Shown here: one piece after another, positions 1 to 64,000 of the stretch
Numbering within the stretch: position 1 is the stretch's first letter
Layout of the letters: each line of letters starts with the position of its first letter
NCBI RefSeq assembly: GCF_024584435.1
Contig: NZ_CP102197.1
Location: 310,001 to 374,000, forward strand
Length of the DNA stretch: 64,000 bases
Source: Schaalia odontolytica
GTDB taxonomy: Bacteria; Actinomycetota; Actinomycetes; Actinomycetales; Actinomycetaceae
Direction of reading: 5' to 3'
Made by a program: the position numbers and the translations under genes
The notes under the pieces: model-generated
Seen by the model: the letters and a program-made list of their open reading frames with translations, nothing else
Told to the model about the DNA's origin: nothing
Database searches by the model: none

Positions 1-286
1 CCGCCGTCTGCACGCCCACCGTCAGGAAGCACAGGGGAATGATGATGAGACCCCAACGATCCAGCAGCGTCGCCCCCTTGCGAGGGACGGGGCCGTTGAA
101 CCACCGGGCGATGGCCCCGACCAGGCCGCCGCGCCCGGTCGCCCGCAACGCCCCGGAAGCCGCGCCGCGTCCGAGCCAGTAGGTCATTTGGGCGCGTGAG
201 AGAACGACGAAGAAGAGAAAGACGAAGAGCCAGATGCCTTCGCGGGCAAACGGCGGAACGATGGACTCGATATGCGCGGCAAACAT
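1..286 (-). CDS. DedA/VTT-family membrane protein (5' part, cut by window edge)
   Basis: Reading the minus strand from the ATG at 286 gives an open frame to the window edge, so only the N-terminal 95 residues are present. They begin MFAAHIESIVPPFAREG, followed by a hydrophobic helix (IWLFVFLFFVVLSRAQ), a Gly/Arg-rich loop (YWLGRGAASGAL) and a second helix starting RWGLIIIPLCFLTVGVQTA. The YWLGRG and RWG segments before a helix resemble DedA/SNARE-associated (VTT) proteins, which are integral membrane proteins linked to lipid flipping and membrane homeostasis. The assignment rests on these motifs only, because the rest of the gene lies outside the window. Confidence 0.6.
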   Translation of the reverse strand, partial: MFAAHIESIVPPFAREGIWLFVFLFFVVLSRAQMTYWLGRGAASGALRATGRGGLVGAIARWFNGPVPRKGATLLDRWGLIIIPLCFLTVGVQTA

Positions 287-376
287 GAAACTCCCCAGAA
301 GTGGACGAACATCACAAAGCCTACCCTAATCTAGCTGTGGGTGGCATCGGCGGCCTTTCGTTCGCCGCCCTCGCCC

Positions 377-775
377 CTAGCGCCGCTTGGCCCCGTTGCG
401 GCACGAGGAGCACAGACCGAAGAGCTCGAAGGAGTGTTCCACCTCGGTGAATCCGCTGGCCGTGGCCACCGCGTCAACCCAGGACTCCATCTGCGAGGGC
501 TCAAACTCCTTCGTGAATCCGCACTCCCGACACACCAGGTGATGGTGGTGGCGGGGCGTGACGCACGAGCGGTAGAGCGTCTCCCCATCGGCGGAGCGCA
601 GCGTATCCACCCGGCCGTCCTCGGACAGGCCCTGGAGTGACCGGTAGACCGTCGCCAGCCCGACACGCTGTCCCTGGACGTGCAGGTCCTCGAAAATCTG
701 CTGGGCGCTGCGAAAGTCGCTGACACGAGCGAGTTCGTCCAGGACCGCCTGACGTTGCTTGGTCATCCGTTGCAT
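377..775 (-). CDS. zur: Fur-family zinc uptake regulator (Zur)
   Basis: A 132-residue Fur-superfamily repressor. The N-terminal winged helix (about residues 1-80, MTKQRQAVLDEL ... LATVYRSLQGL) is followed by a metal-binding dimerisation domain with HHHHLVCRECG and a C-terminal CSSC pair, the structural zinc site. Known Zur proteins repress zinc importers when zinc is plentiful. It is the last gene of the znuA-znuC-znuB-zur run, 25 bp after znuB, which favours Zur over Fur or PerR. The ATG at 775 was chosen because a CCTCCT complement (786-791, AGGAGG on the coding strand) sits 10 nt upstream; a longer open frame extends upstream but has no ribosome site. Confidence 0.88.
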   Translation of the reverse strand: MQRMTKQRQAVLDELARVSDFRSAQQIFEDLHVQGQRVGLATVYRSLQGLSEDGRVDTLRSADGETLYRSCVTPRHHHHLVCRECGFTKEFEPSQMESWVDAVATASGFTEVEHSFELFGLCSSCRNGAKRR

Positions 776-800
776 AGGTTCTTCGCCTCCTGCGGTCGAG

Positions 801-1712
801 TCACGGAGCGGAATGCTCCGGGTGCTGGTTGTGGGCGCGCGCCTGGCGCAGTCGCTGAACGCGTCGAACCCGATCGAGGACCGCCCTGACGGTGAAGGCC
901 ACGGCGTAGAGGCCGATCGCGCCGACGACGATGGTCGCACCGGGGGACAGGTCGACGAAGTACGTCAGGGAAAGTCCGCATGTGCAGATTATGACGCCCA
1001 GGGCCATCGCGATGCCCATCGTGGAACGGAAGGACCTGGCGCCCAGCTGAGCGATCGCGACGGGAATGACCATGAGGGCGCTCACCAGGAGGGACCCGAC
1101 GACCCTCATCGCGACCGCGACGGTGAGGGCTGACAGGATCGCGATGAGGAGTGAGAGCGCACGCACGGGTAGGCCGGTCGACCTGGCGAAGTCCTCGTCG
1201 TTCGTCACCGAGAAGAGTGCGGGCGCCAGGCCGAGGCCCAACGCGATGATCGCGACGCCGAGGATCGAGATGAGCGAGATGTCGCTCCACCGCACGGTCG
1301 AGATCGAACCAAAGAGGTAAGAGTTGAGCTGGGCCGAGGTTCCTCCGGCCAAGCCGATGAGAAGGACGCCGCCGGCGATGCCCCCGTAGAAGAGCATGGC
1401 CAGGGCAGTGTCCCCGGAGGTTCGACCGCTCTGCCGGACGAGTTCGATGGCAACGGCGCCGAGGACAGACACGACGATTGCCCCTGGGATCGCCCAGGAG
1501 TTGGCAGGGGTGACGTTCGCGACCGCGCCAAGGAGCCACCCGAGAGCGACGCCGGTGAGGGAGATGTGGCCGATGCCGTCCCCCAGCATGGCGAGCCTGC
1601 GATGCACGAGGTAGGTTCCGATGATCGGTGCCGTCACGCCCACGATGATCGCCGCCAGGAGGGAGCGCTGCATCATGGGGGAGGAGAGCAGGGTGGTCAG
1701 TGCGTCAATCAC
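801..1712 (-). CDS. znuB: zinc ABC transporter permease
   Basis: A 303-residue membrane protein of the ABC-3 (ZnuB/TroC) family with about eight hydrophobic helices. The conserved HRRLAMLGDGIGHISLTGVALG stretch near residue 40 is the family signature. It forms the channel through which zinc released by ZnuA crosses the membrane, powered by ZnuC. The start is a GTG at 1710-1712 overlapping the last 8 bp of znuC, so translation is probably coupled. Manganese or iron members of the family look similar; zinc is inferred from the His-rich binding protein and the Zur gene in the same operon. Confidence 0.87.
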   Translation of the reverse strand: MIDALTTLLSSPMMQRSLLAAIIVGVTAPIIGTYLVHRRLAMLGDGIGHISLTGVALGWLLGAVANVTPANSWAIPGAIVVSVLGAVAIELVRQSGRTSGDTALAMLFYGGIAGGVLLIGLAGGTSAQLNSYLFGSISTVRWSDISLISILGVAIIALGLGLAPALFSVTNDEDFARSTGLPVRALSLLIAILSALTVAVAMRVVGSLLVSALMVIPVAIAQLGARSFRSTMGIAMALGVIICTCGLSLTYFVDLSPGATIVVGAIGLYAVAFTVRAVLDRVRRVQRLRQARAHNQHPEHSAP

Positions 1713-2544
1713 GGGTTCCCCTCCAGATCCCGCCGACGAGGCCGGCGTCTGCCCGATCCAACGGGGTGCCTGCCGGAAGGTGGCAGTGCTCGCCGTCGTG
1801 GTGGCGCTCGTGGTCGTCGGCGATGTGAGGGGGCCCGTCGTAGGAGACGTGTCCGGCGCTGATCTGTAGTTCGCGGTCGAGGAGGGGGCCGAGTTCGCTG
1901 AGCTCGTGCAGCACGACGAGGATCGTGGTTCCCTTCGCCTTGGCGTCGGCAACGATGGAAGCCAGGCGCTGGCGGGAGGCGGCGTCGATTCCGGCCATCG
2001 GCTCGTCCATGATGAGCAGGCTCGGATTGCGCACGAGAGCGCGAGCGATGAGGACGCGCTGGGCCTGCCCACCCGACAGGATGTTCACCGCGGAACGCGC
2101 GCGGTGTGCCATGCCCACCCGCTTGAGCGCCTCCATCGCCCTGGCCGTGTCGCCGGGCAGGTGCCACAGGCGGGTGGGGCCGAGCAGGCCCGAGGAGACG
2201 ACCTCGATGGCGCTGGCGCTTACGGCGCCGCCCGAGGAGACGCGCTGAGGGACGTAGCCGATCTTCCTCCACGGCACGCGCCGCCGAGAGGAGATGGAGT
2301 GGCCGAAGAGGAGCGCGTCCCCGCTCGTGATGGGCGCGTTGCCTAGGAGTGCCTTGACGGTGGTCGACTTGCCCGACCCGTTGGATCCCGTGATCGCGAC
2401 CGCCTGTCCGGCCGGGATGTCGATCGTGATCCCGTGCAGGATCAGGTCCGTGTCCCATGCCACGTGAAGATTCTGCAGACGCACGACGGCGAGCTCCCCC
2501 GTGGTGGAGGTGCCCGCCGTGGCGTCAGTGTCGCTTGTTGTCAC
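1705..2544 (-). CDS. znuC: zinc ABC transporter ATP-binding protein
   Basis: A 279-residue ATPase with Walker A GSNGSGKST, signature LSGGQAQR, Walker B LLIMDEP and switch histidine VLHELSE. It energises the ZnuB permease. The C-terminus carries an unusual His/Asp-rich tail (HIADDHERHHDGEHCH) that could bind metal; this reading is inference. The GTG start at 2544 overlaps the TGA of znuA in a GTGA junction, the tightest possible coupling, and the 3' end overlaps znuB by 8 bp. Confidence 0.88.
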   Translation of the reverse strand: MTTSDTDATAGTSTTGELAVVRLQNLHVAWDTDLILHGITIDIPAGQAVAITGSNGSGKSTTVKALLGNAPITSGDALLFGHSISSRRRVPWRKIGYVPQRVSSGGAVSASAIEVVSSGLLGPTRLWHLPGDTARAMEALKRVGMAHRARSAVNILSGGQAQRVLIARALVRNPSLLIMDEPMAGIDAASRQRLASIVADAKAKGTTILVVLHELSELGPLLDRELQISAGHVSYDGPPHIADDHERHHDGEHCHLPAGTPLDRADAGLVGGIWRGTRD

Positions 2545-3542
2545 TGGCAGTTGAGTGCTTTCGTGAGCGCGTTGATGTTGTCGTTCATCGTCGCGGCGTA
2601 GTCCTTGGAGGCATCGGTTTGGGACTCGATCGGGTCCAGGACCGCGGTCTCGATCCCCAGGTCGTCGGCCAGTGTCTGGGCGACCTTCGGGTCGATGAGG
2701 GCCTCGGTGAAGATCGTGGTCACGCCCCGGTCCTTGGCGATCTGGGCGATTTCGGCCAGGCGGGCCTGGGAGGGAGAGGAGTCCGGATCCAGCCCTGAGA
2801 TCCCGACCTGCGTCAGGTGCGCCCGGTCGGCCAGGTAGCCGAAGGCGGTGTGGGCGGTGACGAACGTCGTGACCGAGCACGAGGAGGTTTTCTCCACGAG
2901 GGTGTTCCCGAGGGCGTTCATCTCCTGAGCGAGGGCCTGTGCGTTGGCCTTGTACTCGTCCGCGTGGGCGGAGTCAGCCTCGGCGAGCTTGTCTCCCACC
3001 AGGGTCGCGGCCTGCGCCATGCGGACAGGGTCGAGCCAGAAGTGGGGGTCGGCGGTCATGTCGTGATCGTGACCCTCGTGATCATGCCCCTCGTGACCCT
3101 CGTGATCATGTCCGGACTGAGCCTCCTCGCCTTCCTCCTCTTCTGCAGGGTGGTTGGCGTCCGCGCCCGCGTCAATCAGCTGGGCGGCTGAGGAGACATC
3201 AATGACGGTCTTGGGGCCCTGCTGCTCGATGGCTTCGTCAACCGCGCTCTGGAATCCGGCGAGGTAGACGACCGCGTCGGACGAGGACAGCGCGTTGACC
3301 ATCTTCGGCGAGAGCTCAAGGTCGTGCGGCTCCGCGCCATCGGGAGTCAGTGAAGTGACGGAGACGTGCTGGCCGCCGACCTTCTCGGTGAGGTACTTCA
3401 GCGGGTAGAAGGACGCCATGACGGCCAGGGTGCCGTCCTTGGCGGCATTGGAACCGGATCCTGACTGGGCGGGGGAGGAGCACGCGGATAGGGCGAGCGC
3501 TGTGGCGGCCGCGCAGGCGGCGGCAAGGATTCTCTTCGACAT
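2541..3542 (-). CDS. znuA: zinc ABC transporter substrate-binding lipoprotein
   Basis: A 333-residue cluster A-I metal-binding protein. The signal peptide ends in a lipobox (ALALSAC), so it is probably lipid-anchored outside the membrane. A His/Glu-rich loop at about residues 140-170 (HDHEGHEGHDHEGHDHD) precedes the conserved DPHFWLDP motif, as in zinc-specific ZnuA/AztC proteins. First gene of the operon. Two in-frame ATGs exist (3551 and 3542). The second gives a standard signal peptide, and the promoter position predicts a transcript beginning at about 3543, so a leaderless start at 3542 is preferred. Confidence 0.88.
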   Translation of the reverse strand: MSKRILAAACAAATALALSACSSPAQSGSGSNAAKDGTLAVMASFYPLKYLTEKVGGQHVSVTSLTPDGAEPHDLELSPKMVNALSSSDAVVYLAGFQSAVDEAIEQQGPKTVIDVSSAAQLIDAGADANHPAEEEEGEEAQSGHDHEGHEGHDHEGHDHDMTADPHFWLDPVRMAQAATLVGDKLAEADSAHADEYKANAQALAQEMNALGNTLVEKTSSCSVTTFVTAHTAFGYLADRAHLTQVGISGLDPDSSPSQARLAEIAQIAKDRGVTTIFTEALIDPKVAQTLADDLGIETAVLDPIESQTDASKDYAATMNDNINALTKALNCQ

Positions 3543-3588
3543 GAGAATCATTCTCTTTCCGATCGAGAATCTTTGTCAAGTCATTCTC
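3543..3588 (-). promoter_or_regulatory. znuA promoter overlapped by a palindromic metal box
   Basis: On the minus strand TTGACA (3574-3579) stands 18 bp before GAGAAT (3550-3555), a plausible -35/-10 pair. GAGAATCATTCTC (3543-3555, plus strand) is a perfect 6-1-6 palindrome covering the -10. A second pair of the same half-sites, GAGAAT (3565-3570) and ATTCTC (3583-3588), flanks the -35. Fur-type Zur boxes are AT-rich palindromes placed like this, so a metal-bound repressor would block RNA polymerase. The protein that binds is inferred, not shown. Confidence 0.65.
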
Positions 3589-3669
3589 GGGTGGTGAATC
3601 CCTCCCCGCGAGGAACGTTGGGCGCGCCGGGTTCTGTCACGCCGCGTTCGGAGGTGGCAGTGGCGCCAA

Positions 3670-4686
3670 CTAGCGGGCGCGAGCGGTTGAACCACGCACG
3701 ATCAGGTCGGGGGAAAACACGTAGTCGGCATGGGTCGCGAGGTGTGTCGTTGTGGCCAACGCCTCGAAGAGGCTGCGAACCGCCGAGGTCACGATGGACT
3801 GCACCGGCTGGTGAATGGTCGTCAGCGCCGGGTTGAGGTGGCTCATCAGGAAGGAATCGTCGAAGCCGATCACCGAGATGTCGTCGGGCACCGACAAGCC
3901 AGCCGACGAGATCGTGCGGATCGCGCCCAGGGCCTGCAGATCCGACCCGGCGATGATGGCACTCACGCCACGTTCAATGAGGGCGTGGGTGCGCGCCGCC
4001 GCCGCCTCGTACGTATAGAAGGTCTCCTCGATGATGGGACAGTGGTCCCCGAGCATCTCCGCCATGATCTGGGTGAAGGCCTCGGCCTTGCGGAGCGCGG
4101 GAACGATGTGCGTGCGTCCCGAGAGCAGCGCCATGCGCGAATGCCCGAGCTCGAGCAGGTGAGTGACGGCCGCGCGGATTCCGAGGGCGTCTCCGGTGGA
4201 AAAGTCGGGAGCGGGCACCTCGGGGCGCGCCCCGTTGATGGTGACGAAGGGGATACCGCGCTCGGCAAGGTTTGCGTAGGGGCTCAGGTCGGCCAACAGA
4301 TCCGCGTGCCTGCCCGAGACGAAGATGAGACCGTCAATCTTGCGCTCGACAAGAGAGCTGAGGTAATCGAACTCGGAGGTTGCCCCGGGGGTCTGCGAGC
4401 AGATCAGGCAGATGCCTCCGGCCCGGGACACCTCCTCCTGGATGTGGTGGGTGAAGGAAGCAAAGATCGGATTGGTCAGCTCGGGCACGATGATCCCAAT
4501 CGTCGGGGTGTCCGGAGCACCCTCGGGGGCGGGACGGTCGTACCCCAGCTCGTCGATCGCCGTCAGGACTCGGCGGCGGGTCTCGGCCGAGACCTGGCCG
4601 ACGCCGTTGAACACGCGCGACACTGTTGCGGTCGATACGCCGGCGTGGGACGCAATATCCGCCATGCTCGTGCGATTCTTCGTCAT
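3670..4686 (-). CDS. LacI-family transcriptional regulator
   Basis: A 338-residue LacI/GalR regulator. The N-terminal helix-turn-helix and hinge (MADIASHAGVSTATVSRVFNG, about residues 8-28) precede a periplasmic-binding-like effector domain (TIGIIVPELTNPIFASF ... ISVIGFDDSFLMSHLNPALTTIHQP). The ATG at 4686 has GGAGAG 8 nt upstream. It is divergent from the malE-type gene across a 162-bp gap carrying an inverted repeat, so local repression relieved by an oligosaccharide or its breakdown product is the likely role. The ligand cannot be read from the sequence. Confidence 0.9.
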   Translation of the reverse strand: MTKNRTSMADIASHAGVSTATVSRVFNGVGQVSAETRRRVLTAIDELGYDRPAPEGAPDTPTIGIIVPELTNPIFASFTHHIQEEVSRAGGICLICSQTPGATSEFDYLSSLVERKIDGLIFVSGRHADLLADLSPYANLAERGIPFVTINGARPEVPAPDFSTGDALGIRAAVTHLLELGHSRMALLSGRTHIVPALRKAEAFTQIMAEMLGDHCPIIEETFYTYEAAAARTHALIERGVSAIIAGSDLQALGAIRTISSAGLSVPDDISVIGFDDSFLMSHLNPALTTIHQPVQSIVTSAVRSLFEALATTTHLATHADYVFSPDLIVRGSTARAR

Positions 4687-4746
4687 CGACTCAGCTCTCC
4701 TTCGGGTTGTCGCGCGAACGATCCATTCAAATGTAACAGCTTGCAC

Positions 4747-4791
4747 ACAATTCGGAAAATTGTTGCAGAAACAAAATACGGCGTTTACAGT
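4747..4791 (+). promoter_or_regulatory. malE promoter with LacI-type operator
   Basis: TTGCAG (4763-4768) and TACAGT (4786-4791), 17 bp apart, form a likely -35/-10 pair for malE. The -35 lies inside TTGTTGCAGAAACAA (4760-4774), an inverted repeat with TTGTT/AACAA ends typical of LacI-family operators. A second inverted repeat, ACAATT (4747-4752) / AATTGT (4758-4763), adjoins it. Two nested palindromes over the -35 of a gene divergent from a LacI regulator make this the probable operator. Confidence 0.6.
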
Positions 4792-4848
4792 GGCACATGT
4801 AGCGGGTCGCTGATGGAGGCGACCGGCCCGACCAACACAGGAGTAATA

Positions 4849-6081
4849 ATGCGACGTGGCATCGCAGCACTCGGCGTCATCGCGGCGGCTACCGCCCTGG
4901 CCGCCTGCAACAACGGAACGAACCCTTCTCCGTCCTCTTCCTCCACCGACGACTCCCGCGGTGAGGCGGCCGCGACCCTGACGATCTGGGCGGACGATAC
5001 CCGCTTCTCCCAGGTCGAGACGATCGCCCAGGACTTCACCAGCTCCACCGGCGTGAAGGTGGATGTCGTTCAGAAGTCCGAGTCCGACATGGATCAGGAG
5101 TTCACCACGCAGGTCCCCACCGGTAACGGCCCCGACCTGATCGTCATGGCCCACGATAAGCTGGGTGCTCTTGTCTCGAACGGCGTGGTCGCCCCCGTTG
5201 ACCTGGGCGAAGCCAAGTCCAAGTTTGCCGACGTCGCCGTCAAGGCCGTCACCTACAACGGCCAGACCTACGGCGTGCCCTACGCCGTCGAGTCCGTCGC
5301 CCTGGTGCGCAACAACGCCCTGACCAAGGACGAGCCTAAGACGTACGACGACATGATCTCCTCGGGCAAGGCCGCCGGCAAGCAGTACCCCTTCGTTATC
5401 CAGATGGGCACCGAGGGCGACCCCTACCACTTCTACGCCTTCCAGACCTCCTTCGGCGCCCCCGTCTTCAACACCAACGCGAGCGGCGAGTACACCTCCG
5501 AGCTGGCCATGGGCGGCTCCGGCGGCACCGACTTCGCCAACTGGCTCAAGGCTCAGGGCGACGCGGGTATTGTCTCCCCCTCCATCACCGCGGACATCGC
5601 TAAGCAGGCCTTCCTCGATGACCAGGTTCCCTACATGGTGACCGGTCCGTGGAACGTGTCCGCCTTCCGTGCGGCAGGCAAGGATGTCTCCGTCCTGCCC
5701 GTCCCCGCCGCCGGCTCGCAGGCCGCGCAGCCCTTCGTTGGCGTCCAGATGTTCTACCAGAGCGCCAAGTCCGCCAACCCGGTCGCCGCCAAGCAGTTCT
5801 TCAACTACATGGCCACCCCCGAGGCTCAGACCGAGATGCAGAAGCTCGGTGGCCGCGCTTCCGCCATGCCCTCAGTCGCCGCCGCGTCGGAGGACCAGGA
5901 CATCAAGGACTTCTCGAAGGTCGCAGAGGCAGGCGCTCTCGCACCGGCGATCCCCGCGATGGGTTCCGTGTGGAACTTCTGGGGCCAGACCGAGGCCAAC
6001 ATCGTCACTGGCTCCGAGGCGCCCGCCGAGGGTTGGTCGACGATGATCACGAACATCAACAACGCGATCGCCTCCAAGTGA
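4849..6081 (+). CDS. malE: maltose/oligosaccharide ABC transporter substrate-binding lipoprotein
   Basis: A 410-residue extracellular solute-binding protein family 1 member. The signal peptide ends LAAC (Cys at about residue 21), so it is a lipoprotein. The mature start has a Ser/Thr linker, then TLTIWADD and GNGPDLIVMAHDKLG, which parallels the maltose-binding protein segment where sugar-contacting residues lie. The ATG at 4849 follows an AGGAG. It captures oligosaccharide for MalF/MalG. No MalK ATPase lies in the operon, so a shared ATPase encoded elsewhere is probably used. Maltodextrin specificity is inferred from family resemblance. Confidence 0.85.
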   Translation: MRRGIAALGVIAAATALAACNNGTNPSPSSSSTDDSRGEAAATLTIWADDTRFSQVETIAQDFTSSTGVKVDVVQKSESDMDQEFTTQVPTGNGPDLIVMAHDKLGALVSNGVVAPVDLGEAKSKFADVAVKAVTYNGQTYGVPYAVESVALVRNNALTKDEPKTYDDMISSGKAAGKQYPFVIQMGTEGDPYHFYAFQTSFGAPVFNTNASGEYTSELAMGGSGGTDFANWLKAQGDAGIVSPSITADIAKQAFLDDQVPYMVTGPWNVSAFRAAGKDVSVLPVPAAGSQAAQPFVGVQMFYQSAKSANPVAAKQFFNYMATPEAQTEMQKLGGRASAMPSVAAASEDQDIKDFSKVAEAGALAPAIPAMGSVWNFWGQTEANIVTGSEAPAEGWSTMITNINNAIASK

Positions 6082-6134
6082 TCGTCCTCGCCGGACGCTA
6101 GTCGCCCGGCACCGCTCACCTCTGGTGTGCACCC

Positions 6135-6178
6135 GCCTTGCGCCCGCCCGCCTCCCACGCGGCGGGCGGGCGCAAGGC
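6135..6178 (+). terminator. strong hairpin between malE and malF
   Basis: Two perfectly complementary 18-nt arms (6135-6152 and 6161-6178, GCCTTGCGCCC... with its complement) enclose an 8-nt loop. No T-run follows, so it is probably a partial terminator or 3' mRNA-protecting stem that leaves malE transcripts more abundant than malFG, as REP hairpins do in the enterobacterial mal operon. Its function is inferred. Confidence 0.6.
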
Positions 6179-6293
6179 CGTCTAACAGCAGCGCCGCGTC
6201 GCGGCGCACGGCACCCACGGTGCCACCTATCCCGCCAACCGGGGGGATAATGAAGGCGCAATGACGCGCAAACGAGCACGTGTGGAGGACACG

Positions 6294-7886
6294 ATGGCTG
6301 AGCCAGTGAAGGCTGCGGAAAAGAAAAAAGAGGGGCGCACGACCTCTCATGCAAATGATGTGACCAAGCGTGGTTTCTTCGTCAAGCTCATCCTCATGAT
6401 GCTGATTGACGCACTGGGACTCTACGGCGTCTTCACCGCCTACATGGTGAAGTCCTGGATCGTCCTGGTGGTTCTTGCTGCGCTGCTTCTTGTCGTCAAC
6501 TGGATCTACTTCTCTAAGCGGATGATTCCGGCGAAGTACCTGGTTCCCGGCATGGTGTTCCTGCTGATCTATCAGGTCTTCGTCATGGGGTACACGGGTT
6601 ACGTGTCCTTCACGAACTATGGGCAGGGACACAACTCGACCAAGGAAGACGCGATCTCCGCGATCCTGAAGGCGTCCGAACAGCGCGCCCCCGGCGCCGT
6701 CAATGTGACGGCTGCGGTCGTCGAGGACGGCTCTGGCCTTGGCCTCGTCATCTCCGACCCGGCCACCGGTACCCTGAAGGAAGGCACCGTCGATACGCCG
6801 CTGCGCGAGGTCAAGGGCACCGTTTCCGCCGGCATGATCTCCGAGGTCGAGGGGTACAAGGTTCTTCAAATCGCGGACATCCTCAAGCGTCAGAAGGATG
6901 TCGCCGGGCTGACCGTTCCCGTCTCGTCCGACCCGAATGACGGCTACTACAAGACCGACGACGGCGCCTCCGCCTACCTGGCCAAGTCGGCCTACAGCTA
7001 CGACGCCCAGGCCGACACGCTCACCGACTCCGCCACGGGCACGGTCTACACGGCCAACAACAAGACCGGCGTGTTCGTCGATGCCGACGGCAACGAGCTG
7101 ACTCCCGGCTGGCGGGTCTTCGTTGGCTTCAGCAACTACATGAACATGGTGACCAGCAACGACCTGGGTGGCCCCTTCCTGAAGGCCCTCGTCTGGTCCT
7201 TCGTCTTCGCGGCCGCCTCCGTGCTTTCCACCTTCGCCCTGGGCCTGATCCTGGCGCTCGTCTTCTCCGACAAGCGCATCAAGGGCCGCAAGATCTATCA
7301 GTCCCTCATGATCCTGCCCTACGCCTTCCCGGCGTTCTTGGCCACCCTGGTCTGGAAGGGCATGCTCAATTCGGACTTCGGCTTCATCAATCAGGTCTTC
7401 CTTGGCGGCGCGCATATTCCGTGGCTTGAAAATGGCCTGCTTGCCAAGCTCTCGATCCTCGGCGTGAACCTGTGGCTGGGCTTCCCCTACATGTTCCTCG
7501 TGTGCCTCGGTGCCCTGCAGTCCCTGCCGGGCGACATCGAAGAGGCGGCCAAGATCGACGGCGCCTCGGGCCTGCGCACCGTGTGGTCCATCAAGCTGCC
7601 GCTCGTGCTGCAGTCCACGGTCCCCCTGCTGATCGCCTCCTTCGCCTTCAACTTCAACAACTTCTCGCTCATCTACATGCTGACCGGTGGCGGTCCGAAC
7701 TACCCGGGCCTTTCGGTGCCCGTCGGTGAGTCGGACATCCTAATCTCGATGGTGTACAAGATCGCCATTGACTCCGGTTCGCCGAACTATGGCCTCGCCT
7801 CGGCCATGTCCATCGTCATCTTCATTGTCGTGGGCGTGATCGCGTGGCTTGGTTTCCGCCAGACGAAGACCCTTGAGGAGCTGTGA
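6294..7886 (+). CDS. malF: maltose-type ABC transporter permease MalF
   Basis: A 530-residue permease. N-terminal helices (about residues 30-110) are followed by a large extracytoplasmic region (about 115-285), the counterpart of the MalF P2 loop, and then a binding-protein-dependent transport domain. The EAA loop that docks the ATPase is visible (IEEAAKIDGASGLRTVWSIKLPL). The ATG at 6294 was preferred over one 33 bp upstream because GGAGG (6284-6288) precedes it by 5 nt. The stop overlaps the malG start in a TGATG junction. Confidence 0.85.
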   Translation: MAEPVKAAEKKKEGRTTSHANDVTKRGFFVKLILMMLIDALGLYGVFTAYMVKSWIVLVVLAALLLVVNWIYFSKRMIPAKYLVPGMVFLLIYQVFVMGYTGYVSFTNYGQGHNSTKEDAISAILKASEQRAPGAVNVTAAVVEDGSGLGLVISDPATGTLKEGTVDTPLREVKGTVSAGMISEVEGYKVLQIADILKRQKDVAGLTVPVSSDPNDGYYKTDDGASAYLAKSAYSYDAQADTLTDSATGTVYTANNKTGVFVDADGNELTPGWRVFVGFSNYMNMVTSNDLGGPFLKALVWSFVFAAASVLSTFALGLILALVFSDKRIKGRKIYQSLMILPYAFPAFLATLVWKGMLNSDFGFINQVFLGGAHIPWLENGLLAKLSILGVNLWLGFPYMFLVCLGALQSLPGDIEEAAKIDGASGLRTVWSIKLPLVLQSTVPLLIASFAFNFNNFSLIYMLTGGGPNYPGLSVPVGESDILISMVYKIAIDSGSPNYGLASAMSIVIFIVVGVIAWLGFRQTKTLEEL

Positions 7887-8785
7887 TGAGCGCTGCAACC
7901 GTTTCCAAGAAGAACGACGGAACCACCCTCAAGGGTGCCCGCTGGTGGGCGGAGGTGGGATGGCGTCACATCGTCGCGATCCTGACGATTGTCTACTGTA
8001 TTGTCCCGCTGCTCTACGTCCTGTCCGTGTCCCTGAACCCGGGCGCGACGCTGACCGGCTCGAACTCGCTGTTCTCCAACATTTCCCTGGAGAACTACGG
8101 GGCCCTGGGGAGTGGCAAGTACGCCATGTACTGGTCGTGGATTCTCAACTCCTTGATCGTGTCCTCCGTGACGGCGGTCGGCACGGTGCTCATGGGTGCT
8201 GCCGCAGCCTACGCTTTCAGCCGCTTCCGCTTCAAGGGCCGCCGCGCGACCCTGACCGGCCTGCTGCTGGTCCAGATGTTCCCGCAGATGCTGGCCTTCG
8301 TCGCCCTGTTCCTGCTGCTCCTGGGCATTCAGGACATCTTCCCGGTCCTCGGCCTGAACTCCAAGCTCGGCCTGATCTGCGTCTATCTCGGTGGCGCCCT
8401 GGGCTCGAACACGTTCCTGCTCTACGGCTTCTTCAACTCGATCCCGCGCTCGCTGGACGAGGCCGCCATGATCGACGGCGCGACCCACGCGCAGACCTTC
8501 TGGACGATCATCATGCCTCTGGTTCGCCCCGTGCTGGCGGTCGTTGGCCTGCTGAGCTTCATCTCCTCGCTCGGTGACTTCGTCATCGCACGCGTGGTCC
8601 TGCAGGATCAGAGCCAGTTCACGCTGGCCGTTGGCATGTACATGTGGGCAGCCGACGCGCGTACCGCGCCGTGGGGCATCTTCGCCGCGGGTTCCGTGAT
8701 CGCGGCGATCCCCGTGATCCTGCTCTTCCAGTACCTGCAGAAGTACATTGTGTCCGGCTTGACCGCCGGCGCCGTCAAGGAGTAA
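7886..8785 (+). CDS. malG: maltose-type ABC transporter permease MalG
   Basis: A 299-residue permease with six hydrophobic helices and the EAA docking loop (SLDEAAMIDGATHAQTFWTIIMPL). It pairs with MalF to form the channel. The ATG at 7886 overlaps the malF stop and has GAGGAG 5 nt upstream; a GTG at 7883 is the alternative start. Last gene of the operon, followed by a strong terminator. Confidence 0.87.
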   Translation: MSAATVSKKNDGTTLKGARWWAEVGWRHIVAILTIVYCIVPLLYVLSVSLNPGATLTGSNSLFSNISLENYGALGSGKYAMYWSWILNSLIVSSVTAVGTVLMGAAAAYAFSRFRFKGRRATLTGLLLVQMFPQMLAFVALFLLLLGIQDIFPVLGLNSKLGLICVYLGGALGSNTFLLYGFFNSIPRSLDEAAMIDGATHAQTFWTIIMPLVRPVLAVVGLLSFISSLGDFVIARVVLQDQSQFTLAVGMYMWAADARTAPWGIFAAGSVIAAIPVILLFQYLQKYIVSGLTAGAVKE

Positions 8786-8810
8786 GCGCTCCGCGCCCTC
8801 CTGCCTAGCC

Positions 8811-8858
8811 AGCCCCGGCCTCGTCCCCTATCCCCGTGGGACGAGGCCGGGGCTCTTT
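8811..8858 (+). terminator. intrinsic terminator after malG
   Basis: A 17-bp perfect stem, AGCCCCGGCCTCGTCCC (8811-8827) with its complement (8838-8854), and then CTTTGT. The core CCTCGT...ACGAGG recurs in the terminators at 20539, 48634 and 62557. Confidence 0.85.
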
Positions 8859-9084
8859 GTGTAGTCCCGCTCGGGACAGCGCTGCCTGCGTCGTTGCATG
8901 TGGGCGAGCGTTGCTGTTGCTGTCCGAAGGGACGCGTGGCGGATGGCAGGCGACGGGCCGTGCGCGGTGCTACGGAGGGATCGGGGGATGGGTTGGCAGG
9001 TGACGATCCTACACAGACTGCGGGATCGTGACCCGGCGGACGACGGTGTCTGCCCGATTGGTGGTGCCTGGGGCCGCTCATTGT

Positions 9085-9205
9085 GCACGTTAACCCGATG
9101 GGTGGGCCCAGGACGGCTCTATGCGCACGTTAACCCGATGGGTGGTGCCCAGTACGGCTCTATGCGCACGTTAACCCGATGGGTGGCGGTATGGGCGCTG
9201 TGCCC
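9085..9205 (+). repeat. three tandem 40-41-bp repeats
   Basis: GCACGTTAACCCGATGGGTGG occurs at 9085, 9125 and 9166, with the connecting sequence (GTGCCCAGTACGGCTCTAT in the second unit) also shared. A degenerate partial unit is visible just upstream (9057-9080). The spacing is too regular for chance. There are too few copies, and no distinct spacers, for a CRISPR array. Confidence 0.85.
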
Positions 9206-9374
9206 AGGTTCCCACCTCGATGCGTCCGCGAGCATTCCAGCAGTTTGCGAGCACTGCACCACCTCCCACCTGGTGCAATACATATATCAGTGGTGTAGCG
9301 CCACGTAACGACAAGCATTCGCGTGGGCGCGCAGCGCTTACTTGACGCGCGAGGGGTCGATGCTGCGCCTGTTA

Positions 9375-9717
9375 CGTGGTGCTGCACGTGTTATGTGGCG
9401 CTACACCCGTTACGTGGCGCTGCACCTGATCAGAACGGGTGCAATGCCTACGGATCGGGTGCAATGCCCACGGATCGGGTGTACCGCGCTCGCAGACAGG
9501 AACGATAGCGGAACCTGGATTCCCGCAACACGAACGATGACGACCTCAACGCCCATGCACATAACCCGGGACGTGGCAGGCTAATCAAGCGGCGACATCA
9601 TGAGGGGCGCTACACCCGTTACGTGGCGCTATACCCGTTGTGTGGTGCTACACCCGATCAGAATGGGTGCATTGCTCACGGATCGGGTGCAATGCCCACG
9701 GATCGGGTGTACCGGGC
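9375..9717 (+). repeat. 0.21-0.23 kb repeat array, left part
   Basis: One full unit begins at 9489 (CTCGCAGACAGGAACGA) and is preceded by the 3' portion of another. Each unit has a unique-looking half (AACCTGGA.TCCCGCAA ... ACCCGGGAC.TGGCAGGC) and a half made of short repeats such as GTGGCGCTACACCCGTTAC and GGATCGGGTGCAATGCCCAC. The sequence is cut after GGGC (9714-9717) by the composite transposon and resumes at 17585. Confidence 0.85.
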
Positions 9718-9765
9718 TGGCCTGGTCTGGTTTTGTGGACCGGGTGTTTTGAGGGTTGTTGGTTG

Positions 9766-10621
9766 TTATTGGTGGTGTTGTGCCCATTGGCGTGCGTATT
9801 GGTTGGGTGAGAGCCAGCCTAGCGCGCTGTGGGGGTGTTCTTCATTGTAGCGGCGTGACCAGGCGCCGATCAGGGCGCGCGCGTGGCTGAGATCCTCGAA
9901 CATGTTGTCCTCCAAGAGTTCGTCGTGCATGCGGTTGTGCAAGGACTCCACGAATCCGCCCAGCCACGGCTGGCCCGGGGGTATGAATGCTTGGAGTGTG
10001 TCGTGCTCGCTGGCCCAGTGTCCCACGGCTGCGGCGATGAATTCGGGCCCGTTATCGGCGCGTAGCACCTGGGGCGCACCATGTGCCACGGCAGCCAGGT
10101 CATGCATGTCGATCACGTCGGCGGCTCCCATGCGCCGCTCGACGCGGAAAGCCAGGTGCTGGCGCGTGAACTCATCAATGACGTGACAGACCTTCAAGAC
10201 ACGCCCCCTTCCAGTCTGAGTCGAACTGGACATCAATGGCCCACACCTGCCCAGGAGCGCTCGCTGTGACCAGGTGCTGTAGGTGCGGCGCGGTGCGGGG
10301 CTTGTGGGCTTTGCGCGCTCGCACGTGCAGTCCTTCGGTGCGCCACAAGCGCCGGAACGTCTCACGCCCCACGGGCAATGCCCTCACTTGTGGCCCGCGC
10401 CCAGGCACGTGTATAGCCCCAGCGTCGATGCGTGGCGGCACAATCGTTCATCCACTGGCGCACAGGCCCATGATCACGCAGCGTTTTCGCCTCGCCCGCC
10501 GCGCGGGTGCGGCAATACGCTGACCGGGACAGCCCGGCAACGCGCCCGTGCAAGACGCTGAGAAACCCCTGGCCGATCAGGTGGTTCACAGCGTCGTGCC
10601 TGCGCGCCGGGCCTAGAAGTT
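9766..10621 (-). pseudogene. IS3-family transposase orfB with two frameshifts (copy 1)
   Basis: A DDE integrase-core transposase spread over three frames. Frame 1 has VNHLIGQGF ... HRRWGYTRAWARATSEG, frame 2 has RETFRRLWRTEGL ... PGQVWAIDVQFDSDWK, and frame 3 has VCHVIDEFTRQ ... RADNGPEF ... GFVESLHNR ... YNEEHPHSALGW. Acidic residues of the D-D-E triad are recognisable. Removing one G from the G4 run at 10367-10370 and one from the G5 run at 10204-10208 (C-runs on the plus strand) would restore a continuous frame. Either the gene is inactive, recoding is needed, or both runs are homopolymer miscalls. orfB is normally made by -1 frameshifting from orfA near 10615. Confidence 0.82.
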
Positions 10622-10900
10622 TCCCTCCGCGAGCTCACGCAGCGCTGCTTTCTCCAGCTCTGCTTGTCCCAGCAACTGTTTGAGGCGCGCGTTTTGCTCG
10701 CGCAATTCACGCAGTTCCTTGGCCTCACTACGATTCATCGACCCATAACGCTGGCGCCACCGGCACAACGTTGCCTCGCTGATACCCAGCACGCGGCAAG
10801 CCTGGGCTGTGCTCATGCCCTCACCTCGCAACGCCTCGGCCTTCTCCAGCTTCACGACAATCTGCTCAGGCGTGTGCTTCGAGAACTTCCTCATGGTCAT
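10613..10900 (-). CDS. IS3-family transposase orfA (copy 1)
   Basis: A 95-residue OrfA. The helix-turn-helix (SKHTPEQIVVKLEKAEALRGEG ... ISEATLCRWRQRYGSM) binds the terminal inverted repeats, and a leucine-zipper-like coiled coil follows (LRELREQNARLKQLLGQAELEKAAL). It is typical of the IS407 group and is joined to OrfB by ribosomal frameshifting in family members. An ATG two codons inside (10894) is an alternative start. Confidence 0.88.
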   Translation of the reverse strand: MTMRKFSKHTPEQIVVKLEKAEALRGEGMSTAQACRVLGISEATLCRWRQRYGSMNRSEAKELRELREQNARLKQLLGQAELEKAALRELAEGNF

Positions 10901-11066
10901 CCATTCTGCCCGGCAACAAGCAGCCGGGACTACTCAGAACAACCCTCTCACAACAAACGGTCCGAAAAACCCAGACCCCTCCACACGGACGCGGCATCCG
11001 CCTCGGTTGGTACCGTCTTTGGCCATGGGTTTTCATCTGCTTTCCTGATTTGAGATAATTTGTGGC

Positions 11067-11606
11067 GTGCCGAAACCGAAGACGAAAACTGAACTATTGG
11101 ATGCCGCCGAGGCGCAGTATGCGAGACTGGACAGCCTCATTGAGGGCATGAGTTCCGACGATCAGCATACGCATTTTGATCCCAGCATCACCCAAATCGG
11201 TAAAGAAGCCCACTGGGCGCGGGACAAAAACCTGCGTGACGTACTAGCCCACCTGCACGAGTGGCAGAGCATGCTGCTTGGCTTCGTCGACGCCAACCTC
11301 CACGGTCAACCTCGGCCTTTTCTTCCGTTTCCTCACACGTGGCGAACCACGCCAACGCTCAACCAAGAGATCTGGACTCAATATCAGGGCACTGAGCTTG
11401 AGGCTATCCGCGAAAACCTCGCCGACAGCCACACCGCAGTAGTGGCTCTCATCGGCAAGTTCACCAACGAGGAGCTATTCACCAAGGCGTATTTCCCGTG
11501 GACGGGCGCAACCTCGCTCGGCTCCTACTTCGTGTCAGCCACATCAAGCCACTACGAATGGGCAATCAAAAAGCTCCGCGCATTCACCAGAAAGCCGCCA
11601 GAATAA
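11067..11606 (+). CDS. ClbS/DfsB-family four-helix bundle protein
   Basis: A 179-residue DinB-like four-helix protein of the ClbS/DfsB (DUF1706) family. It has the N-terminal KTKTELLDAAEAQYARL, the central DVLAHLHEWQSMLL and the C-terminal FPWTGATSLGSYFVSATSSHYEWA, each at the expected spacing. ClbS itself protects colibactin producers by opening the toxin's cyclopropane; most relatives are uncharacterised. The start is a GTG. This is the first cargo gene inside the composite transposon and is followed by a hairpin terminator that an ISL3 element has split. Function here could be protection from a genotoxin or small-molecule detoxification; both are inference. Confidence 0.82.
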   Translation: MPKPKTKTELLDAAEAQYARLDSLIEGMSSDDQHTHFDPSITQIGKEAHWARDKNLRDVLAHLHEWQSMLLGFVDANLHGQPRPFLPFPHTWRTTPTLNQEIWTQYQGTELEAIRENLADSHTAVVALIGKFTNEELFTKAYFPWTGATSLGSYFVSATSSHYEWAIKKLRAFTRKPPE

Positions 11607-11685
11607 CCCCATAACCAAGCCGCCCCCAGTATCTTCTTACCACGCTGTACACCACAGACAGATACTCGGGAGCCTCTGGTATAGG

Positions 11686-13104
11686 GGCTCATCCCAATGC
11701 AGGGTGGGTTCTGAAGCCGCCGGTCTCGAGTAGGCAGCGGGCGATGTAGTTGTTGAGGTTGCGGAAGCCGAGAGCGGATCCGCGGAGGTGTTCGAGCCGC
11801 CCGTTCAGGGCTTCGGTGGGGCCGTTGGAGGTCCCCGGGCGCTCGAAGTAGGCCAGCACGTCAGCTGCGCGCTGGTTCAGGGTTCGACCCAGGCGACGGA
11901 GCTCGGCCAAGACCGCGGGCACGCCGTCGCGCAGGGCGGCGATGACGGCGCTCATCGCCGCCCGGCCGGTGGCCCTGTCGGGGTGGCGGTAGGCGGCGAT
12001 CATCCGTTGGAGGATGCCCCAGGTGGCTTTGACCTCGACGTGCTCGGGATTGGTGAACAGGACCATGAGTCGTTCGCGTTGCCGGTCAGTGAGCAGGTCC
12101 TCTCCGGTGTGCAGGGTCCGCCGGGCCCGGTACAGCGGGTCGTTGCTGCGGCCTCGGTGGCCGTGCAGGTCCTGCTGGACCCGGCGCCGGCACTGGTCCA
12201 GGGCATCCCCGGCGAGCCGGATGACGTGGAAGGGGTCCATGACCGCCACCGCGCGCGGGAGTTCCTCAGCGGCGGCGGTCTTGAACCCGGTGAACCCGTC
12301 CATCGCGACCACCTCCACCGCGTCACGCCACGCCTGGGGCCGGTCGGCGAGCCAGGTCTTGAACGCGGCCTTGGAGCGGCCCTCGAGCATATCCAACAGC
12401 CGTGCCGGGCCGGTCCCGTCGCGGATCGGGGTGAGATCAATGACGACGGTGACGTACTTGTCGCCCTTCCTCGTGTGCCGCCAGACGTGCTCGTCGACCC
12501 CGATGACCGCGACCCCGTCGAACCGTGCCGGGTCGCCGATCAGGACCCGCGCGCCCTCGGCCAGAACGGCCTCATTCGCGGTATCCCACGCGACCGCGAG
12601 CCCTTCGGCGATCCGGGCCACGCTCAGATGCTGCACGACCAGTGCGAGCAGGGCCCACCGCAGTCCAGCCCGGGAGATCTTCGCGCGCGGCTCGGCCGCG
12701 GCTGTGGTGTCCTGCCGCCACACCCGCCCGCAGCCGGTGCACCGGTAGCGGCGCACGGCGATCAGCAGCGTCGTGGGTCGCCACCCGAACGGCTCGTGCG
12801 CCAGCCGGCGCGTGACCACGTCGTGCACGCTGCCCTCACAGCCGCACCCCCGGCACCACCGGTCATCATCGACAACCCGGCAAGCCAGCACTGCACGATC
12901 CGGCTCGAGGCGCTGCCCGGTCACCTCCAACCCGAGACCGTCCAGGCGGCAGAACGTCGTCAGATCGGGCGTGGTGAAGGTACCGTCGGGCATGTCGTGG
13001 TCTTCCTGATGGGGAGCGTGAGAACTCCCATCATGTGAAGACCTCGACGCCTACCCCGAGACCGACGCGCCACCCCCGCCACCCACCCTCGTTTGGGATG
13101 AGCC
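11686..13104 (-). mobile_element. ISL3-family insertion sequence with 8-bp target duplication
   Basis: 1,419 bp. The ends GGCTCATCCCAATGCAGGGTGGG (left, shown only as GGCTCATCCCAA and AGGGTGGG) and the complement of the right end share GGCTCATCCCAA...AGGGTGGG. GGTATAGG occurs directly outside both ends (11678-11685 and 13105-13112), an 8-bp duplication typical of ISL3 elements. It contains one transposase gene whose stop codon lies in the left inverted repeat. Confidence 0.93.
11689..12993 (-). CDS. ISL3-family transposase
   Basis: A full-length 434-residue transposase. It has an N-terminal zinc-finger region (CRGCGCEGSVHD ... CTGCGRVWRQ) and helix-turn-helix, then the DDE catalytic domain with VIGVDEHVWR, VAMDGFTGFK and a C-terminal SNGPTEALNGRLEHL holding the probable Glu. 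It cuts and pastes the surrounding 1.4-kb element. Its GC-rich codon use resembles the chromosome and differs from the neighbouring low-GC cargo, so it probably joined the transposon after or independently of that cargo. Confidence 0.93.
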   Translation of the reverse strand: MPDGTFTTPDLTTFCRLDGLGLEVTGQRLEPDRAVLACRVVDDDRWCRGCGCEGSVHDVVTRRLAHEPFGWRPTTLLIAVRRYRCTGCGRVWRQDTTAAAEPRAKISRAGLRWALLALVVQHLSVARIAEGLAVAWDTANEAVLAEGARVLIGDPARFDGVAVIGVDEHVWRHTRKGDKYVTVVIDLTPIRDGTGPARLLDMLEGRSKAAFKTWLADRPQAWRDAVEVVAMDGFTGFKTAAAEELPRAVAVMDPFHVIRLAGDALDQCRRRVQQDLHGHRGRSNDPLYRARRTLHTGEDLLTDRQRERLMVLFTNPEHVEVKATWGILQRMIAAYRHPDRATGRAAMSAVIAALRDGVPAVLAELRRLGRTLNQRAADVLAYFERPGTSNGPTEALNGRLEHLRGSALGFRNLNNYIARCLLETGGFRTHPALG

Positions 13105-13280
13105 GGTATAGGCGCTCCCGTGCGCCTTTTCGCGACTCTCGGGTTCAACGCACTAAGCCTCATGCCCGCATTCACGCGACATCCGCCCCGATCAGCATTA
13201 TCATAGCAATGCAGGGAAACCCTTCTTGTAGAATGAAACCTATTGGGGCATACAACTCCTGATGCCGTTGCCTTATCAAA

Positions 13281-13730
13281 ATGTGTAGCGAAAAGTTGAA
13301 GGGACTGGTCATCAAAAAAATATCTGTGTTTCTTGTATCCGCTCTGGCATATTTTGTCGGCGCGTGGCTTTTCGCCGCCATCTTTCAACGGTGCAAGGAT
13401 CAGGATCAGAGATTTTTTGTGGTCTTCTTATTGATGCCAATCGTGTATGTCTGTTTCACGATTCTTCTTCTGCTTTTCAATAAGCATATAATCGGTATTC
13501 AATCTGCCTGCGCGTTGCAACTTTCAGCAGGAGCCTTTATCGGTCTCTCAGCTTTTCTCTTGTCACTCGATGGTGTTGGCTCGTTAGTTCATAGTGATTC
13601 TTTTTCTCAACTGCTGAGCCAGTTTTCCGTTCCCGCCATCGGCGCTCTTGTTGTTGGTGGTGTTGCGCTTGGGTTTAGCGTTTTTACCCAAGCGCCACAC
13701 CAAGGAAAAGACCAAATGAATTATCAGTAG
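13281..13730 (+). CDS. small four-helix membrane protein of unknown function
   Basis: I do not recognise this 149-residue protein. It shows four hydrophobic stretches (ISVFLVSALAYFVGAWLFAAIF, FFVVFLLMPIVYVCFTILLLLF, LSAGAFIGLSAFLLSL and VPAIGALVVGGVALGFSVF, roughly residues 13-135) joined by short loops, with a Lys-rich N-terminus, which suggests an inner-membrane protein. Base composition is much lower in GC than the chromosome. It converges with the DUF1906 gene, overlapping it by 7 bp at the 3' ends. The ATG at 13281 has no clear ribosome site, so the start is uncertain. A holin-like or immunity role beside a cell-wall-active protein is possible but unsupported. Confidence 0.65.
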   Translation: MCSEKLKGLVIKKISVFLVSALAYFVGAWLFAAIFQRCKDQDQRFFVVFLLMPIVYVCFTILLLLFNKHIIGIQSACALQLSAGAFIGLSAFLLSLDGVGSLVHSDSFSQLLSQFSVPAIGALVVGGVALGFSVFTQAPHQGKDQMNYQ

Positions 13731-16210
13731 ATGAATTCAGCTAGCTTTCGACAAGCTGTCAAACGAATCTCTTCCTTGACGTATCCAGCCAGGAACGATC
13801 CTAAAACGGCGCTATCTAAGTCGGCATATTCACTTATTTTCTGATATGCCTCAGTGGAATTATTCGCCCCCAAGCTCCAGCCAATCTGCTTGAATCTGTT
13901 GGCTAGTTTGCTGGAATTGTTGTAGTACTCGCGCAGCGTTGCTGACAGAAGATGAGCGTTGGAGTCGTTTCCGTTTTCTAGCGTGTTAGCGATAACGATG
14001 GCATCTCCGTCACAGCAGAGGTCGTCACGGTTACAGTTGTTTCCTACCGATTCCCATTCTCCCTTGTCGTTTTTCTTGTCAAGTACTAGCCCCTTCAAGC
14101 CAGGATGCTGGCGGTAATCGTTACCTTGTCCTACTAGGGCTGTGGCCACCTGATCCAGGTTCGCGTTGGGATTCCAGTCAAGCGTTTTCTGAATGTTTTC
14201 CATCGCTGTGGCTAGATCTCCGGCCCAGCCAGTCCACGCATCAGGGATAACATTCCAGTTGGTGTATCCAAGTGTTGTTGCCGCCAGATGCGCCAGATCA
14301 ACCGATTCTCCGGTCTTGTCAGTCATGGATTGCCGCCAAGTGTTATCAATATAGCGATTCAAGGCAGCGATGATCTTCTTGCCTACAGCGTCCTTCTCGA
14401 GTACGCTCGCGTCAGCACTCCTGAAACTTTCGGCAGACACGGACCAATTCACCGCAGATCCACTACCACCGTCACGCAGGTAGGCTTTTGCTAAATAGTT
14501 GAGTATGCAACGCCAAGTCGGAACGGCAATCCACGTTCCCGCACCATGAGAACCCGCAACGTAGTCCTCACCAACTTTGCTATCAGCACGTAATTCCTCA
14601 AAGCGCTTCTCTAAATGCCAGATCAGATCAATCGGAGCCAGCTTGTTGTAATCGATGCTGGTGTCGGGCGCAGCGTCACCGGCACTTGAGGGTGCAACAT
14701 GATCCACTGCTGGAGCTTGACCTGAATAGGCGACCCGATCAAGGTCAAACCCCTGACCTTTGTAGTCACTGATTTCAGTGAACTGATCATAGTTCCAACT
14801 ATCAGGAATAGGGAAGCCGAGGTTGCCAGAAAATCCTGTAGACATGTCCGAGACGAACGCGCTTCCAGCGTATCCGGCTTTAATGATGCGGCTGCAAATA
14901 TTGCGTGATGCGTAGATACCCACTTTGTATCCGCCTCCCAGGCTTCCACGCACGCCTTGGAAATACGGAAGAATATTGCTTGTGACCTCGGGGTCGGTCG
15001 CGTCGAAATCAACAGCGAAATAGATATACGTTCCCGGAATGCCAAGTCTTTGGGCGGCTTGCCTTGCAAGTGTGGCATGGCGAGTTCCGTTTTCTCGAGT
15101 GAAGTGGCGCAATTCGGTGGAATACTCTTGGAATATCGGGAAGAACTTCATCCCACCTTTCGTGATGCGTTCAAGTTCTCCTGGCCGAATTGCTTTGAAA
15201 TAGTCAGACGGATCTTTTGAATCTTGATTCGGCTCAGTCAGGTAACGTCCTACGATCTCATAGCCGTTCGCCTTAAGTAGGTTGAGTCGCTCAGCCGTAA
15301 TCTCGAAGCGTGTATCGCATGCTTTGCAGGCGCGATTCGGATCACCTTTCGAGGTCAACAGGCTCATCCATGTAGTCGAGTCGACCACCCCGCTTCGTGG
15401 GAGCTGATACTTTGCTTGGAATTGCGGAACGAACGTTGACAGTGCGGTTTGTGCAGAAGGATAGATATCGGGAGAAATCCGGTTACACACTAGAGCAACC
15501 TGAGCTAGCCAAGCCCACTTCGGTAAACTTGCCGCATTGCTGGGTGTAACTATTGTTAGATGCGCTTTGGTGCCATTGCCGAAATTACCTGTGGCTTCCG
15601 CAGGGCTAAATCCTTCAATGGCTTGCAAGACCTGAATCAGAGCAGTATTCATTTCCCGACCGTAGAGTCCATCGGTTGGGATGATTCCGGTATAAGCGCG
15701 ATACTGTTGGTTGATTTGTTGCTGTGCTTGCCGAATCGCTGAAATGCCCCCATAAGAGCGAAGCAGGACGAATTGCTGCATTGACAACAGCGCTTTCATG
15801 ACGTCGAGCGTCACAGTGGAATCTCCACCAATGCCCATGTCGCTCTTAAGCTGTTTGATGGCCTTTCCTGTTCCACTATAGAAGTGAGTCGTGATATCGC
15901 TGGCACCGGCAGAATATCCCTTGCACCACAAGGCGCCTTGGATAATGCCGTACACATTAGAAGTCTCCTGTGCGCCGTCATCCTGTTGGTGGATGCCGTT
16001 AGGCCACCGAGACTGGAAGCGACTGATAGTTCCCGGTCCGAAATTGTTCGCCGTTGTCGTAATACCCAGCTCGATTTGCAGAGCGCGGATTAGCGCGCTG
16101 ATAGTGCCCCAGCCGGTATATCCGTCCTCTACGACTGAACCGAATCCAGCCTTGCTCCTATAGGTGCGATTGAGCCATTGCTGTGTTTTTAGCACCATTT
16201 GATCTGTCAT
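13724..16210 (-). CDS. peptidoglycan-binding repeat / DUF1906 glycoside-hydrolase-like protein
   Basis: An 828-residue protein. Four peptidoglycan-binding-like segments are visible (about residues 5-65, 83-145, 157-222 and 230-290; e.g. DGLYGREMNTALIQVLQ and SGVVDSTTWMSLL). A DUF1906/Rv2525c-type TIM-barrel follows (about 297-497: FEITAERLNLLKANGYEIVGRYL ... YIYFAVDFDA ... GFDLDRVAY), related to GH25 lysozymes. The remaining 330 residues match nothing I recognise. There is no signal peptide or membrane segment, odd for a wall-targeted enzyme. A strong AAGGAGGAATC precedes the ATG. Its composition is low-GC and Firmicutes-like, so recent transfer is likely. A cell-wall hydrolase or toxin-like role is inference. 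Confidence 0.75.
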   Translation of the reverse strand: MTDQMVLKTQQWLNRTYRSKAGFGSVVEDGYTGWGTISALIRALQIELGITTTANNFGPGTISRFQSRWPNGIHQQDDGAQETSNVYGIIQGALWCKGYSAGASDITTHFYSGTGKAIKQLKSDMGIGGDSTVTLDVMKALLSMQQFVLLRSYGGISAIRQAQQQINQQYRAYTGIIPTDGLYGREMNTALIQVLQAIEGFSPAEATGNFGNGTKAHLTIVTPSNAASLPKWAWLAQVALVCNRISPDIYPSAQTALSTFVPQFQAKYQLPRSGVVDSTTWMSLLTSKGDPNRACKACDTRFEITAERLNLLKANGYEIVGRYLTEPNQDSKDPSDYFKAIRPGELERITKGGMKFFPIFQEYSTELRHFTRENGTRHATLARQAAQRLGIPGTYIYFAVDFDATDPEVTSNILPYFQGVRGSLGGGYKVGIYASRNICSRIIKAGYAGSAFVSDMSTGFSGNLGFPIPDSWNYDQFTEISDYKGQGFDLDRVAYSGQAPAVDHVAPSSAGDAAPDTSIDYNKLAPIDLIWHLEKRFEELRADSKVGEDYVAGSHGAGTWIAVPTWRCILNYLAKAYLRDGGSGSAVNWSVSAESFRSADASVLEKDAVGKKIIAALNRYIDNTWRQSMTDKTGESVDLAHLAATTLGYTNWNVIPDAWTGWAGDLATAMENIQKTLDWNPNANLDQVATALVGQGNDYRQHPGLKGLVLDKKNDKGEWESVGNNCNRDDLCCDGDAIVIANTLENGNDSNAHLLSATLREYYNNSSKLANRFKQIGWSLGANNSTEAYQKISEYADLDSAVLGSFLAGYVKEEIRLTACRKLAEFIY

Positions 16211-16366
16211 GATTCCTCCTTTTTAGAAACCAGTTTGTTAACTCAAGACAGGCGAACACCTGCCAGGGAGGGATCCAGAACACCGGATGAGAAGCGCCGG
16301 AATTCTTCGCCCTCACCTTGGCCTGGTCTGGTTTTGTGGACCGGGTGTTTTGAGGGTTGTTGGTTG

Positions 16367-17222
16367 TTATTGGTGGTGTTGTGCCCATTGGCGTGCGTAT
16401 TGGTTGGGTGAGAGCCAGCCTAGCGCGCTGTGGGGGTGTTCTTCATTGTAGCGGCGTGACCAGGCGCCGATCAGGGCGCGCGCGTGGCTGAGATCCTCGA
16501 ACATGTTGTCCTCCAAGAGTTCGTCGTGCATGCGGTTGTGCAAGGACTCCACGAATCCGCCCAGCCACGGCTGGCCCGGGGGTATGAATGCTTGGAGTGT
16601 GTCGTGCTCGCTGGCCCAGTGTCCCACGGCTGCGGCGATGAATTCGGGCCCGTTATCGGCGCGTAGCACCTGGGGCGCACCATGTGCCACGGCAGCCAGG
16701 TCATGCATGTCGATCACGTCGGCGGCTCCCATGCGCCGCTCGACGCGGAAAGCCAGGTGCTGGCGCGTGAACTCATCAATGACGTGACAGACCTTCAAGA
16801 CACGCCCCCTTCCAGTCTGAGTCGAACTGGACATCAATGGCCCACACCTGCCCAGGAGCGCTCGCTGTGACCAGGTGCTGTAGGTGCGGCGCGGTGCGGG
16901 GCTTGTGGGCTTTGCGCGCTCGCACGTGCAGTCCTTCGGTGCGCCACAAGCGCCGGAACGTCTCACGCCCCACGGGCAATGCCCTCACTTGTGGCCCGCG
17001 CCCAGGCACGTGTATAGCCCCAGCGTCGATGCGTGGCGGCACAATCGTTCATCCACTGGCGCACAGGCCCATGATCACGCAGCGTTTTCGCCTCGCCCGC
17101 CGCGCGGGTGCGGCAATACGCTGACCGGGACAGCCCGGCAACGCGCCCGTGCAAGACGCTGAGAAACCCCTGGCCGATCAGGTGGTTCACAGCGTCGTGC
17201 CTGCGCGCCGGGCCTAGAAGTT
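16367..17222 (-). pseudogene. IS3-family transposase orfB with two frameshifts (copy 2)
   Basis: Same three-frame transposase as in copy 1, with the same extra bases in the G-runs at 16968-16971 and 16805-16809. Identity of both defects means they predate the duplication of the element, arose by gene conversion, or are shared base-calling artefacts. Confidence 0.82.
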
Positions 17223-17501
17223 TCCCTCCGCGAGCTCACGCAGCGCTGCTTTCTCCAGCTCTGCTTGTCCCAGCAACTGTTTGAGGCGCGCGTTTTGCTC
17301 GCGCAATTCACGCAGTTCCTTGGCCTCACTACGATTCATCGACCCATAACGCTGGCGCCACCGGCACAACGTTGCCTCGCTGATACCCAGCACGCGGCAA
17401 GCCTGGGCTGTGCTCATGCCCTCACCTCGCAACGCCTCGGCCTTCTCCAGCTTCACGACAATCTGCTCAGGCGTGTGCTTCGAGAACTTCCTCATGGTCA
17501 T
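17214..17501 (-). CDS. IS3-family transposase orfA (copy 2)
   Basis: A 95-residue OrfA identical to that of copy 1, with helix-turn-helix and coiled coil intact. If orfB is truly broken, OrfA alone cannot transpose and could act as a competitor at the inverted repeats. Confidence 0.88.
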   Translation of the reverse strand: MTMRKFSKHTPEQIVVKLEKAEALRGEGMSTAQACRVLGISEATLCRWRQRYGSMNRSEAKELRELREQNARLKQLLGQAELEKAALRELAEGNF

Positions 17502-17584
17502 CCATTCTGCCCGGCAACAAGCAGCCGGGACTACTCAGAACAACCCTCTCACAACAAACGGTCCGAAAAACCCAGACCCCTCCA

Positions 17585-18120
17585 GGGCTCGCAGACAGGA
17601 ACGATCGGGGAACCTGGAATCCCACAACAGAAAAGATAACGGCCTCAACGCACCTACACAAAAGCCGGGACTTGACGGGCTAATCAAGTGGCGATGTCAC
17701 GCGGGGCGCTATACCCGTTGTGTGGTGCTACACCGGTTATGTGGCGCTACACCCGATCAGAACGGGTGCAATGCCCACGGATCGGGTGTACCGGGCTCGC
17801 AGACAGGAACGATTGCGGAACCTGGAATCCCGCAATACGAAAGAAAGGGGCATCAACACCCCCCCACCCATAACCCGGGACTTGGCAGGCTAGTCAAGCG
17901 GCGACGTCACGCGGGGCACTGCACCCGTTGTGTGGCTCTACACCCGTTACGTGGAGCTACACCCGTTACGTGGAGCTACACCCGATCAGAACGGGTGCAA
18001 TGCCCACGGATCGGGTGTACCGGGCTCGCAGACAGGAACGATTGCGGAACCTGGAATCCCGCAATACGAAAGAAAGCGGGCTCAACAACCCCTCATACAT
18101 AACCCGGGACTTGGCAATCC
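17585..18120 (+). repeat. 0.21-0.23 kb repeat array, right part
   Basis: Continuation of the array split by the transposon. Units start with CTCGCAGACAGGAACGA at 17588, 17796 and 18025 (spacing 208 and 229 bp); joining across the transposon gives 228 bp from the unit at 9489. The last unit is cut after about 95 bp. Each repeat holds a 10-bp inverted repeat, ACACCCGATC / GATCGGGTGT (17749-17758 and 17780-17789), able to form a hairpin. Open frames through it are repetitive and have no ribosome site, so it is probably non-coding. Confidence 0.87.
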
Positions 18121-18495
18121 GTCGGGTTTGAGCACGCATGGATAGGTTAATGATTCCAGTAGTCGGACCCAGCTGCGCAGGCGTGGGCGCATGGGAGAGG
18201 GGAGCGGTCGCTGAGTGGCCTCCTCAGTGGGTGGTTACTTCGCACGCTCGCACGCATGTCCGTGTGGTCGCTCGCCTGACGTGAGTAGATGTCGCGGAAT
18301 TTCAATGTTCTGTGGCTATGTCTCATACGTGCCGAATGGACATCATGTGTGACTGTGGGTGCTGTGCGCGATGGGTGTCCAGGTCCACACCGAGTGTGAT
18401 GTGGGTCATATTTGCTGAATGAGCTTGACGGGATAGGTGGTTCGGTGGTTTATTAGTCATGTAAGGAACCACTGAACATGAATAGGGAGGTATCC
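18121..18495. other. 375-bp gene-free stretch upstream of the GntR operon
   Basis: No gene is apparent. It holds one stray GGATAGGTT motif (18140-18148), also clustered upstream of glyS, and the promoter region of the GntR operon at its right end. Nothing else stands out. Confidence 0.6.
18425..18472 (+). promoter_or_regulatory. GntR-operon promoter with inverted repeat
   Basis: TTGACG (18425-18430) followed by an AT-rich TTTATT/TATTAG segment (18449-18456) is the likely promoter. GTGGTTC (18437-18443) and its complement GAACCAC (18466-18472) flank the -10, placed for autorepression by the YtrA-type regulator encoded just downstream. Confidence 0.5.
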
Positions 18496-18885
18496 ATGCC
18501 CCCGACCTTCGTCTCGGGGATCCCGATCTACGTCCAGATCGCCGACAGCATCCGCGCCCAGATCCTGCGCGGCGCACTGTGCGACGGGGACCAGCTCACG
18601 TCCACCACCGAATACTCCGCCATGTACCGCATCAACCCCGCCACCGTCGGCAAGGCGTTCGCCATCCTCGTCGACGAGGGGCTCGTTGAGAAACGACGCG
18701 GGATTGGCATGTTCGTCGCCGAGGGGGCCCACGCTTCCCTCGTCGAGGCGGGCCTGAAAACCTACGTCGACGACACCCTCTACCCGGCCGTCGAGGCGGG
18801 ACTCGCGCTCGGCCTCGACATCGGCTCCATCGCGGACCATGTTCGCGCGTACACGGCTAAGACTCGCACCAAGGAAGACTCATGA
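18496..18885 (+). CDS. GntR-family (YtrA subfamily) transcriptional regulator
   Basis: A 129-residue regulator with an N-terminal winged helix (IPIYVQIADSIRAQILRGAL ... INPATVGKAFAILVDEGLVEKRRGIGMFV) and only a short C-terminal helical region, the YtrA layout. Such proteins repress adjacent ABC exporters. The ATG at 18496 has GGGAGG 5 nt upstream; an upstream in-frame ATG lacks one. The stop overlaps the ABC gene in ATGA. Confidence 0.87.
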   Translation: MPPTFVSGIPIYVQIADSIRAQILRGALCDGDQLTSTTEYSAMYRINPATVGKAFAILVDEGLVEKRRGIGMFVAEGAHASLVEAGLKTYVDDTLYPAVEAGLALGLDIGSIADHVRAYTAKTRTKEDS

Positions 18886-19778
18886 TCACCTTCAACGCCA
18901 TCAACCACGCCTATCCGGGGGAGGCGGAACAGGCCCTCACCGACCTCTCCCTCGAGTTCGGTGACTCCACCGTCACCGCGCTTGTAGGCCCCAACGGATC
19001 GGGAAAGACAACCCTCATGCAGATCCTTTCCGGCCTGCTTCCACCCACCTCGGGAGGCGTGTCCATCAATGGAACGGGCATGCGCCCCAACGACCTGCTC
19101 GGCTACTCGGTCATGGCCTCCTCCGACAGGGACTTCGACAACTCCTCTGCTGGGGCGCTAGTCGCATACGCCTCCCTGCGCCCAACCTGGGATCAGAAGC
19201 TCTTCGACCACTACGCCCAGCGTTTCGGATTCCAGATGAAGCGTCGCAAGAAGCTGCGCAAGGTCTCCTCCGGCCAGGCCGCCATCCTCACGGGCGCCGT
19301 CGCGCTGGCCTCCGGAGCTCCCATCACCGTCCTCGACGAGATTCAGGCACCCCTGGACGTGCCCACCCGCTATGCCTTCTACGAGGAGCTGCTCACCCTG
19401 GCCGCCGACGCCATGGAGGGACGTCGCCCCCGGCGCACATTCCTCATCTCCTCGCACATGGTCTCCGAGCTTGAGAATGTCGCCGAAGACGTCGTCGCTC
19501 TGAAGAACGGGCGCCTCCTGGCCCACGAGAGCGTCGAGACGTTCACCTCCCGCATCTGCGCCATCGCCGGAAACGCAACCGACGTCGAACGCTTCCTGAT
19601 CGACCACCCCGGCCTCGGCGTCATCACCTCCCGAACGCTCGGATCCGCCCGAGAGATCGTCGTAGACCTGCGTGGACGCGGCATCACCGACCGCGAGATC
19701 GCATCCCACTCCCTCACACTCTCGCCCTGCTCCTTCCAGGACGCCTTCGCCTACCTCATCCAGGAGAAAGACCAATGA
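18882..19778 (+). CDS. ABC transporter ATP-binding protein with atypical Walker B
   Basis: A 298-residue ATPase with Walker A GPNGSGKTT. The signature is VSSGQ rather than LSGGQ, and Walker B reads TVLDEIQAPLD where DEP is usual; the catalytic Glu is kept but the Pro is replaced. The switch histidine is in LISSHMVSELE. The C-terminal 70 residues form an accessory region. It overlaps both the regulator and the membrane gene by 4 bp. YtrA-controlled ABC pairs usually export or sense envelope-active compounds; substrate unknown. Confidence 0.85.
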   Translation: MITFNAINHAYPGEAEQALTDLSLEFGDSTVTALVGPNGSGKTTLMQILSGLLPPTSGGVSINGTGMRPNDLLGYSVMASSDRDFDNSSAGALVAYASLRPTWDQKLFDHYAQRFGFQMKRRKKLRKVSSGQAAILTGAVALASGAPITVLDEIQAPLDVPTRYAFYEELLTLAADAMEGRRPRRTFLISSHMVSELENVAEDVVALKNGRLLAHESVETFTSRICAIAGNATDVERFLIDHPGLGVITSRTLGSAREIVVDLRGRGITDREIASHSLTLSPCSFQDAFAYLIQEKDQ

Positions 19779-20497
19779 GCACTGCAAACCCCGACCTCAT
19801 CACATCATCCCCCTCGCCACTGCGCGTCGGCCTCGTCGGCTGGCGATTCACGGTCGTGCTCTACCTGCTGATCGTGAGCTTCCAGTTCCTCGTGAACTTC
19901 CTGGTCAACGGCATCGTCTACCTCTCGGTCTCCGACGTCACCGAACAAGTGGAACAGGCCGCTACGAACTCCGCTTTTGTCACGGGCGTCTTCCTCTTCG
20001 TCTGCGGGGTCCTCAGCGCCACCGTCAACATGCGAGCCTCCGCCCTCAGCGGCGGGTCGCGCCCCGTGCTCACCGCGGCGAGCTACGTGCACTCCATTGT
20101 CATCATTGGCCTGGGATCCCTTATCTGGTGGCTTCTTATCGCCATCCATCCCCTCCTCTTCGTCATGGGACGTGAGTCCTTCCCTCTCGGCGTCGACTCG
20201 TGGATCTTCGTCCTTGTCGCCTGGGTGGCGTGTGACGGAGCTGGGCGCTTCATCGGCGGGCTCTCCCGCTGCATCGGGTCGACCTGGAAGCGGGCCTTCG
20301 TGCTCATGGTCGCGATCCCGCTGGGCATCTGTGCCATCGGCGCGCCGGTCACGTGGCTGGTCCTCACCCTCGTCCACAAGTCCGGCTACCTTCCCCCCAT
20401 GCACCCGGCCTTCTGGCTGCTCGGCCTCATCCCGCTGACCGTCGTCGCCGCCGGATGGCCCCTGACGGCGGCAGGCCACATACGCCGCGTCGGCTGA
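19775..20497 (+). CDS. ABC transporter membrane subunit
   Basis: A 240-residue hydrophobic protein with about six helices (e.g. FTVVLYLLIVSFQFLVNFLV, IVIIGLGSLIWWLLIAIHPLLFVM, WLLGLIPLTVVAAGWPL). No catalytic motif is visible. Its start overlaps the ATPase gene in ATGA, so it is almost certainly the permease partner. Last gene of the three-gene operon. Confidence 0.75.
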   Translation: MSTANPDLITSSPSPLRVGLVGWRFTVVLYLLIVSFQFLVNFLVNGIVYLSVSDVTEQVEQAATNSAFVTGVFLFVCGVLSATVNMRASALSGGSRPVLTAASYVHSIVIIGLGSLIWWLLIAIHPLLFVMGRESFPLGVDSWIFVLVAWVACDGAGRFIGGLSRCIGSTWKRAFVLMVAIPLGICAIGAPVTWLVLTLVHKSGYLPPMHPAFWLLGLIPLTVVAAGWPLTAAGHIRRVG

Positions 20498-20538
20498 CAC
20501 CGAGCTAACCCGCTGACAACCGATCCCAAGCGCTGCTT

Positions 20539-20584
20539 CCCCGGCCTCGTCCCCTCATACGGAAGGGACGAGGCCGGGGCTGTT
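20539..20584 (+). terminator. intrinsic terminator after the GntR-ABC operon
   Basis: A 15-bp perfect stem, CCCCGGCCTCGTCCC (20539-20553) with its complement (20565-20579), then CTGTTTC. The stem sequence nearly equals that of the terminator after malG. Confidence 0.85.
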
Positions 20585-20860
20585 TCATGGGTGATCAAAA
20601 GGCGCGTGCGGTGGCGGTGTGACTGTGAGGGGCGCCGGTGTCGAACAGCCGATGTTGAAGGCGGTTCTCACCATCGACGAGAATGGTGCATCGCGTTGCT
20701 GGGGTGCTGACGCTTTGGCTTTGTTGCTCGGGAAAGTCGATGTTTGAGGCGGTTGTCTGTACCTCGGGGATGCGGCTACGTCATCGTGCCCTGTGCGTGG
20801 CCGCCCCGTCATCCGCCGTCGCCATGCGGGGATGCCTGGCGGGGCCCGCTCACGCGCATG
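20585..20860. other. gene-free stretch between terminator and motif cluster
   Basis: No gene could be supported. It contains an imperfect direct repeat, ATGTTGAAGGCGGTTCTC near 20651 and ATGTTTGAGGCGGTTGTC near 20739. A 141-codon frame on the minus strand crosses it but has no ribosome site and runs through the repeats. Confidence 0.55.
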
Positions 20861-20861
20861 C

Positions 20862-21019
20862 GGATAGGTTTGCGTGATGCCGTCGAAAACACCCGGGCTG
20901 GGCGGCCTGCTCACGCGCATGCGGATAGGTTGCGACGATGTGGATAGGCTATTGACATCCGGATAGGTTAATAACCTATCCGGATGTGCATAACCTATCC
21001 GTATGTTCATAACCTATCC
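20862..21019. repeat. cluster of GGATAGGTT motifs with a 33-bp perfect palindrome
   Basis: GGATAGGTT occurs at 20862, 20923 and 20961, with a GGATAGGCT variant at 20942. The complement AACCTATCC occurs at 20973, 20992 and 21011. Copies at 20961 and 20973 form the palindrome 20955-20987 with 16-bp perfect arms around one A. The first two copies share a longer context, CTCACGCGCATGC. TTGACA (20952-20957) abuts the palindrome. The arrangement upstream of glyS suggests multiple operator sites for one dimeric protein; the protein is unknown. Confidence 0.75.
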
Positions 21020-21191
21020 GCGAGCGCGCCGGGCGAAGAGCGTCGCAGGGCCCAGCCAGAACTCCAAGCGCGACCCTGTGGTGGGATCCATGAGGGCGCA
21101 GTGGCCCGGAATCACCCGACACAGTAGTTATCGGCTAGTATCGGTTGGGACACGACAGCCAGTCGTGCCTGACATATTCAAGGAGTTACAA

Positions 21192-22580
21192 GTGGCTAAG
21201 GGACCCTCCCGCCTCGACAACGTCATCAGCCTGGCCAAGCGCCGCGGCTTCGTCTTTCCCTGTGGTGAAATCTACGGCGGCACCCGCTCCGCGTGGGACT
21301 ACGGGCCGCTGGGCGTGGAGCTGAAGGAAAACATCAAGCGCGCCTGGTGGAACGCCATGGTCCGCCGCCGCGCCGACGTCGTTGGCCTGGACTCCTCCGT
21401 CATCCTTCCGCGCGAGGTGTGGGTAGCCTCTGGCCACGTCAAGGCCTTCACCGACCCCCTCATCGAGTGCCTCAACTGCCACAAGCGCGCCCGTCAGGAC
21501 CAGCTCATCGAAGAACTCGCCGAAAAGAAGGGTGTCGAGGAATCCACCCTGTCCAACGACGACATCGCCTGCCCCAACTGTGGCGTGCGCGGCCAGTGGA
21601 CCGAGCCCCGTGCCTTCTCCGGCCTGCTCAAGACCTACCTGGGGCCCGTTGACGACGAAGCCGGCCTGCACTACCTGCGCCCCGAAACCGCGCAGGGCAT
21701 CTTCGTCAACTACGCCAACGTCATGAACGCCGCGCGTAAGAAGCCGCCGTTTGGCATCGGCCAGATCGGCAAGTCCTTCCGCAACGAGATCACTCCCGGC
21801 AACTTCATCTTCCGCACCCGCGAGTTCGAGCAGATGGAACTCGAGTTCTTCTGCGAGCCCGGCACCGACGAGGAATGGCACCAGTACTGGATCGACTACC
21901 GCAAGGCCTGGTACGTTGATCTGGGCATCGACGCGGAGAACCTGCGCGAGTACGAGCATCCGCAGGAGAAGCTCTCGCACTACTCCAAGCGCACCGTCGA
22001 CCTGGAATACCGCTTCGGTTTCCAGGGAAGCGAGTGGGGCGAGCTCGAAGGCATCGCCAACCGCACCGACTACGACCTGAGCGTCCACTCGGAGGCCTCC
22101 GGCGCCAAGCTCGACTACTTCGACCCGAACACGAAGGAACGCTGGACCCCCTACGTCATCGAGCCCTCGGCGGGCCTGACCCGTTCCCTCATGGCCTTCC
22201 TCATCGAGGCCTACCACGAGGACGAGGCCCCCAACGCCAAGGGCGGCGTCGACAAGCGCGTCGTGCTCAAGCTGGATCCGCGCCTGGCTCCCGTCAAGGC
22301 CGCCGTCCTGCCGCTGTCGCGCAAGCCCGAGCTCACCGGCCCCGCCCAAGAGTTGGCCGACGAGCTGCGCGGCATCTGGAACGTCGATTATGACGACGCA
22401 GGTGCCGTGGGACGGCGCTACCGTCGCCAGGACGAGATCGGCACGCCCCTGTGCATCACCTACGACTTCGACTCGATCGAGGACCACGCCGTGACCATCC
22501 GTGATCGTGACACGATGGAGCAGGTGCGCATCCCCCTCGACAAGGTCAAGTCGTACCTGATCGAACGCCTTGGCTGCTGA
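21192..22580 (+). CDS. glyS: glycine--tRNA ligase
   Basis: A 462-residue single-chain class II glycyl-tRNA synthetase, the alpha2 type used by actinobacteria. Motif 2 ([25 protein letters not shown]) and motif 3 ([18 protein letters not shown]) are intact. It also has a zinc-ribbon-like CLNCHKRA ... CPNCGVRG insertion and a C-terminal anticodon-binding domain from about residue 360. It charges tRNA-Gly. The GTG at 21192 is preceded by AAGGAG with 6 nt spacing; earlier in-frame starts lack one. The stop lies inside the dusB start region. Confidence 0.94.
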
Positions 22581-23898
22581 CTCGCTCGCATCCAACACAG
22601 GCGCAGCCGCCCCGCTTCGCGTGGGGCCGCTGCGCCTGTGGACACCCCTGGTCCTGGCCCCCATGGCCGGGGTGACGGACGTGCCCTTCCGACGCCTGTG
22701 CCGCATCATGGGCGAGACCGGGCTGCCCGACAACCTGCGTCCCACCGGCATCCCCTCCTGGGCCGCCGATTCCGGGCAGGCGGCCACGGCCTCGTCCCCG
22801 GGCACCCCCGGTGAGGCGTCGAACGAGCCGCGCCACGTCGCCATCCCGCGAGTGGACGCGCCCGCCGGCCTGTACGTCACCGAGATGGTGACCAGCCGCG
22901 CCCTCGTCGAGGAAAACGAACGCACCCTGGAGATGGTGCGCCCCGACCCCTCCGAGCGCGTGCGATCCCTGCAGCTGTACGGCGTGGACCCCGCCGTCAT
23001 GGCGCGCGCCGCGACGATGCTGATCGAGCGCGACCTCACCGACCACGTGGACCTGAACTTTGGGTGCCCCGTGCCCAAGGTGACGAAGAAGGGTGGGGGA
23101 GCGGCGCTGCCGTGGAAACGAGATCTCTTCGTTGACCTTCTCGATTCCGTCGTTCGTGCCTGCCGCAAGGCGGGGGAGCGAGCCGGGCGTGAGATCCCCG
23201 TGACCGTCAAGATCCGCATCGGCATCGACTCCTCCCACGAGACCGCCACCGACGCGGCCCTTTCCGCCCAACGGCTGGGGGCCGCCGCGCTCACGCTGCA
23301 CGCGCGCACCCAGACCCAGCACTACGCGGGCAAGGCCCAGTGGGAGCACATCGCGCGACTGAAGGAACTCCTCGACATTCCCGTCTTCGGCAACGGCGAC
23401 GTCTTCGAAGGGGTGGATGCCCTGGACATGCTTGAGCGCACCGGGTGCGACGGTATCAGCGTCGGACGGGGAGCGCAGGGGCGGCCCTGGATTTTCCGCG
23501 ACATCGTGGCCGCCTACCACGGCGCACCCATCCCGGCAGGCCCCACCCTGGCCGAGGTGATCGCCGTGATCGAGCGCCACGCCGCGTGGTGCGTCGTCGA
23601 CCAGGGGCAGGAGGAGCGTGCCCTGCGAGAGATGCGCAAGCACATCGGCTGGTACCTGAGGGGATTCGCCGTCGGCGGAGCCCAGCGTCACGCCCTCTCC
23701 ATGGTCTCCACCCTGCAGGAACTGCACGAGAGACTCGGCGAACTGGACGCCGACCAGCCCTTCCCGCCCGCCGCGCGAGGCCCACGCGGACGGGCCGGCG
23801 GCGAGAAAACCCCCCACCTGCCCGACGGCTGGCTGGACCACCCCCACCTGACCGAGGCCGAGCGGGCGCGCTTGCACCTGGCGGAAATCGGATACTAG
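22570..23898 (+). CDS. dusB: tRNA-dihydrouridine synthase with internal insertion
   Basis: A 442-residue FMN-dependent Dus enzyme, reducing uridines in the tRNA D-loop. [17 protein letters not shown] opens the barrel. [19 protein letters not shown] holds the catalytic Cys, and [15 protein letters not shown] with [14 protein letters not shown] binds FMN phosphate. Residues about 50-98 are an Ala/Pro/Ser-rich insertion between CRIMG and GLYVTEM, where typical DusB runs straight on. The TTG at 22570 overlaps glyS by 11 bp; the start is uncertain. Confidence 0.88.
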
Positions 23899-23910
23899 AG
23901 CGAAGGAACC

Positions 23911-24753
23911 ATGCCGCAACCAGAAACGCCTGCCCCCGAGCCTGCGCCCAGAGTCATCACCCTTGGCAGAGCCGGGAAGAAGACGACACTCGGTGGCCGC
24001 ACCCGGGTGATCGTCCCCTTGACCGGCGACGCCGCCTCGCTGCGCTCCCAGGTGGCCGCGCTGGCATCCTCCCGCGCCGACATCGCCGAATGGCGGGCCG
24101 ACACCTTCCTGGCCTCCCTCGTCGGCTCACACTTCGTGGCCGCCGCAGACATCCAATCCGAGCTCACGTCTGCGGCTCGCTACGTGACCGACGCGTCGCC
24201 CGTCCCGGTCCTGGCAACCATTCGCACCTTTGTCGAAGGGGGCCAAGCCTACCTCGACGACGAGGAGTATTGCGCGCTCGTGCGCTGCCTCGCTCCCCTC
24301 GTCGGGGCGGTCGACGTGGAGGTATCCCGGGACGGAGCCGCCTCGCTCATCGAGGATGCTCATGGGGCCGGTGCGCTCGCGGTTGCTTCCTTCCACGACT
24401 TCGAGGCCACGCCCTCGGACGAGGTTTTGGCCGAGGTCCTGGCGGCCATGAACCACGCGGGTGCGGACGTGCTGAAGTTCGCCTGCACGGCCACCAGCGC
24501 GACTGACGCCGCCCGCGTTCTGGCCGCGCAGGCCTGGGCGCGCGAGGCCTATGACCGGCCCATCATCGGCATCGCCATGGGGCCCGCGGGCGCGCCGACG
24601 CGCCTGGTGGGGTCCGCCCTCGGGTCGTCCGCGACCTTCGCGTGCCTGCCCGGCTGGGCGGGGAGTGCTCCCGGCCAGTTCACGGTGGAGCAGGCGCGCG
24701 CCGTCCTGGACGTGGTCGAGCGTGCAGGCCTGGGCGCCCGCGGCGCTGAGTGA
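23911..24753 (+). CDS. aroD: type I 3-dehydroquinate dehydratase
   Basis: A 280-residue class I AroD catalysing the third shikimate-pathway step by a Schiff base. Visible are IAEWRADTF (substrate Glu and Arg), VLATIRTFVEGG, VDVEVSR, the catalytic His in VASFHDFEATPS, the Schiff-base Lys in DVLKFACTA, and IGIAMGPAGAPTRLVG near the end. It follows dusB by 12 bp and is probably co-transcribed with it. Confidence 0.92.
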   Translation: MPQPETPAPEPAPRVITLGRAGKKTTLGGRTRVIVPLTGDAASLRSQVAALASSRADIAEWRADTFLASLVGSHFVAAADIQSELTSAARYVTDASPVPVLATIRTFVEGGQAYLDDEEYCALVRCLAPLVGAVDVEVSRDGAASLIEDAHGAGALAVASFHDFEATPSDEVLAEVLAAMNHAGADVLKFACTATSATDAARVLAAQAWAREAYDRPIIGIAMGPAGAPTRLVGSALGSSATFACLPGWAGSAPGQFTVEQARAVLDVVERAGLGARGAE

Positions 24754-24862
24754 GACACAGGGGCTGCGTCGGTGCCCGTTGTGTACGATGAGTCCGGTCC
24801 CGTCAACAGAACAATGAGAGCGTCTGCGCCGCGCACGCAATGAGGCGCTCGGAGGGGTGAGA

Positions 24863-26494
24863 ATGAACTGGTCCGACGTTCTTCAGTGGCGCTCTGAGCC
24901 GCTCGCCGAGTACGGGCGCGAGGCTGAGAAGCACTCGCGTGAGCTCCAGGAAGCGGCTGAAAGACTCGTCGCCCGGCTGAACTCCCTGACCGGGCGCGGC
25001 CAGACCGTCACGGCAGTGCGCCGAGCCCTCACGCAACGTATCTCGGTGATCGAGGAGCAGGTCAACTACCTGATCAGCGTCAGTGAAATCGCCAGCGCCG
25101 GAGTCGACGGCATCGACGACATTCGCGCCGACATCGCCGACATCCAGGAGACCCTCGCGTCGCAGCCGATCCACATCGATACCAGAGGCGTCGTCTCCCT
25201 CGTCTCCAGTTTGCTCGAGTCGGCTCGGGACCTCCCGACGCACTACCTGGAGATGGTGCGAAGCGTCGCGGAACGAGTGGCGAGGGTCCTCGCAAAGGCC
25301 ATCGCGCTGGAGGCGAAACTGGCCGGGATGATAGCGGCCCTCGGCCTGGGCGCGTACGACAATCACGTGAACTACTCCGCCTCGGGTCCCTCGCGTCCCT
25401 CGCTTCCCCCTGCGGGTGCGAGCGAGCAGGAGGTCGCCTCGTGGTGGGCGAACCAGAGCGACGCCAACAAGCAGTGGCTCATCGAGAACTATCCGGAGAA
25501 GATCGGCAACCTTAACGGCGTTGACGGCACGTCGAGGGACAAGGCGAATCGGATCGTCCTGGACCAGAAGCTCAAGGACCTGCCAGGACAGATCAGTCAG
25601 CTTGACGAGGAGATTGCCGGTGCGTCCTCCCCGTCCGTGCGTGAGGCCCTCCGGCAGAAGAAAGCAAAGCTCCAGCATGAGTTGGATGAGCTGGAGGTGG
25701 TCAAGACGACCCTCGATAGAACGTTCGTTGATCCTAAGACTGGGGGCAAAGGTGATGGTGTTCCCCGCCAGCTGCTGGGCCTCGATTCCTCCGAACGTAA
25801 CCTCAAGGCGATCGTCGCCCAGGGCAACGTGGACACGGCGGACCACGTGGGCGTGGTCGTGCCCGGATTGCATACGAACGTCGAGAAAACGTTGGATGCC
25901 TACGACAACCGAGCATCGGACATGATGACCAGTGCGAAGGAACAGGTCAAGTCGGGTGAAACCGTGGCGATGGTGTCGTACCTGGGGTACGACGCCCCGC
26001 AGAAAGAACTCGAGGCTGCGACCACCGTGTACGCGGACAAGGGAGCCGTCGGCCTCGCAGGCTTCCTCAACGGCATGGATGCCTCGCGCGAACACGGGGC
26101 GGGGGACGCGCACATGACCGTCTTTGGTCACTCGTACGGCTCCACGACCTCGGGTAAGGCCGCAGCTCTCGTGAACGAGGGGGTCGTGGACGACATCGTG
26201 CTGGCCGGGTCGCCGGGCGCGGGCGTACAGAAGACCTCCGACTATCACGTGCCCCAGGGACACGCGTGGGTGAGCGCGGCACCCTACGCGTACGACCTGG
26301 TTCAGGGCTTGGGGACCGATGTGAACTTCGGGAGGAACCCCGACACGATGCCCGGCTTTCACCACCTGTCGGGCGACGTGGGGCCGGCGCCGAAGACGTA
26401 CGATCCCGTCGGCCTGCATATGGCCTACTTTAATAAGGGTACTCAGGCCCAGCGTGAGATTGCCGGCGTGATTGCTGGCGTGGGGAGGAGTTAA
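24863..26494 (+). CDS. DUF1023 alpha/beta-hydrolase with coiled-coil N-terminus
   Basis: A 543-residue protein. The N-terminal half (about 1-290) is helical, with heptad-like stretches (LDEEIAGASSPSVREALRQKKAKLQHELDELE in part) and WWANQSDANKQWLIENYPEKIGNLNGV, a segment common in actinobacterial DUF1023 proteins. The C-terminal half is an alpha/beta-hydrolase with the nucleophile elbow VFGHSYGSTT, LAGSPGAG and a late His (VGLHMAY). No signal peptide is seen. The ATG at 24863 has GGAGG 7 nt upstream. A lipoprotein gene follows 2 bp later. Substrate unknown. Confidence 0.82.
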   Translation: MNWSDVLQWRSEPLAEYGREAEKHSRELQEAAERLVARLNSLTGRGQTVTAVRRALTQRISVIEEQVNYLISVSEIASAGVDGIDDIRADIADIQETLASQPIHIDTRGVVSLVSSLLESARDLPTHYLEMVRSVAERVARVLAKAIALEAKLAGMIAALGLGAYDNHVNYSASGPSRPSLPPAGASEQEVASWWANQSDANKQWLIENYPEKIGNLNGVDGTSRDKANRIVLDQKLKDLPGQISQLDEEIAGASSPSVREALRQKKAKLQHELDELEVVKTTLDRTFVDPKTGGKGDGVPRQLLGLDSSERNLKAIVAQGNVDTADHVGVVVPGLHTNVEKTLDAYDNRASDMMTSAKEQVKSGETVAMVSYLGYDAPQKELEAATTVYADKGAVGLAGFLNGMDASREHGAGDAHMTVFGHSYGSTTSGKAAALVNEGVVDDIVLAGSPGAGVQKTSDYHVPQGHAWVSAAPYAYDLVQGLGTDVNFGRNPDTMPGFHHLSGDVGPAPKTYDPVGLHMAYFNKGTQAQREIAGVIAGVGRS

Positions 26495-26496
26495 GC

Positions 26497-27093
26497 GTGA
26501 GGCTCGCACGTGCCGTCGTTTCAGGAGTCTGTGTGGCGTTGCTGTGTGCTGCGTGCGTTCCCCGTTCGGAAGGAGATAACAAGGTGAATCCTGAGCATGA
26601 GGCAGCCGCGGAGGTTGCTCAGCATCTGCACTCGATTGAGGAGTTTCAGCGGGATGTGGAGCCCGCGATTGTTGCCGCGCGCAACGAGTTCCTCACCGAG
26701 GACACGATCATGGGTCTGTTTAAGAACGATTACATCTCTGAGATTTATCCCGAGGAACCTCCCCTGTACACGCTGCTCTCTCGTTTGTATTTCTTCTCTG
26801 AGACTGACGCTGATCGTCTTCGGGATGTTTACGATGCGAAGCTCAAGCCGTTGGGGTTTACATTCTCGGAGAAGCACACCCCCGAGATGGTGCTCATGTT
26901 GTGGACCAATGCCGACTATTCGGCGAGCGTTGAGGTCGTGACCCACCTGGGGATTCGAAGTGGCGCACACTATGGTGCCAGGAACCTGCGCAGCGACGGA
27001 AGTACCGACCAACCGTCGAGGCTGTTGCCCCTTGAGGGGCGGGAGCCCGACTGGCTGACCCCGGAACTGACCGAGAAGTACCGGGAGCAGTAG
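26497..27093 (+). CDS. lipoprotein paired with the DUF1023 hydrolase
   Basis: A 198-residue protein with an N-terminal lipoprotein signal (VCVALLCAAC, Cys at about residue 20), a helical region (HEAAAEVAQHLHSIEEFQRDVEPAI) and no recognised domain. The GTG start lies 2 bp after the DUF1023 stop, so the pair is co-translated. Small lipoproteins behind such hydrolases recur in actinobacteria; a partner or immunity role is only a guess. Confidence 0.7.
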   Translation: MRLARAVVSGVCVALLCAACVPRSEGDNKVNPEHEAAAEVAQHLHSIEEFQRDVEPAIVAARNEFLTEDTIMGLFKNDYISEIYPEEPPLYTLLSRLYFFSETDADRLRDVYDAKLKPLGFTFSEKHTPEMVLMLWTNADYSASVEVVTHLGIRSGAHYGARNLRSDGSTDQPSRLLPLEGREPDWLTPELTEKYREQ

Positions 27094-27205
27094 CAAGGGG
27101 GCGGGTAAGAGTCCGCCATCCCTTCGCTGACCTCGTTCGCGCGGTAGCGAGGGCTCGTGCCAGCGTGGACGGGGAGGAGGCTGTCCCCCGCGAACCGCGA
27201 TGCAG

Positions 27206-27235
27206 GTGGGGGCGGACCGCATGGTCCGCCCCCAC
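27206..27235. terminator. bidirectional terminator between lipoprotein and PTS genes
   Basis: A 13-bp perfect stem, GTGGGGGCGGACC (27206-27218) with its complement (27223-27235), around a GCAT loop in the gap between two convergent genes. It shares GGGGCGGAC with the terminator at 58030. Confidence 0.75.
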
Positions 27236-27259
27236 GTCAGGCAACGATAGTGAGTCGGC

Positions 27260-29323
27260 TCACGCCTGCTTCGGGCTCACGGTCACGACCGTGTCACCCG
27301 GGGCAACGGGGCCCGGCTGCGCCGACGACACCTCGCCGAACTTCTTCTTGTTCGTCACGACCATGGGGGTGATCGTGTCGTAGCCTGCCTCGCGAATGAC
27401 ATCCCAGTCGACATCCGCCAGCACGTCGCCGCGGCGCACCACGTCGCCCTTGGCCACGCGAGGCGTGAAGCCCTTGCCCTCCAGCTTCACCGTGTCCATA
27501 CCGATATGGATCAGCACCTGGATGCCCGACGCCGACTTGATGCCGTAGGCGTGACCCGTCGGGAAGGCCACCGATACCTTGCCGTCACAGGGCGCCACGA
27601 CCGCGCCACCCGAAGGCGAGACCGCAATACCGGGGCCAAGAGCCCCCGCAGAGAAGGCCTCGTCGGCCACATCGGACAGCGCAACCAGCTGACCCTCCAG
27701 CGGAGAGGTCAGCGTCAAGTCAGCCACCGCCGCGGCGCTAAACTCCGGAGCAGCGGGGGATGCGGAAGCGGCAGGCGCGGCCTGGGTCACCGGCGCGGCA
27801 GCCTGGGTGGGGGTCACGCCAGCCTTCAGCGCGGCCTTGCGCTCGCGAGCCTCGGCGCGCTGCTCCTTCGTGCGGTAGTCGAAGACAACGACCATCAGGA
27901 ACGCCGTGAAGAACGCGACCGCTATGCCCAGACCGTACAGGGCGGTGGGGGAGAAGACGGGGATCGTCAGCAGGGACGTGAACACGAAGGTATGGGTGAT
28001 AGCGCCCCCGCCAATGCCGATAGTGAGGCCGCCCGCAACACAGCCGGTGAGCATCAGCGGGTAGATGCGCTTGAAGCGCAGGTGAATGCCGTACAGGGAC
28101 GGCTCAGAGATGCCTCCGAAGAGCCCGGCAGCCAACGCGCCGGAAGCGGTCTGACGCATGTCGGCGTCGCGGTCGCGAATCGACAGGAAGAGCACGCCGG
28201 CCGTCGCGCCGAAGCACGCGAAGTTCCACGCGCCCATCGGACCCTGGATGAAGTCGGACCCGGTGGCGGCGAGGTTTGCCAGCTGCAGGGCGTTGAGCGG
28301 CCAGTGCAGGCCCAAGGGCACCAGGAAGGGGTAGATGATCGGGATGATGATCGCGAAGAGGATCGGGGCGTTGCTGTTGAGCCACGCCAGGCCGCCACCC
28401 AGGCCGTTACCGATCCAGATGCTCAGGGGGCCGATGAGGAAGGCCGTCAGGGGCATGATGATCACGAAGGAAATGAAGGGCACGAACACCATCTGCACGT
28501 TCGCGGGGATGATCTTCTTCAGGCCTTTGTACAGCAGCGCCAAAATCGGCACCATCAGCAGGGGGACGAACACCTGGCCGCCGTAGTCCGCCAGCTGCAG
28601 GGGCAGGCTGCCGATCAGCGGAACATTGTCGATCTGGGTCGTGCACTGCAGCAGATCGTCTTTACCTTCGACGAGCTGGATACAGGTGGTGGCGGGGAAC
28701 TTGGCAACGTCGCTCAGGCCCAGGAAGTTCGGGGTGAGCAGCGACAGGATGACGGCGGTGCCCACCCACGGGTCGATGTCCAGCTTCTTCGAGGCGTTGT
28801 AGGCCACCATTGCCGGCAGGAAGTAGAAGACCGCGCGCCACATGGAGTTCACGTAACCCAGCCACACAGGGATCGTGTCCGCACGCGTGTCAACCACGTG
28901 CAGGGCATCCAGGACCGCCAGAAACGCCAGGATCAGGGAGGCGCCGAGCAGGACGGGAAGCAGGGGGCGGAAGGAATCGGACAGATACTCGAAGAACGCA
29001 TCCACGATCGCGTTCTTACCGCGCGCCTTCGCGCGAGCAGCAGCCTTCACGTCTTCGTTGGACGCCGCACCCGCGGACTTCATCGCGGGAAGGTTCTGGA
29101 TGTCGTTGTAGACCGACTGGACGGCACCGCCGATGACGATCTGGTAGCGGTCGCCCGACTGCGGGACCGCCCCCAGGACACCGTCGATGGACTCGACCGT
29201 GTCCTTATCGATCACGGAAGCATCGCGCAGCTCGAAACGCAGGCGCGTCGCGCAATGGGTCAAGTGGGTGATGTTGTCGGGGCCACCGACTGCATCGAGG
29301 ATGGCCTGTGCCGTGTTGGACAC
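27260..29323 (-). CDS. PTS sugar transporter EIIBCA (beta-glucoside/sucrose type)
   Basis: A 687-residue fusion in the order EIIB (about 1-80, phosphocysteine Cys24 in HLTHCATRLRF), EIIC membrane domain (about 110-470, around ten helices, with GGISEPSLYGIHLRFKR near the substrate site), an Ala/Pro linker, and EIIA (about 545-687, phosphohistidine in VLIHIGMDTVKLEG). It imports and phosphorylates a sugar using phosphoenolpyruvate. Domain order fits the BglF group; beta-glucoside, trehalose or sucrose are all possible. The GTG at 29323 has GGAAGGAG 5 nt upstream. No hydrolase or antiterminator gene is adjacent. Confidence 0.88.
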   Translation of the reverse strand: MSNTAQAILDAVGGPDNITHLTHCATRLRFELRDASVIDKDTVESIDGVLGAVPQSGDRYQIVIGGAVQSVYNDIQNLPAMKSAGAASNEDVKAAARAKARGKNAIVDAFFEYLSDSFRPLLPVLLGASLILAFLAVLDALHVVDTRADTIPVWLGYVNSMWRAVFYFLPAMVAYNASKKLDIDPWVGTAVILSLLTPNFLGLSDVAKFPATTCIQLVEGKDDLLQCTTQIDNVPLIGSLPLQLADYGGQVFVPLLMVPILALLYKGLKKIIPANVQMVFVPFISFVIIMPLTAFLIGPLSIWIGNGLGGGLAWLNSNAPILFAIIIPIIYPFLVPLGLHWPLNALQLANLAATGSDFIQGPMGAWNFACFGATAGVLFLSIRDRDADMRQTASGALAAGLFGGISEPSLYGIHLRFKRIYPLMLTGCVAGGLTIGIGGGAITHTFVFTSLLTIPVFSPTALYGLGIAVAFFTAFLMVVVFDYRTKEQRAEARERKAALKAGVTPTQAAAPVTQAAPAASASPAAPEFSAAAVADLTLTSPLEGQLVALSDVADEAFSAGALGPGIAVSPSGGAVVAPCDGKVSVAFPTGHAYGIKSASGIQVLIHIGMDTVKLEGKGFTPRVAKGDVVRRGDVLADVDWDVIREAGYDTITPMVVTNKKKFGEVSSAQPGPVAPGDTVVTVSPKQA

Positions 29324-29556
29324 GGGGGCTCCTTCCGGTAGAGCGCCTTTCGACGCTGAATGGGACACCTTGAGTATCACAGGGCGCGGCCCCTCATGGG
29401 AAGTGCGCGCGGTCCACTTCACACTGCGGTGCTTCCCTGCAGGCCAGCGAGCGCGCTCCTAAGCTCATTAGAGGTTTCTCATGGGCGTCTCATTCCCCTC
29501 TGGGCTTGACATCCCACAGTAGAGGCATTGGACCGCTACAGGAAGGGGGTGGCGCG

Positions 29557-30726
29557 TTGACAACGCCACTATCCGTGCTGCTCTACAGCCACGACTCCCA
29601 AGGGTTGGGGCACGTGAGGAGGAACCTGGCGCTCGCCCACCACATCGCCGCGGGCGTCGGCGCGGGAGGGCTGCGCGGACTCGTTGTCTCGGGCCTTGCT
29701 CCCTCGCCCCTGTTCACCCTGCCCAACGGCTTCGACTGGCTGGTGCTGCCGGGAGTCGAGAAACGAGACGGAGTCTACGTTCCCCGTAGGCTCCCCGGCA
29801 CCCTGTCCGAGACCGTTGCGCTGCGCTCCTTGATCCTCGGCGCCGCGCTCGCCGGCTTCGCTCCCGACCTGGTCATCGTCGACCGACACCCGCTGGGGAT
29901 TCGCCGCGAGCTCGAGGCGCCGCTTCGGGCGCTGCGCCGCTCCCACCCGGGAGCCCGCGTCGTCCTGGGACTGCGCGACGTCCTCGACGACCCCGCCGTC
30001 GCCGCCCGTGAGTGGGAAGGGCTGGGCGGCGCCGACACCCTGGTGCCCCTGGTCGACCAGGTGTGGGTCTACGGCGACCCGCGCGTCCACGACGCCACGA
30101 GCAGCGGCGAGATCCCTCCGGCCCTGGCCTCGCGCGCCCTCTTCACCGGCTACCTGGCCGCGGGACGCACCGACGTGGACCCATACCCCGGGCGGCTCTC
30201 CCGCCCCTACGTGCTCACCACGGCCGGCGGAGGCTCCGACGGAGGACCCCTCGTCGAGTCGGCAGCCAGCGCACGGGTGCCCGCCGGCCACGATCACATC
30301 GTCGTGGCCGGCCCCCAGCTGGCCGAGGATCGCTTCGCCCGCGCCCAGGCCCTCGCTGGGCCCTCGACCACCGTGGTGCGATCCTGCCCCGGCCTGGCCC
30401 ACCGGATCCGCGAGGCCGCCGCCGTGGTCGCCATGGGCGGCTACAACACCGTGTGCGAGATCCTCGCTACCTCCACCCCCGCCCTCATCGTCCCGCGGGA
30501 GAAACCGCGCCTCGAACAGGCCATCCGAGCCCGCGCGCTCTCCCGTGCCAGCGCCGTTGACACCGCCCGCCAAGAGACCGCCACCCCGGACCTGCTCTCC
30601 CGCTGGCTCGCCGGTGCCGTCTCCACCCGAACCGACCGATCCCACGTTGAGCTCGGCGGCCTGGCCGCCGCAGCCCGAGCCGCAGCCCGTCTGCTCACCC
30701 GCACCCCCGAAGGAGAACTCACATGA
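29557..30726 (+). CDS. MurG-like predicted glycosyltransferase (COG4671 type)
   Basis: A 389-residue GT-B fold protein. The N-terminus (VLLYSHDSQGLGHVRRNLALA) and the nucleotide-sugar-binding C-terminal region (VVAMGGYNTVCEILATSTPALIVPREKPRLEQAIRA) match the predicted glycosyltransferases grouped with MurG/GT28. The TTG start at 29557 was chosen because GGAAGGGGG precedes it. It opens a block of seven genes and overlaps the next by 4 bp. Acceptor and sugar are unknown. Confidence 0.82.
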   Translation: MTTPLSVLLYSHDSQGLGHVRRNLALAHHIAAGVGAGGLRGLVVSGLAPSPLFTLPNGFDWLVLPGVEKRDGVYVPRRLPGTLSETVALRSLILGAALAGFAPDLVIVDRHPLGIRRELEAPLRALRRSHPGARVVLGLRDVLDDPAVAAREWEGLGGADTLVPLVDQVWVYGDPRVHDATSSGEIPPALASRALFTGYLAAGRTDVDPYPGRLSRPYVLTTAGGGSDGGPLVESAASARVPAGHDHIVVAGPQLAEDRFARAQALAGPSTTVVRSCPGLAHRIREAAAVVAMGGYNTVCEILATSTPALIVPREKPRLEQAIRARALSRASAVDTARQETATPDLLSRWLAGAVSTRTDRSHVELGGLAAAARAAARLLTRTPEGELT

Positions 30727-31928
30727 CCCGCATCGGCTACGTCCTCAAGGTCTACCCCCGCTTTTCCGAAACCTTCGTCGTGACCGAGATCCTTGCCCGC
30801 GAAGACCTCGGCCAGGACCTGTCCATCTACGCGCTGCGGCCCACGACCGACACGCGCTTCCACCCCGAGATCGCGCGCGTCGAGGCCCCCGTCAGGTGGG
30901 TGCCCCGCCCCCGCAAGGCCGCCGAGCTGTGGGAGACCCTCACCGAGGGCCTCACCGACGAGGACATGCGTCGCCGCTTCGTTGATCTCATGCCCCACAT
31001 AGCATCCCTGAGCGCCGATGACGTCGCTCAGGGAGTCGCCCTCGCGCGAGCGGCCCGCGAGGACGGCATCACCCATCTGCACGCCCACTTCGCGTCCCTG
31101 GCCGGGCGGACCGCGTGGATCGCCTCGTCCCTGACGGACATCCCCTACACGGTCACGACCCACGCCAAGGACATCCACCACGACTCCGTCGATATGAACC
31201 TGCTGCGCAAGGTGTGCGCGGGCGCCGCCCAGGTGATCGCGATCTCGAGCTACAACCAGGACTACCTCAACCGGGTGCTCGAGGGCACGGGGGCGCGCAT
31301 CATCCTGCAGCGCAACGCCCTGGAGCTGGCGCGCTTCGCCTACCGAGACCCCAAGCCCTCCTACGGGCCGCTGCGCATTCTCGCGGTCGGACGCCTCGTC
31401 GAAAAGAAGGGCTTCGCCCACCTCATCGACGCCCTCGCCCTGGCCCGAGATGCCGGGATCAACTTCGACGCCCAGATCATCGGCGAGGGGGACCTCGCGG
31501 GCGAGCTCGCCCAACGCATCGAGGACAGGGACCTGTCGGATTCGTGCCGCCTGCTCGGGGCGCGCACACAGAACGAGGTCCGCTCCCTCCTCGAAAACTC
31601 CGACGTTTTCGTCGCACCCTGCGTGCCCGGCGCCGACGGCAACATCGACGGGCTCCCCACCGTCATCCTTGAATCCATGGCCGTGGGCACTCCCGTGATC
31701 GCCACCTTCGTCAGCGGCATCCCCGAGGTCGTCATCAACGGGCGCACCGGCGTCCTCGTTCCCCCGGCCTCCGCGAGCGCCCTCGCGCAGGCTCTGGGAG
31801 ACATCGCGTCGGGTCGCGTCCCCGCCCGGGATCTGGCCCGAGGTGCGCGAGCCCTCATCGAGGAGACCTACGACTCCCACGTCCAGGCCGCCCGCCTGGC
31901 GAGCCTCGAAGACGAGGAGGAGCGCTGA
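30723..31928 (+). CDS. GT4-family glycosyltransferase
   Basis: A 401-residue GT-B glycosyltransferase of family 4. YVLKVYPRFSETFVVTEI is the usual opening of this subgroup. HLHAHFASLAGRTAWIAS lies in the acceptor domain, and ILAVGRLVEKKGFAHLIDAL and the E-x7-E motif (VILESMAVGTPVIATFVSGIPEVV) bind the nucleotide sugar. It overlaps its upstream neighbour by 4 bp and the next gene by 1 bp (TGATG). Confidence 0.88.
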   Translation: MTRIGYVLKVYPRFSETFVVTEILAREDLGQDLSIYALRPTTDTRFHPEIARVEAPVRWVPRPRKAAELWETLTEGLTDEDMRRRFVDLMPHIASLSADDVAQGVALARAAREDGITHLHAHFASLAGRTAWIASSLTDIPYTVTTHAKDIHHDSVDMNLLRKVCAGAAQVIAISSYNQDYLNRVLEGTGARIILQRNALELARFAYRDPKPSYGPLRILAVGRLVEKKGFAHLIDALALARDAGINFDAQIIGEGDLAGELAQRIEDRDLSDSCRLLGARTQNEVRSLLENSDVFVAPCVPGADGNIDGLPTVILESMAVGTPVIATFVSGIPEVVINGRTGVLVPPASASALAQALGDIASGRVPARDLARGARALIEETYDSHVQAARLASLEDEEER

Positions 31929-33049
31929 TGCGAATCGCCTACGTGTGCGCCGACCCCGGCATCCCCGTCTACGGCACCAAGGGGGCCTCCGTCCACATCC
32001 AAGACGTCGCGGGCGAACTCGTGCGGCGCGGGCACGAGGTCGAGATCCACGCCGTGCGCCTGGGCGAGCACCCGAGCGCCGACCTGGCGAGCGTGCCCAC
32101 GTGGACCTACCCGCTGCCCGTCCACTGCTCCGACCGCGAACGCGCGCAAGGCATGGCGGCGAGCGCCATTGCCGAGCACCTCGAAACGGACACCCCCGAC
32201 CTTGTGTGGGAGCGCTACTCACTGTTCTCCACCGTGCTCGCCCGCCTCGCCGACACCCGGTCGGTCCGAGGAATCCTCGAGGTCAACGCACCCCTCATCG
32301 ACGAGCAGCGAGAGCACCGTAGGCTTGACGACGAGCAGGGTGCCCTGGCGAACCTGAGGGAGCAGGTGCGCGCGGCAGCCGCCACGATCTGCGTGTCCGA
32401 ACCCGTGCGCGCCTGGGTCGAGGAGCGCACCGGCACCCGGCGTGCCCACACGATCCCCAACGGCGTGGACACCACCAGGATCACGCCGGTGGGCGAGGAG
32501 GACGGCCGCGTCGTCGTCACCTTCGTGGGAACCCTCAAGCCCTGGCACGGCGTCGAACACCTCATTGAGGCGCGCCGACTGGCTGCGGCCCCCTGGAGCC
32601 TGCGCATCATCGGCGACGGCCCCCAGCTTCCCCACCTGGAGGAGAGCGCGAGGCGCGCGGGCATCGAGGCGGACTTCCACGGTTCCGTCCCGCCCCTCGA
32701 CATGCCCGCCCACCTGGAGGGAACGGCCATCGCGGTCGCCCCCTACCCGATGCCCGAACGCGCCGCAGACCACTACTTCTCGCCCCTGAAGGTCTACGAG
32801 TACATGGCCGCCGGCCTTCCCGTTGTCGCCAGCTCGCTTGGGCAGATACCCGACGCGCTCGACGGCTGCGGCGTCCTCGTGCCGCCGTCCGACCCCGCCG
32901 CCCTCGCGCGTGCGATCGACTCCCTCGCCCAGGACCCGGCTCGGCGAGCCGAGCTGGGGGAGCGGGCGCGACGCCTCGCCGTCGACCGCCACTCCTGGAG
33001 CGGGGTCGTCACGCGGGCGCTCGACCTGTTGGGGGTGCGCCATGCCTAA
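31928..33049 (+). CDS. GT4-family glycosyltransferase
   Basis: A 373-residue GT4 enzyme. It has YVCADPGIPVYGTKGASVHIQDVAGELVRRGH at the N-terminus (Gly-rich acceptor loop), VTFVGTLKPWHGVEHLIEA and a modified E-x7-E region (PLKVYEYMAAGLPVVASSLGQIPDAL). It resembles transferases that build cell-surface glycans. Its last 8 bp overlap the ABC exporter gene. Confidence 0.87.
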   Translation: MRIAYVCADPGIPVYGTKGASVHIQDVAGELVRRGHEVEIHAVRLGEHPSADLASVPTWTYPLPVHCSDRERAQGMAASAIAEHLETDTPDLVWERYSLFSTVLARLADTRSVRGILEVNAPLIDEQREHRRLDDEQGALANLREQVRAAAATICVSEPVRAWVEERTGTRRAHTIPNGVDTTRITPVGEEDGRVVVTFVGTLKPWHGVEHLIEARRLAAAPWSLRIIGDGPQLPHLEESARRAGIEADFHGSVPPLDMPAHLEGTAIAVAPYPMPERAADHYFSPLKVYEYMAAGLPVVASSLGQIPDALDGCGVLVPPSDPAALARAIDSLAQDPARRAELGERARRLAVDRHSWSGVVTRALDLLGVRHA

Positions 33050-34844
33050 GATCGTCCGGGGTAAGCGCCTGAGCCCGCTGGCACGCACCCTGTCCCTCGT
33101 TGGGCCGGACGTGCGCCCCAACCGAGGCCTCGCCGTGGGCGGCATCGTCGCTCTCCTCATGGACGTCGTGTTCCGCGTCATGGAGCCCTGGCCCATGAAG
33201 ATCGTCGTCGACTCGGTGTTCGAGGCCGCCCTGCCCAAAACGGACGACGCGTGGGCGGCCGCGCCCATGATCGTGGCCTGCGCGCTCCTGCTCGTTCTCA
33301 TCGTGGGACTGCGCGCGGCCAGCAACTACCTGGCCACCGTGTGCTTCGCGCTCGTCGGCTCCCGGACCGCCCAGTCCCTGCGCGCCCGCGTGTTCCGCCA
33401 CGTGCAGGGCCTGTCCCTGCAGTTCCACGCGCGCAACCGCAGCGCGGACACGGTGCAACGCATCGTCGGAGACGTCAATCGCCTGCAGGAGGTGGCCATC
33501 ACCGCCGGGCTGCCGCTGTTGGCCAACACGGCGACCCTGGCGGTCATGCTCATCGTCATGATCGTCCTGGACCCCTTGCTCGCGCTCATCGTCGTCGCGG
33601 CCATCGCGCTGTTTCTTCTCCTCTCGCGAGGCTCCTCCCAGCGCATCACCGTGGCCGCCAGGAGCACCCGCAAGGGCGAGGGCCAGCTGGCCAACACCGC
33701 GCAGGAATCCCTGGCCTCGATGCCCGTCGTCCAGGCCTATGGCCTTGAGGACTACATCGCGAAGCGCTTCGGGGGAGCCAACGGGCGGGCCGTGCGCCAG
33801 GGTGTGAAATCCCTGCGGCTGGCGGCCAGGCTCGAACGCTCCACGGACCTCCTGGTCGGCATCGCGTCGGCCATCGTCCTCGTCGGAGGCGGCCTGCGGG
33901 TCCTCGACGGCGCGATGGGTGTGGGTGACCTCGTCCTGTTCACCTCCTACCTGCGCACCGCCATGAAGCCCCTGCGTGACATGGCCAAGTACACGGGCCG
34001 TATCTCTCGGGCCGGGGCCTCCGGTGAGCGCGTCGCCGACCTCATGGAGGTCCGCCAGGACATCGCGACGCACCCGGACGCTCTCAGCCCCGCCCGCATC
34101 GGTGGGTCGCTCGAGTTCGACCGCGTCGTCACCGAATACGACGGCGTGGAGGTCCTCCACGACGTGTCCCTCAGCGTCGCCCCGGGGGAGAGGGTGGCGA
34201 TCATCGGCCCCTCCGGCTCCGGAAAGTCCACCTTGGCGTCCCTGGTGGTGCGCGCTCAGGATCCCGTGCGCGGCCGGGTCATCATGGGCGGCTACCCGAT
34301 CAAGGAGCTCTCCCTTGCCGCGCTGCGATCCAACGTGACCCTGCTGCACCAGGAGGCCGTCCTCTTCGCCACCACGATCCGCGAGAACATCGCCCTGGGG
34401 CGCGAGGGCGCCTCGTATGAGGAGATCGTGGCGGCGGCCAAGGCCGCCAACGCGCACGCCTTCATCATGGAGATGCCCGGCGGTTACGACGCGCAGGTGG
34501 GCGAGCGGGGAGGAACTCTCTCCGGCGGCCAACGCCAACGCATCGCCATCGCCCGAGCGCTGCTGCGCAACACGCCTGTCATCATCCTCGACGAGGCCAC
34601 CACCGGCCTGGACCCCGAATCCGCCGGCCTCGTCCTGGACGCCATCGACGGCCTCGTGAGCGGGCGCACCGCCCTGGCCGTCACCCACGACCCCCAGGTT
34701 GCCCTGCGCTGCACGCGCGTCGTGTGGATCGAGGAGGGACGGATCCTCCTGGACGGAAGCCCCGCGCGTCTGCTCGCACAGTCCGATCTCTTTCGAGCCT
34801 GGATGGCAAGCGCCGCGGCGAACACCAGCGGAGCGGGGGCATGA
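33042..34844 (+). CDS. ABC exporter (fused membrane and ATPase domains)
   Basis: A 600-residue half-exporter. About six helices in residues 25-300 form the type-1 exporter fold. The C-terminal ATPase has Walker A GPSGSGKST, signature LSGGQRQR, Walker B VIILDEATTGLD and switch histidine VTHDPQ. A homodimer would be needed for export. Position directly behind three glycosyltransferases suggests it flips the glycan or lipid-linked product across the membrane. Confidence 0.88.
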   Translation: MPKIVRGKRLSPLARTLSLVGPDVRPNRGLAVGGIVALLMDVVFRVMEPWPMKIVVDSVFEAALPKTDDAWAAAPMIVACALLLVLIVGLRAASNYLATVCFALVGSRTAQSLRARVFRHVQGLSLQFHARNRSADTVQRIVGDVNRLQEVAITAGLPLLANTATLAVMLIVMIVLDPLLALIVVAAIALFLLLSRGSSQRITVAARSTRKGEGQLANTAQESLASMPVVQAYGLEDYIAKRFGGANGRAVRQGVKSLRLAARLERSTDLLVGIASAIVLVGGGLRVLDGAMGVGDLVLFTSYLRTAMKPLRDMAKYTGRISRAGASGERVADLMEVRQDIATHPDALSPARIGGSLEFDRVVTEYDGVEVLHDVSLSVAPGERVAIIGPSGSGKSTLASLVVRAQDPVRGRVIMGGYPIKELSLAALRSNVTLLHQEAVLFATTIRENIALGREGASYEEIVAAAKAANAHAFIMEMPGGYDAQVGERGGTLSGGQRQRIAIARALLRNTPVIILDEATTGLDPESAGLVLDAIDGLVSGRTALAVTHDPQVALRCTRVVWIEEGRILLDGSPARLLAQSDLFRAWMASAAANTSGAGA

Positions 34845-35977
34845 TGAACGAGTCCATGTCCCTGGCAATCTCCACCCTCCTCAACCCGGAGCGCCTCAGC
34901 GGCGCCCTGGGCGAGGCCAGAGCGGCCAGCCGGGTGCGCATCAAGCCCGGTGTTTCCGTCAGCGCATCGCTCGTTGACGCCGACGGGGTCCCCGCGGGTT
35001 GGGCGCGCATCCTGTGGCCCGCCGCGAGCCCGAAGGCGGACAAGACCGCCAGGAAGGCGCGCAGCCTCGGCCTGCCCACCCGGATCCGCCCCCTGCCGTT
35101 CGACCTGCGCATCCAATGGGGCGGCGTCGAATCCGACCCCGCGCTCATGACCCACATCGCGCGCGCCGCCGCCGCGGGGAGCGTCGACCCGGCGACCTGG
35201 AGTATTCTGCGCCACAACCCCCTGCGTCGAATTGTCGCCCGGAGCGGCGGAACCATCGTGCGGATCCGGACCCACTCCAGGCGGGTCGACACCGCCCTCG
35301 GCCGCTACCTGCAGGAGGCCATCCCCGTCCCCGAGCGGCTTGACGACGCCGCAGACCCCCACGTGTGCGTCCTGTCCGACGCGGGAGGCTGTGACCTGTC
35401 CACCCCGCGCGGGAGCGCCGAGCAGGTGCTCAGCTGGAACGAGGAAGCCGGTGGCCTCTTCGCCCGCCTCCATGCCAGCGCGCCACCCCTCCACGTGCGG
35501 GCGGCGCTGGCCGCGCCCGCGCCCTCCACTCCCGACACGCTGCGCGTCCACGCCGCCATTATCGGCGTGCTTGATGCGGACCTGGGGGCACGCATCGAGG
35601 CTCTCGCACGCGTTGCCCCCGAAGCGCCCGGCGGGGCCTGCGCGATCATCCACGCCGACGCCTCACCGGATCAGGTGCTCGTCAGCGGGTCGGGTCGCCT
35701 GCTCCTGGCCGACTTCGACCGCGCCCGAATGGGGAACGCAGCCTTGGACGTCGCCTCCTACACGGCCGCCACCGGCCCCGATGCCGCCTCCGCCTTCCTG
35801 CGCGGCTACGAACAGGCCGGTGGGTGCATTCCCGACGAGGTGACCATGGCGGCGGCGCTTCTACACGCCCGCGCCCTGTCGCTGGCAGACCCCCTGCGCG
35901 AGGCGCGCCCCGACTGGGCGCTGCGGGTCGGACAATCTCTGGACCTCATGGAGGAGAACACCCATGGCACTCATTGA
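34841..35977 (+). CDS. APH-fold phosphotransferase (kinase 1 of the glycan block)
   Basis: A 378-residue protein whose C-terminal half carries the aminoglycoside/choline-kinase catalytic loop in altered form (IIHADASPDQVLVSG) and the metal-binding LLADFDRARMGN. The N-terminal part is divergent, with WSILRHNPLRRIVARSGGTIVRI as the probable ATP-binding lobe. It likely phosphorylates a small molecule or sugar. It overlaps the exporter by 4 bp and the second kinase by 14 bp. Confidence 0.75.
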   Translation: MMNESMSLAISTLLNPERLSGALGEARAASRVRIKPGVSVSASLVDADGVPAGWARILWPAASPKADKTARKARSLGLPTRIRPLPFDLRIQWGGVESDPALMTHIARAAAAGSVDPATWSILRHNPLRRIVARSGGTIVRIRTHSRRVDTALGRYLQEAIPVPERLDDAADPHVCVLSDAGGCDLSTPRGSAEQVLSWNEEAGGLFARLHASAPPLHVRAALAAPAPSTPDTLRVHAAIIGVLDADLGARIEALARVAPEAPGGACAIIHADASPDQVLVSGSGRLLLADFDRARMGNAALDVASYTAATGPDAASAFLRGYEQAGGCIPDEVTMAAALLHARALSLADPLREARPDWALRVGQSLDLMEENTHGTH

Positions 35978-36944
35978 TAATGTCGTGACGATCCCCGGTC
36001 TTCGGCGAGCCTGGCCCGCAGACGAGGCCATCAGCGTGGAGATCGTCGACGAACGCGGACGGATACGAGCGGGACGCGTCGACCAGTCGGGACTGGTCCT
36101 CTCCCTCTACGCCTGCGACCCGGTGCTGGGCACAATCCCCGTGGGGGAAGGATCCCTGGTCGTCCACCGCCTCGCACGCCGCGCCGTCGTGGTTGGCGAG
36201 GACCGGGTGACCAAGCACGTGCGCAAGGGCGGCGAACGCATCGCCCGCGCAACCGTGACCGCCGGGCGCGCCTACCGATCCTGGGGGCTTGAGACGGCCT
36301 CGATCACGTCCTGGACGCCCACCTCCGTCACCTTCACGAGTCTGCCCGGACGCTGCCTCGCCGACATCGGAGACGCGGGCCTGCCCGGGTGGCGCCTGCT
36401 CGCCGACTCCTGGCGCCCCGTCAGCGAGGCTGACCTCGCCCGGCACAGCGGAGCCCACGAAGCCAGGAATCTCGCCCGCTGGGCGCAGCACGCGCGACGA
36501 TTCGACACCGTCCAGGACGGCCCTCGCCTCGCCGAGGCAGTCCTGGAGACCTCCCGGCGCCTCGTGGAACCCGCCGACGCGGCCCCCGTCGTCTCCCACA
36601 CCGACCTCCACGACGGTCAACTCCTGTGGGATGGCACGACCCTCGGGGTCATTGACCTTGACGGAGCCCGCCTCGCCGAGGCGGCCCTGGACCTGACGAA
36701 CCTGCGGGCGCACGCCGAACTGGCGCGCCTGCGCGGTTCCCTGAGCGCCCGAGGCCTCGACTCCATCGTCGGGTGGCTCGACGACGCCGCCCGACGCATG
36801 CCGACCTCGCAAGGGCGCCTGAACGCCTACCTGGACGCCGCGCGCCTGCGCCTCATCTTCGTCCACTCGTTCCGGCCCGGATCGCGCGCCTGGCTGGATG
36901 ACTGGAGAGATCACGCGCTCGGTGGCCTCGCGAACACCCCCTAG
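35964..36944 (+). CDS. APH-fold phosphotransferase (kinase 2 of the glycan block)
   Basis: A 326-residue kinase-like protein with catalytic loop VSHTDLHDGQLLWDG and metal-binding GVIDLDGARLAEAALDL. KHVRKGGERIARATVTAGRAYRSWGL resembles the nucleotide-binding lobe with its Lys. It shows little sequence in common with kinase 1 outside the catalytic motifs, so the two probably act on different substrates. The ATG lies 14 bp inside the previous gene. Confidence 0.77.
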   Translation: MALIDNVVTIPGLRRAWPADEAISVEIVDERGRIRAGRVDQSGLVLSLYACDPVLGTIPVGEGSLVVHRLARRAVVVGEDRVTKHVRKGGERIARATVTAGRAYRSWGLETASITSWTPTSVTFTSLPGRCLADIGDAGLPGWRLLADSWRPVSEADLARHSGAHEARNLARWAQHARRFDTVQDGPRLAEAVLETSRRLVEPADAAPVVSHTDLHDGQLLWDGTTLGVIDLDGARLAEAALDLTNLRAHAELARLRGSLSARGLDSIVGWLDDAARRMPTSQGRLNAYLDAARLRLIFVHSFRPGSRAWLDDWRDHALGGLANTP

Positions 36945-36988
36945 CGCACCCCACCCCTAGCACACCCCATACGAGAAAGAGCACTCCC

Positions 36989-38308
36989 ATGAAAATGACA
37001 GTTATCGGTTGCGGATACCTCGGCGCCGTCCACGCCGCCTGCATGGCGTCCCTGGGCCACGACGTCGTCGGCATCGACATTGACCGCGATAAGGTGCGGG
37101 CGCTGGCAGCGGGCCGCTCTCCCTTCCACGAGCCGGGCCTGGAGGACATCCTCGATGAGGGTATCGCCGCCGGAAACCTGCGCTTCACCGCCGACCCGAG
37201 TGCCGCCGACGTGCGCGGGCGGAGCCTCCACTTCATCACGGTGGGCACGCCCCAGGCCACCGACGCGGGAGCCGCTGACCTGAGCCACCTCATGTCCGCC
37301 GTCTCGATGCTCGCCGAGGCGCTCGACCCGGCCGAGCGCGCCGTCGTCGTGGGTAAGTCAACGGTCCCGGTGGGTACCGCTGCGCGCGTGGAGCGGGAGC
37401 TGGCCGCAGCCGGAGCCTACGTCGCGTGGAACCCCGAGTTCCTGCGCGAGGGCTACGCCGTGGAGGACACGCTTCGCCCCTCCCGCCTCGTCTACGGTCT
37501 CTCAGATAACCCCGAGGCCGCCACGCGCGGGCGCGAGGCACTCGACGAGGCCTACCGGCCCCTGCTGGAGGCGGGCACCCCCGTCATCGCCTCCGATTTC
37601 GCCACGGCCGAGCTGGTCAAGGTCGCCGCCAACTCCTTCCTGGCCACCAAGATCAGTTTCATCAACGCGATGGCGGAGATCTGCGACGCTACCGGAGCCG
37701 ACGTCACGATGCTCGCCCATGCCCTCGGCCACGACGAACGCATCGGCAGGCGCGCCCTGGGAGCCGGCATCGGATTTGGCGGAGGCTGTCTGCCCAAGGA
37801 CATTCGCGCATTCGTGGCGCGCGCCGAGGAACTGGGGCGGGGAGAATCCGTGGCCTTCCTCAAGGAAGTGGACGCCATCAACCTGCGTGGGCGAAGCCGG
37901 GCAGTCGCGGCCGCTGAGGCCGCCCTGGGGGGCAGCGTCAGGGGCGCCAACATCGCCGTCCTGGGTGCCTCCTTCAAGCCCGACACCGACGACGTGCGTG
38001 ATTCCCCGGCCCTGGATGTGGCCTCGCGTCTGCACGAGCGCGGAGCACGCGTGCGCGTCACCGACCCGATCGCGCTGTCCAACGCGGCTGCCGACAAGCC
38101 CCACCTGACCATGGTGGAGGACCTGGACTCTGCCCTGCGCGACGCCGACCTGGTGTTCCTGGCGACGGAGTGGCCGCAGTTCGTCGGCCTGGATCCCAAG
38201 GAGATCGCGCCCCTTGTGCGCACCCGCACCGTGGTCGACGGGCGAAACGTGTTGGATCGCGACAAGTGGAGCGAGGCCGGGTGGACGCACGTCGGGATCG
38301 GACGGTGA
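36989..38308 (+). CDS. ugd: UDP-glucose 6-dehydrogenase
   Basis: A 439-residue nucleotide-sugar dehydrogenase oxidising UDP-glucose to UDP-glucuronate with NAD. The Rossmann motif VIGCGYLGAVHAACMASLGHDVVGID opens it. The middle has WNPEFLREGYAVEDTLRPSRLVYG, and the catalytic Cys is in GIGFGGGCLPKD; the C-terminal UDP-binding domain has LGASFKPDTDDVRDSPALDV. UDP-GlcA made here could feed the glycosyltransferases upstream. GDP-mannose dehydrogenase is a less likely alternative. Confidence 0.9.
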   Translation: MKMTVIGCGYLGAVHAACMASLGHDVVGIDIDRDKVRALAAGRSPFHEPGLEDILDEGIAAGNLRFTADPSAADVRGRSLHFITVGTPQATDAGAADLSHLMSAVSMLAEALDPAERAVVVGKSTVPVGTAARVERELAAAGAYVAWNPEFLREGYAVEDTLRPSRLVYGLSDNPEAATRGREALDEAYRPLLEAGTPVIASDFATAELVKVAANSFLATKISFINAMAEICDATGADVTMLAHALGHDERIGRRALGAGIGFGGGCLPKDIRAFVARAEELGRGESVAFLKEVDAINLRGRSRAVAAAEAALGGSVRGANIAVLGASFKPDTDDVRDSPALDVASRLHERGARVRVTDPIALSNAAADKPHLTMVEDLDSALRDADLVFLATEWPQFVGLDPKEIAPLVRTRTVVDGRNVLDRDKWSEAGWTHVGIGR

Positions 38309-38403
38309 GCGATGCGCTCCGCGGGGCGCGCCCCTCGTGGAGACCTCGCGAGGAGCCGCCCCGCCGGGGTGCGCGCCAGAGCGGTACGGGTCACAATGAG
38401 GCC

Positions 38404-39846
38404 ATGAGCGCCCAACCCGCACCTCCCCGGGTGTCCGTCAGCATTCGCACCAGGATCATTGCCGCGATGATCCTGGTCGCGGGCGCGGCACTCACCGTCT
38501 CCGGGATCCTTGTCTCCATCCTGCAACAGCGCGCCCTGGATGCGCGGGCGGTGGACAACCTGCGTCGGTCCAAGGCGGCTCTCGAGCATCTGATCGCCGA
38601 GGGAACAGACCCCGACACGGGAGGGCCTCTCACCGACCCCTCCGAGATCGTGCGCACGCACCTGTCTCGCACCTTCTGGGGCTCAAGCGCCGGGGAGGTC
38701 GGCTTCGTGGATGGGAGCCTCTACTGGCTTCCCTCCCAGGAGCCTCGTCTGCACCCAGAAGAGGACCTCGAGCTCATGGCCCACGTGGCGCCCTTGACCA
38801 CGGGCACGGACACCGTCTACGAGACCTTCACGAGCGCGCAGACCACCTATCGTCTCGTCGTTATTCCCGTCAGGGGCCAGACCTCGACGGCGGCGCTCGT
38901 GCACGTCATCGACATGAATCGCTACTCGCAGTCCTTCCACTCCACGATGCTGCTGTACGCGGTCTCGGCCGTCGGCACGGTCGCGCTGGTGGTTCCCCTC
39001 GCCTGGTTCGCCGTCACGAGGCTCCTGCGCCCCATCGGCGAGCTTCGCCGAGCCACCGACTCCATCGGTGAGGCCGACCTGGCGACCCGCGTGCCCGTTC
39101 GCGGCAGGGACGACCTGTCGGCCTTGGCGGCGGCGGTCAACAGGATGCTGGATCGAGTCGAGCGGGCGGTGGTGGCGCGGCGCGAGCTCCTCGACGATGT
39201 CAGCCACGAGCTGCGCACTCCGATCACGGTGGTGCGCGGCCACATGGAGCTCCTGGACCCGTCCGATCACGCCGACGTCGTTGACACGCGCGCCCTGGTG
39301 ATTGACGAACTCGACCGGATGGGCATCCTCGTCAAAGACCTGCTGGAGCTTGCCCGCGCCTCCGACGCCGTCGCCCCCACGCCCGTCGATCTGGCGGCGC
39401 TCACCGACGCCGTCGTGGACAAGGCCAGCGCACTCGGCGATCGCGACTGGGTCCTTGACGCCTCGGCGCACGCCAGCTGCAGCCTCGATTCGGCCCGCAT
39501 CACGCAGGCGTGGCTGCAGCTGGCGCAAAACGCCGTCCAGTACTCGGCGAAGGGCACTGAGGTGGGAATCGGGTCGCGTGTCGAAGGGGACGTCGCGCGC
39601 ATGTGGGTGCGCGACCGGGGGGAGGGCATCGCCCCGCAGGACATTGAGCGGGTCCGCGGCCGTTTCGTGCGCGGGGTGGGCGCCGAGCGCGTGTCCGGAT
39701 CGGGCCTTGGCTTGAGCATCGTCGAGTCCATTGCGCGCGCCCACGGCGGGCGCCTTGACATCGAATCGACGCTGGGGGAGGGATCGACCTTTACCCTGGT
39801 GATACCAGTGCGCCCGGGCGGCGCGGACTCAGGAGTCACACCATGA
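38404..39846 (+). CDS. sensor histidine kinase
   Basis: A 480-residue membrane kinase. One helix (about 18-40), an extracytoplasmic sensor (about 40-175), a second helix (about 180-205), HAMP, the HisKA phosphoacceptor (LLDDVSHELRTPITVVRGHMELL) and the ATPase boxes (AQNAVQYS, DRGEGIAP, SGSGLGLSIVESIARAHGG) are all present. The ATG at 38404 is the sensible start; the frame is open further upstream. It overlaps the response regulator in ATGA and follows ugd by 95 bp, so it may respond to envelope state. Confidence 0.9.
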   Translation: MSAQPAPPRVSVSIRTRIIAAMILVAGAALTVSGILVSILQQRALDARAVDNLRRSKAALEHLIAEGTDPDTGGPLTDPSEIVRTHLSRTFWGSSAGEVGFVDGSLYWLPSQEPRLHPEEDLELMAHVAPLTTGTDTVYETFTSAQTTYRLVVIPVRGQTSTAALVHVIDMNRYSQSFHSTMLLYAVSAVGTVALVVPLAWFAVTRLLRPIGELRRATDSIGEADLATRVPVRGRDDLSALAAAVNRMLDRVERAVVARRELLDDVSHELRTPITVVRGHMELLDPSDHADVVDTRALVIDELDRMGILVKDLLELARASDAVAPTPVDLAALTDAVVDKASALGDRDWVLDASAHASCSLDSARITQAWLQLAQNAVQYSAKGTEVGIGSRVEGDVARMWVRDRGEGIAPQDIERVRGRFVRGVGAERVSGSGLGLSIVESIARAHGGRLDIESTLGEGSTFTLVIPVRPGGADSGVTP

Positions 39847-40502
39847 CGACCATTCTTATCGTCGAAGACGAGCGCAGGATTGCCTCCTTCGTCGCCAAGG
39901 GGCTTCGCGCCGCTGGCTTCGTTCCGGAGGTGTATTCGACGGGGGCGGAGGCCGTCGAGGCGGCCCTTCAGGGGCGCGGCGCCCTCATGCTGTTAGATGT
40001 CGGCCTGCCCGACATTGACGGCTTCGAGGTCCTCGAACAGATCAGGGGACAGGGGGTGGAGATGCCGGTCATCATGCTCACGGCGCGCACCTCGGTGTCC
40101 GACCGCGTCGCGGGCCTGGAGGGTGGGGCGGACGACTACGTGCCCAAGCCTTTCTCCTTCGAGGAACTCCTTGCCCGAGTGCGCCTGCGTCTTCGGGAGG
40201 AAGCGCCGGTTCCGGGGGGACTGACCCTGACGAGGGGGTCCCTCGTCCTTGACCTGAAGAGCCGACGGGTTCGCGTGGGGGAACGATCGGTGGATCTGTC
40301 GGCCCGGGAGTTTACCCTCCTGGAGACGTTCATGCGCAATCCCGGGCAGGTTCTCAGCCGCGAGCAGCTGCTGTCGGCGGTGTGGGGGATCGACTTCGAT
40401 GGCGGATCCAACGTGGTGGATGTCTACCTGTCCTATCTGCGTCAGAAGATAGGAAAGGATCGTTTCGAGACCGTGCGAGGCATGGGGTACCGTCTCGTGT
40501 GA
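39843..40502 (+). CDS. OmpR-family response regulator
   Basis: A 219-residue regulator. The receiver domain (about 1-120) has the phosphoacceptor Asp in LLDVGLPDIDGFE and Lys in DDYVPKPFSFEELLARV. The winged-helix DNA-binding domain ends RQKIGKDRFETVRGMGYRLV. It works with the kinase encoded directly before it. Targets are unknown; the palindrome at 40999-41016 in front of the nearby secreted-protein gene is a candidate. Confidence 0.93.
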   Translation: MTTILIVEDERRIASFVAKGLRAAGFVPEVYSTGAEAVEAALQGRGALMLLDVGLPDIDGFEVLEQIRGQGVEMPVIMLTARTSVSDRVAGLEGGADDYVPKPFSFEELLARVRLRLREEAPVPGGLTLTRGSLVLDLKSRRVRVGERSVDLSAREFTLLETFMRNPGQVLSREQLLSAVWGIDFDGGSNVVDVYLSYLRQKIGKDRFETVRGMGYRLV

Positions 40503-40510
40503 GCAGGGAA

Positions 40511-40550
40511 ACGTGTGGGGGTGCCACCGTCAGGTGGCGCCCCCACACGT
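40511..40550. terminator. bidirectional terminator after the two-component genes
   Basis: An 18-bp stem with one G-U pair (arms 40511-40528 and 40533-40550, ACGTGTGGGGG...) around GTCA. It sits between the convergent response-regulator and acidic-tail genes and serves both directions. Confidence 0.8.
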
Positions 40551-40554
40551 CTCG

Positions 40555-40938
40555 TTAGTCGTCGTGGTCGGAGTCCTTATCGTCGTCATCGTCGCGGTCA
40601 TGGTCGTGGTCGTCATCGTCGTCGGAGGTGGCGCGATACGGCTGGGAGGGAGCCACGCGGTAGGGCGCTGGCGGAGGATCAGCCACGGGTGTGGGCGCGG
40701 TCGGCGCAGGAGCAGGCTGCTCGGGGGCGGTGGGATCAGGTTCGGCGGTCGGCGTGGGCACCTGGGCGCCGGAGTCCGACTGCGCGGCGGAGCCCTCGGG
40801 CCGAGAGGGCACCACGAGGCCGGACTCGCTCATGGACTCGCCCGACCCGCTGGCGAGTGCGCGCAGGCCCGTGAAAGCGACGACTCCGATGACAGCGATG
40901 GCGCAGATCGCCGAAGCGATCCTCATGCGTTCTGACAT
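40555..40938 (-). CDS. secreted or anchored protein with Pro-rich linker and Asp/His tail
   Basis: A 127-residue protein. The N-terminal hydrophobic helix (IASAICAIAVIGVVAFTGLRALA) acts as signal or anchor. A Pro/Ala/Thr-rich extended region follows (about 45-100), and it ends in a tail of some 23 residues made almost wholly of Asp with interspersed His, a likely divalent-metal binder. No known domain. The ATG at 40938 has AAAGGAG 5 nt upstream. It converges with the two-component system, which may control it. Confidence 0.7.
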   Translation of the reverse strand: MSERMRIASAICAIAVIGVVAFTGLRALASGSGESMSESGLVVPSRPEGSAAQSDSGAQVPTPTAEPDPTAPEQPAPAPTAPTPVADPPPAPYRVAPSQPYRATSDDDDDHDHDRDDDDDKDSDHDD

Positions 40939-40998
40939 GTGTACTCCTTTCATCACTGCCGAGGGTGGCGTGCGAGCGTGAGAATCCGATTGTCCTCG

Positions 40999-41016
40999 CA
41001 TGAGGATATTCTCATG
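40999..41016. promoter_or_regulatory. palindrome upstream of the Asp/His-tail gene
   Basis: CATGAG (40999-41004) and CTCATG (41011-41016) form a 6-6-6 inverted repeat about 60 bp upstream of the start at 40938. Placement suits an operator or activator site. The binding protein is unknown; the adjacent OmpR-type regulator usually prefers direct repeats, which weakens that link. Confidence 0.4.
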
Positions 41017-41158
41017 AAAGCCGTCATCGGTTTGAGGGATGGTTCGGGTGGGCGGCCCGGGGATGCCTCGTACCCTGTTCGACGAGCCCCAGTGTCCATG
41101 ATATCGGCCCGTCGGTCGGCAGTGGGACCGTCTGGCGCGCGCAGCGTAAAATGGGCGG

Positions 41159-42463
41159 GTGACCGAGTTTTCTCTTGCCATCCCCGGCGTCGACGGGGTC
41201 GATGCGCGGCTGCCTTACGCACATGCCGATTCGCAGCGGTGGGTGCCGGAGGATCACAAGTCTTCTGAACGCACCGAGTTCGAGCGAGACCGCGCTCGAA
41301 TCCTGCATTCCTCGGCGCTGCGCCGCCTGGGGGAGAAGACTCAGGTGCTGGGGCCCATTTCGGATGATTTCGTGCGCACGCGCCTCACTCACTCCCTTGA
41401 GGTCGCCCAGGTGGGGCGTGAGCTGGGTAAGGAGTTGGGGGCGGATCCCGACGTGGTGGACGCGGCGTGCCTGTCGCACGACCTGGGACACCCGCCCTTC
41501 GGGCACAACGGCGAGCGTGCCCTGGATGCTGCGGCAGCCACCATCGGGGGGTTCGAGGGAAACGCGCAGACATTGCGCGTGGTGACGCGCCTGGAACCCA
41601 AGGTGATCGGTGCGGGAGGTGTGCCGGCCGGCCTGAACCTGACGCGCGCGACCCTGGACGCGATCTGCAAGTATCCGTGGGTGAAGTCGGGCGGCCCGGA
41701 CCTGGCCAAGTCGACGCGCAAGTACTCGGTCTATCCCGATGATGCGGCCGCCTTCGCGTGGATGCGGCAGGGCGCGCCCGCGGGCAGGCGATGCCTGGAG
41801 GCCCAGATCATGGACCTGTCGGACGACATCGCGTACTCGGTGCACGACGTGGAGGACGCGGTGGCCACCCGCAAGCTGGATCCGTCGGACCTGTACGATG
41901 ATGCCCACGCGGATGCCGTCATCGCCTCCACGCTCGGCTGGTACGGTGCCTCGGTGGCGCGCTCGGATCTGGAGGATGCCCTGACACGGATCGTGTCGAT
42001 GCCGGAGTGGCTGCGTTCCTTCGATGGCTCCTACGGCTCGCTGGCTCGCCTTAAGGACGCGACGAGCGAGCTTATTGGGCGTTTCTGCTCGGCCACGGTC
42101 CGTGCCACGCGCGAGGCCTTCGGCGACGAGCCTCTCGGCAGGTATCGCGCCGACCTGGTGGTGCCGCGACAGGTGAGGGCCGAGATACAGATCCTCAAGG
42201 GCATGGCCGTCCACTACGTCATGAGTCCGCGTGAAACGGAGCCGGTGTACTACCAGCAGCGCACCCTCTTGGCCGACCTCGTTGACGCCCTGTACGAGGC
42301 CGGAGCGGACGCGCTCGAACCCGTGTTTGCCGAGCAGTGGCGCGCTGCGTCGGGAGACGGGGTGCGCCTGCGCGCGGTGATCGATCAGGTCGCCTCCCTC
42401 ACCGACGTGTCAGCCTCGTCCTGGCACGCCCGCTGGTGCGGGATGCTCTCCTCCCAGCTCTAG
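41159..42463 (+). CDS. dgt: deoxyguanosinetriphosphate triphosphohydrolase
   Basis: A 434-residue HD-domain dNTPase. The metal-binding motif is split as usual: [10 protein letters not shown], then [15 protein letters not shown], and [18 protein letters not shown]. It hydrolyses dGTP or other dNTPs to the nucleoside and triphosphate. The GTG at 41159 is the start. It lies 43 bp upstream of dnaG, an order common in actinobacteria. Confidence 0.92.
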
Positions 42464-42506
42464 GGTTCCTCCGCGCCCGGTTGCGGGCCTCGGTAGACTG
42501 AAGAAC

Positions 42507-44477
42507 ATGGCGGGTCTGATTCGCAAGGACGACATTGAAGCGGTACGTAACGCGCTCAAGATCGACGAGATCATCGGCGAACACGTAGCGCTCAAACCCG
42601 CGGGAATCGGCTCCCTCAAGGGCCTGTGCCCCTTCCACGACGAGAGGACCCCCTCCTTCAACGTGCGTCCCCACCTGGGCATGTACCACTGCTTCGGGTG
42701 CGGGGAGAGCGGGGACGTCATTTCCTTCGTGCAGAAGATCGACCACCTTCCTTTCATGGAGGCCGTGGAGATGCTCGCGGCCAAAGCCGGCATCACCCTC
42801 CACTACGAGGAGGGCGGGGCGCGGGTGCGCACCGAGGAGCCGGGCAAGCGCCAGCGCCTGCTGGACGCCCACCGCGTGGCCGAGGAGTTCTATCAGGCCC
42901 AGCTGGCCAGCCCCGAGGCGCACGCGGGACGCCAATTCCTCGCGGACCGGGGTTTCAGCCAGTCAATGTCCGCGCACTTTGGGGTTGGCTACGCCCCGGC
43001 CTCCTGGGATGCTCTGACCCGCCACCTGCGTTCCAAGGGCTTCACGGACCAGGAAATCCAGATCGCGGGCCTGGCCTCGCAGGGCACCAGGGGCATCTAC
43101 GATCGCTTCCGCGGGCGCCTGGTGTGGCCGATCCGCGACATCACGGGCGCGACCGTCGGCTTCGGGGCGCGACGGTTGGACGAGTCGGAGAAGGACTCCC
43201 CGAAGTACCTCAACACCCCCGAGACCCCCATCTACAAGAAGTCTCAACTCCTGTACGGCCTCGACCTGGCCAAGAAGTCGATCGCCACCGACCACAGGGT
43301 GGTGATCGTCGAGGGGTACACCGACGTCATGGCCGCCCACGTTGCGGGTGTGACGAACGCCGTGGCCACGTGTGGGACGGCGTTCGGATCCGAGCACGTT
43401 CGGATCATTCGCCGCCTCCTGGGCGACCACGCCGACCCGGCGGCGGGGGTGCTCCTGTCGAGCGGTCGCGCGCACGGGTCGGAGGTGATCTTCACCTTTG
43501 ACGGCGACAGCGCCGGGCGCAAGGCTGCGTTGCGCGCGTACGGGGAGGACCAGAACTTTGCGGCGCAGACGTTCGTGGCTGTCGCCCCGGGCGGCCAGGA
43601 CCCGTGCGAGCTTCGGCTGTCGGCGGGAGACCAGGCGGTTGTTGACCTGGTGAACTCGCGCACCCCGCTGTTTGAATTCGCGATTCGTTCCGTCTTGGCC
43701 CAGATGGATCTTCGCAGCGCCGAGGGGCGAGTGCAGGGCCTGCGCGCCTCCGCCGGCATCGTCGCCCACATCAAGGATCGAGCGCTGCGCGCCGAGTACA
43801 CGCGCGCTCTGGCCGGCTGGCTGGGAATGGACATGCGGTCGGTTGAGCAGGCGATCCGCGTGGCCGCCCGCACCCAGGCGAGCGAGCGCGAGGCCCGCCC
43901 CGGCGCCGTGGAGATGGCGGGAGCCGGGCGCCCGGCGCCGAACCCGGAGCGGCGAGGACCGGAGGACCCAGTCACTCGCGTCGAGCGCCAGGCCCTGGAG
44001 GCGGTGCTCCAGCAGCCGCTCGCGGTCGTCGGCTCCGGCTTCGAGGAGCTGGACGGGCAGTCCTTCACGGTTCCGACCCACCGGGCGGTTCACGATGCGA
44101 TCCGAGCGGTCGGCGGCCTGGACGCCTTCACCCAGATGATGCGCCAGGCCGAGGCCCACTTCGGGCCGGGGGAGAACGCCACGGCGGCGGCCTCTCGCCA
44201 CTTCGTACAGGTCGTGCTCGAGAGCGCGGGCGAGTTCATCGCCCCGGCGGTCACCCAGTTGGCCGTCGCCCCCCTGCCCGTCGCGGGCGAGGCGGACCTG
44301 CGGTCCTACTGTCGCGGAGTCGTGGCCGCGATGGTTCGAATGGACCTGACCCGCAAGCTGGGGGAAGCCCGCGCTCACCTGTCTCGGATGAGCGAGGAGG
44401 ACCCCGAGTACTCCGAGGCGTTCCGCTCACTCATGCGACTGGAGCAACGCAGACAAAACTACACAGAAAGGGACTAA
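42507..44477 (+). CDS. dnaG: DNA primase
   Basis: A 656-residue primase that makes RNA primers for replication. The CHC2 zinc finger ([13 protein letters not shown] ... [13 protein letters not shown], about residues 40-66) is followed by the TOPRIM catalytic core ([13 protein letters not shown] and [11 protein letters not shown]). The C-terminal helicase-interaction region begins near residue 480. The ATG at 42507 gives the standard [14 protein letters not shown] start. luxS follows after 3 bp. Confidence 0.95.
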
Positions 44478-44480
44478 CCG

Positions 44481-44966
44481 ATGGCCGACGTGGAGAGCTT
44501 CGCCTTGGATCACACAGCCGTCAAGGCGCCGTACGTGCGCCTCATCGGCGTGGAGGAGGGCCCCCGAGGGGACCGCATCTCCAACTTTGACGTGCGCCTC
44601 GTCCAACCGAACGAGGGAGAGATTCCCACCTCGGGGCTGCACACGATCGAGCACCTGCTGGCCTCTCTGCTGCGCGATCGCATGGACGGCATCATCGACT
44701 GCTCGCCCTTCGGGTGCCGCACGGGCTTCCACCTCATCACGTGGGGGACGCCCAGCGTGGAGGAGGTCGCGGCGGCGTTGGTCTCCTCCCTGCGCGCCAT
44801 CGCGCAGGACATCACGTGGGAGGACGTGCCGGGAACCGACGTGTATTCGTGCGGCAACTACCGGGATCACTCCCTGTTCAGTGCCCGCGAGTGGAGCCGC
44901 ACTGTCATCGACCAGGGGGTGTCCATTGACCCCTTCGAGCGTCGAGTGCTGACCGAGGAGGGATGA
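44481..44966 (+). CDS. luxS: S-ribosylhomocysteine lyase
   Basis: A 161-residue LuxS converting S-ribosylhomocysteine to homocysteine and the AI-2 precursor DPD. The zinc ligands His-x3-His are in [12 protein letters not shown], the third ligand Cys in [11 protein letters not shown], and the catalytic Cys in [11 protein letters not shown]. Length is normal for the family. It starts 3 bp after dnaG, so it is co-transcribed with dgt and dnaG, an unusual partner set for the activated-methyl cycle. Confidence 0.95.
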
Positions 44967-45069
44967 CACCGGGGCATCCCCCGGTGTGGTCCCGGGGAAA
45001 GGACGGGGACGCACCAGGGTGGCCCCCCATGGAATCGGGGCAGCGGCTTCGGCGACACTTGGAGTGTTC

Positions 45070-45885
45070 GTGAACCAGCAACGAGAAAGCACCGAGATGT
45101 CTGCTCCCGCACTCTCCACCCCCGCTCATGTCGCACCCCGCTCTCGGCGGGGAGTCAACCAGTACTGGATCAAACTGGCGATGGCGGCGCTCATGGTCCT
45201 TGACCACCTCCCGCACGTTCCCGGCCTGATTCCAGTCATGTGGGTGGATATCTTCCATGTCGTCACCAGGTGCGTGGCCGTGTGGTTTGCCTACGGGGCC
45301 GTCGAGGGCGTCCTCTACACCTCGAACATACGCAAGTATCTGGCCCGCCTGTGGGGTGCGGCCGTCATCATGGCGGCGGGCAACTACGCGCTGGGCCTGC
45401 TGCTGGCCACCCGCGGCGTCCACATGTACGACAACAACATCTTCCTCACGCTGGCCGTGGGCACGACGCTCCTCGCGCTCGTGAGGCGCCTGGACGCAAC
45501 GAAGTGGCACACTCCGGCGATCATCGGCGCCCTCGTGGCCTCCCTCGTGTGCGCGGTGCTTCCGATTGAGGGAGGCCTGCCCATTGTCCCCTTCATGGCG
45601 ATTACCTACGCGCTCTACTCCCGTGTCGTGTGGCGCGACCTGGCGTACCTTGCCCTCGGCGCGGCGATGTTTGCGCTGGCGTGGCAGCCCTACGACACGT
45701 GGCAGGCGACGGTGTCGATGCTCGCGGAAAACTCCGACTTTATGCTGGTGCTGGTCATCCCGGTCCTTCACCTGTACAACGGCGAGCACGGTCCTCACAC
45801 GCGCTTCTCGAAGTACTTCTTCTACGTGTTCTACCCGGCGCACCTGTGGCTGCTTGCCCTGGTGGCCTTCGTCCAGGCCGGCTGA
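45070..45885 (+). CDS. TraX-family membrane protein
   Basis: A 271-residue integral membrane protein with around eight helices. The N-terminal YWIKLAMAALMVLDHLPHVPGLIP and the C-terminal YFFYVFYPAHLWLLALVAF are the TraX hallmarks. TraX acetylates F-pilin in enterobacteria; chromosomal homologues are of unknown role and might acylate surface polymers. The GTG at 45070 follows GGAG; the ATG at 45097 is an alternative. Confidence 0.85.
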   Translation: MNQQRESTEMSAPALSTPAHVAPRSRRGVNQYWIKLAMAALMVLDHLPHVPGLIPVMWVDIFHVVTRCVAVWFAYGAVEGVLYTSNIRKYLARLWGAAVIMAAGNYALGLLLATRGVHMYDNNIFLTLAVGTTLLALVRRLDATKWHTPAIIGALVASLVCAVLPIEGGLPIVPFMAITYALYSRVVWRDLAYLALGAAMFALAWQPYDTWQATVSMLAENSDFMLVLVIPVLHLYNGEHGPHTRFSKYFFYVFYPAHLWLLALVAFVQAG

Positions 45886-45942
45886 GGCCGCCCCGACTCG
45901 GATGGCGTTCCCGAACCGCAGCAAGCGGCTCGGGGGCGCCTC

Positions 45943-46440
45943 CTAGTCCAGGCCCACCGCCTCGCGCACGCTCGCCTCCAGGGCGTCGGCCGTGAGCCTG
46001 CCCGCGTCATCCAGCGGGCCCGAGGCCGTCAGGACTGAGAAGAGCCCGTTTTCGCCCCGGCGCACCCACGCCGTGATCGTCGTCCCGTTGCCTGCCTCCA
46101 CCTGGGAATGCAGGACGATCGAGCGGTTGACGAACTCGCTCAGGTGACGCATGAACTGGCCCGGATCGCCCGTCCCACGTCCCGTCAGGGTCGGCCGAGC
46201 CGGGTCCACCCACTCCAGGGCAAAGAGCTGGCCCTCGGCCTCCCAGCGCGCACGCGCCACGTCGTACCACGGGAACACGGTGGGCATGACCTCCCCGTCG
46301 CCGGAAGCGGCCTCCGCGCCAAACGCGTACAGGCCCGATCGTGCGGCGGCCAGCCACCGACCGTCCTCCAGCATCAGGGCGGGGGAGCGGCGCTCGCGGG
46401 AGGGGAGGGCGGACGCGAGAGGGGCAGGCAGAGTCGTCAT
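45943..46440 (-). CDS. conserved hypothetical protein
   Basis: A 165-residue soluble protein with no signal or helices. It has SPALMLEDGRWLAAARSGLYAF, a central TVFPWYDVARARWEAEGQLFALEWVDP and HLSEFVNRSIVLHSQVEAGNGTTITAWVRRGENG. The pattern resembles small actinobacterial proteins of unknown function. It is flanked by TraX (convergent) and the toxin-antitoxin pair (divergent). I cannot assign a function. Confidence 0.65.
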   Translation of the reverse strand: MTTLPAPLASALPSRERRSPALMLEDGRWLAAARSGLYAFGAEAASGDGEVMPTVFPWYDVARARWEAEGQLFALEWVDPARPTLTGRGTGDPGQFMRHLSEFVNRSIVLHSQVEAGNGTTITAWVRRGENGLFSVLTASGPLDDAGRLTADALEASVREAVGLD

Positions 46441-46485
46441 TCGTCGATCGTATCCTTTCGGCAGAAATCGTGCGCACAGGCCTAT

Positions 46486-46511
46486 GCGTACGTGAAAGCG
46501 TACGTTATGAT
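46486..46511 (+). promoter_or_regulatory. toxin-antitoxin promoter with repeated operator half-sites
   Basis: GCGTACGT occurs at 46486-46493 and 46498-46505, 12 bp apart, directly followed by TATGAT (46506-46511), a good -10. Antitoxins of the YefM/Phd family repress their own operon from such short repeated sites. Confidence 0.6.
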
Positions 46512-46531
46512 GGTGGTGGAAAGGGATAATT

Positions 46532-46774
46532 ATGACTGCTGTGAGTGCTACTGCCGCACGCTCGGACCTGTATCGGCTTATCGACACCGTGAATGAGGAG
46601 TCGACTCCGATCACGATCACCGGACGTCGCGGAAACGCTGTCCTCATCGGCGAGGCCGACTGGTCCGCGATTCAGGAAACCCTCTACCTGCAGGGGATTC
46701 CCGGGATGGCGGACAGCCTGAAGGAAGCCGCTCGCGAAGACCTCGACAATGCCCTCGATGACGTGGAGTGGTAG
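46532..46774 (+). CDS. yefM: YefM/Phd-family antitoxin
   Basis: An 80-residue antitoxin. The N-terminal DNA-binding region (VSATAARSDLYRLIDTVNEESTPITITGRRGNAVLIGEADW) is classic YefM, and the acidic C-terminus (EDLDNALDDVEW) wraps the toxin. It neutralises the YoeB-type RNase and represses the operon. The stop is 2 bp from the toxin start. Confidence 0.92.
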   Translation: MTAVSATAARSDLYRLIDTVNEESTPITITGRRGNAVLIGEADWSAIQETLYLQGIPGMADSLKEAAREDLDNALDDVEW

Positions 46775-46776
46775 CG

Positions 46777-47037
46777 ATGTGGCGGGTCGTTTTCTCCAAG
46801 CAGGCCGCGACAGATGCGAAGAAGCTCTTCGCCAGCGGACTCAAGGCGAAAGCTCAGAGCCTCATCAAGGTTCTGACTGAGGATCCGTTTGCGACGCCTC
46901 CCCGCTACGAGCGCCTCGTGGGCGACCTCGCTGGCATGTATTCGCGCAGAATTAACATTCAGCACAGGCTTGTTTACGAGGTCTTCGAAGAGGAACGCAC
47001 TGTCCGCGTCCTGCGCATGTGGACCCATTACGAGTGA
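46777..47037 (+). CDS. yoeB: YoeB/Txe-family toxin
   Basis: An 86-residue ribosome-dependent mRNA endonuclease. The fold signature runs WRVVFSKQAATDAKKL ... RYERLVGDLAGMYSRRINIQHRLVYEVFEE ... VLRMWTHYE, keeping the catalytic Glu, Arg and C-terminal His-Tyr of YoeB. The ATG at 46777 was chosen over a GTG at 46768. It forms a classic type II module with yefM. Confidence 0.92.
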   Translation: MWRVVFSKQAATDAKKLFASGLKAKAQSLIKVLTEDPFATPPRYERLVGDLAGMYSRRINIQHRLVYEVFEEERTVRVLRMWTHYE

Positions 47038-47079
47038 CGCACTGTGCGTCAGCGACCCGAGACTTGAGCGCGGCGAACG

Positions 47080-47277
47080 TGTCAGGATGATCGTGAACAT
47101 CACGGGAGTGACGATGCCGGTGCCCACTCCCTGGACCAGGCGACCGGCCAACAACACTGGGTACGTGGGGGCGAGTGCCGCAACCGTTGCGCCGACGACG
47201 ATTGCGGCAGCGGCCGTGACGAATAGAGAACGCGGTGCGAAACGGCGCTGTAGCCAGCCCGTGATCGGCAGGGGCTG
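47080..47277 (-). pseudogene. fragment of a major-facilitator transporter
   Basis: One minus-strand frame encodes PITGWLQRRFAPRSLFVTA followed by a helix and then LAGRLVQGVGTGIVTPVMFTIIL, which are motifs A and C of drug/proton antiporters. Only about 66 residues resemble the family, and there is no start or downstream portion. The downstream side is occupied by the toxin-antitoxin genes, so the transporter appears to have been deleted when or after they arrived. Confidence 0.65.
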
Positions 47278-47470
47278 CGTCGGGGTGTTCGGCACGCGAA
47301 CGCACCACGGGACTGTAGCGACGATGGGTCGGCCTTCGTAAGCCGACACGGAGGTGAGAACATCCACAGCGGATGGGGGAGTGGGTCACATGCCGAAATC
47401 AATCGGCCACATTGCGGACTGCGGGCATATTCTGGCCTCATATTTGTGAAAAACCACCTCAGGAGGCACG

Positions 47471-48619
47471 ATGGCATCGACGCAGCACACACCGACGGAG
47501 CTTGAGACTGCCGGCGACCAGGTTCTGCCCGCCGCCGACGAGCTAGCCGGTCGTTTCCCCCTGACCCCCAACGCTCACCCGGCGACGCCGCAAGAGTACA
47601 ACGAGATCATGTCGAGCCTGGCCTTCGGCAAGAAGTTCACCGATCACATGGCCCACATGCGCTGGACCCGTGAGGGGGGCTGGGGATGCCGCGAGGTGAT
47701 TCCCTACGGCCCGCTCGAGCTCACCCCTGGAGCCTCCGTCTTCCACTACAGTCAGTCCGTCTTCGAGGGCATCAAGGCCTATAGGCGCGAGGACGGCTCC
47801 GTGTGGACCTTCCGCCCCGGCTTTAACGCGGCCCGCATCAACCATTCGGCGCGCCGCCTGGCCCTTCCCGAGGTGAGTCGGGAGGACTTCGTGGCCTCCC
47901 TCGTTGACTATGTGCGCGCCGACGCCAAATGGGTTCCCGACGCCGATGGCTCCTCGCTCTACCTGCGTCCCTTCATGTTCGCCTCCGAGGAGTTCGTGGG
48001 GGTTCACCCCGCCGACGTCGTCGACTACTACGTCATCGGTTCTCCGTCGGGCCGCTACTTCAAGGACGGTCTGGCGGGCGTGGCCATCTGGGTGGAACGC
48101 GAGTACCACCGCGCAGGCCCGGGCGGAACGGGGAGCGCGAAGGCCGGAGGAAACTACGCCGCGTCGCTGCTGCCCCAGATCCAGGCCGAGGCCAGGGGAT
48201 TCTCCCAGGTGTGCTTCCTGGACACCTACGAGGGCAGGTACCTCGAGGAGCTGGGAGGCATGAACATGTTCGTCGTCATGGCGGACGGGACGGTGCGTAC
48301 CCCCGAGCTTTCCGGCGTCATCCTTGAGGGCGGCACGCGCAGCGCGATCCTGCGCATGCTGCGCGACGAGGGGGTGGACGTGCGCGAGGAGAAGATCGCC
48401 CTGTCACAGGTCGTGGACGGCATCCGCTCGGGCGCGGTCGCCGAGGTCTTCGCGTGCGGCACGGCCGCCGTGGTCACCCCGATCACGCGCCTGGGCAGCG
48501 ATGACTTCGACGTGGAGCTCGAGGTGGGGAATAAGACCCGCGAGATCCACCGGCGTCTCACCGACATTCAGTGGGGCCGCGCCGAGGATCCCTACGGCTG
48601 GACCTACCGTCTGGTCTGA
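47471..48619 (+). CDS. ilvE: branched-chain amino acid aminotransferase
   Basis: A 382-residue fold-type IV PLP enzyme making Val, Leu and Ile from their keto acids. Visible are VFHYSQSVFEGIKAYRREDG, YLRPFMFASEEFVGV, the PLP-Lys in GSAKAGGNYAASL, EELGGMNMFVVM and the phosphate-binding ACGTAAVVTPI. An AGGAGG precedes the ATG. It is single-gene, with its own terminator. Confidence 0.95.
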   Translation: MASTQHTPTELETAGDQVLPAADELAGRFPLTPNAHPATPQEYNEIMSSLAFGKKFTDHMAHMRWTREGGWGCREVIPYGPLELTPGASVFHYSQSVFEGIKAYRREDGSVWTFRPGFNAARINHSARRLALPEVSREDFVASLVDYVRADAKWVPDADGSSLYLRPFMFASEEFVGVHPADVVDYYVIGSPSGRYFKDGLAGVAIWVEREYHRAGPGGTGSAKAGGNYAASLLPQIQAEARGFSQVCFLDTYEGRYLEELGGMNMFVVMADGTVRTPELSGVILEGGTRSAILRMLRDEGVDVREEKIALSQVVDGIRSGAVAEVFACGTAAVVTPITRLGSDDFDVELEVGNKTREIHRRLTDIQWGRAEDPYGWTYRLV

Positions 48620-48633
48620 GCATCAACGGGTGA

Positions 48634-48676
48634 GGGAGCCACGGCCTCGTCGATGAACGAGGCCGTGGCTCCCTTA
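48634..48676 (+). terminator. intrinsic terminator after ilvE
   Basis: A 17-bp perfect stem, GGGAGCCACGGCCTCGT (48634-48650) with its complement (48657-48673), then TTATGT. It shares the CGGCCTCGT...ACGAGGCCG core with the malG terminator. Confidence 0.87.
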
Positions 48677-48726
48677 TGTGGCGACAATGCGATAACAATC
48701 CTTCGTGACAGTGGTGTCAGATTGTA

Positions 48727-48744
48727 ACTAAGGTTATCCTTGGT
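48727..48744 (+). promoter_or_regulatory. iron-box-like palindrome before the ABC exporter pair
   Basis: ACTAAGG-TTAT-CCTTGGT is an inverted repeat with one mismatch, 36 bp before the exporter start. It resembles DtxR/IdeR boxes (TTAGGTTAGCCTAACCTAA) at 11 of 17 aligned positions. GTGACA (48705-48710) is a possible -35. Iron control of the exporter is a hypothesis from this similarity. Confidence 0.45.
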
Positions 48745-48779
48745 TCGGTACTCGTGTGCGTCATGTTGATAGGAGAACA

Positions 48780-50381
48780 ATGAAACGCGCGATCGTTGTC
48801 GTCTGCTCGTGGGCAGCGGCTCTCTGCCTGGTGCTGGCCTACCTGGCAATCGGCTGGGGCGTCGACGATATTACGACACAGCATCGCTGGTCAACGTGGT
48901 GGATCGCCGTGGCCGGGGCGCTGGGATCAGGTGTCTGTGCGTGGGCGGTCAGCGCCCTCGGCGCCTCGCAGATGAACCAGTTGGAGCCGACCCTGCGCCA
49001 CTCCATGATTCGCCAGGTCTTTGCGCTGGGACCCTCGCAGCGCACGAACGAGCGCGCCGGCCGCGTCGTCAACTCCGCCACCGACGGCGTCGAGCGCGTC
49101 GCCGCATACAAGGGCATCTTCCTCGCCCCCATGATCGCTTCGCTCACGACCCCGATCCTCGTCGTCATTCTCGTCGCGCTGACGATCGACCCGGCCTCGG
49201 GCGGCTTCCTCGCGATCGCGATCCCGCTGGTCCCGATCTGCGTCATGGGCTTCCGCACGGCATTTAAGCCGGTGTCCTCTCGATACCGTCACGCCTCGCG
49301 CCAGCTCGCCGCCAAGGAACTCGACGCCATCCAGGGCCTGGGCGACCTGGCCCTCATGAACGCCGGCAAGGACATGGGCAAGCGCCTGGCCGAGGCCGCC
49401 GAAGAGGTCCGCTCGAAGGTCATGAGCTACCTGGCCGGCAACCAGCTGATCCTCCTCGTCATCGACTCCGTCTTCTCCCTCGGCATGATCACCGGCGCGA
49501 TCGCGCTGGCCCTCATCCGCTACCAGCAGGGAGCCATCAGCGTCGGCGAGGGCATCTCCCTCGTGCTGCTCTCCTCGATCATGCTCGACCCGCTGGACCG
49601 CATCGGCCAGTTCTTCTACATCGGCATGGGTGGCATCGCGGCCAACAAGGAGATCAAGAAGTTCATCAAGCAGACCCCGCCCGTCTCGGACGCCAAGGGC
49701 GTGAAGGCCCCGGCCATCCCGCCCCAGCGCGGCGAGATCAGTCTGTCGAATGTCTCGTTCTCCTACGCGAAGGACACCCCGGTCCTGAAGGGTGCGAACC
49801 TGACCCTCACCCAGGGCGAGCACGTCGCGCTCGCCGGCCCCTCGGGCGCCGGCAAGTCAACGATCTCGGCCCTGCTGCAGGGATTCCTGCGTCCCGGGCG
49901 AGGCCGCGTGAGCATCAACGGCGTCGACCTGGCCACCGCACCCCTGTCGTGGGTTCGCGCCCAGAGCGCGGTCGTTGAGCAGACCACCTACCTCTTCTCC
50001 GCCACGCTGCGTGACAACCTCCTCCTGGCCGCCCCCGCGGCCACGGACGACCAGCTCATCGAGGCCCTGCGCGCCGCGCACCTGGGCGAGTTCTATGACT
50101 CCCTTCCCGGCGGCCTCGATGCTCGCGTGGGCGCGCGAGGCTTGGCTGTGTCTGGCGGCGAGGCCCAGCGCATCGCGATCGCCCGCGCCTTCCTGAAGAA
50201 CGCGTCGATCATGATCCTGGATGAGCCCACCGCCCACGTGGACCTGGCCTCCGAACGAGAGATCCTCGCATCCCTGGAGACTGTGTGTGCCGGGCGCACC
50301 ACCCTGACGATCTCTCACCGAGACGCCACGATCAAGGGGGCCGACCGCGTCGCGACGCTGCAGGAAGGAACGATTCGATGA
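48780..50381 (+). CDS. ABC exporter half-transporter, subunit 1
   Basis: A 533-residue fused permease/ATPase with about five or six helices in residues 1-290. The ATPase domain has Walker A GPSGAGKST, a degenerate signature VSGGEAQR, Walker B IMILDEPTAHVD and TISHRDA. The ATG at 48780 follows AGGAG. It overlaps subunit 2 in ATGA, so the two form a heterodimer. The organisation resembles CydDC and the YbtPQ/IrtAB siderophore group; substrate not determinable. Confidence 0.85.
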   Translation: MKRAIVVVCSWAAALCLVLAYLAIGWGVDDITTQHRWSTWWIAVAGALGSGVCAWAVSALGASQMNQLEPTLRHSMIRQVFALGPSQRTNERAGRVVNSATDGVERVAAYKGIFLAPMIASLTTPILVVILVALTIDPASGGFLAIAIPLVPICVMGFRTAFKPVSSRYRHASRQLAAKELDAIQGLGDLALMNAGKDMGKRLAEAAEEVRSKVMSYLAGNQLILLVIDSVFSLGMITGAIALALIRYQQGAISVGEGISLVLLSSIMLDPLDRIGQFFYIGMGGIAANKEIKKFIKQTPPVSDAKGVKAPAIPPQRGEISLSNVSFSYAKDTPVLKGANLTLTQGEHVALAGPSGAGKSTISALLQGFLRPGRGRVSINGVDLATAPLSWVRAQSAVVEQTTYLFSATLRDNLLLAAPAATDDQLIEALRAAHLGEFYDSLPGGLDARVGARGLAVSGGEAQRIAIARAFLKNASIMILDEPTAHVDLASEREILASLETVCAGRTTLTISHRDATIKGADRVATLQEGTIR

Positions 50382-52141
50382 CCCGCAGGCAACTCTCCCT
50401 TCGACTCCTGTCGATCACGCGCCGCGTGCTACCGCCGCTGGCCGCGTCCATCGCCGCTCGCATCGTCTTCCTCACGATCGGCATCGCCCTGTTCGCCCTG
50501 GGTGGCTGGGCCGTAGCCGGCCTCGCGTCGGGGGAGAGCACCTGGGGCATCGCTCTGGTGATCGCGTGCGCGGTCGTCCTGAGCCTCCTCAAAGGCCTGG
50601 CCCGCTACCTCGAGCAGTTCGCCGGTCACTTCGTGGCCTTCCACTCGCTGGCGATGCTGCGCAACTACTTCTACGACCAGCTCGAGCCCCAGGCTCCCGC
50701 GGGCACGGATCGCCTGGATTCGGGCGACATCATGAACCGCGTGACCAAGGACATCGACCGCGTCGAGGTCTTCTTCGCCCACACGCTGGCCCCCGTGACC
50801 ACGGCCATCATCGTCCCGATCCTGTCGGTCGTGTGGATGGGTGTCGCGGCGTCCTGGACGCTGGCCGCCGTGCTGGCGCCCTTCCTGTTCGTCGTCGGCG
50901 CCGTCGTGCCCTTCCTCGGGGCGGGAGCGACCGCCCGCGCCGCCCGCGAGCTGCGCGAGGCACGCGGCGCGATTGCCGCCCACGTCACCGACTCCGTGCA
51001 GGGGGTGCGTGAGGTCCTCGCCTTCGGTGCGCAGGAGCGCCGCGAGGCCGAGATGAGCACCATCGAGGAACGCATCAGCGCAGCCATGAAGACGCAGGGC
51101 CGCTGGATTGCGCTGCGCCGTGGCCTCAACCAAGCTGCTGTCGCCCTCGGTGTCGTCACGGTCGCCATGGTGGCCGGCGCCGACGTGCTCGCGGGCTCCC
51201 TGACCCTGCCGCAGGCCGGGATGGCGGTGGGCGTTGCGATGGGCGCCTTCGGACCGGTCCTCGCGGTCGAGGAGTTCGCCGCGGACCTGGACCAGGCCTT
51301 CGCGTCGGCCGCCCGCGTCTTCGCGATCACCGACTGTGCTCCCGTCGTGTCCGACCCGGCCGAGCCCAAGGCCCTGACCGCCGGCGACATCGAGATCACC
51401 GACGTGACCTTCTCCTACCCGGTGGAGGGGGACGAGGCTCTGCCAGCCCCCACGGTCCTTGATGGCGTCAGCATCCGCATCCCCGCCGGGAAGCGCACCG
51501 CCATCGTGGGCGCCTCCGGCTCGGGCAAGTCGACGCTGGCCTCGCTGCTGACCCGCACCTGGGATCCGGCCTCGGGCGCGGTCGCCATCAATGGAACGAA
51601 CGTGGCCGAGGTGTCCCTGTCCGACCTGCGCGCCACGGTTGCCTCCGCGCCCCAGCGCCCCTACCTGTTCAACGACACCCTGCGCGCCAACCTGCTGCTG
51701 GCCGCTCCGGGGGCGAGCGAGGAGGACCTCGAGCGCGCGCTGGAGGCCGTGGACCTCACCGGCTGGCTGGCAACGGAAAAGGACGGCCTGGACACGGTCG
51801 TCGGCGACATGGGCGAACGCCTCTCGGGCGGCCAGCGTCAGCGCCTGGCCCTGGCCCGCGCGCTCCTGCGCGACGCCCCGATCTACGTCTTCGACGAGGC
51901 AACGAGCCAGGTCGACCCAGCTACCGAGGCGCGCGTGCGTGAGGGTATCGCCCGCGTGGCGCGCGGGCGCACCATCGTCGAGATCGCCCACCGCATCAGC
52001 GCCGTTCGCGACGCCGACCTGATCGTCGTCATGGACGCTGGCCGCGTCGTCGAGACCGGCACCTACGCCGAACTGCGCGAGCGCGGCGGCGCGCTCGCCG
52101 CCCTCGAGGCGCGCGAAACCAACGATCAACCCGATACCTGA
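50378..52141 (+). CDS. ABC exporter half-transporter, subunit 2
   Basis: A 587-residue partner of the preceding gene. Helices occupy residues 15-300. NRVTKDIDRVEVFFAHTLAPV is a conserved coupling region. The ATPase has Walker A GASGSGKST, canonical LSGGQRQR and Walker B IYVFDEATSQVD, so one of the two nucleotide sites is probably the fully active one. A weak hairpin with 8-bp arms (GCGGGGGA/TCCCCCGC near 52156-52187) may end the transcript. Confidence 0.86.
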   Translation: MTRRQLSLRLLSITRRVLPPLAASIAARIVFLTIGIALFALGGWAVAGLASGESTWGIALVIACAVVLSLLKGLARYLEQFAGHFVAFHSLAMLRNYFYDQLEPQAPAGTDRLDSGDIMNRVTKDIDRVEVFFAHTLAPVTTAIIVPILSVVWMGVAASWTLAAVLAPFLFVVGAVVPFLGAGATARAARELREARGAIAAHVTDSVQGVREVLAFGAQERREAEMSTIEERISAAMKTQGRWIALRRGLNQAAVALGVVTVAMVAGADVLAGSLTLPQAGMAVGVAMGAFGPVLAVEEFAADLDQAFASAARVFAITDCAPVVSDPAEPKALTAGDIEITDVTFSYPVEGDEALPAPTVLDGVSIRIPAGKRTAIVGASGSGKSTLASLLTRTWDPASGAVAINGTNVAEVSLSDLRATVASAPQRPYLFNDTLRANLLLAAPGASEEDLERALEAVDLTGWLATEKDGLDTVVGDMGERLSGGQRQRLALARALLRDAPIYVFDEATSQVDPATEARVREGIARVARGRTIVEIAHRISAVRDADLIVVMDAGRVVETGTYAELRERGGALAALEARETNDQPDT

Positions 52142-52222
52142 GAGGCGCGGTAGATGCGGGGGATGGGGCTACGGCCTCGTCCCCCGCGTCGTTGTGCGCC
52201 CGTTACCGATAGGATGCGACCT

Positions 52223-53440
52223 ATGGAAAGACTGATCGGCTGGACGAAAGCTGACGCGTGGGGTTCCACGAACGCGATCCCCGAGTTCCTCGGCGACGCG
52301 GCCGGGGACGAACCGGTTTCCGAGGTCTGGTTCGGGGCGCACCCCGACGGCCCCACGCTGCTGACGGGCGGGCAGACCCTGGCCGAGCACATCGGAAGGG
52401 ACCCCAAGGGCGCGCTCGGCGGCGGGCTCCTTTACGCCTTCGGCCCGACCCTGCCCTTCCTGGCCAAGATCATCGCCCCCGCGCAGACCCTGTCCCTGCA
52501 GGTCCATCCGACCAAGGAGATTGCCCGGGAGGGATATCTGCGCGAGGAGGTCCTGGGGGTCGCGCGCACGGACAAGAGGCGCGTCTACCGGGATATGAAC
52601 CACAAGCCAGAGATGATCTACGCGCTCACTGAATTCAGCGCGCTCGTGGGTTTCCGCGTGCCGCGCAAGGCCCGTCAGCTGCTCGTCGGCCTCGAGGGGG
52701 AGCTCGCGGAGCGCCTGCGCCACCGCCTCAAACTCTCAACGGTGCGCGGGGGACTGCGTTCCCTGGCCACCTGGCTCTTCGACGAGGATTCTCCCGCCAC
52801 CCCCGAGCGGGTCGCCGAGTTTGTGGCGGCCTGCGAGGCGCGCCTGGCCTCGGGCAGCTCCCCGTCCCCGCGCACCGACGAGCTCGTGAGCGTCCTGGGG
52901 GAGAAGCACCCGGGCGACCCGGGCATCATCGTCGCATTCCTCATGAATCCCGTGTCGCTGCGTCCGGGCGAAGCCGTCTACATTCCCCCGCGCCAGATCC
53001 ACGCCTACCAGTCGGGCCTGGGCATTGAAGTCATGGCTTCCTCGGACAACGTCGTGCGTGCCGGGCTCACCCGCAAGTACGTGGACTCCGCCCAGCTCGT
53101 GGAGATCACCGAGTTTTCGGCCCTGCCGCCCGTGCGTGTAGCCCCCGAGCATCCCTCGGCCACGACGGACCGCTATCTGGCTCCCGCCCAGGAGTTCGAG
53201 CTGTCCGTGACCACCCTGGCGCCGGGCAGGCACTCCAGCCGTGTCGATGAGGTTGCGATTCCCGGGGAGGGGCCGCGCATCGTCATCGCCACCTCGGGCG
53301 TCGTTACTCTGCACGTGAGCGAGGACCAGGGCGGGCACAGCGTCGAGCTGAGCCGCGGCCAGGCCCTCTTCGTGTCGGCCGCCGAGCGGCGGCTGTGGGC
53401 GTATGGGAGCGGGTCCTTCGTTCAGGTCGGCGCGCCCTGA
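52223..53440 (+). CDS. manA: mannose-6-phosphate isomerase
   Basis: A 405-residue type I phosphomannose isomerase interconverting fructose-6-P and mannose-6-P for glycan synthesis. Zinc-site motifs are visible: LSLQVHPTKEIA, NHKPEMIYALTEF and VYIPPRQIHAYQSGLGIEVMASSDNVVRAGLT. A C-terminal cupin follows. The ATG at 52223 gives MERLIGWTKADAWGS, a typical start. It could support the glycan block at 29.5 kb, though it is not linked to it. Confidence 0.92.
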   Translation: MERLIGWTKADAWGSTNAIPEFLGDAAGDEPVSEVWFGAHPDGPTLLTGGQTLAEHIGRDPKGALGGGLLYAFGPTLPFLAKIIAPAQTLSLQVHPTKEIAREGYLREEVLGVARTDKRRVYRDMNHKPEMIYALTEFSALVGFRVPRKARQLLVGLEGELAERLRHRLKLSTVRGGLRSLATWLFDEDSPATPERVAEFVAACEARLASGSSPSPRTDELVSVLGEKHPGDPGIIVAFLMNPVSLRPGEAVYIPPRQIHAYQSGLGIEVMASSDNVVRAGLTRKYVDSAQLVEITEFSALPPVRVAPEHPSATTDRYLAPAQEFELSVTTLAPGRHSSRVDEVAIPGEGPRIVIATSGVVTLHVSEDQGGHSVELSRGQALFVSAAERRLWAYGSGSFVQVGAP

Positions 53441-53603
53441 TCGCCTCGCTGCGCCCGAGCCGAGGCGGGGCGTTCGCCGTCGTGATTGTCAAGTTGTCCC
53501 ACGGAGTGATCGTGGTTGGTGGGAAACTCTTGTTGTCTGCGAGGAAACCCATAAAATAGGCGTCGGGTCTCATCTCCGCTCGCTGCGACGAGGCCCGACT
53601 GTC

Positions 53604-53650
53604 AATCGCAGTGCGGGTACCGCGTGGGGGTGCCCGCACTGCGATTCTTT
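53604..53650. terminator. bidirectional terminator between manA and the amidotransferase gene
   Basis: Perfect 14-bp arms (AATCGCAGTGCGGG at 53604-53617, complement at 53633-53646) followed by CTTTCT on the plus strand, between convergent genes. The 160 bp between manA and this hairpin show no gene. Confidence 0.75.
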
Positions 53651-53655
53651 CTCGC

Positions 53656-54348
53656 CTAGAAGACCCCCGACGCCCAGTCGGCGAGCGTCTTGCAGGTCGA
53701 GGCCAGCTCCCCCTCGTGGGCGTCGTACCCGGCAACGATCTGCTCGGTGTCAACCGCCTCGTTGCCGCTTGCCCACACGATTGCTGTCTCCCGGGTAACC
53801 TCGGGGTGGAACTGGATGCCCAGGGCGGACCCGTAGGAAAAGATCTGCGTGTACTTGTGCGAGCGCGCCCACTCGCGTGCCCCCGGGGGCAACTGCGTGA
53901 TGGCGTCGGAGTGATCGGCGAACACCGCGTGGGTCGAGGCCAAGGCCATGCGCAGGGGGACGGCTCCGCCCCCGCCCGCCTGGTCGTTGGTGCCCCAGGC
54001 CAGGGAGATGATGCCGCACTCGGGGCCTGCGGGGTCACTGACCGTGACGCTCCCGCCGAAGGTCGCGGCAATCAGCTGGGCACCCAGGCAAATGCCGAGC
54101 ACCCGGATGTTTGCGCGTACGCATCGGCGCACGAGCTCGCGCTCGGCTTCCAGCCACGGGAAGGCCTCGTCGTCGTAGACGTTCGCGCGCCCGCCGAGCA
54201 GAATCAGGGCGCCCGGCAGGGGAGCGGCGGCCAGGTCACGGAGGCGTTGTGGGGTCTCCCAGGCGCGCAGCACCTCGTGATCGCCGAGGAAGGCGGAGAG
54301 CTGACCCGCCGGGACGATCGGGTCGTTTTGAATCACGAGGACGCTCAT
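53656..54348 (-). CDS. class I glutamine amidotransferase domain protein
   Basis: A 230-residue stand-alone amidotransferase. The nucleophile elbow is VLGICLGAQLIAATFGG (Cys about residue 86) and the His-Glu pair lies in GIQFHPEVTRE. It resembles the GMP-synthase-like GATase1 group, some of which hydrolyse gamma-glutamyl compounds or carboxamides rather than serve a synthetase. No partner enzyme is adjacent, so the acceptor is unknown. Confidence 0.85.
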   Translation of the reverse strand: MSVLVIQNDPIVPAGQLSAFLGDHEVLRAWETPQRLRDLAAAPLPGALILLGGRANVYDDEAFPWLEAERELVRRCVRANIRVLGICLGAQLIAATFGGSVTVSDPAGPECGIISLAWGTNDQAGGGGAVPLRMALASTHAVFADHSDAITQLPPGAREWARSHKYTQIFSYGSALGIQFHPEVTRETAIVWASGNEAVDTEQIVAGYDAHEGELASTCKTLADWASGVF

Positions 54349-54381
54349 ACGCCAATTGTAGGTGTGATCACGCGCCGGTAC

Positions 54382-55455
54382 CTATCGGCACTTGAAGAAA
54401 GCGAACAGCTGGCGCTCGCGGATCGTCGTTGATGCGATGACGACACCGATGAGAGTCCACGACGCAGCACAGATGCCCTCGGTAGCGACCAGGCGCATCA
54501 AGTCAGAGCGGTCACTGGGTGGCGCTCCGCTCAGGATCGTGAGGCATATGGCGGAGGTGAGGACGAATGCGCAGCCCACCCACGACACGGCCTCACACAG
54601 TTGGAGGAACGTCGTATCCGACGTGCGGAGCCCAGCATGCAGAGCCGAGGCGATCTCGAGGCGACGCCACCACGTGGCAGCGGCCCCTAGCGCGGCACCG
54701 ATTGCGCTCGCGGCGATCCACGCCCACCAGGTCGGCCTCTGCCGCAGTTGTCCCGCCGCGTCGAAGGTCGTCCCGCGCGTAGGGTTCATGGCGAGGACCT
54801 GGGTGTTCTGGTCGTCGCTTCCAACGAGGGTTGAGCGCACCAGGGCATCCACGTCGTCGCTGTGCGGCCAGGATTCGTACCAGCACTCATCGAAGGTCCC
54901 CGTCGCGGGCACGGGTGCGAGAGCCGCGTAGGCGTAGCCGGGACGACGCCCGTCGTTCTCGTCCCACGGGTAGGTGCCCGCGACCTCGGCCTGCCCGTGT
55001 GCGAGGGGGAGAAGGGCTCCTTGAGAGGTGCCGAGTTCCTCGGCTACCTGCTCAGGGAGCAGAATTCCCGTCGGATCGGCCGTTGTCGTCCCCAGGAGAG
55101 AGACGGTTCCAGGCGTGACCTCGTACAGGGGCAGCGACGAGGCAGGAAGGGCGAGCGGGGACAAGCCGGATTCGACCGAGCGAAGGGCTCCTGCACGCAC
55201 CCCGGGGATTCGCGACAGCGCATCGCAAGTGGCCCCGTCAATGCTGCCTTGCGCTTGGAGGACTCGCACCGATCCCAGATGGACACGGAAAGAGGCAGCC
55301 TCAACGCTGACGGAACGAAGAGAGAACGCATCGGCGCAGATGATGCCTCCGACCAGGGCGGTGGCCAGGACAGTCAGCGTCCCGACGCGGGCCGTCCCGC
55401 TCAGGCAGTCCCTCCACACCTCGGACAGGAGTGCGCGCCACGAGAGTGTGCTCAT
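54382..55455 (-). CDS. ABC transporter permease (MacB/FtsX-like)
   Basis: A 357-residue protein. One N-terminal helix (VGTLTVLATALVGGIICADAF) is followed by a large outer domain of about 200 residues and three C-terminal helices, the FtsX/MacB arrangement. The ATG at 55455 was chosen because GAGGAG lies just upstream. It overlaps the ATPase gene by 4 bp and is the last gene of a four-gene minus-strand operon. Such permeases act as mechanotransmitters for lipoproteins, peptides or bacteriocins. Confidence 0.72.
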   Translation of the reverse strand: MSTLSWRALLSEVWRDCLSGTARVGTLTVLATALVGGIICADAFSLRSVSVEAASFRVHLGSVRVLQAQGSIDGATCDALSRIPGVRAGALRSVESGLSPLALPASSLPLYEVTPGTVSLLGTTTADPTGILLPEQVAEELGTSQGALLPLAHGQAEVAGTYPWDENDGRRPGYAYAALAPVPATGTFDECWYESWPHSDDVDALVRSTLVGSDDQNTQVLAMNPTRGTTFDAAGQLRQRPTWWAWIAASAIGAALGAAATWWRRLEIASALHAGLRTSDTTFLQLCEAVSWVGCAFVLTSAICLTILSGAPPSDRSDLMRLVATEGICAASWTLIGVVIASTTIRERQLFAFFKCR

Positions 55456-56087
55456 CGCTGCTCCTCCTCGTCCTGGAAGTGTGCGAGGTCGATGATGGCG
55501 TCGCACTGCGCGCGAATCGACGGATCGTGCGTCGCGATCACGACGCTGACCCCGTCCTCGCGCAGAGAGCCGAGCGTGGAGGCAATGCCGCGAGCCGTGG
55601 ATTGATCAAGCTGCGCGGTCGGTTCATCCACGAGGAGAAGAGTGGGGGCACAAGCGAGCCCGCGCGCGAGGAGCACACGCTGAGCCTCGCCGCCCGACAG
55701 ATCCCGAAAAGAGCGCTCCGCGAGATGCGCCAGATTGAAAGCGTTGAGGAGCCGCTGTGCCTCCGCATCGGCCTGCGCCCGGCTCATGCCGCGGGCCAAC
55801 AGGGGCAGCGCAACGTGGTCAATGGCGCTGCGCGCGCGGACACCGAACGGGTTCTGGAAGACCCACGCAATACGGGGACTCTGCGGACGAGCCGGACGGG
55901 GGATGGTGATCGTTCCCTCGGTCGGAGTCTCCCATCCCGCGATCAGTGACAGCAGGGTTGACTTGCCAGAACCAGACGGGCCGATGATGGCGGTGAGGGC
56001 ACCGTCCTCGCATCGGGCGCTGAGATGGCGAAAGAGCCACGGGGTTGCGGCGAACTTGTGCCCGACGTTGTCTAGCTCGACGGACAT
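55452..56087 (-). CDS. ABC transporter ATP-binding protein (LolD/MacB type)
   Basis: A 211-residue ATPase with Walker A GPSGSGKST, signature LSGGEAQR, Walker B LLLVDEPTAQLD and switch histidine IATHDPS, in the short format typical of LolD/MacB/FtsE. It overlaps the adaptor gene by 16 bp and the permease by 4 bp. It powers the permease encoded next. Confidence 0.9.
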   Translation of the reverse strand: MSVELDNVGHKFAATPWLFRHLSARCEDGALTAIIGPSGSGKSTLLSLIAGWETPTEGTITIPRPARPQSPRIAWVFQNPFGVRARSAIDHVALPLLARGMSRAQADAEAQRLLNAFNLAHLAERSFRDLSGGEAQRVLLARGLACAPTLLLVDEPTAQLDQSTARGIASTLGSLREDGVSVVIATHDPSIRAQCDAIIDLAHFQDEEEQR

Positions 56088-57115
56088 GAGCGTCCCTCGA
56101 CGGTGGTGTCGACTGTGGAGAGCGGGATCGTTGGCAGGACGTAGGTTCGGCCAAGCTGGGAAGAAACGATAGAGACGGGAATCGGCGTGCCGTCTTCAAA
56201 GACGCACGCGCCCGTCGCGTCTCCGATCACTGAGGCCGGTGGAACGACCGTGACGGTGATGGGGGAGGCGAGCTTCCAGGAGACGGGCAGCTGAACGGGT
56301 CCATCGCCGCTCGGGGCGGAGCGGATGAAGGCTGTGTACTCGCGCGAGGAGAGGATCGTCGCTGTCAGAGTGGAGTCGGTGATGATGCCGTCAGAGGGAA
56401 TGGGATAGTCCGTGTCTCCCAGGGTGATGACGTGGTCCGCGGGATAGGCGTCCGGTGGAACGGAGAGGCGCAAGGCGTCGCGGGAGTCCTCCAGGGTGAG
56501 GAGAACAGTGCTCGTATCGACGCTGTCACCCAGGTGAACGGGGACCGACGAGGGGGTGACGGTCGGCGCGGGGATCCACAGGACGCGAGAGGCTTCGATG
56601 CGGGAGGGGACGCCTCCGGCTCCGTCGTTCACGCCCATCGCCGAGGCCAGGGCCGCTCGCGTGGAGGCCGTGACCCGCTGAGATTCTGCGGGAGTCGCAT
56701 ATCCGAGTCGTGCAAGTTCAGCGTTCAGGGCCCCGATATCAGGTCCCGTGGCTCCGTCCACCACGTCCTGATAGAGCGGGGTGGACAGGGCTAAGGCAAG
56801 AAGGGGCAGGCCGTCGATCTCGCAGGGAATAGAACCTGACGTGATGGGAGTACCCGTCGTTGCCTGAAGGGCCGTGATGCGCCCGGCGATGGGGGAGGTG
56901 AGTTCGTGAGGCGAGGCCGGGGGAATCGTGAGGGTGAGGGAGCGCGTGTCGGTGAACTCGCGCGTGGTGACGGGGACCGTCGACGGAGCAGATGACGAGG
57001 CCAGCGAGGCCGGGGTGGGCGGTGAGGCGATGAGAATACCCGCGCTGACCCCACCCGCACCGGCGATGAGAGCGACGAACGCGGTGAGGGCGAGCCAACG
57101 GCGAGAAGTTGCCAT
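56072..57115 (-). CDS. membrane-fusion-type adaptor with peptidoglycan-binding-like segment
   Basis: A 347-residue protein anchored by one N-terminal helix (LALTAFVALIAGAGGVSAGILIA). Beta-barrel/lipoyl-like segments (LTSPIAGRITALQATTGTPI ... VHLGDSVDTSTVLLTL) match adaptor proteins of MacA type. An inserted PG_binding_1-like motif (GPDIGALNAELARLGYATP) takes the place of the usual coiled-coil hairpin, as in some Gram-positive adaptors. It would link the ABC permease to the wall. Confidence 0.75.
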   Translation of the reverse strand: MATSRRWLALTAFVALIAGAGGVSAGILIASPPTPASLASSSAPSTVPVTTREFTDTRSLTLTIPPASPHELTSPIAGRITALQATTGTPITSGSIPCEIDGLPLLALALSTPLYQDVVDGATGPDIGALNAELARLGYATPAESQRVTASTRAALASAMGVNDGAGGVPSRIEASRVLWIPAPTVTPSSVPVHLGDSVDTSTVLLTLEDSRDALRLSVPPDAYPADHVITLGDTDYPIPSDGIITDSTLTATILSSREYTAFIRSAPSGDGPVQLPVSWKLASPITVTVVPPASVIGDATGACVFEDGTPIPVSIVSSQLGRTYVLPTIPLSTVDTTVEGRSCPSS

Positions 57116-57139
57116 CTCAACTCCGGAGGGTGGTTGTGG

Positions 57140-57763
57140 TCATTTGCTGGGGTCCTCGAGGCATCGTCGCAAAATCTCAGGACCCTGGGATGGGTCGATG
57201 AAAGGCAGTGCGCTGTCGAGAGGTGTTCCGCTCTCGAGAGCGCGCGCGAGCTCTTGGGCCGTGAAGGACGGCTCAACCGCCTTGTTGCGGATCAAACACT
57301 GCGTGTACAGCTCATTGAAATCCCGGTGTTCCGGGTTGACTCGCATGTTGAACTCGAGCGCCTCGATAATCGGCTGACCGGCATCGATGGAACAGGCGGA
57401 GACGAATTCTTGTTGCTGATCCTCAGATATGGAGGAGCCAACCGGCTGATCGGGGACGCTCAGCGTGCCGCTCGGGCCGAACGATGCGCCGGTGACACCC
57501 TTGTCCGTCAGACAGCTCAGCACGCGCTGACGCATGTCCTGGAGTTCTGCCTCGCTGATGGAAGAGTCGGCGAGGACAGATTGGACGAATTCGTTGGACG
57601 CCCACTCACTGCGCGCCTGCTCAATGTCGGCCGCCCACGGCCCCTGTGCCGCGGGCGTGGTCTGTTGGCAGCCACACGCTGTGGAGACGACGAAAACAGC
57701 GGCAGCGAGCAGACCGATGCGCGACCGTACGGAGTGCGTGCCTTCTCTGTTGGGCGCTCCCAT
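57140..57763 (-). CDS. putative lipoprotein of the export operon
   Basis: A 207-residue protein with a signal sequence ending in VVSTACGC, a probable lipobox. The mature part is helical with paired cysteines (VLSCLTDKG, FVSACSIDA, YTQCLIRN, ILRRCLEDP), suggesting disulphides outside the cell. No known domain. It opens the four-gene operon (GGGAGAAC precedes the ATG) and ends 24 bp before the adaptor gene. It may be the substrate sensor or a cargo partner. Confidence 0.68.
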   Translation of the reverse strand: MGAPNREGTHSVRSRIGLLAAAVFVVSTACGCQQTTPAAQGPWAADIEQARSEWASNEFVQSVLADSSISEAELQDMRQRVLSCLTDKGVTGASFGPSGTLSVPDQPVGSSISEDQQQEFVSACSIDAGQPIIEALEFNMRVNPEHRDFNELYTQCLIRNKAVEPSFTAQELARALESGTPLDSALPFIDPSQGPEILRRCLEDPSK

Positions 57764-58085
57764 GATGTTCTCCCTTGAACAGTCGGAATCCGGGTTCCTT
57801 CCCACAGGATAGCGAGGAAGCGACACCGTCACCCGCAAAACAGGAAGGCAAGTTGGGTGTTCGGCATACACGTGCCCTTGACGCACCGCAGCCCCCAGTC
57901 CCGGAACCCGACGCGGCGTGCGATCCCCACCGCGGCAGGCCGACCCGGAAGCGGGGGCTGCAACACACGATTCATTGTGTGGGGCGAAGTTCAAAATACA
58001 GGGAGCGTTGCCTGAAAAAACCCTGGGAAGGGTGTGCGGGGCGGACCGGCGTCCGCCCCGCACACCCCCAGCTGCAACCGGTCGA
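57764..58085. other. 322-bp intergenic stretch
   Basis: It carries the promoter side of the lipoprotein operon on the minus strand, and the terminator of the methionine-synthase-like gene at 58030-58067. I see no gene or other structured element in the remaining sequence. Confidence 0.55.
58030..58067 (-). terminator. intrinsic terminator of the methionine-synthase-like gene
   Basis: A 17-bp perfect stem, GGGTGTGCGGGGCGGAC (58030-58046) with its complement (58051-58067), just past the stop codon at 58086. On the minus strand it is followed by TTCCCAGGGTTTTTT. It shares GGGGCGGAC with the terminator at 27206. Confidence 0.85.
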
Positions 58086-59279
58086 TCACTTCGATGCCAG
58101 GCGGGCTCCGTGCGTCAGCGCCTCCAGCTTCGCCCATGCAATCGACGGGTAGATACGGCCGCCGAGGCCGCAGTCGGTTGACGCCACGACGCGCTCGTCG
58201 CCCACGATGTCCGCGAACTGGCGGATGCGCTGAGCCACCAGCTCCGGGTGCTCCACGACGTTTGTCGAGTGCGACACCACGCCCGGGATCAGGTACTTGC
58301 CCTCGGGAAGCTTGATGTCACGCCAGATCGTCCACTCGTGCGCGTGGCGAGCATTCGCTGCCTCGAATGTCAGGCCGTTTGCGTTGACGAGGAGCGCCAG
58401 ATCCACGATGTCCTTGAACGGGATGTCCGTCGTGTGTGGGCCGTGCCACGACCCCCAGCACACGTGGAAGCGCACCAGAGACGGGTCGATGCCTTCCAGC
58501 GCGTGGTTGAGGGCGTCGATGCGTACGCGCGAGAAGGTACGGTAATCCTCCACCGACGGCTCCGGGTTCATCTGATCCCAGCCCTCCGCGATGTCCGGTG
58601 CGTCGATCTGCACCGTCAGGCCCGCGTCCGTGATCCGCTTGTACTCCTCGCGCAGCACGTCCGCGCACGCCCACACCACGGCCTCGTCGTCCGCGTAGAA
58701 CGCGTTGGCCACGCGAGCCGCCGAACCCGGCGAAATCGCCGCCACGAAACCATCCGACACGGGCTTGCCCACCGCCTCGAGCGCGTGCTTCGTTCCCGCG
58801 ATGTCGCGCGCGACGGCCTCGGCGCCGATGTAGGTGAGTTCGCTCGTGATCGTCGGGAACGCAATCGGGTTGCGGTTCGCGATATGAATGCCCGAATCTG
58901 GGTCCGCGTAAGCATCGGCGAAACGCTGCCAGTCGCGGCGCTCGGCGAACGAGGAGAAGGATAGGCGACCGTCTCGGCCAGCCGGGGGACGGACGTCGAA
59001 ACGCTGCACGTCCTCGAACGATAGCCCGCCGAAACGAGAGAAGGAGTACGTCCACCAGGCGCCGTAGTCGACCGTGTCAATCATCGCGTGGCCGTACTCG
59101 CCGTCGTTCACAATATCCAGGCCAATCTCGGCCTGACGCTTCACGACGCCGTCGACCTGATCGCGCAGCAGCGACGTGAAATCGGCCTCGCTGAGCGAAC
59201 CGGCGCGGCGCGCGCGGTTCGCCTCGATCAGCTCGGGGGTGCGGGGCAGGGAGCCAACATGGGTGGTGCGAATCGTCAT
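58086..59279 (-). CDS. cobalamin-independent methionine synthase II family protein
   Basis: A 397-residue MetE C-terminal-type barrel. TTHVGSLPR opens it, followed by [42 protein letters not shown] and a late zinc-ligand Cys in [13 protein letters not shown]. At half the length of MetE it lacks the N-terminal barrel. Such short forms transfer a methyl group to homocysteine or act on other thiols; some are core-MetE needing a different methyl donor. No riboswitch was recognised upstream. Confidence 0.87.
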
Positions 59280-59599
59280 CGCAGTCCTTTCTCTTCGGTG
59301 CCCTCAGACTACGTTTCGCGCGTCCGCAGCGGGTGGGAGAGTCCACGGTATGGCCCGTCGTGACCGGCCGGCGGAGAAACGGGAGGCGAATTCACGCACG
59401 CAGCCCTTTCCTTTTCCCTGTGGGTGTGCGCACATGCGTCCAGCCGCTGAAACGGCCAACGGCCTCACCCAAGCACCGGAATGCCGCGCTATACCATCCC
59501 GGCGCGGCCCCGGCCTCGTCCATGAGACGAAACCCGCACGGAAACGCGGCGCTCACGCTCCTAGTGTTGACTCATTACAAGCAATCGAAAGGCACACTC
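59280..59599. other. 320-bp intergenic stretch between divergent metE-like and ilvD genes
   Basis: It holds the two divergent promoters. TTGACT (59568-59573) is a possible ilvD -35 element but no clear -10 follows. GGCCCCGGCCTCGTC (59511-59525) matches the recurring terminator arm, without its partner. No riboswitch or small gene was recognised. Confidence 0.5.
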
Positions 59600-61447
59600 A
59601 TGAGTCGCCCGCTGCGCTCGGCAACATCCACCCAGGGCCGCAACATGGCCGGAGCTCGCGCCCTGTGGCGCGCCACCGGCATGAAGGACGGGGACTTCGG
59701 CAAGCCGATCATCGCGATCGCCAACTCCTTCACCCAGTTCGTTCCCGGCCACGTCCACCTGAAGAACATGGGGGATCTGGTCGCCGGAGCTATCGAGGCC
59801 GCGGGCGGTGTCGCCAAGGAGTTCAACACGATCGCCGTCGACGACGGCATCGCCATGGGCCATGACGGCATGCTCTACTCCCTGCCCAGCCGCGACCTCA
59901 TCGCCGACTGCGTCGAAACCATGGTGAACGCGCACCGCGCCGACGCCCTCGTGTGCATCTCCAACTGCGACAAGATCACCCCCGGCATGCTCCTGGCCGC
60001 CATGCGCCTGAACATTCCGACGATCTTCGTCTCGGGCGGCCCCATGGAATCCGGCGCCGCCGTGGACGGCGTCGTCGAGCACCGCCTCGACCTCATTGAC
60101 GCGATGGTCATGGCCGTTGACGACTCCGTCAGCGACAATCAGCTGGCCAGCATCGAAGCAAACGCCTGCCCGACCTGCGGCTCCTGCGCCGGCATGTTCA
60201 CGGCGAACTCGATGAACTGCCTGAACGAGGCCATCGGCCTGGCCCTGCCCGGCAACGGAACCACCCTGGCCACCCAGATCGAGCGCAAGAAGCTCTTCAC
60301 CGAGGCCGGCACGCGCATCGTCGACATGTGCCGCGCCTACTACGACAATGAGGACGACTCGGTCCTGCCTCGTTCGATCGCCACGAAGGAGGCTTTCGAG
60401 AACGCGATGAGCCTGGACGTGGCGATGGGCGGCTCCACGAACACTGTCCTGCACATCCTCGCCATCGCCAACGAGGCCGGGGTTGACTTCACCCTTGACG
60501 ACATCGACGCGATCTCGCGCCGAGTGCCCTGCCTGTGCAAGGTGGCCCCCAATTCCACGACCTACCACATCGAGCACGTCCACCGCGCCGGCGGCATCCC
60601 CGCCCTCCTGGGAGAGCTCGACCGCGCGGGCCTGCTGCGTCGCGGCGTCCACTCCGTCCACTCCTCCTCCCTGGATGAGTGGCTCGGGGCGTGGGACGTG
60701 CGCGGCGCCGCCCCCTGCGACGAGGCGAAGCACCGCTTCCTCGCCGCCCCCGGCGGCGTGCGCACCACCCGGGCCTTCTCGACCGCCAACCTGTTTGAGT
60801 CCCTCGACACCGACGCCGCCTCCGGGTGCATCCGCTCGGTCGAGCACGCCTACACCAAAGACGGCGGCCTGGCGGTTCTCTACGGCAACATCGCCGCAAA
60901 CGGCGCCATCATCAAGTCCGCCGGTATCGACGAGTCCCTCTTCCACTTCATCGGCAAGGCCTTCGTCGTCGAATCCCAGGAGGAGGCCGTCGAGGCGATC
61001 CTCTCCAAGCGCGTCACCGAGGGCGACGTCGTCGTCATCCAGTACGAGGGCCCCAAGGGCGGCCCCGGCATGCAGGAGATGCTCTACCCGACCTCCTACC
61101 TCAAGGGCCTGGGCCTGGGCAAGAAGTGCGCCCTGATCACCGACGGACGCTTTTCGGGTGGCACCTCGGGCATCTCCATCGGGCACATCTCTCCCGAGGC
61201 CGCGGCCGGCGGCGCGATCGGGCTGGTGCGCACCGGCGACGAGATCGAAATCGACGTCAACAACCGCGTGCTGCGCGCCCTGGTGAGCGACGAGGAGCTG
61301 GAGCGCCGCCGCGCCGAGAAGGGCACGGCCCCGTGGAAGCCGTCGAAGCCGCGCCCCCGCCAGGTTTCCGACGCCCTGCGCGTCTACGGCATGCTCGCCG
61401 CCTCGGCCGACAAGGGAGGCGTGCGCGTCCTGCCCGACTGGGCGTGA
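59600..61447 (+). CDS. ilvD: dihydroxy-acid dehydratase
   Basis: A 615-residue iron-sulphur dehydratase making the keto-acid precursors of Val and Ile. Cluster-binding cysteines lie in [13 protein letters not shown] and [18 protein letters not shown], with the catalytic [12 protein letters not shown] near the C-terminus. The ATG at 59600 gives the standard [27 protein letters not shown] start. It is not adjacent to other ilv genes; ilvE lies 11 kb away. Confidence 0.95.
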
Positions 61448-61470
61448 GCGGAGCGCATACAATCGGGGGC

Positions 61471-62520
61471 ATGCATGGAGAGTACAAAGTCCCCGGAGGC
61501 AAGCTCGTCGTCGTCGACACCGACGTGGAGGAAGACCGCCTTGCGCGCGTGAGCGTGTCGGGCGACTTCTTCCTCGACCCCGACGACGCGCTCACCCGGA
61601 TCACCGCGTCCCTCGAAGGGGCCCCGGCCTCGTCGAGCGCCAAGGAACTGGCCGCGCGCGTGGAGGCCGCCCTCCACGAGGGCGACACCCTCATGGGCGT
61701 GACCCCCGAGGCCGTCGGCATCGCCGTGCGGCGGGCACTCGGCGCGGCCCTGTCGTGGGACGACATCGACTTCGAGGTGATCCACGGCCCCGTCGTTGAC
61801 CCGATGATCAACGTCGCCATGGACGAAACCCTGGTTGAGGATGTGGCCGCGGGGCGCCGCAAGCCCTTCATGCGCCTGTGGGAGTGGAACGGCCCGCAGG
61901 TCGTCATCGGCTCCTTCCAGTCCTACCAAAACGAAATCCAGCAGGGCGGGGTGGAGCGCTACGGCATCACCGTCTCGCGGCGCGTCACCGGCGGCGGGGC
62001 CATGTTCATGGAGCCCGGTAACTGCATCACGTACTCCCTCGTGATTCCCACCGCCCTCGTGGAGGGGATGAGCTTCGAGCAGGCCTATCCATACCTGGAC
62101 CAGTGGGTCATGGAGGTTCTCGACAAGCTGGGCATCAAGGCCAGGTACGTGCCCCTCAACGACATCGCCTCGGAGGCGGGCAAGATCGGCGGCGCCGCCC
62201 AGAAGCGTTGGGCCAGCGGCTACATGGTCCACCACGTGACGATGGCCTACGACATCGACGCCATCAAGATGAACGAGGTGCTGCGCATCGGCATGGAGAA
62301 GATTCGGGACAAGGGCACCCGCAGCGCCGTTAAGCGCGTGGATCCGATGCGCTCCCAGACCGGTCTTCCCCGCGAGGAGATCCTCCAGGCGTTCTTTGAC
62401 CACTTCAAGGAGAAGTACAACGCGAGCGTCGGCACCATCACCGAGGAGGACTTGAGGGTCGCTCGCGAGCGCTGCGAGACTAAGTTCGCGCGCCCCGAGT
62501 GGGTGCACCGCATCCCCTGA
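61471..62520 (+). CDS. lplA: lipoate--protein ligase, accessory domain first
   Basis: A 349-residue enzyme attaching lipoate to E2 and GcvH. About residues 1-95 look like the small accessory domain (EYKVPGGKLVVVDTDVEE ... VSGDFFLDPDDAL). The catalytic domain follows, with MNVAMDE-like MINVAMDETL, WEWNGPQVVIGSFQS, the RRVTGGGAMFMEPGN lipoyl-AMP loop and KIGGAAQKRW. In E. coli LplA the accessory domain is C-terminal, so the order is reversed. It begins 23 bp after ilvD. Confidence 0.88.
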   Translation: MHGEYKVPGGKLVVVDTDVEEDRLARVSVSGDFFLDPDDALTRITASLEGAPASSSAKELAARVEAALHEGDTLMGVTPEAVGIAVRRALGAALSWDDIDFEVIHGPVVDPMINVAMDETLVEDVAAGRRKPFMRLWEWNGPQVVIGSFQSYQNEIQQGGVERYGITVSRRVTGGGAMFMEPGNCITYSLVIPTALVEGMSFEQAYPYLDQWVMEVLDKLGIKARYVPLNDIASEAGKIGGAAQKRWASGYMVHHVTMAYDIDAIKMNEVLRIGMEKIRDKGTRSAVKRVDPMRSQTGLPREEILQAFFDHFKEKYNASVGTITEEDLRVARERCETKFARPEWVHRIP

Positions 62521-62556
62521 CCGCTCTACCGTCCGCCGTGGGCGTGCCTGTTTTCG

Positions 62557-62598
62557 CCCGCTTCGGTCCTCGTTCCTTGACGAGGCCGGGGCGGGTTT
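62557..62598 (+). terminator. intrinsic terminator after lplA
   Basis: Arms 62557-62573 and 62580-62595 (CCCGCTTCGG-T-CCTCGT with ACGAGGCCGGGGCGGG) pair over 16 bp with one bulged T and two G-U pairs, then TTT. It again uses the CCTCGT...ACGAGG core. Confidence 0.7.
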
Positions 62599-62602
62599 GC
62601 GC

Positions 62603-63223
62603 TCAGAAGAGCTGGAGCGCGCGCACCCCGTGGATGACGAGTTCGACGCCGATGACGAGGATAAGGAAGCCCATGATGCGTACGATCGCGCCGACGCCGC
62701 TAGCTCCCAGCCTGTCGATCCAGGGCGTGGCGTAACGCAGCAGCAGCGCGATGGCGGCGGCCGTCACCGCGATTCCAAGGACGATGCCGACGTGAAAGCC
62801 GATGGCCGTGTTTCGGGCGGCCAGCGCGATGACAACGCCGATCGATCCGGGGCCAGCGATGAGGGGCAGCGCCATGGGGGAGAAGGAGACGTCCGCCTTG
62901 GTCGTCGCGTGCTGGTCCTCCTCATTGGTGGAGCGGCGCTTGTTTTCCAGCATCGAGAAACCCGAGTGTGCGACGACGAGGCCGCCGGCGATCTGGAGGG
63001 AGGGCAGGTCGAAGCCGAAGAAACGCATGATGAGCGAGCCGCTGACCGCGAAGACCGCCAAGATGGCGAACACGTAGACGCCGGTCTTCCAGGCCTGGGA
63101 TCGCACCGCCGCGGGGGTGCTGCCTGCGGTGAGGCCCGCGAAGCCGGCGAGAGCACCGATCGGGTTGGTGATCGGGGCGAGCGCCAGGATCGCTGCGGAC
63201 ATTCCGGCGAGAACGGTCGTCAT
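62603..63223 (-). CDS. MarC-family integral membrane protein
   Basis: A 206-residue protein with six helices. The family motifs NPIGALAGFAGLT near the N-terminus, LQIAGGLVVAHSGFSML and MALPLIAGPGSIGVVIALAA in the middle are intact. MarC/YchE proteins are membrane proteins with no firmly established substrate. The ATG at 63223 fits the family start. It lies 43 bp downstream of the YggS-type gene. Confidence 0.9.
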   Translation of the reverse strand: MTTVLAGMSAAILALAPITNPIGALAGFAGLTAGSTPAAVRSQAWKTGVYVFAILAVFAVSGSLIMRFFGFDLPSLQIAGGLVVAHSGFSMLENKRRSTNEEDQHATTKADVSFSPMALPLIAGPGSIGVVIALAARNTAIGFHVGIVLGIAVTAAAIALLLRYATPWIDRLGASGVGAIVRIMGFLILVIGVELVIHGVRALQLF

Positions 63224-63266
63224 GGGGTCAATCCTAGCCGGTGCGCTCGGGCAGCAGTGAGCGGTC

Positions 63267-63968
63267 TCACCGCAGACGGCGCTCCCCGAAAACGGCCGTG
63301 CCCAGGCGCACGATCGTCGCGCCCTCGGCGATGGCCCACTCCAAGTCACGGCTCATCCCCATCGACAGCTCCAGGGCTTCCTCGCCGACACCAAGTTCGC
63401 GGGCGGCCTCGCCTCGGATCGTGCGCAGGCGAGCGTAGGCGGCGCGCACGTCGGCCTCAACAGGGGAGTTCAGGCCAACCGTCATGAAGCCCGCGAGCTG
63501 CAGGTGGGCCGAGGCCTCGACCGCGTTGATCAGTGCGGCGACGTCGGAGGGGGCGCAGCCGTGCTTCGTGGCCTCACCCGACACGTTGACCTCAACGAAG
63601 ACCGGGAGGCGCACACTTGCGCGCGCGTCGATCTTCGCCGCCAGGGCGGGGGAGTCAAGGGACTCGATCGCGTCCACGCAGGACAGGGCGTGGTTGATCT
63701 TGTTGGACTGAAGCGGGCCGATCAGGTGGACGCGGGCGCCGGGAACCTCCCGGATCGCGTCCACCGTGGATCGGGCCTCCTGTACGCGGTTGTGGCCGAG
63801 CAAGATGGGCAAACCCGCGTCACGCAGTGCAGTGGCGGCGGCGCGGCACTCCTCGGGGGTGCGCGTCTTGACCGCCAGCTCCAGGGTGACCGAATCGGTG
63901 CGTCCGCACGCGGATGTGGCGTGATCGATGCGGTCGCGGGCGGCGGCGATGGCGTCGGGAATACTCAT
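63267..63968 (-). CDS. YggS-family pyridoxal phosphate homeostasis protein
   Basis: A 233-residue PLP-binding barrel. LELAVKTRTPEECRAAATAL supplies the PLP Lys, LLGHNRVQEA follows, then HLIGPLQSNKINHAL, VFVEVNVSGEATKHGC, LAGFMTV and the phosphate-binding LSMGMSRDLEWAIAEGATIVRLGTAVFG. It buffers free PLP. It is complete within the window, 32 bp from the right edge. Confidence 0.94.
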   Translation of the reverse strand: MSIPDAIAAARDRIDHATSACGRTDSVTLELAVKTRTPEECRAAATALRDAGLPILLGHNRVQEARSTVDAIREVPGARVHLIGPLQSNKINHALSCVDAIESLDSPALAAKIDARASVRLPVFVEVNVSGEATKHGCAPSDVAALINAVEASAHLQLAGFMTVGLNSPVEADVRAAYARLRTIRGEAARELGVGEEALELSMGMSRDLEWAIAEGATIVRLGTAVFGERRLR

Positions 63969-64000
63969 GACGTCATGGTACGTGGCCCCAGCTTTCGGGG

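What the first reader, a model, noticed from the sequence alone, without database searches (positions are those of the whole stretch)
29557..38308. Candidate undescribed glycan system: three glycosyltransferases, exporter, two APH-fold kinases, UDP-glucose dehydrogenase
Six consecutive genes overlap and ugd follows by 44 bp. The set could supply UDP-GlcA, transfer sugars, phosphorylate twice and export. It lacks a polymerase, Wzx or priming transferase, so it is not a standard capsule locus. Small glycolipid or phosphorylated oligosaccharide export is a hypothesis.
Basis: inference. Interest (0 to 1): 0.8.

Follow-up and report, generated by a model that had tools for sequence, protein, structure and literature searches.

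The report
Conserved uncharacterised glycan synthesis-and-export operon
A compact set of genes in this bacterium, three sugar-joining enzymes, an exporter and two kinases, recurs in the same order in very distant bacteria, and those with an outer membrane usually add a matching outer-membrane pore, so it most likely builds and secretes an acidic sugar chain that seems not to have been described.

Summary
Six overlapping genes (COG4671/GT28-like, GT4, GT4, MsbA-type ABC exporter, APH kinase 1, APH kinase 2) are followed after 44 bp by ugd, then a histidine kinase and response regulator.

The six genes are a conserved unit. Of 71 named loci with enough flank, 68 have all six in this order. In a random Actinomycetota sample, all 10 testable positives have all six. 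The run also occurs in Planctomycetota, Nitrospirota, a Paracoccus plasmid and E. coli plasmids. Gene pairs are fused in several lineages. ugd is an accessory (20 of 80 named loci).

Most informative: outer-membrane lineages add an alginate-export porin (PF13372), in 14 of 14 testable Planctomycetota full cassettes, 8 of 8 Nitrospirota clusters and the E. coli plasmid. None of the fetched actinobacterial loci has one. Two misses: L109 and Paracoccus.

Best reading: cytoplasmic assembly, kinase modification and ABC export of a soluble, anionic, probably uronic-acid-containing exoglycan; a membrane glycolipid is less likely. Chain length, sugars and kinase targets are unknown. Eight literature searches found no description. 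It is an uncharacterised variant of ABC-dependent glycan export.

The parts
29557..30726 (+). COG4671 / GT28-like glycosyltransferase (MurG-related C-terminal domain; HDSxGLGHxRR motif); the COG number is recalled
   Evidence: PF04101 24.7 bits against cut-off 22; best solved relative MurG 1f0k; 19-row alignment A9
30723..31928 (+). GT4a, GT4-family glycosyltransferase (EpsE/WcaL-like)
   Evidence: PF00534 110 bits; EpsE and WcaL models hit below cut-off; solved relatives include BshA 5d00 and PimB 3okc
31928..33049 (+). GT4b, second GT4-family glycosyltransferase
   Evidence: PF13692/PF13439; solved relatives include Tll1590 6kih, MshA-type 7qsg and PimA 4n9w; fused to GT4a in 6 loci
33042..34844 (+). 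half-size type IV (MsbA-like) ABC exporter; Walker A, Q-loop, signature, Walker B and H-loop residues invariant in 20 sequences; EPWPxK motif in the membrane domain
   Evidence: PF00664 + PF00005; MsbA_rel 357 bits against cut-off 780; alignment A6
34841..35977 (+). APH1, APH-fold kinase with an extra N-terminal subdomain (about residues 1-95)
35964..36944 (+). APH2, APH-fold kinase (HRDLHDKQ-type catalytic loop and DxD)
36989..38308 (+). ugd, UDP-glucose 6-dehydrogenase family (accessory, supplies a UDP-uronate)
   Evidence: TIGR03026 397.8 bits against cut-off 189.8; TuaD model 345.7 below cut-off 700; beside the cassette in 20 of 80 named loci
38398..39846 (+). sensor histidine kinase, likely regulator
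   Evidence: HAMP/HisKA/HATPase; ortholog in 7 of 7 cassette-positive and 1 of 17 cassette-negative genomes of the genus
39843..40502 (+). OmpR-type response regulator
   Evidence: PF00072 + PF00486; a histidine kinase or response regulator lies within 1.3 kb of the cassette in 37 of 80 named loci

Best explanation
The six core genes are a self-contained pathway for a secreted, soluble, anionic glycan. The GT28-like enzyme and two GT4 enzymes assemble it in the cytoplasm from nucleotide sugars, including a uronate donor (UDP-GlcA, hence ugd). The two APH-fold kinases phosphorylate it, most likely at chain ends or on the export-competent product. The MsbA-type ABC homodimer then exports it. In bacteria with an outer membrane an AlgE-family porin carries it to the outside; in monoderms such as this one the ABC step is enough. 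A neighbouring two-component system probably controls it. Shown here: gene content, order, fusions, invariant catalytic residues, porin linkage, regulator linkage in the genus. Inferred: that the product is a glycan, that it is uronic-acid-rich, that the kinases act on the glycan rather than on a precursor, and when phosphorylation occurs relative to export. Chain length and anchoring are unknown.
For: (1) Unit conservation: 68 of 71 evaluable named loci have all six in order. The GT28-like protein and the ABC protein match in the same 9 of 38 relatives, 7 of them in the genus of 24; APH1 matches in these 9 plus weakly in two others. Random sample: 10 of 10 testable positives have all six. (2) Co-evolution: pairwise identities of all gene pairs correlate, Spearman 0.70-0.82 over 46 loci; GT4a-APH2 0.70 against a maximum of 0.147 in 300 permutations. 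(3) Fusions: APH1-APH2 on one ORF in 15 loci, GT4a-GT4b in 6, ABC-APH1 in 2. (4) Export: a PF13372-type porin ORF overlaps or lies within 124 bp of the last kinase in 14 of 14 testable Planctomycetota full cassettes, is in the cluster in 8 of 8 Nitrospirota genomes, and is in the E. coli and Ca. Manganitrophus plasmid loci. None is in any fetched actinobacterial locus or in the window's whole genome. (5) Uronate: ugd beside the cassette in 20 of 80 named loci, a nucleotide-sugar dehydrogenase beside the E. coli porin, and heparinase II/III-like proteins in six of eight Nitrospirota clusters and the Manganitrophus plasmid. (6) Kinases: H-x-D-x4-Q in 56 of 56 and 53 of 53 tabulated sequences; Gln at this position coordinates Mg in the actinobacterial glucosamine kinase (PMC6520443, passages read). 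WbdD is a precedent for a kinase controlling a glycan made by the ABC-transporter-dependent pathway (PMC3482155, abstract read).
Against: No product has been measured. L109 (Planctomycetales) and the Paracoccus plasmid carry the six genes without an adjacent porin. L116/L152 keeps GTs plus ABC but has no APH and no adjacent porin, and L068 and L107 have a single APH, so the kinases are not always required. Two Planctomycetota positives have COG4671 alone. Most named loci have no adjacent ugd. PF13372 matches number 1-5 in the four Planctomycetota and Nitrospirota genomes looked at, so the family does not by itself fix the cargo. The heparinase-like protein that I looked at (L141) shows no obvious signal peptide by eye (first 80 residues), so its role is uncertain. 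The usual ATP-binding lysine position of APH1 appears to be Arg in the window (read from A2; not checked on coordinates). MsbA-type exporters usually move lipids, lipid-linked oligosaccharides or oligosaccharides, not long polymers (recalled).
Confidence: 0.6

Rival explanations
1. Lipid-anchored version: the GTs decorate a lipid (phosphatidylinositol, diacylglycerol or polyprenyl phosphate), the kinases phosphorylate the headgroup, and the ABC protein flips the glycolipid, as MsbA or PglK do.
For: The ABC protein is nearest to MsbA-type models and to ABCB, Sav1866 and MsbA structures; the GT4 proteins resemble PimA, PimB and MshA; the genome holds one separate PF02397 priming transferase at G000:C1:1276171-1276749 that could prime in trans.
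Against: Diderm relatives add an alginate-export porin beside the cassette, which suits a soluble anionic product; no lipid-acting enzyme was seen among the recurrent neighbour families annotated, though several families were not annotated.
Confidence: 0.22
2. Small diffusible product: a phosphorylated oligosaccharide (signal, toxin-like or antibiotic-like pseudo-oligosaccharide) made by GTs, kept inactive by APH phosphorylation, and exported, in the manner of streptomycin self-protection.
For: GT + APH + half-size ABC exporter is the logic of aminoglycoside clusters (recalled); the APH folds match aminoglycoside, macrolide and choline kinases.
Against: No cyclitol or aminotransferase family among the recurrent neighbours annotated; broad and conserved distribution; an adjacent AlgE-family porin suits a larger anionic glycan.
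Confidence: 0.12
3. Neighbouring genes of unrelated pathways: the order is an accident of local operon structure.
For: Gene adjacency alone never proves a pathway; ugd and the two-component genes do come and go.
Against: Six-gene order kept across several phyla, gene fusions and correlated divergence; flanking families are each in at most 14 of 87 loci apart from the two-component pair and ugd.
Confidence: 0.02

Closest known systems
ABC transporter-dependent O-antigen pathway with terminal kinase (E. coli O9a, Wzm/Wzt + WbdD)
   Same: Cytoplasmic GTs, ABC export and a kinase acting on the glycan (WbdD abstract read; Wzm/Wzt recalled)
   Different: Exporter here is a single half-size MsbA-type protein, not Wzm/Wzt; two APH-fold kinases without a methyltransferase domain; present in monoderms
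Alginate (synthase-dependent) secretion with AlgE
   Same: Diderm versions carry a PF13372 alginate-export porin, with a nucleotide-sugar dehydrogenase nearby in E. coli and heparinase II/III-like proteins in most Nitrospirota clusters
   Different: The window's GTs are GT28-like and GT4, not a processive GT2 synthase, and an ABC exporter is present
Teichuronic acid (tua) operon of Bacillus subtilis
   Same: UDP-GlcA from a TuaD-type dehydrogenase and GT4 enzymes similar to TuaC and TuaH at low score
   Different: The Tua models hit are far below their cut-offs; ABC exporter and APH kinases instead of a Wzx/Wzy-type flippase and polymerase
MsbA / PglK / HepA-type exporters
   Same: Same ABC architecture, TMD + NBD on one chain
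   Different: Specific models below their curated cut-offs (MsbA_lipidA 352.5 against 602; HepA 316 against 725; PglK 130 against 1000)
Actinobacterial glucosamine kinase / maltokinase (SjGlcNK, Mak)
   Same: HxDxxxxQ catalytic loop and DxD; N-terminal extra part; 6hwj and 5jy7 among APH2 Foldseek hits
   Different: APH1 mostly has D-x-S rather than D-x-H; operon context is GTs plus exporter rather than the sugar isomerase/GT context described in PMC6520443 (passages)

Membership tests
Wzx/Wzy-dependent capsule or exopolysaccharide | Wzx flippase, Wzy polymerase and priming transferase in the locus | tested here: not met
   Pfam scan of the 10 proteins from 27260 to 40502 shows none; the only PF02397 in the genome lies at 1.276 Mb
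Classical ABC-dependent capsule/O-antigen (Wzm/Wzt, Kps) | Separate Wzm/KpsM-type permease and Wzt/KpsT-type ATPase | tested here: not met
   Exporter is PF00664 + PF00005 on one chain
ABC-dependent glycan export, broad sense | GTs and an ABC exporter encoded and inherited as one unit | tested here: met
   68 of 71 evaluable named loci have the full six in order; correlated divergence
ABC-dependent glycan export, broad sense | A glycan product whose export needs the ABC protein | not testable with these tools
   Needs deletion and glycan analysis
WbdD-type chain-terminating kinase system | Kinase-fold protein with intact catalytic residues in the operon | tested here: met
   APH1 and APH2 models and invariant residues
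WbdD-type chain-terminating kinase system | Linked methyltransferase domain | tested here: not met
   The window's APH1 and APH2 carry only PF01636
Synthase-dependent alginate secretion | AlgE-family outer-membrane porin (PF13372) | tested here: met
   In diderm relatives only: 14 of 14 testable Planctomycetota full cassettes and 8 of 8 Nitrospirota; PF13372 confirmed on three representatives; absent from the monoderm window genome (0 in G000)
Synthase-dependent alginate secretion | Processive GT2 synthase (Alg8-type) | tested here: not met
   The window's three GTs are GT28-like and GT4
Teichuronic acid (tua) | TuaC, TuaD, TuaH equivalogs | tested here: not met
   92/550, 345.7/700 and 39/550 bits against cut-off
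MsbA lipid A flippase | MsbA_lipidA equivalog | tested here: not met
   352.5 bits against cut-off 602
Class V lanthipeptide kinase LxmK | NF038156 above cut-off | tested here: not met
   24.9 and 18.6 bits against cut-off 315; the fold is similar, LxmKY rank 1 for APH1
Aminoglycoside-type antibiotic cluster | Cyclitol/aminotransferase genes with GT, APH and ABC | tested here: inconclusive
   Window proteins scanned are PTS, the cassette, ugd, HK and RR; none of ten recurrent neighbour families annotated is of that kind, but others were not annotated

The most novel reading that the evidence does not exclude
A further bacterial glycan-secretion pathway, distinct from the Wzx/Wzy, Wzm/Wzt-Kps, synthase and sucrase routes and spanning monoderm and diderm phyla: three GTs build an anionic chain, paired APH-fold kinases phosphorylate it as the licence for export through an MsbA-type exporter (kinase fused to exporter in two genomes), and diderms bolt on an alginate-type porin.
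Probability: 0.35. Interest if true: 0.88.

Novelty: new variant of a known kind. Interest (0 to 1): 0.7.

Why it matters
A six-gene set kept in one order across Actinomycetota, Planctomycetota, Nitrospirota and proteobacterial plasmids, including Actinomyces, Rothia and E. coli plasmids (several from cattle), would be a widespread surface or matrix glycan that present annotation lists as separate 'glycosyltransferase', 'ABC transporter' and 'aminoglycoside phosphotransferase' genes. It would give a testable role to a group of APH-family kinases that are easily mistaken for drug-resistance genes, and it raises the question whether glycan phosphorylation licenses export. The porin rule makes one part of it checkable now: diderm and monoderm forms should make the same product class.

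Tried and rejected
Tried with little gain. Structure searches of APH1 and APH2 give the general APH/choline-kinase/MTR-kinase fold with many tied rows and do not name a substrate. The N-terminal about 95 residues of APH1 and about 48 of APH2 were barely covered in these lists; I did not model them alone. NCBIfam gave no equivalog above cut-off among the families shown for any core gene (the lists for GT4a and ABC are capped at 25). Literature: COG4671 returned zero papers; gene-set searches returned listings in which I saw nothing on this cluster; locus-tag guesses for a Sinorhizobium relative (tags recalled) returned nothing; a polysaccharide search with a guessed species name was irrelevant. 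Only open-licence PMC text was searched. Of the papers, I opened two: passages of PMC6520443 and the abstract of PMC3482155.

Rejected. Standard capsule locus (no Wzx/Wzy/priming transferase in the locus). Chance adjacency. ugd as core (20 of 80 named loci). An aminoglycoside-type cluster is disfavoured, not excluded. Rhizobial and Ruegeria relatives of COG4671-GT4 lack the APH pair in the annotated stretch and have other partners, so I do not count them as the same cassette. The Azospirillum hit has no annotated GT4 or ABC neighbour and is also not counted; the Miltoncostaea hit has a GT4 and a GT2 only.

Rows dropped or limited. 9 of 80 named loci have under 5 kb after COG4671 and are left out of the 68 of 71. 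In the Actinomycetota sample 8 of 18 positives were on short contigs; two of these deviate (G078: COG4671 followed by an APH; G344: COG4671-GT4b-APH2-ABC). In Planctomycetota, of 22 positives: 14 full plus porin, 1 full but contig end, 4 truncated, 1 without APH and porin, 2 with COG4671 alone. The second COG4671 place of G640 (L188) has a scrambled set and was not counted. Of the 8 Nitrospirota clusters only L144 (canonical order) and L151 (APH-APH-ABC order) hold the window-type six; the other six are a related cluster type with heparinase-like proteins and further GTs, and in one (L172) the porin lies 3.5 kb after the ABC gene. Of the recurrent neighbour families, ten were annotated (an ABC ATPase with TOBE domain in 14 of 87 loci, MFS sugar transporter in 8, glutamine synthetase, Dus, dehydroquinase, SDR, shikimate dehydrogenase, and three without a Pfam match); the rest, in 4-9 loci each, were not. 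ORFs in fetched loci were called by six-frame scan, so fusion counts depend on no stop lying between the domains; the L075 fused ORF begins far upstream of the domains, and the L075 row in the APH1 table is really an APH2 domain by its motif.


Full report
OBSERVATION. The window lies at 310001-374000 of a one-contig, 2.39 Mb genome; the window's G+C is 65.8%. Genes at 29557-38308 are as described: a GT28-like COG4671 protein, two GT4 glycosyltransferases, a half-size ABC exporter, two APH-family kinases and a UDP-glucose dehydrogenase. Each of the six overlaps its neighbour by 1-14 bp and ugd follows by 44 bp. A histidine kinase (38398-39846) and a response regulator (39843-40502) come next; upstream a beta-glucoside-type PTS gene diverges.

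CONSERVATION IN THE GENUS. The ABC protein and the GT28-like protein match in the same 7 of 24 genomes of the genus and the same two of 14 other order members. APH1 matches in these nine and, weakly, in two further order members. In the other six cassette-positive genomes of the genus the neighbouring genes follow in the same order. The histidine kinase ortholog is in 7 of 7 cassette-positive genomes and 1 of 17 cassette-negative ones.

CONSERVATION BEYOND THE GENUS. All 80 have GT4a next. Nine loci end within 5 kb; of the other 71, 68 contain GT28-like, GT4a, GT4b, ABC, APH, APH in that order. The exceptions are L068 and L107 (one APH each) and L116 (no APH). The 80 include Actinomyces, Rothia, Arthrobacter, Kocuria, Brevibacterium, Microbacterium, Corynebacterium, Streptomyces, two Planctomycetes bins, a Chloroflexia bin and a Nitrospirota bin. 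Clustering of the neighbouring ORFs of 87 loci gives the six core families, then a histidine kinase (43 loci), a response regulator (39) and a dehydrogenase family that includes ugd (30); no other family is in more than 14 loci. Ten of these minor families were annotated: transporters and housekeeping enzymes, three without a Pfam match. To avoid the bias of taking best hits, I sampled phyla evenly. Actinomycetota: 18 of 396 genomes positive; 10 have enough flank, and all 10 contain all six genes, 8 in canonical order and 2 with one APH before the ABC gene. Planctomycetota: 22 of 199 positive, 15 with all six. Nitrospirota: 8 of 148 positive.

CO-EVOLUTION. In 46 loci with six separate ORFs the pairwise identity matrices of all gene pairs correlate (Spearman 0.70-0.82); for GT4a against APH2 the observed 0.70 compares with a maximum of 0.147 in 300 permutations. 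The kinases diverge faster (mean identity 32-35%) than the GTs and exporter (47-56%). Several lineages encode two steps on one ORF: APH1-APH2 in 15 loci, GT4a-GT4b in 6, ABC-APH1 in 2. The last ties a kinase to the exporter itself.

THE PORIN. A BLAST search of plasmids revealed the cassette in Gram-negatives. An E. coli plasmid carries GT28-GT4-GT4-ABC-APH-APH, then an 'alginate export family protein' and a nucleotide-sugar dehydrogenase; this six-gene block is on plasmids in 18 of 5426 complete E. coli genomes and matched no chromosome (near mode). With a profile from such porins, the porin ORF overlaps or lies within 124 bp of the last kinase in 14 of 14 testable Planctomycetota full cassettes (a fifteenth ends at the contig edge), and lies in the cluster in 8 of 8 Nitrospirota genomes. 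Three representatives score above the PF13372 cut-off. No fetched actinobacterial locus has it, and the window's genome has none at all. Misses: L109 (its genome has one PF13372 match on another contig) and the Paracoccus plasmid (none on the plasmid); L152, which lacks the APH genes, also lacks an adjacent porin, though its genome has two PF13372 matches elsewhere. Outer-membrane lineages thus usually add an outer-membrane exit, which argues for a soluble secreted product.

URONATE AND CHARGE. ugd accompanies the cassette on the same strand in 20 of 80 named loci, and a dehydrogenase follows the porin in the E. coli plasmid; six of eight Nitrospirota clusters hold heparinase II/III-like proteins (Pfam on one, and on the Manganitrophus plasmid protein). 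UDP-GlcA as one donor is therefore likely here but not universal as a linked gene. With phosphate from two kinases the product would be polyanionic, which fits an alginate-type pore. This step is inference.

MECHANISM. I favour cytoplasmic assembly by three GTs, phosphorylation and ABC export. WbdD, which phosphorylates the chain end of the O9a polymer and, with methylation, stops growth in the ABC-transporter-dependent pathway (PMC3482155, abstract), is a working analogy, not a homology claim. A separate priming transferase elsewhere in the genome leaves open a polyprenol-linked start. The main rival, a flipped glycolipid, is consistent with the exporter class but not with the porin.

NOVELTY. 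No NCBIfam equivalog shown for a core gene reaches its cut-off, and the literature searches found no description in open-licence PMC text. I file it as an uncharacterised variant of ABC-dependent glycan export. The bolder reading, a distinct secretion route licensed by phosphorylation, is not excluded.

Noticed in passing
L139 (E. coli plasmid CP057155.1) 12797-22975: E. coli plasmids carry the intact six-gene block: 18 of 5426 complete genomes, all on plasmids; in the one annotated stretch it is followed by an alginate-export porin and a nucleotide-sugar dehydrogenase, near K88-type fimbrial genes.
   Followed up: partly
Not mended.
   Followed up: no
L145-L150, L172-L175 (Nitrospirota): A larger sister cluster type: GT28-like, double GT4, heparinase II/III-like proteins, several APHs, a protein with GT28 C-terminal and weak DUF2334 matches, ABC and alginate-export porin.
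   Followed up: partly
L136, L138, L140, L143 (Ruegeria, Phyllobacterium, Sinorhizobium, Rhizobium replicons): COG4671-GT4 relatives without the APH pair; in the rhizobial replicons next to importer-type ABC genes, a nucleotide cyclase and a nucleotide-sugar dehydrogenase; in Ruegeria with a histidine phosphatase, another GT and a polysaccharide deacetylase.
   Followed up: no
L152 (unnamed Planctomycetota genome) 9584-11140: Cassette without APH genes; an NAD-dependent sugar epimerase/dehydratase follows the ABC gene instead.
   Followed up: no
G000:C1:1276171-1276749 and 1196975-1197520: The genome has one PF02397 priming transferase and a second UDP-sugar dehydrogenase about 0.85-0.93 Mb away, possibly a separate surface-polysaccharide locus.
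   Followed up: no
L163 4209-6080 (unnamed Planctomycetota genome): A sulfatase/phosphodiesterase-family gene directly follows the porin.
   Followed up: no
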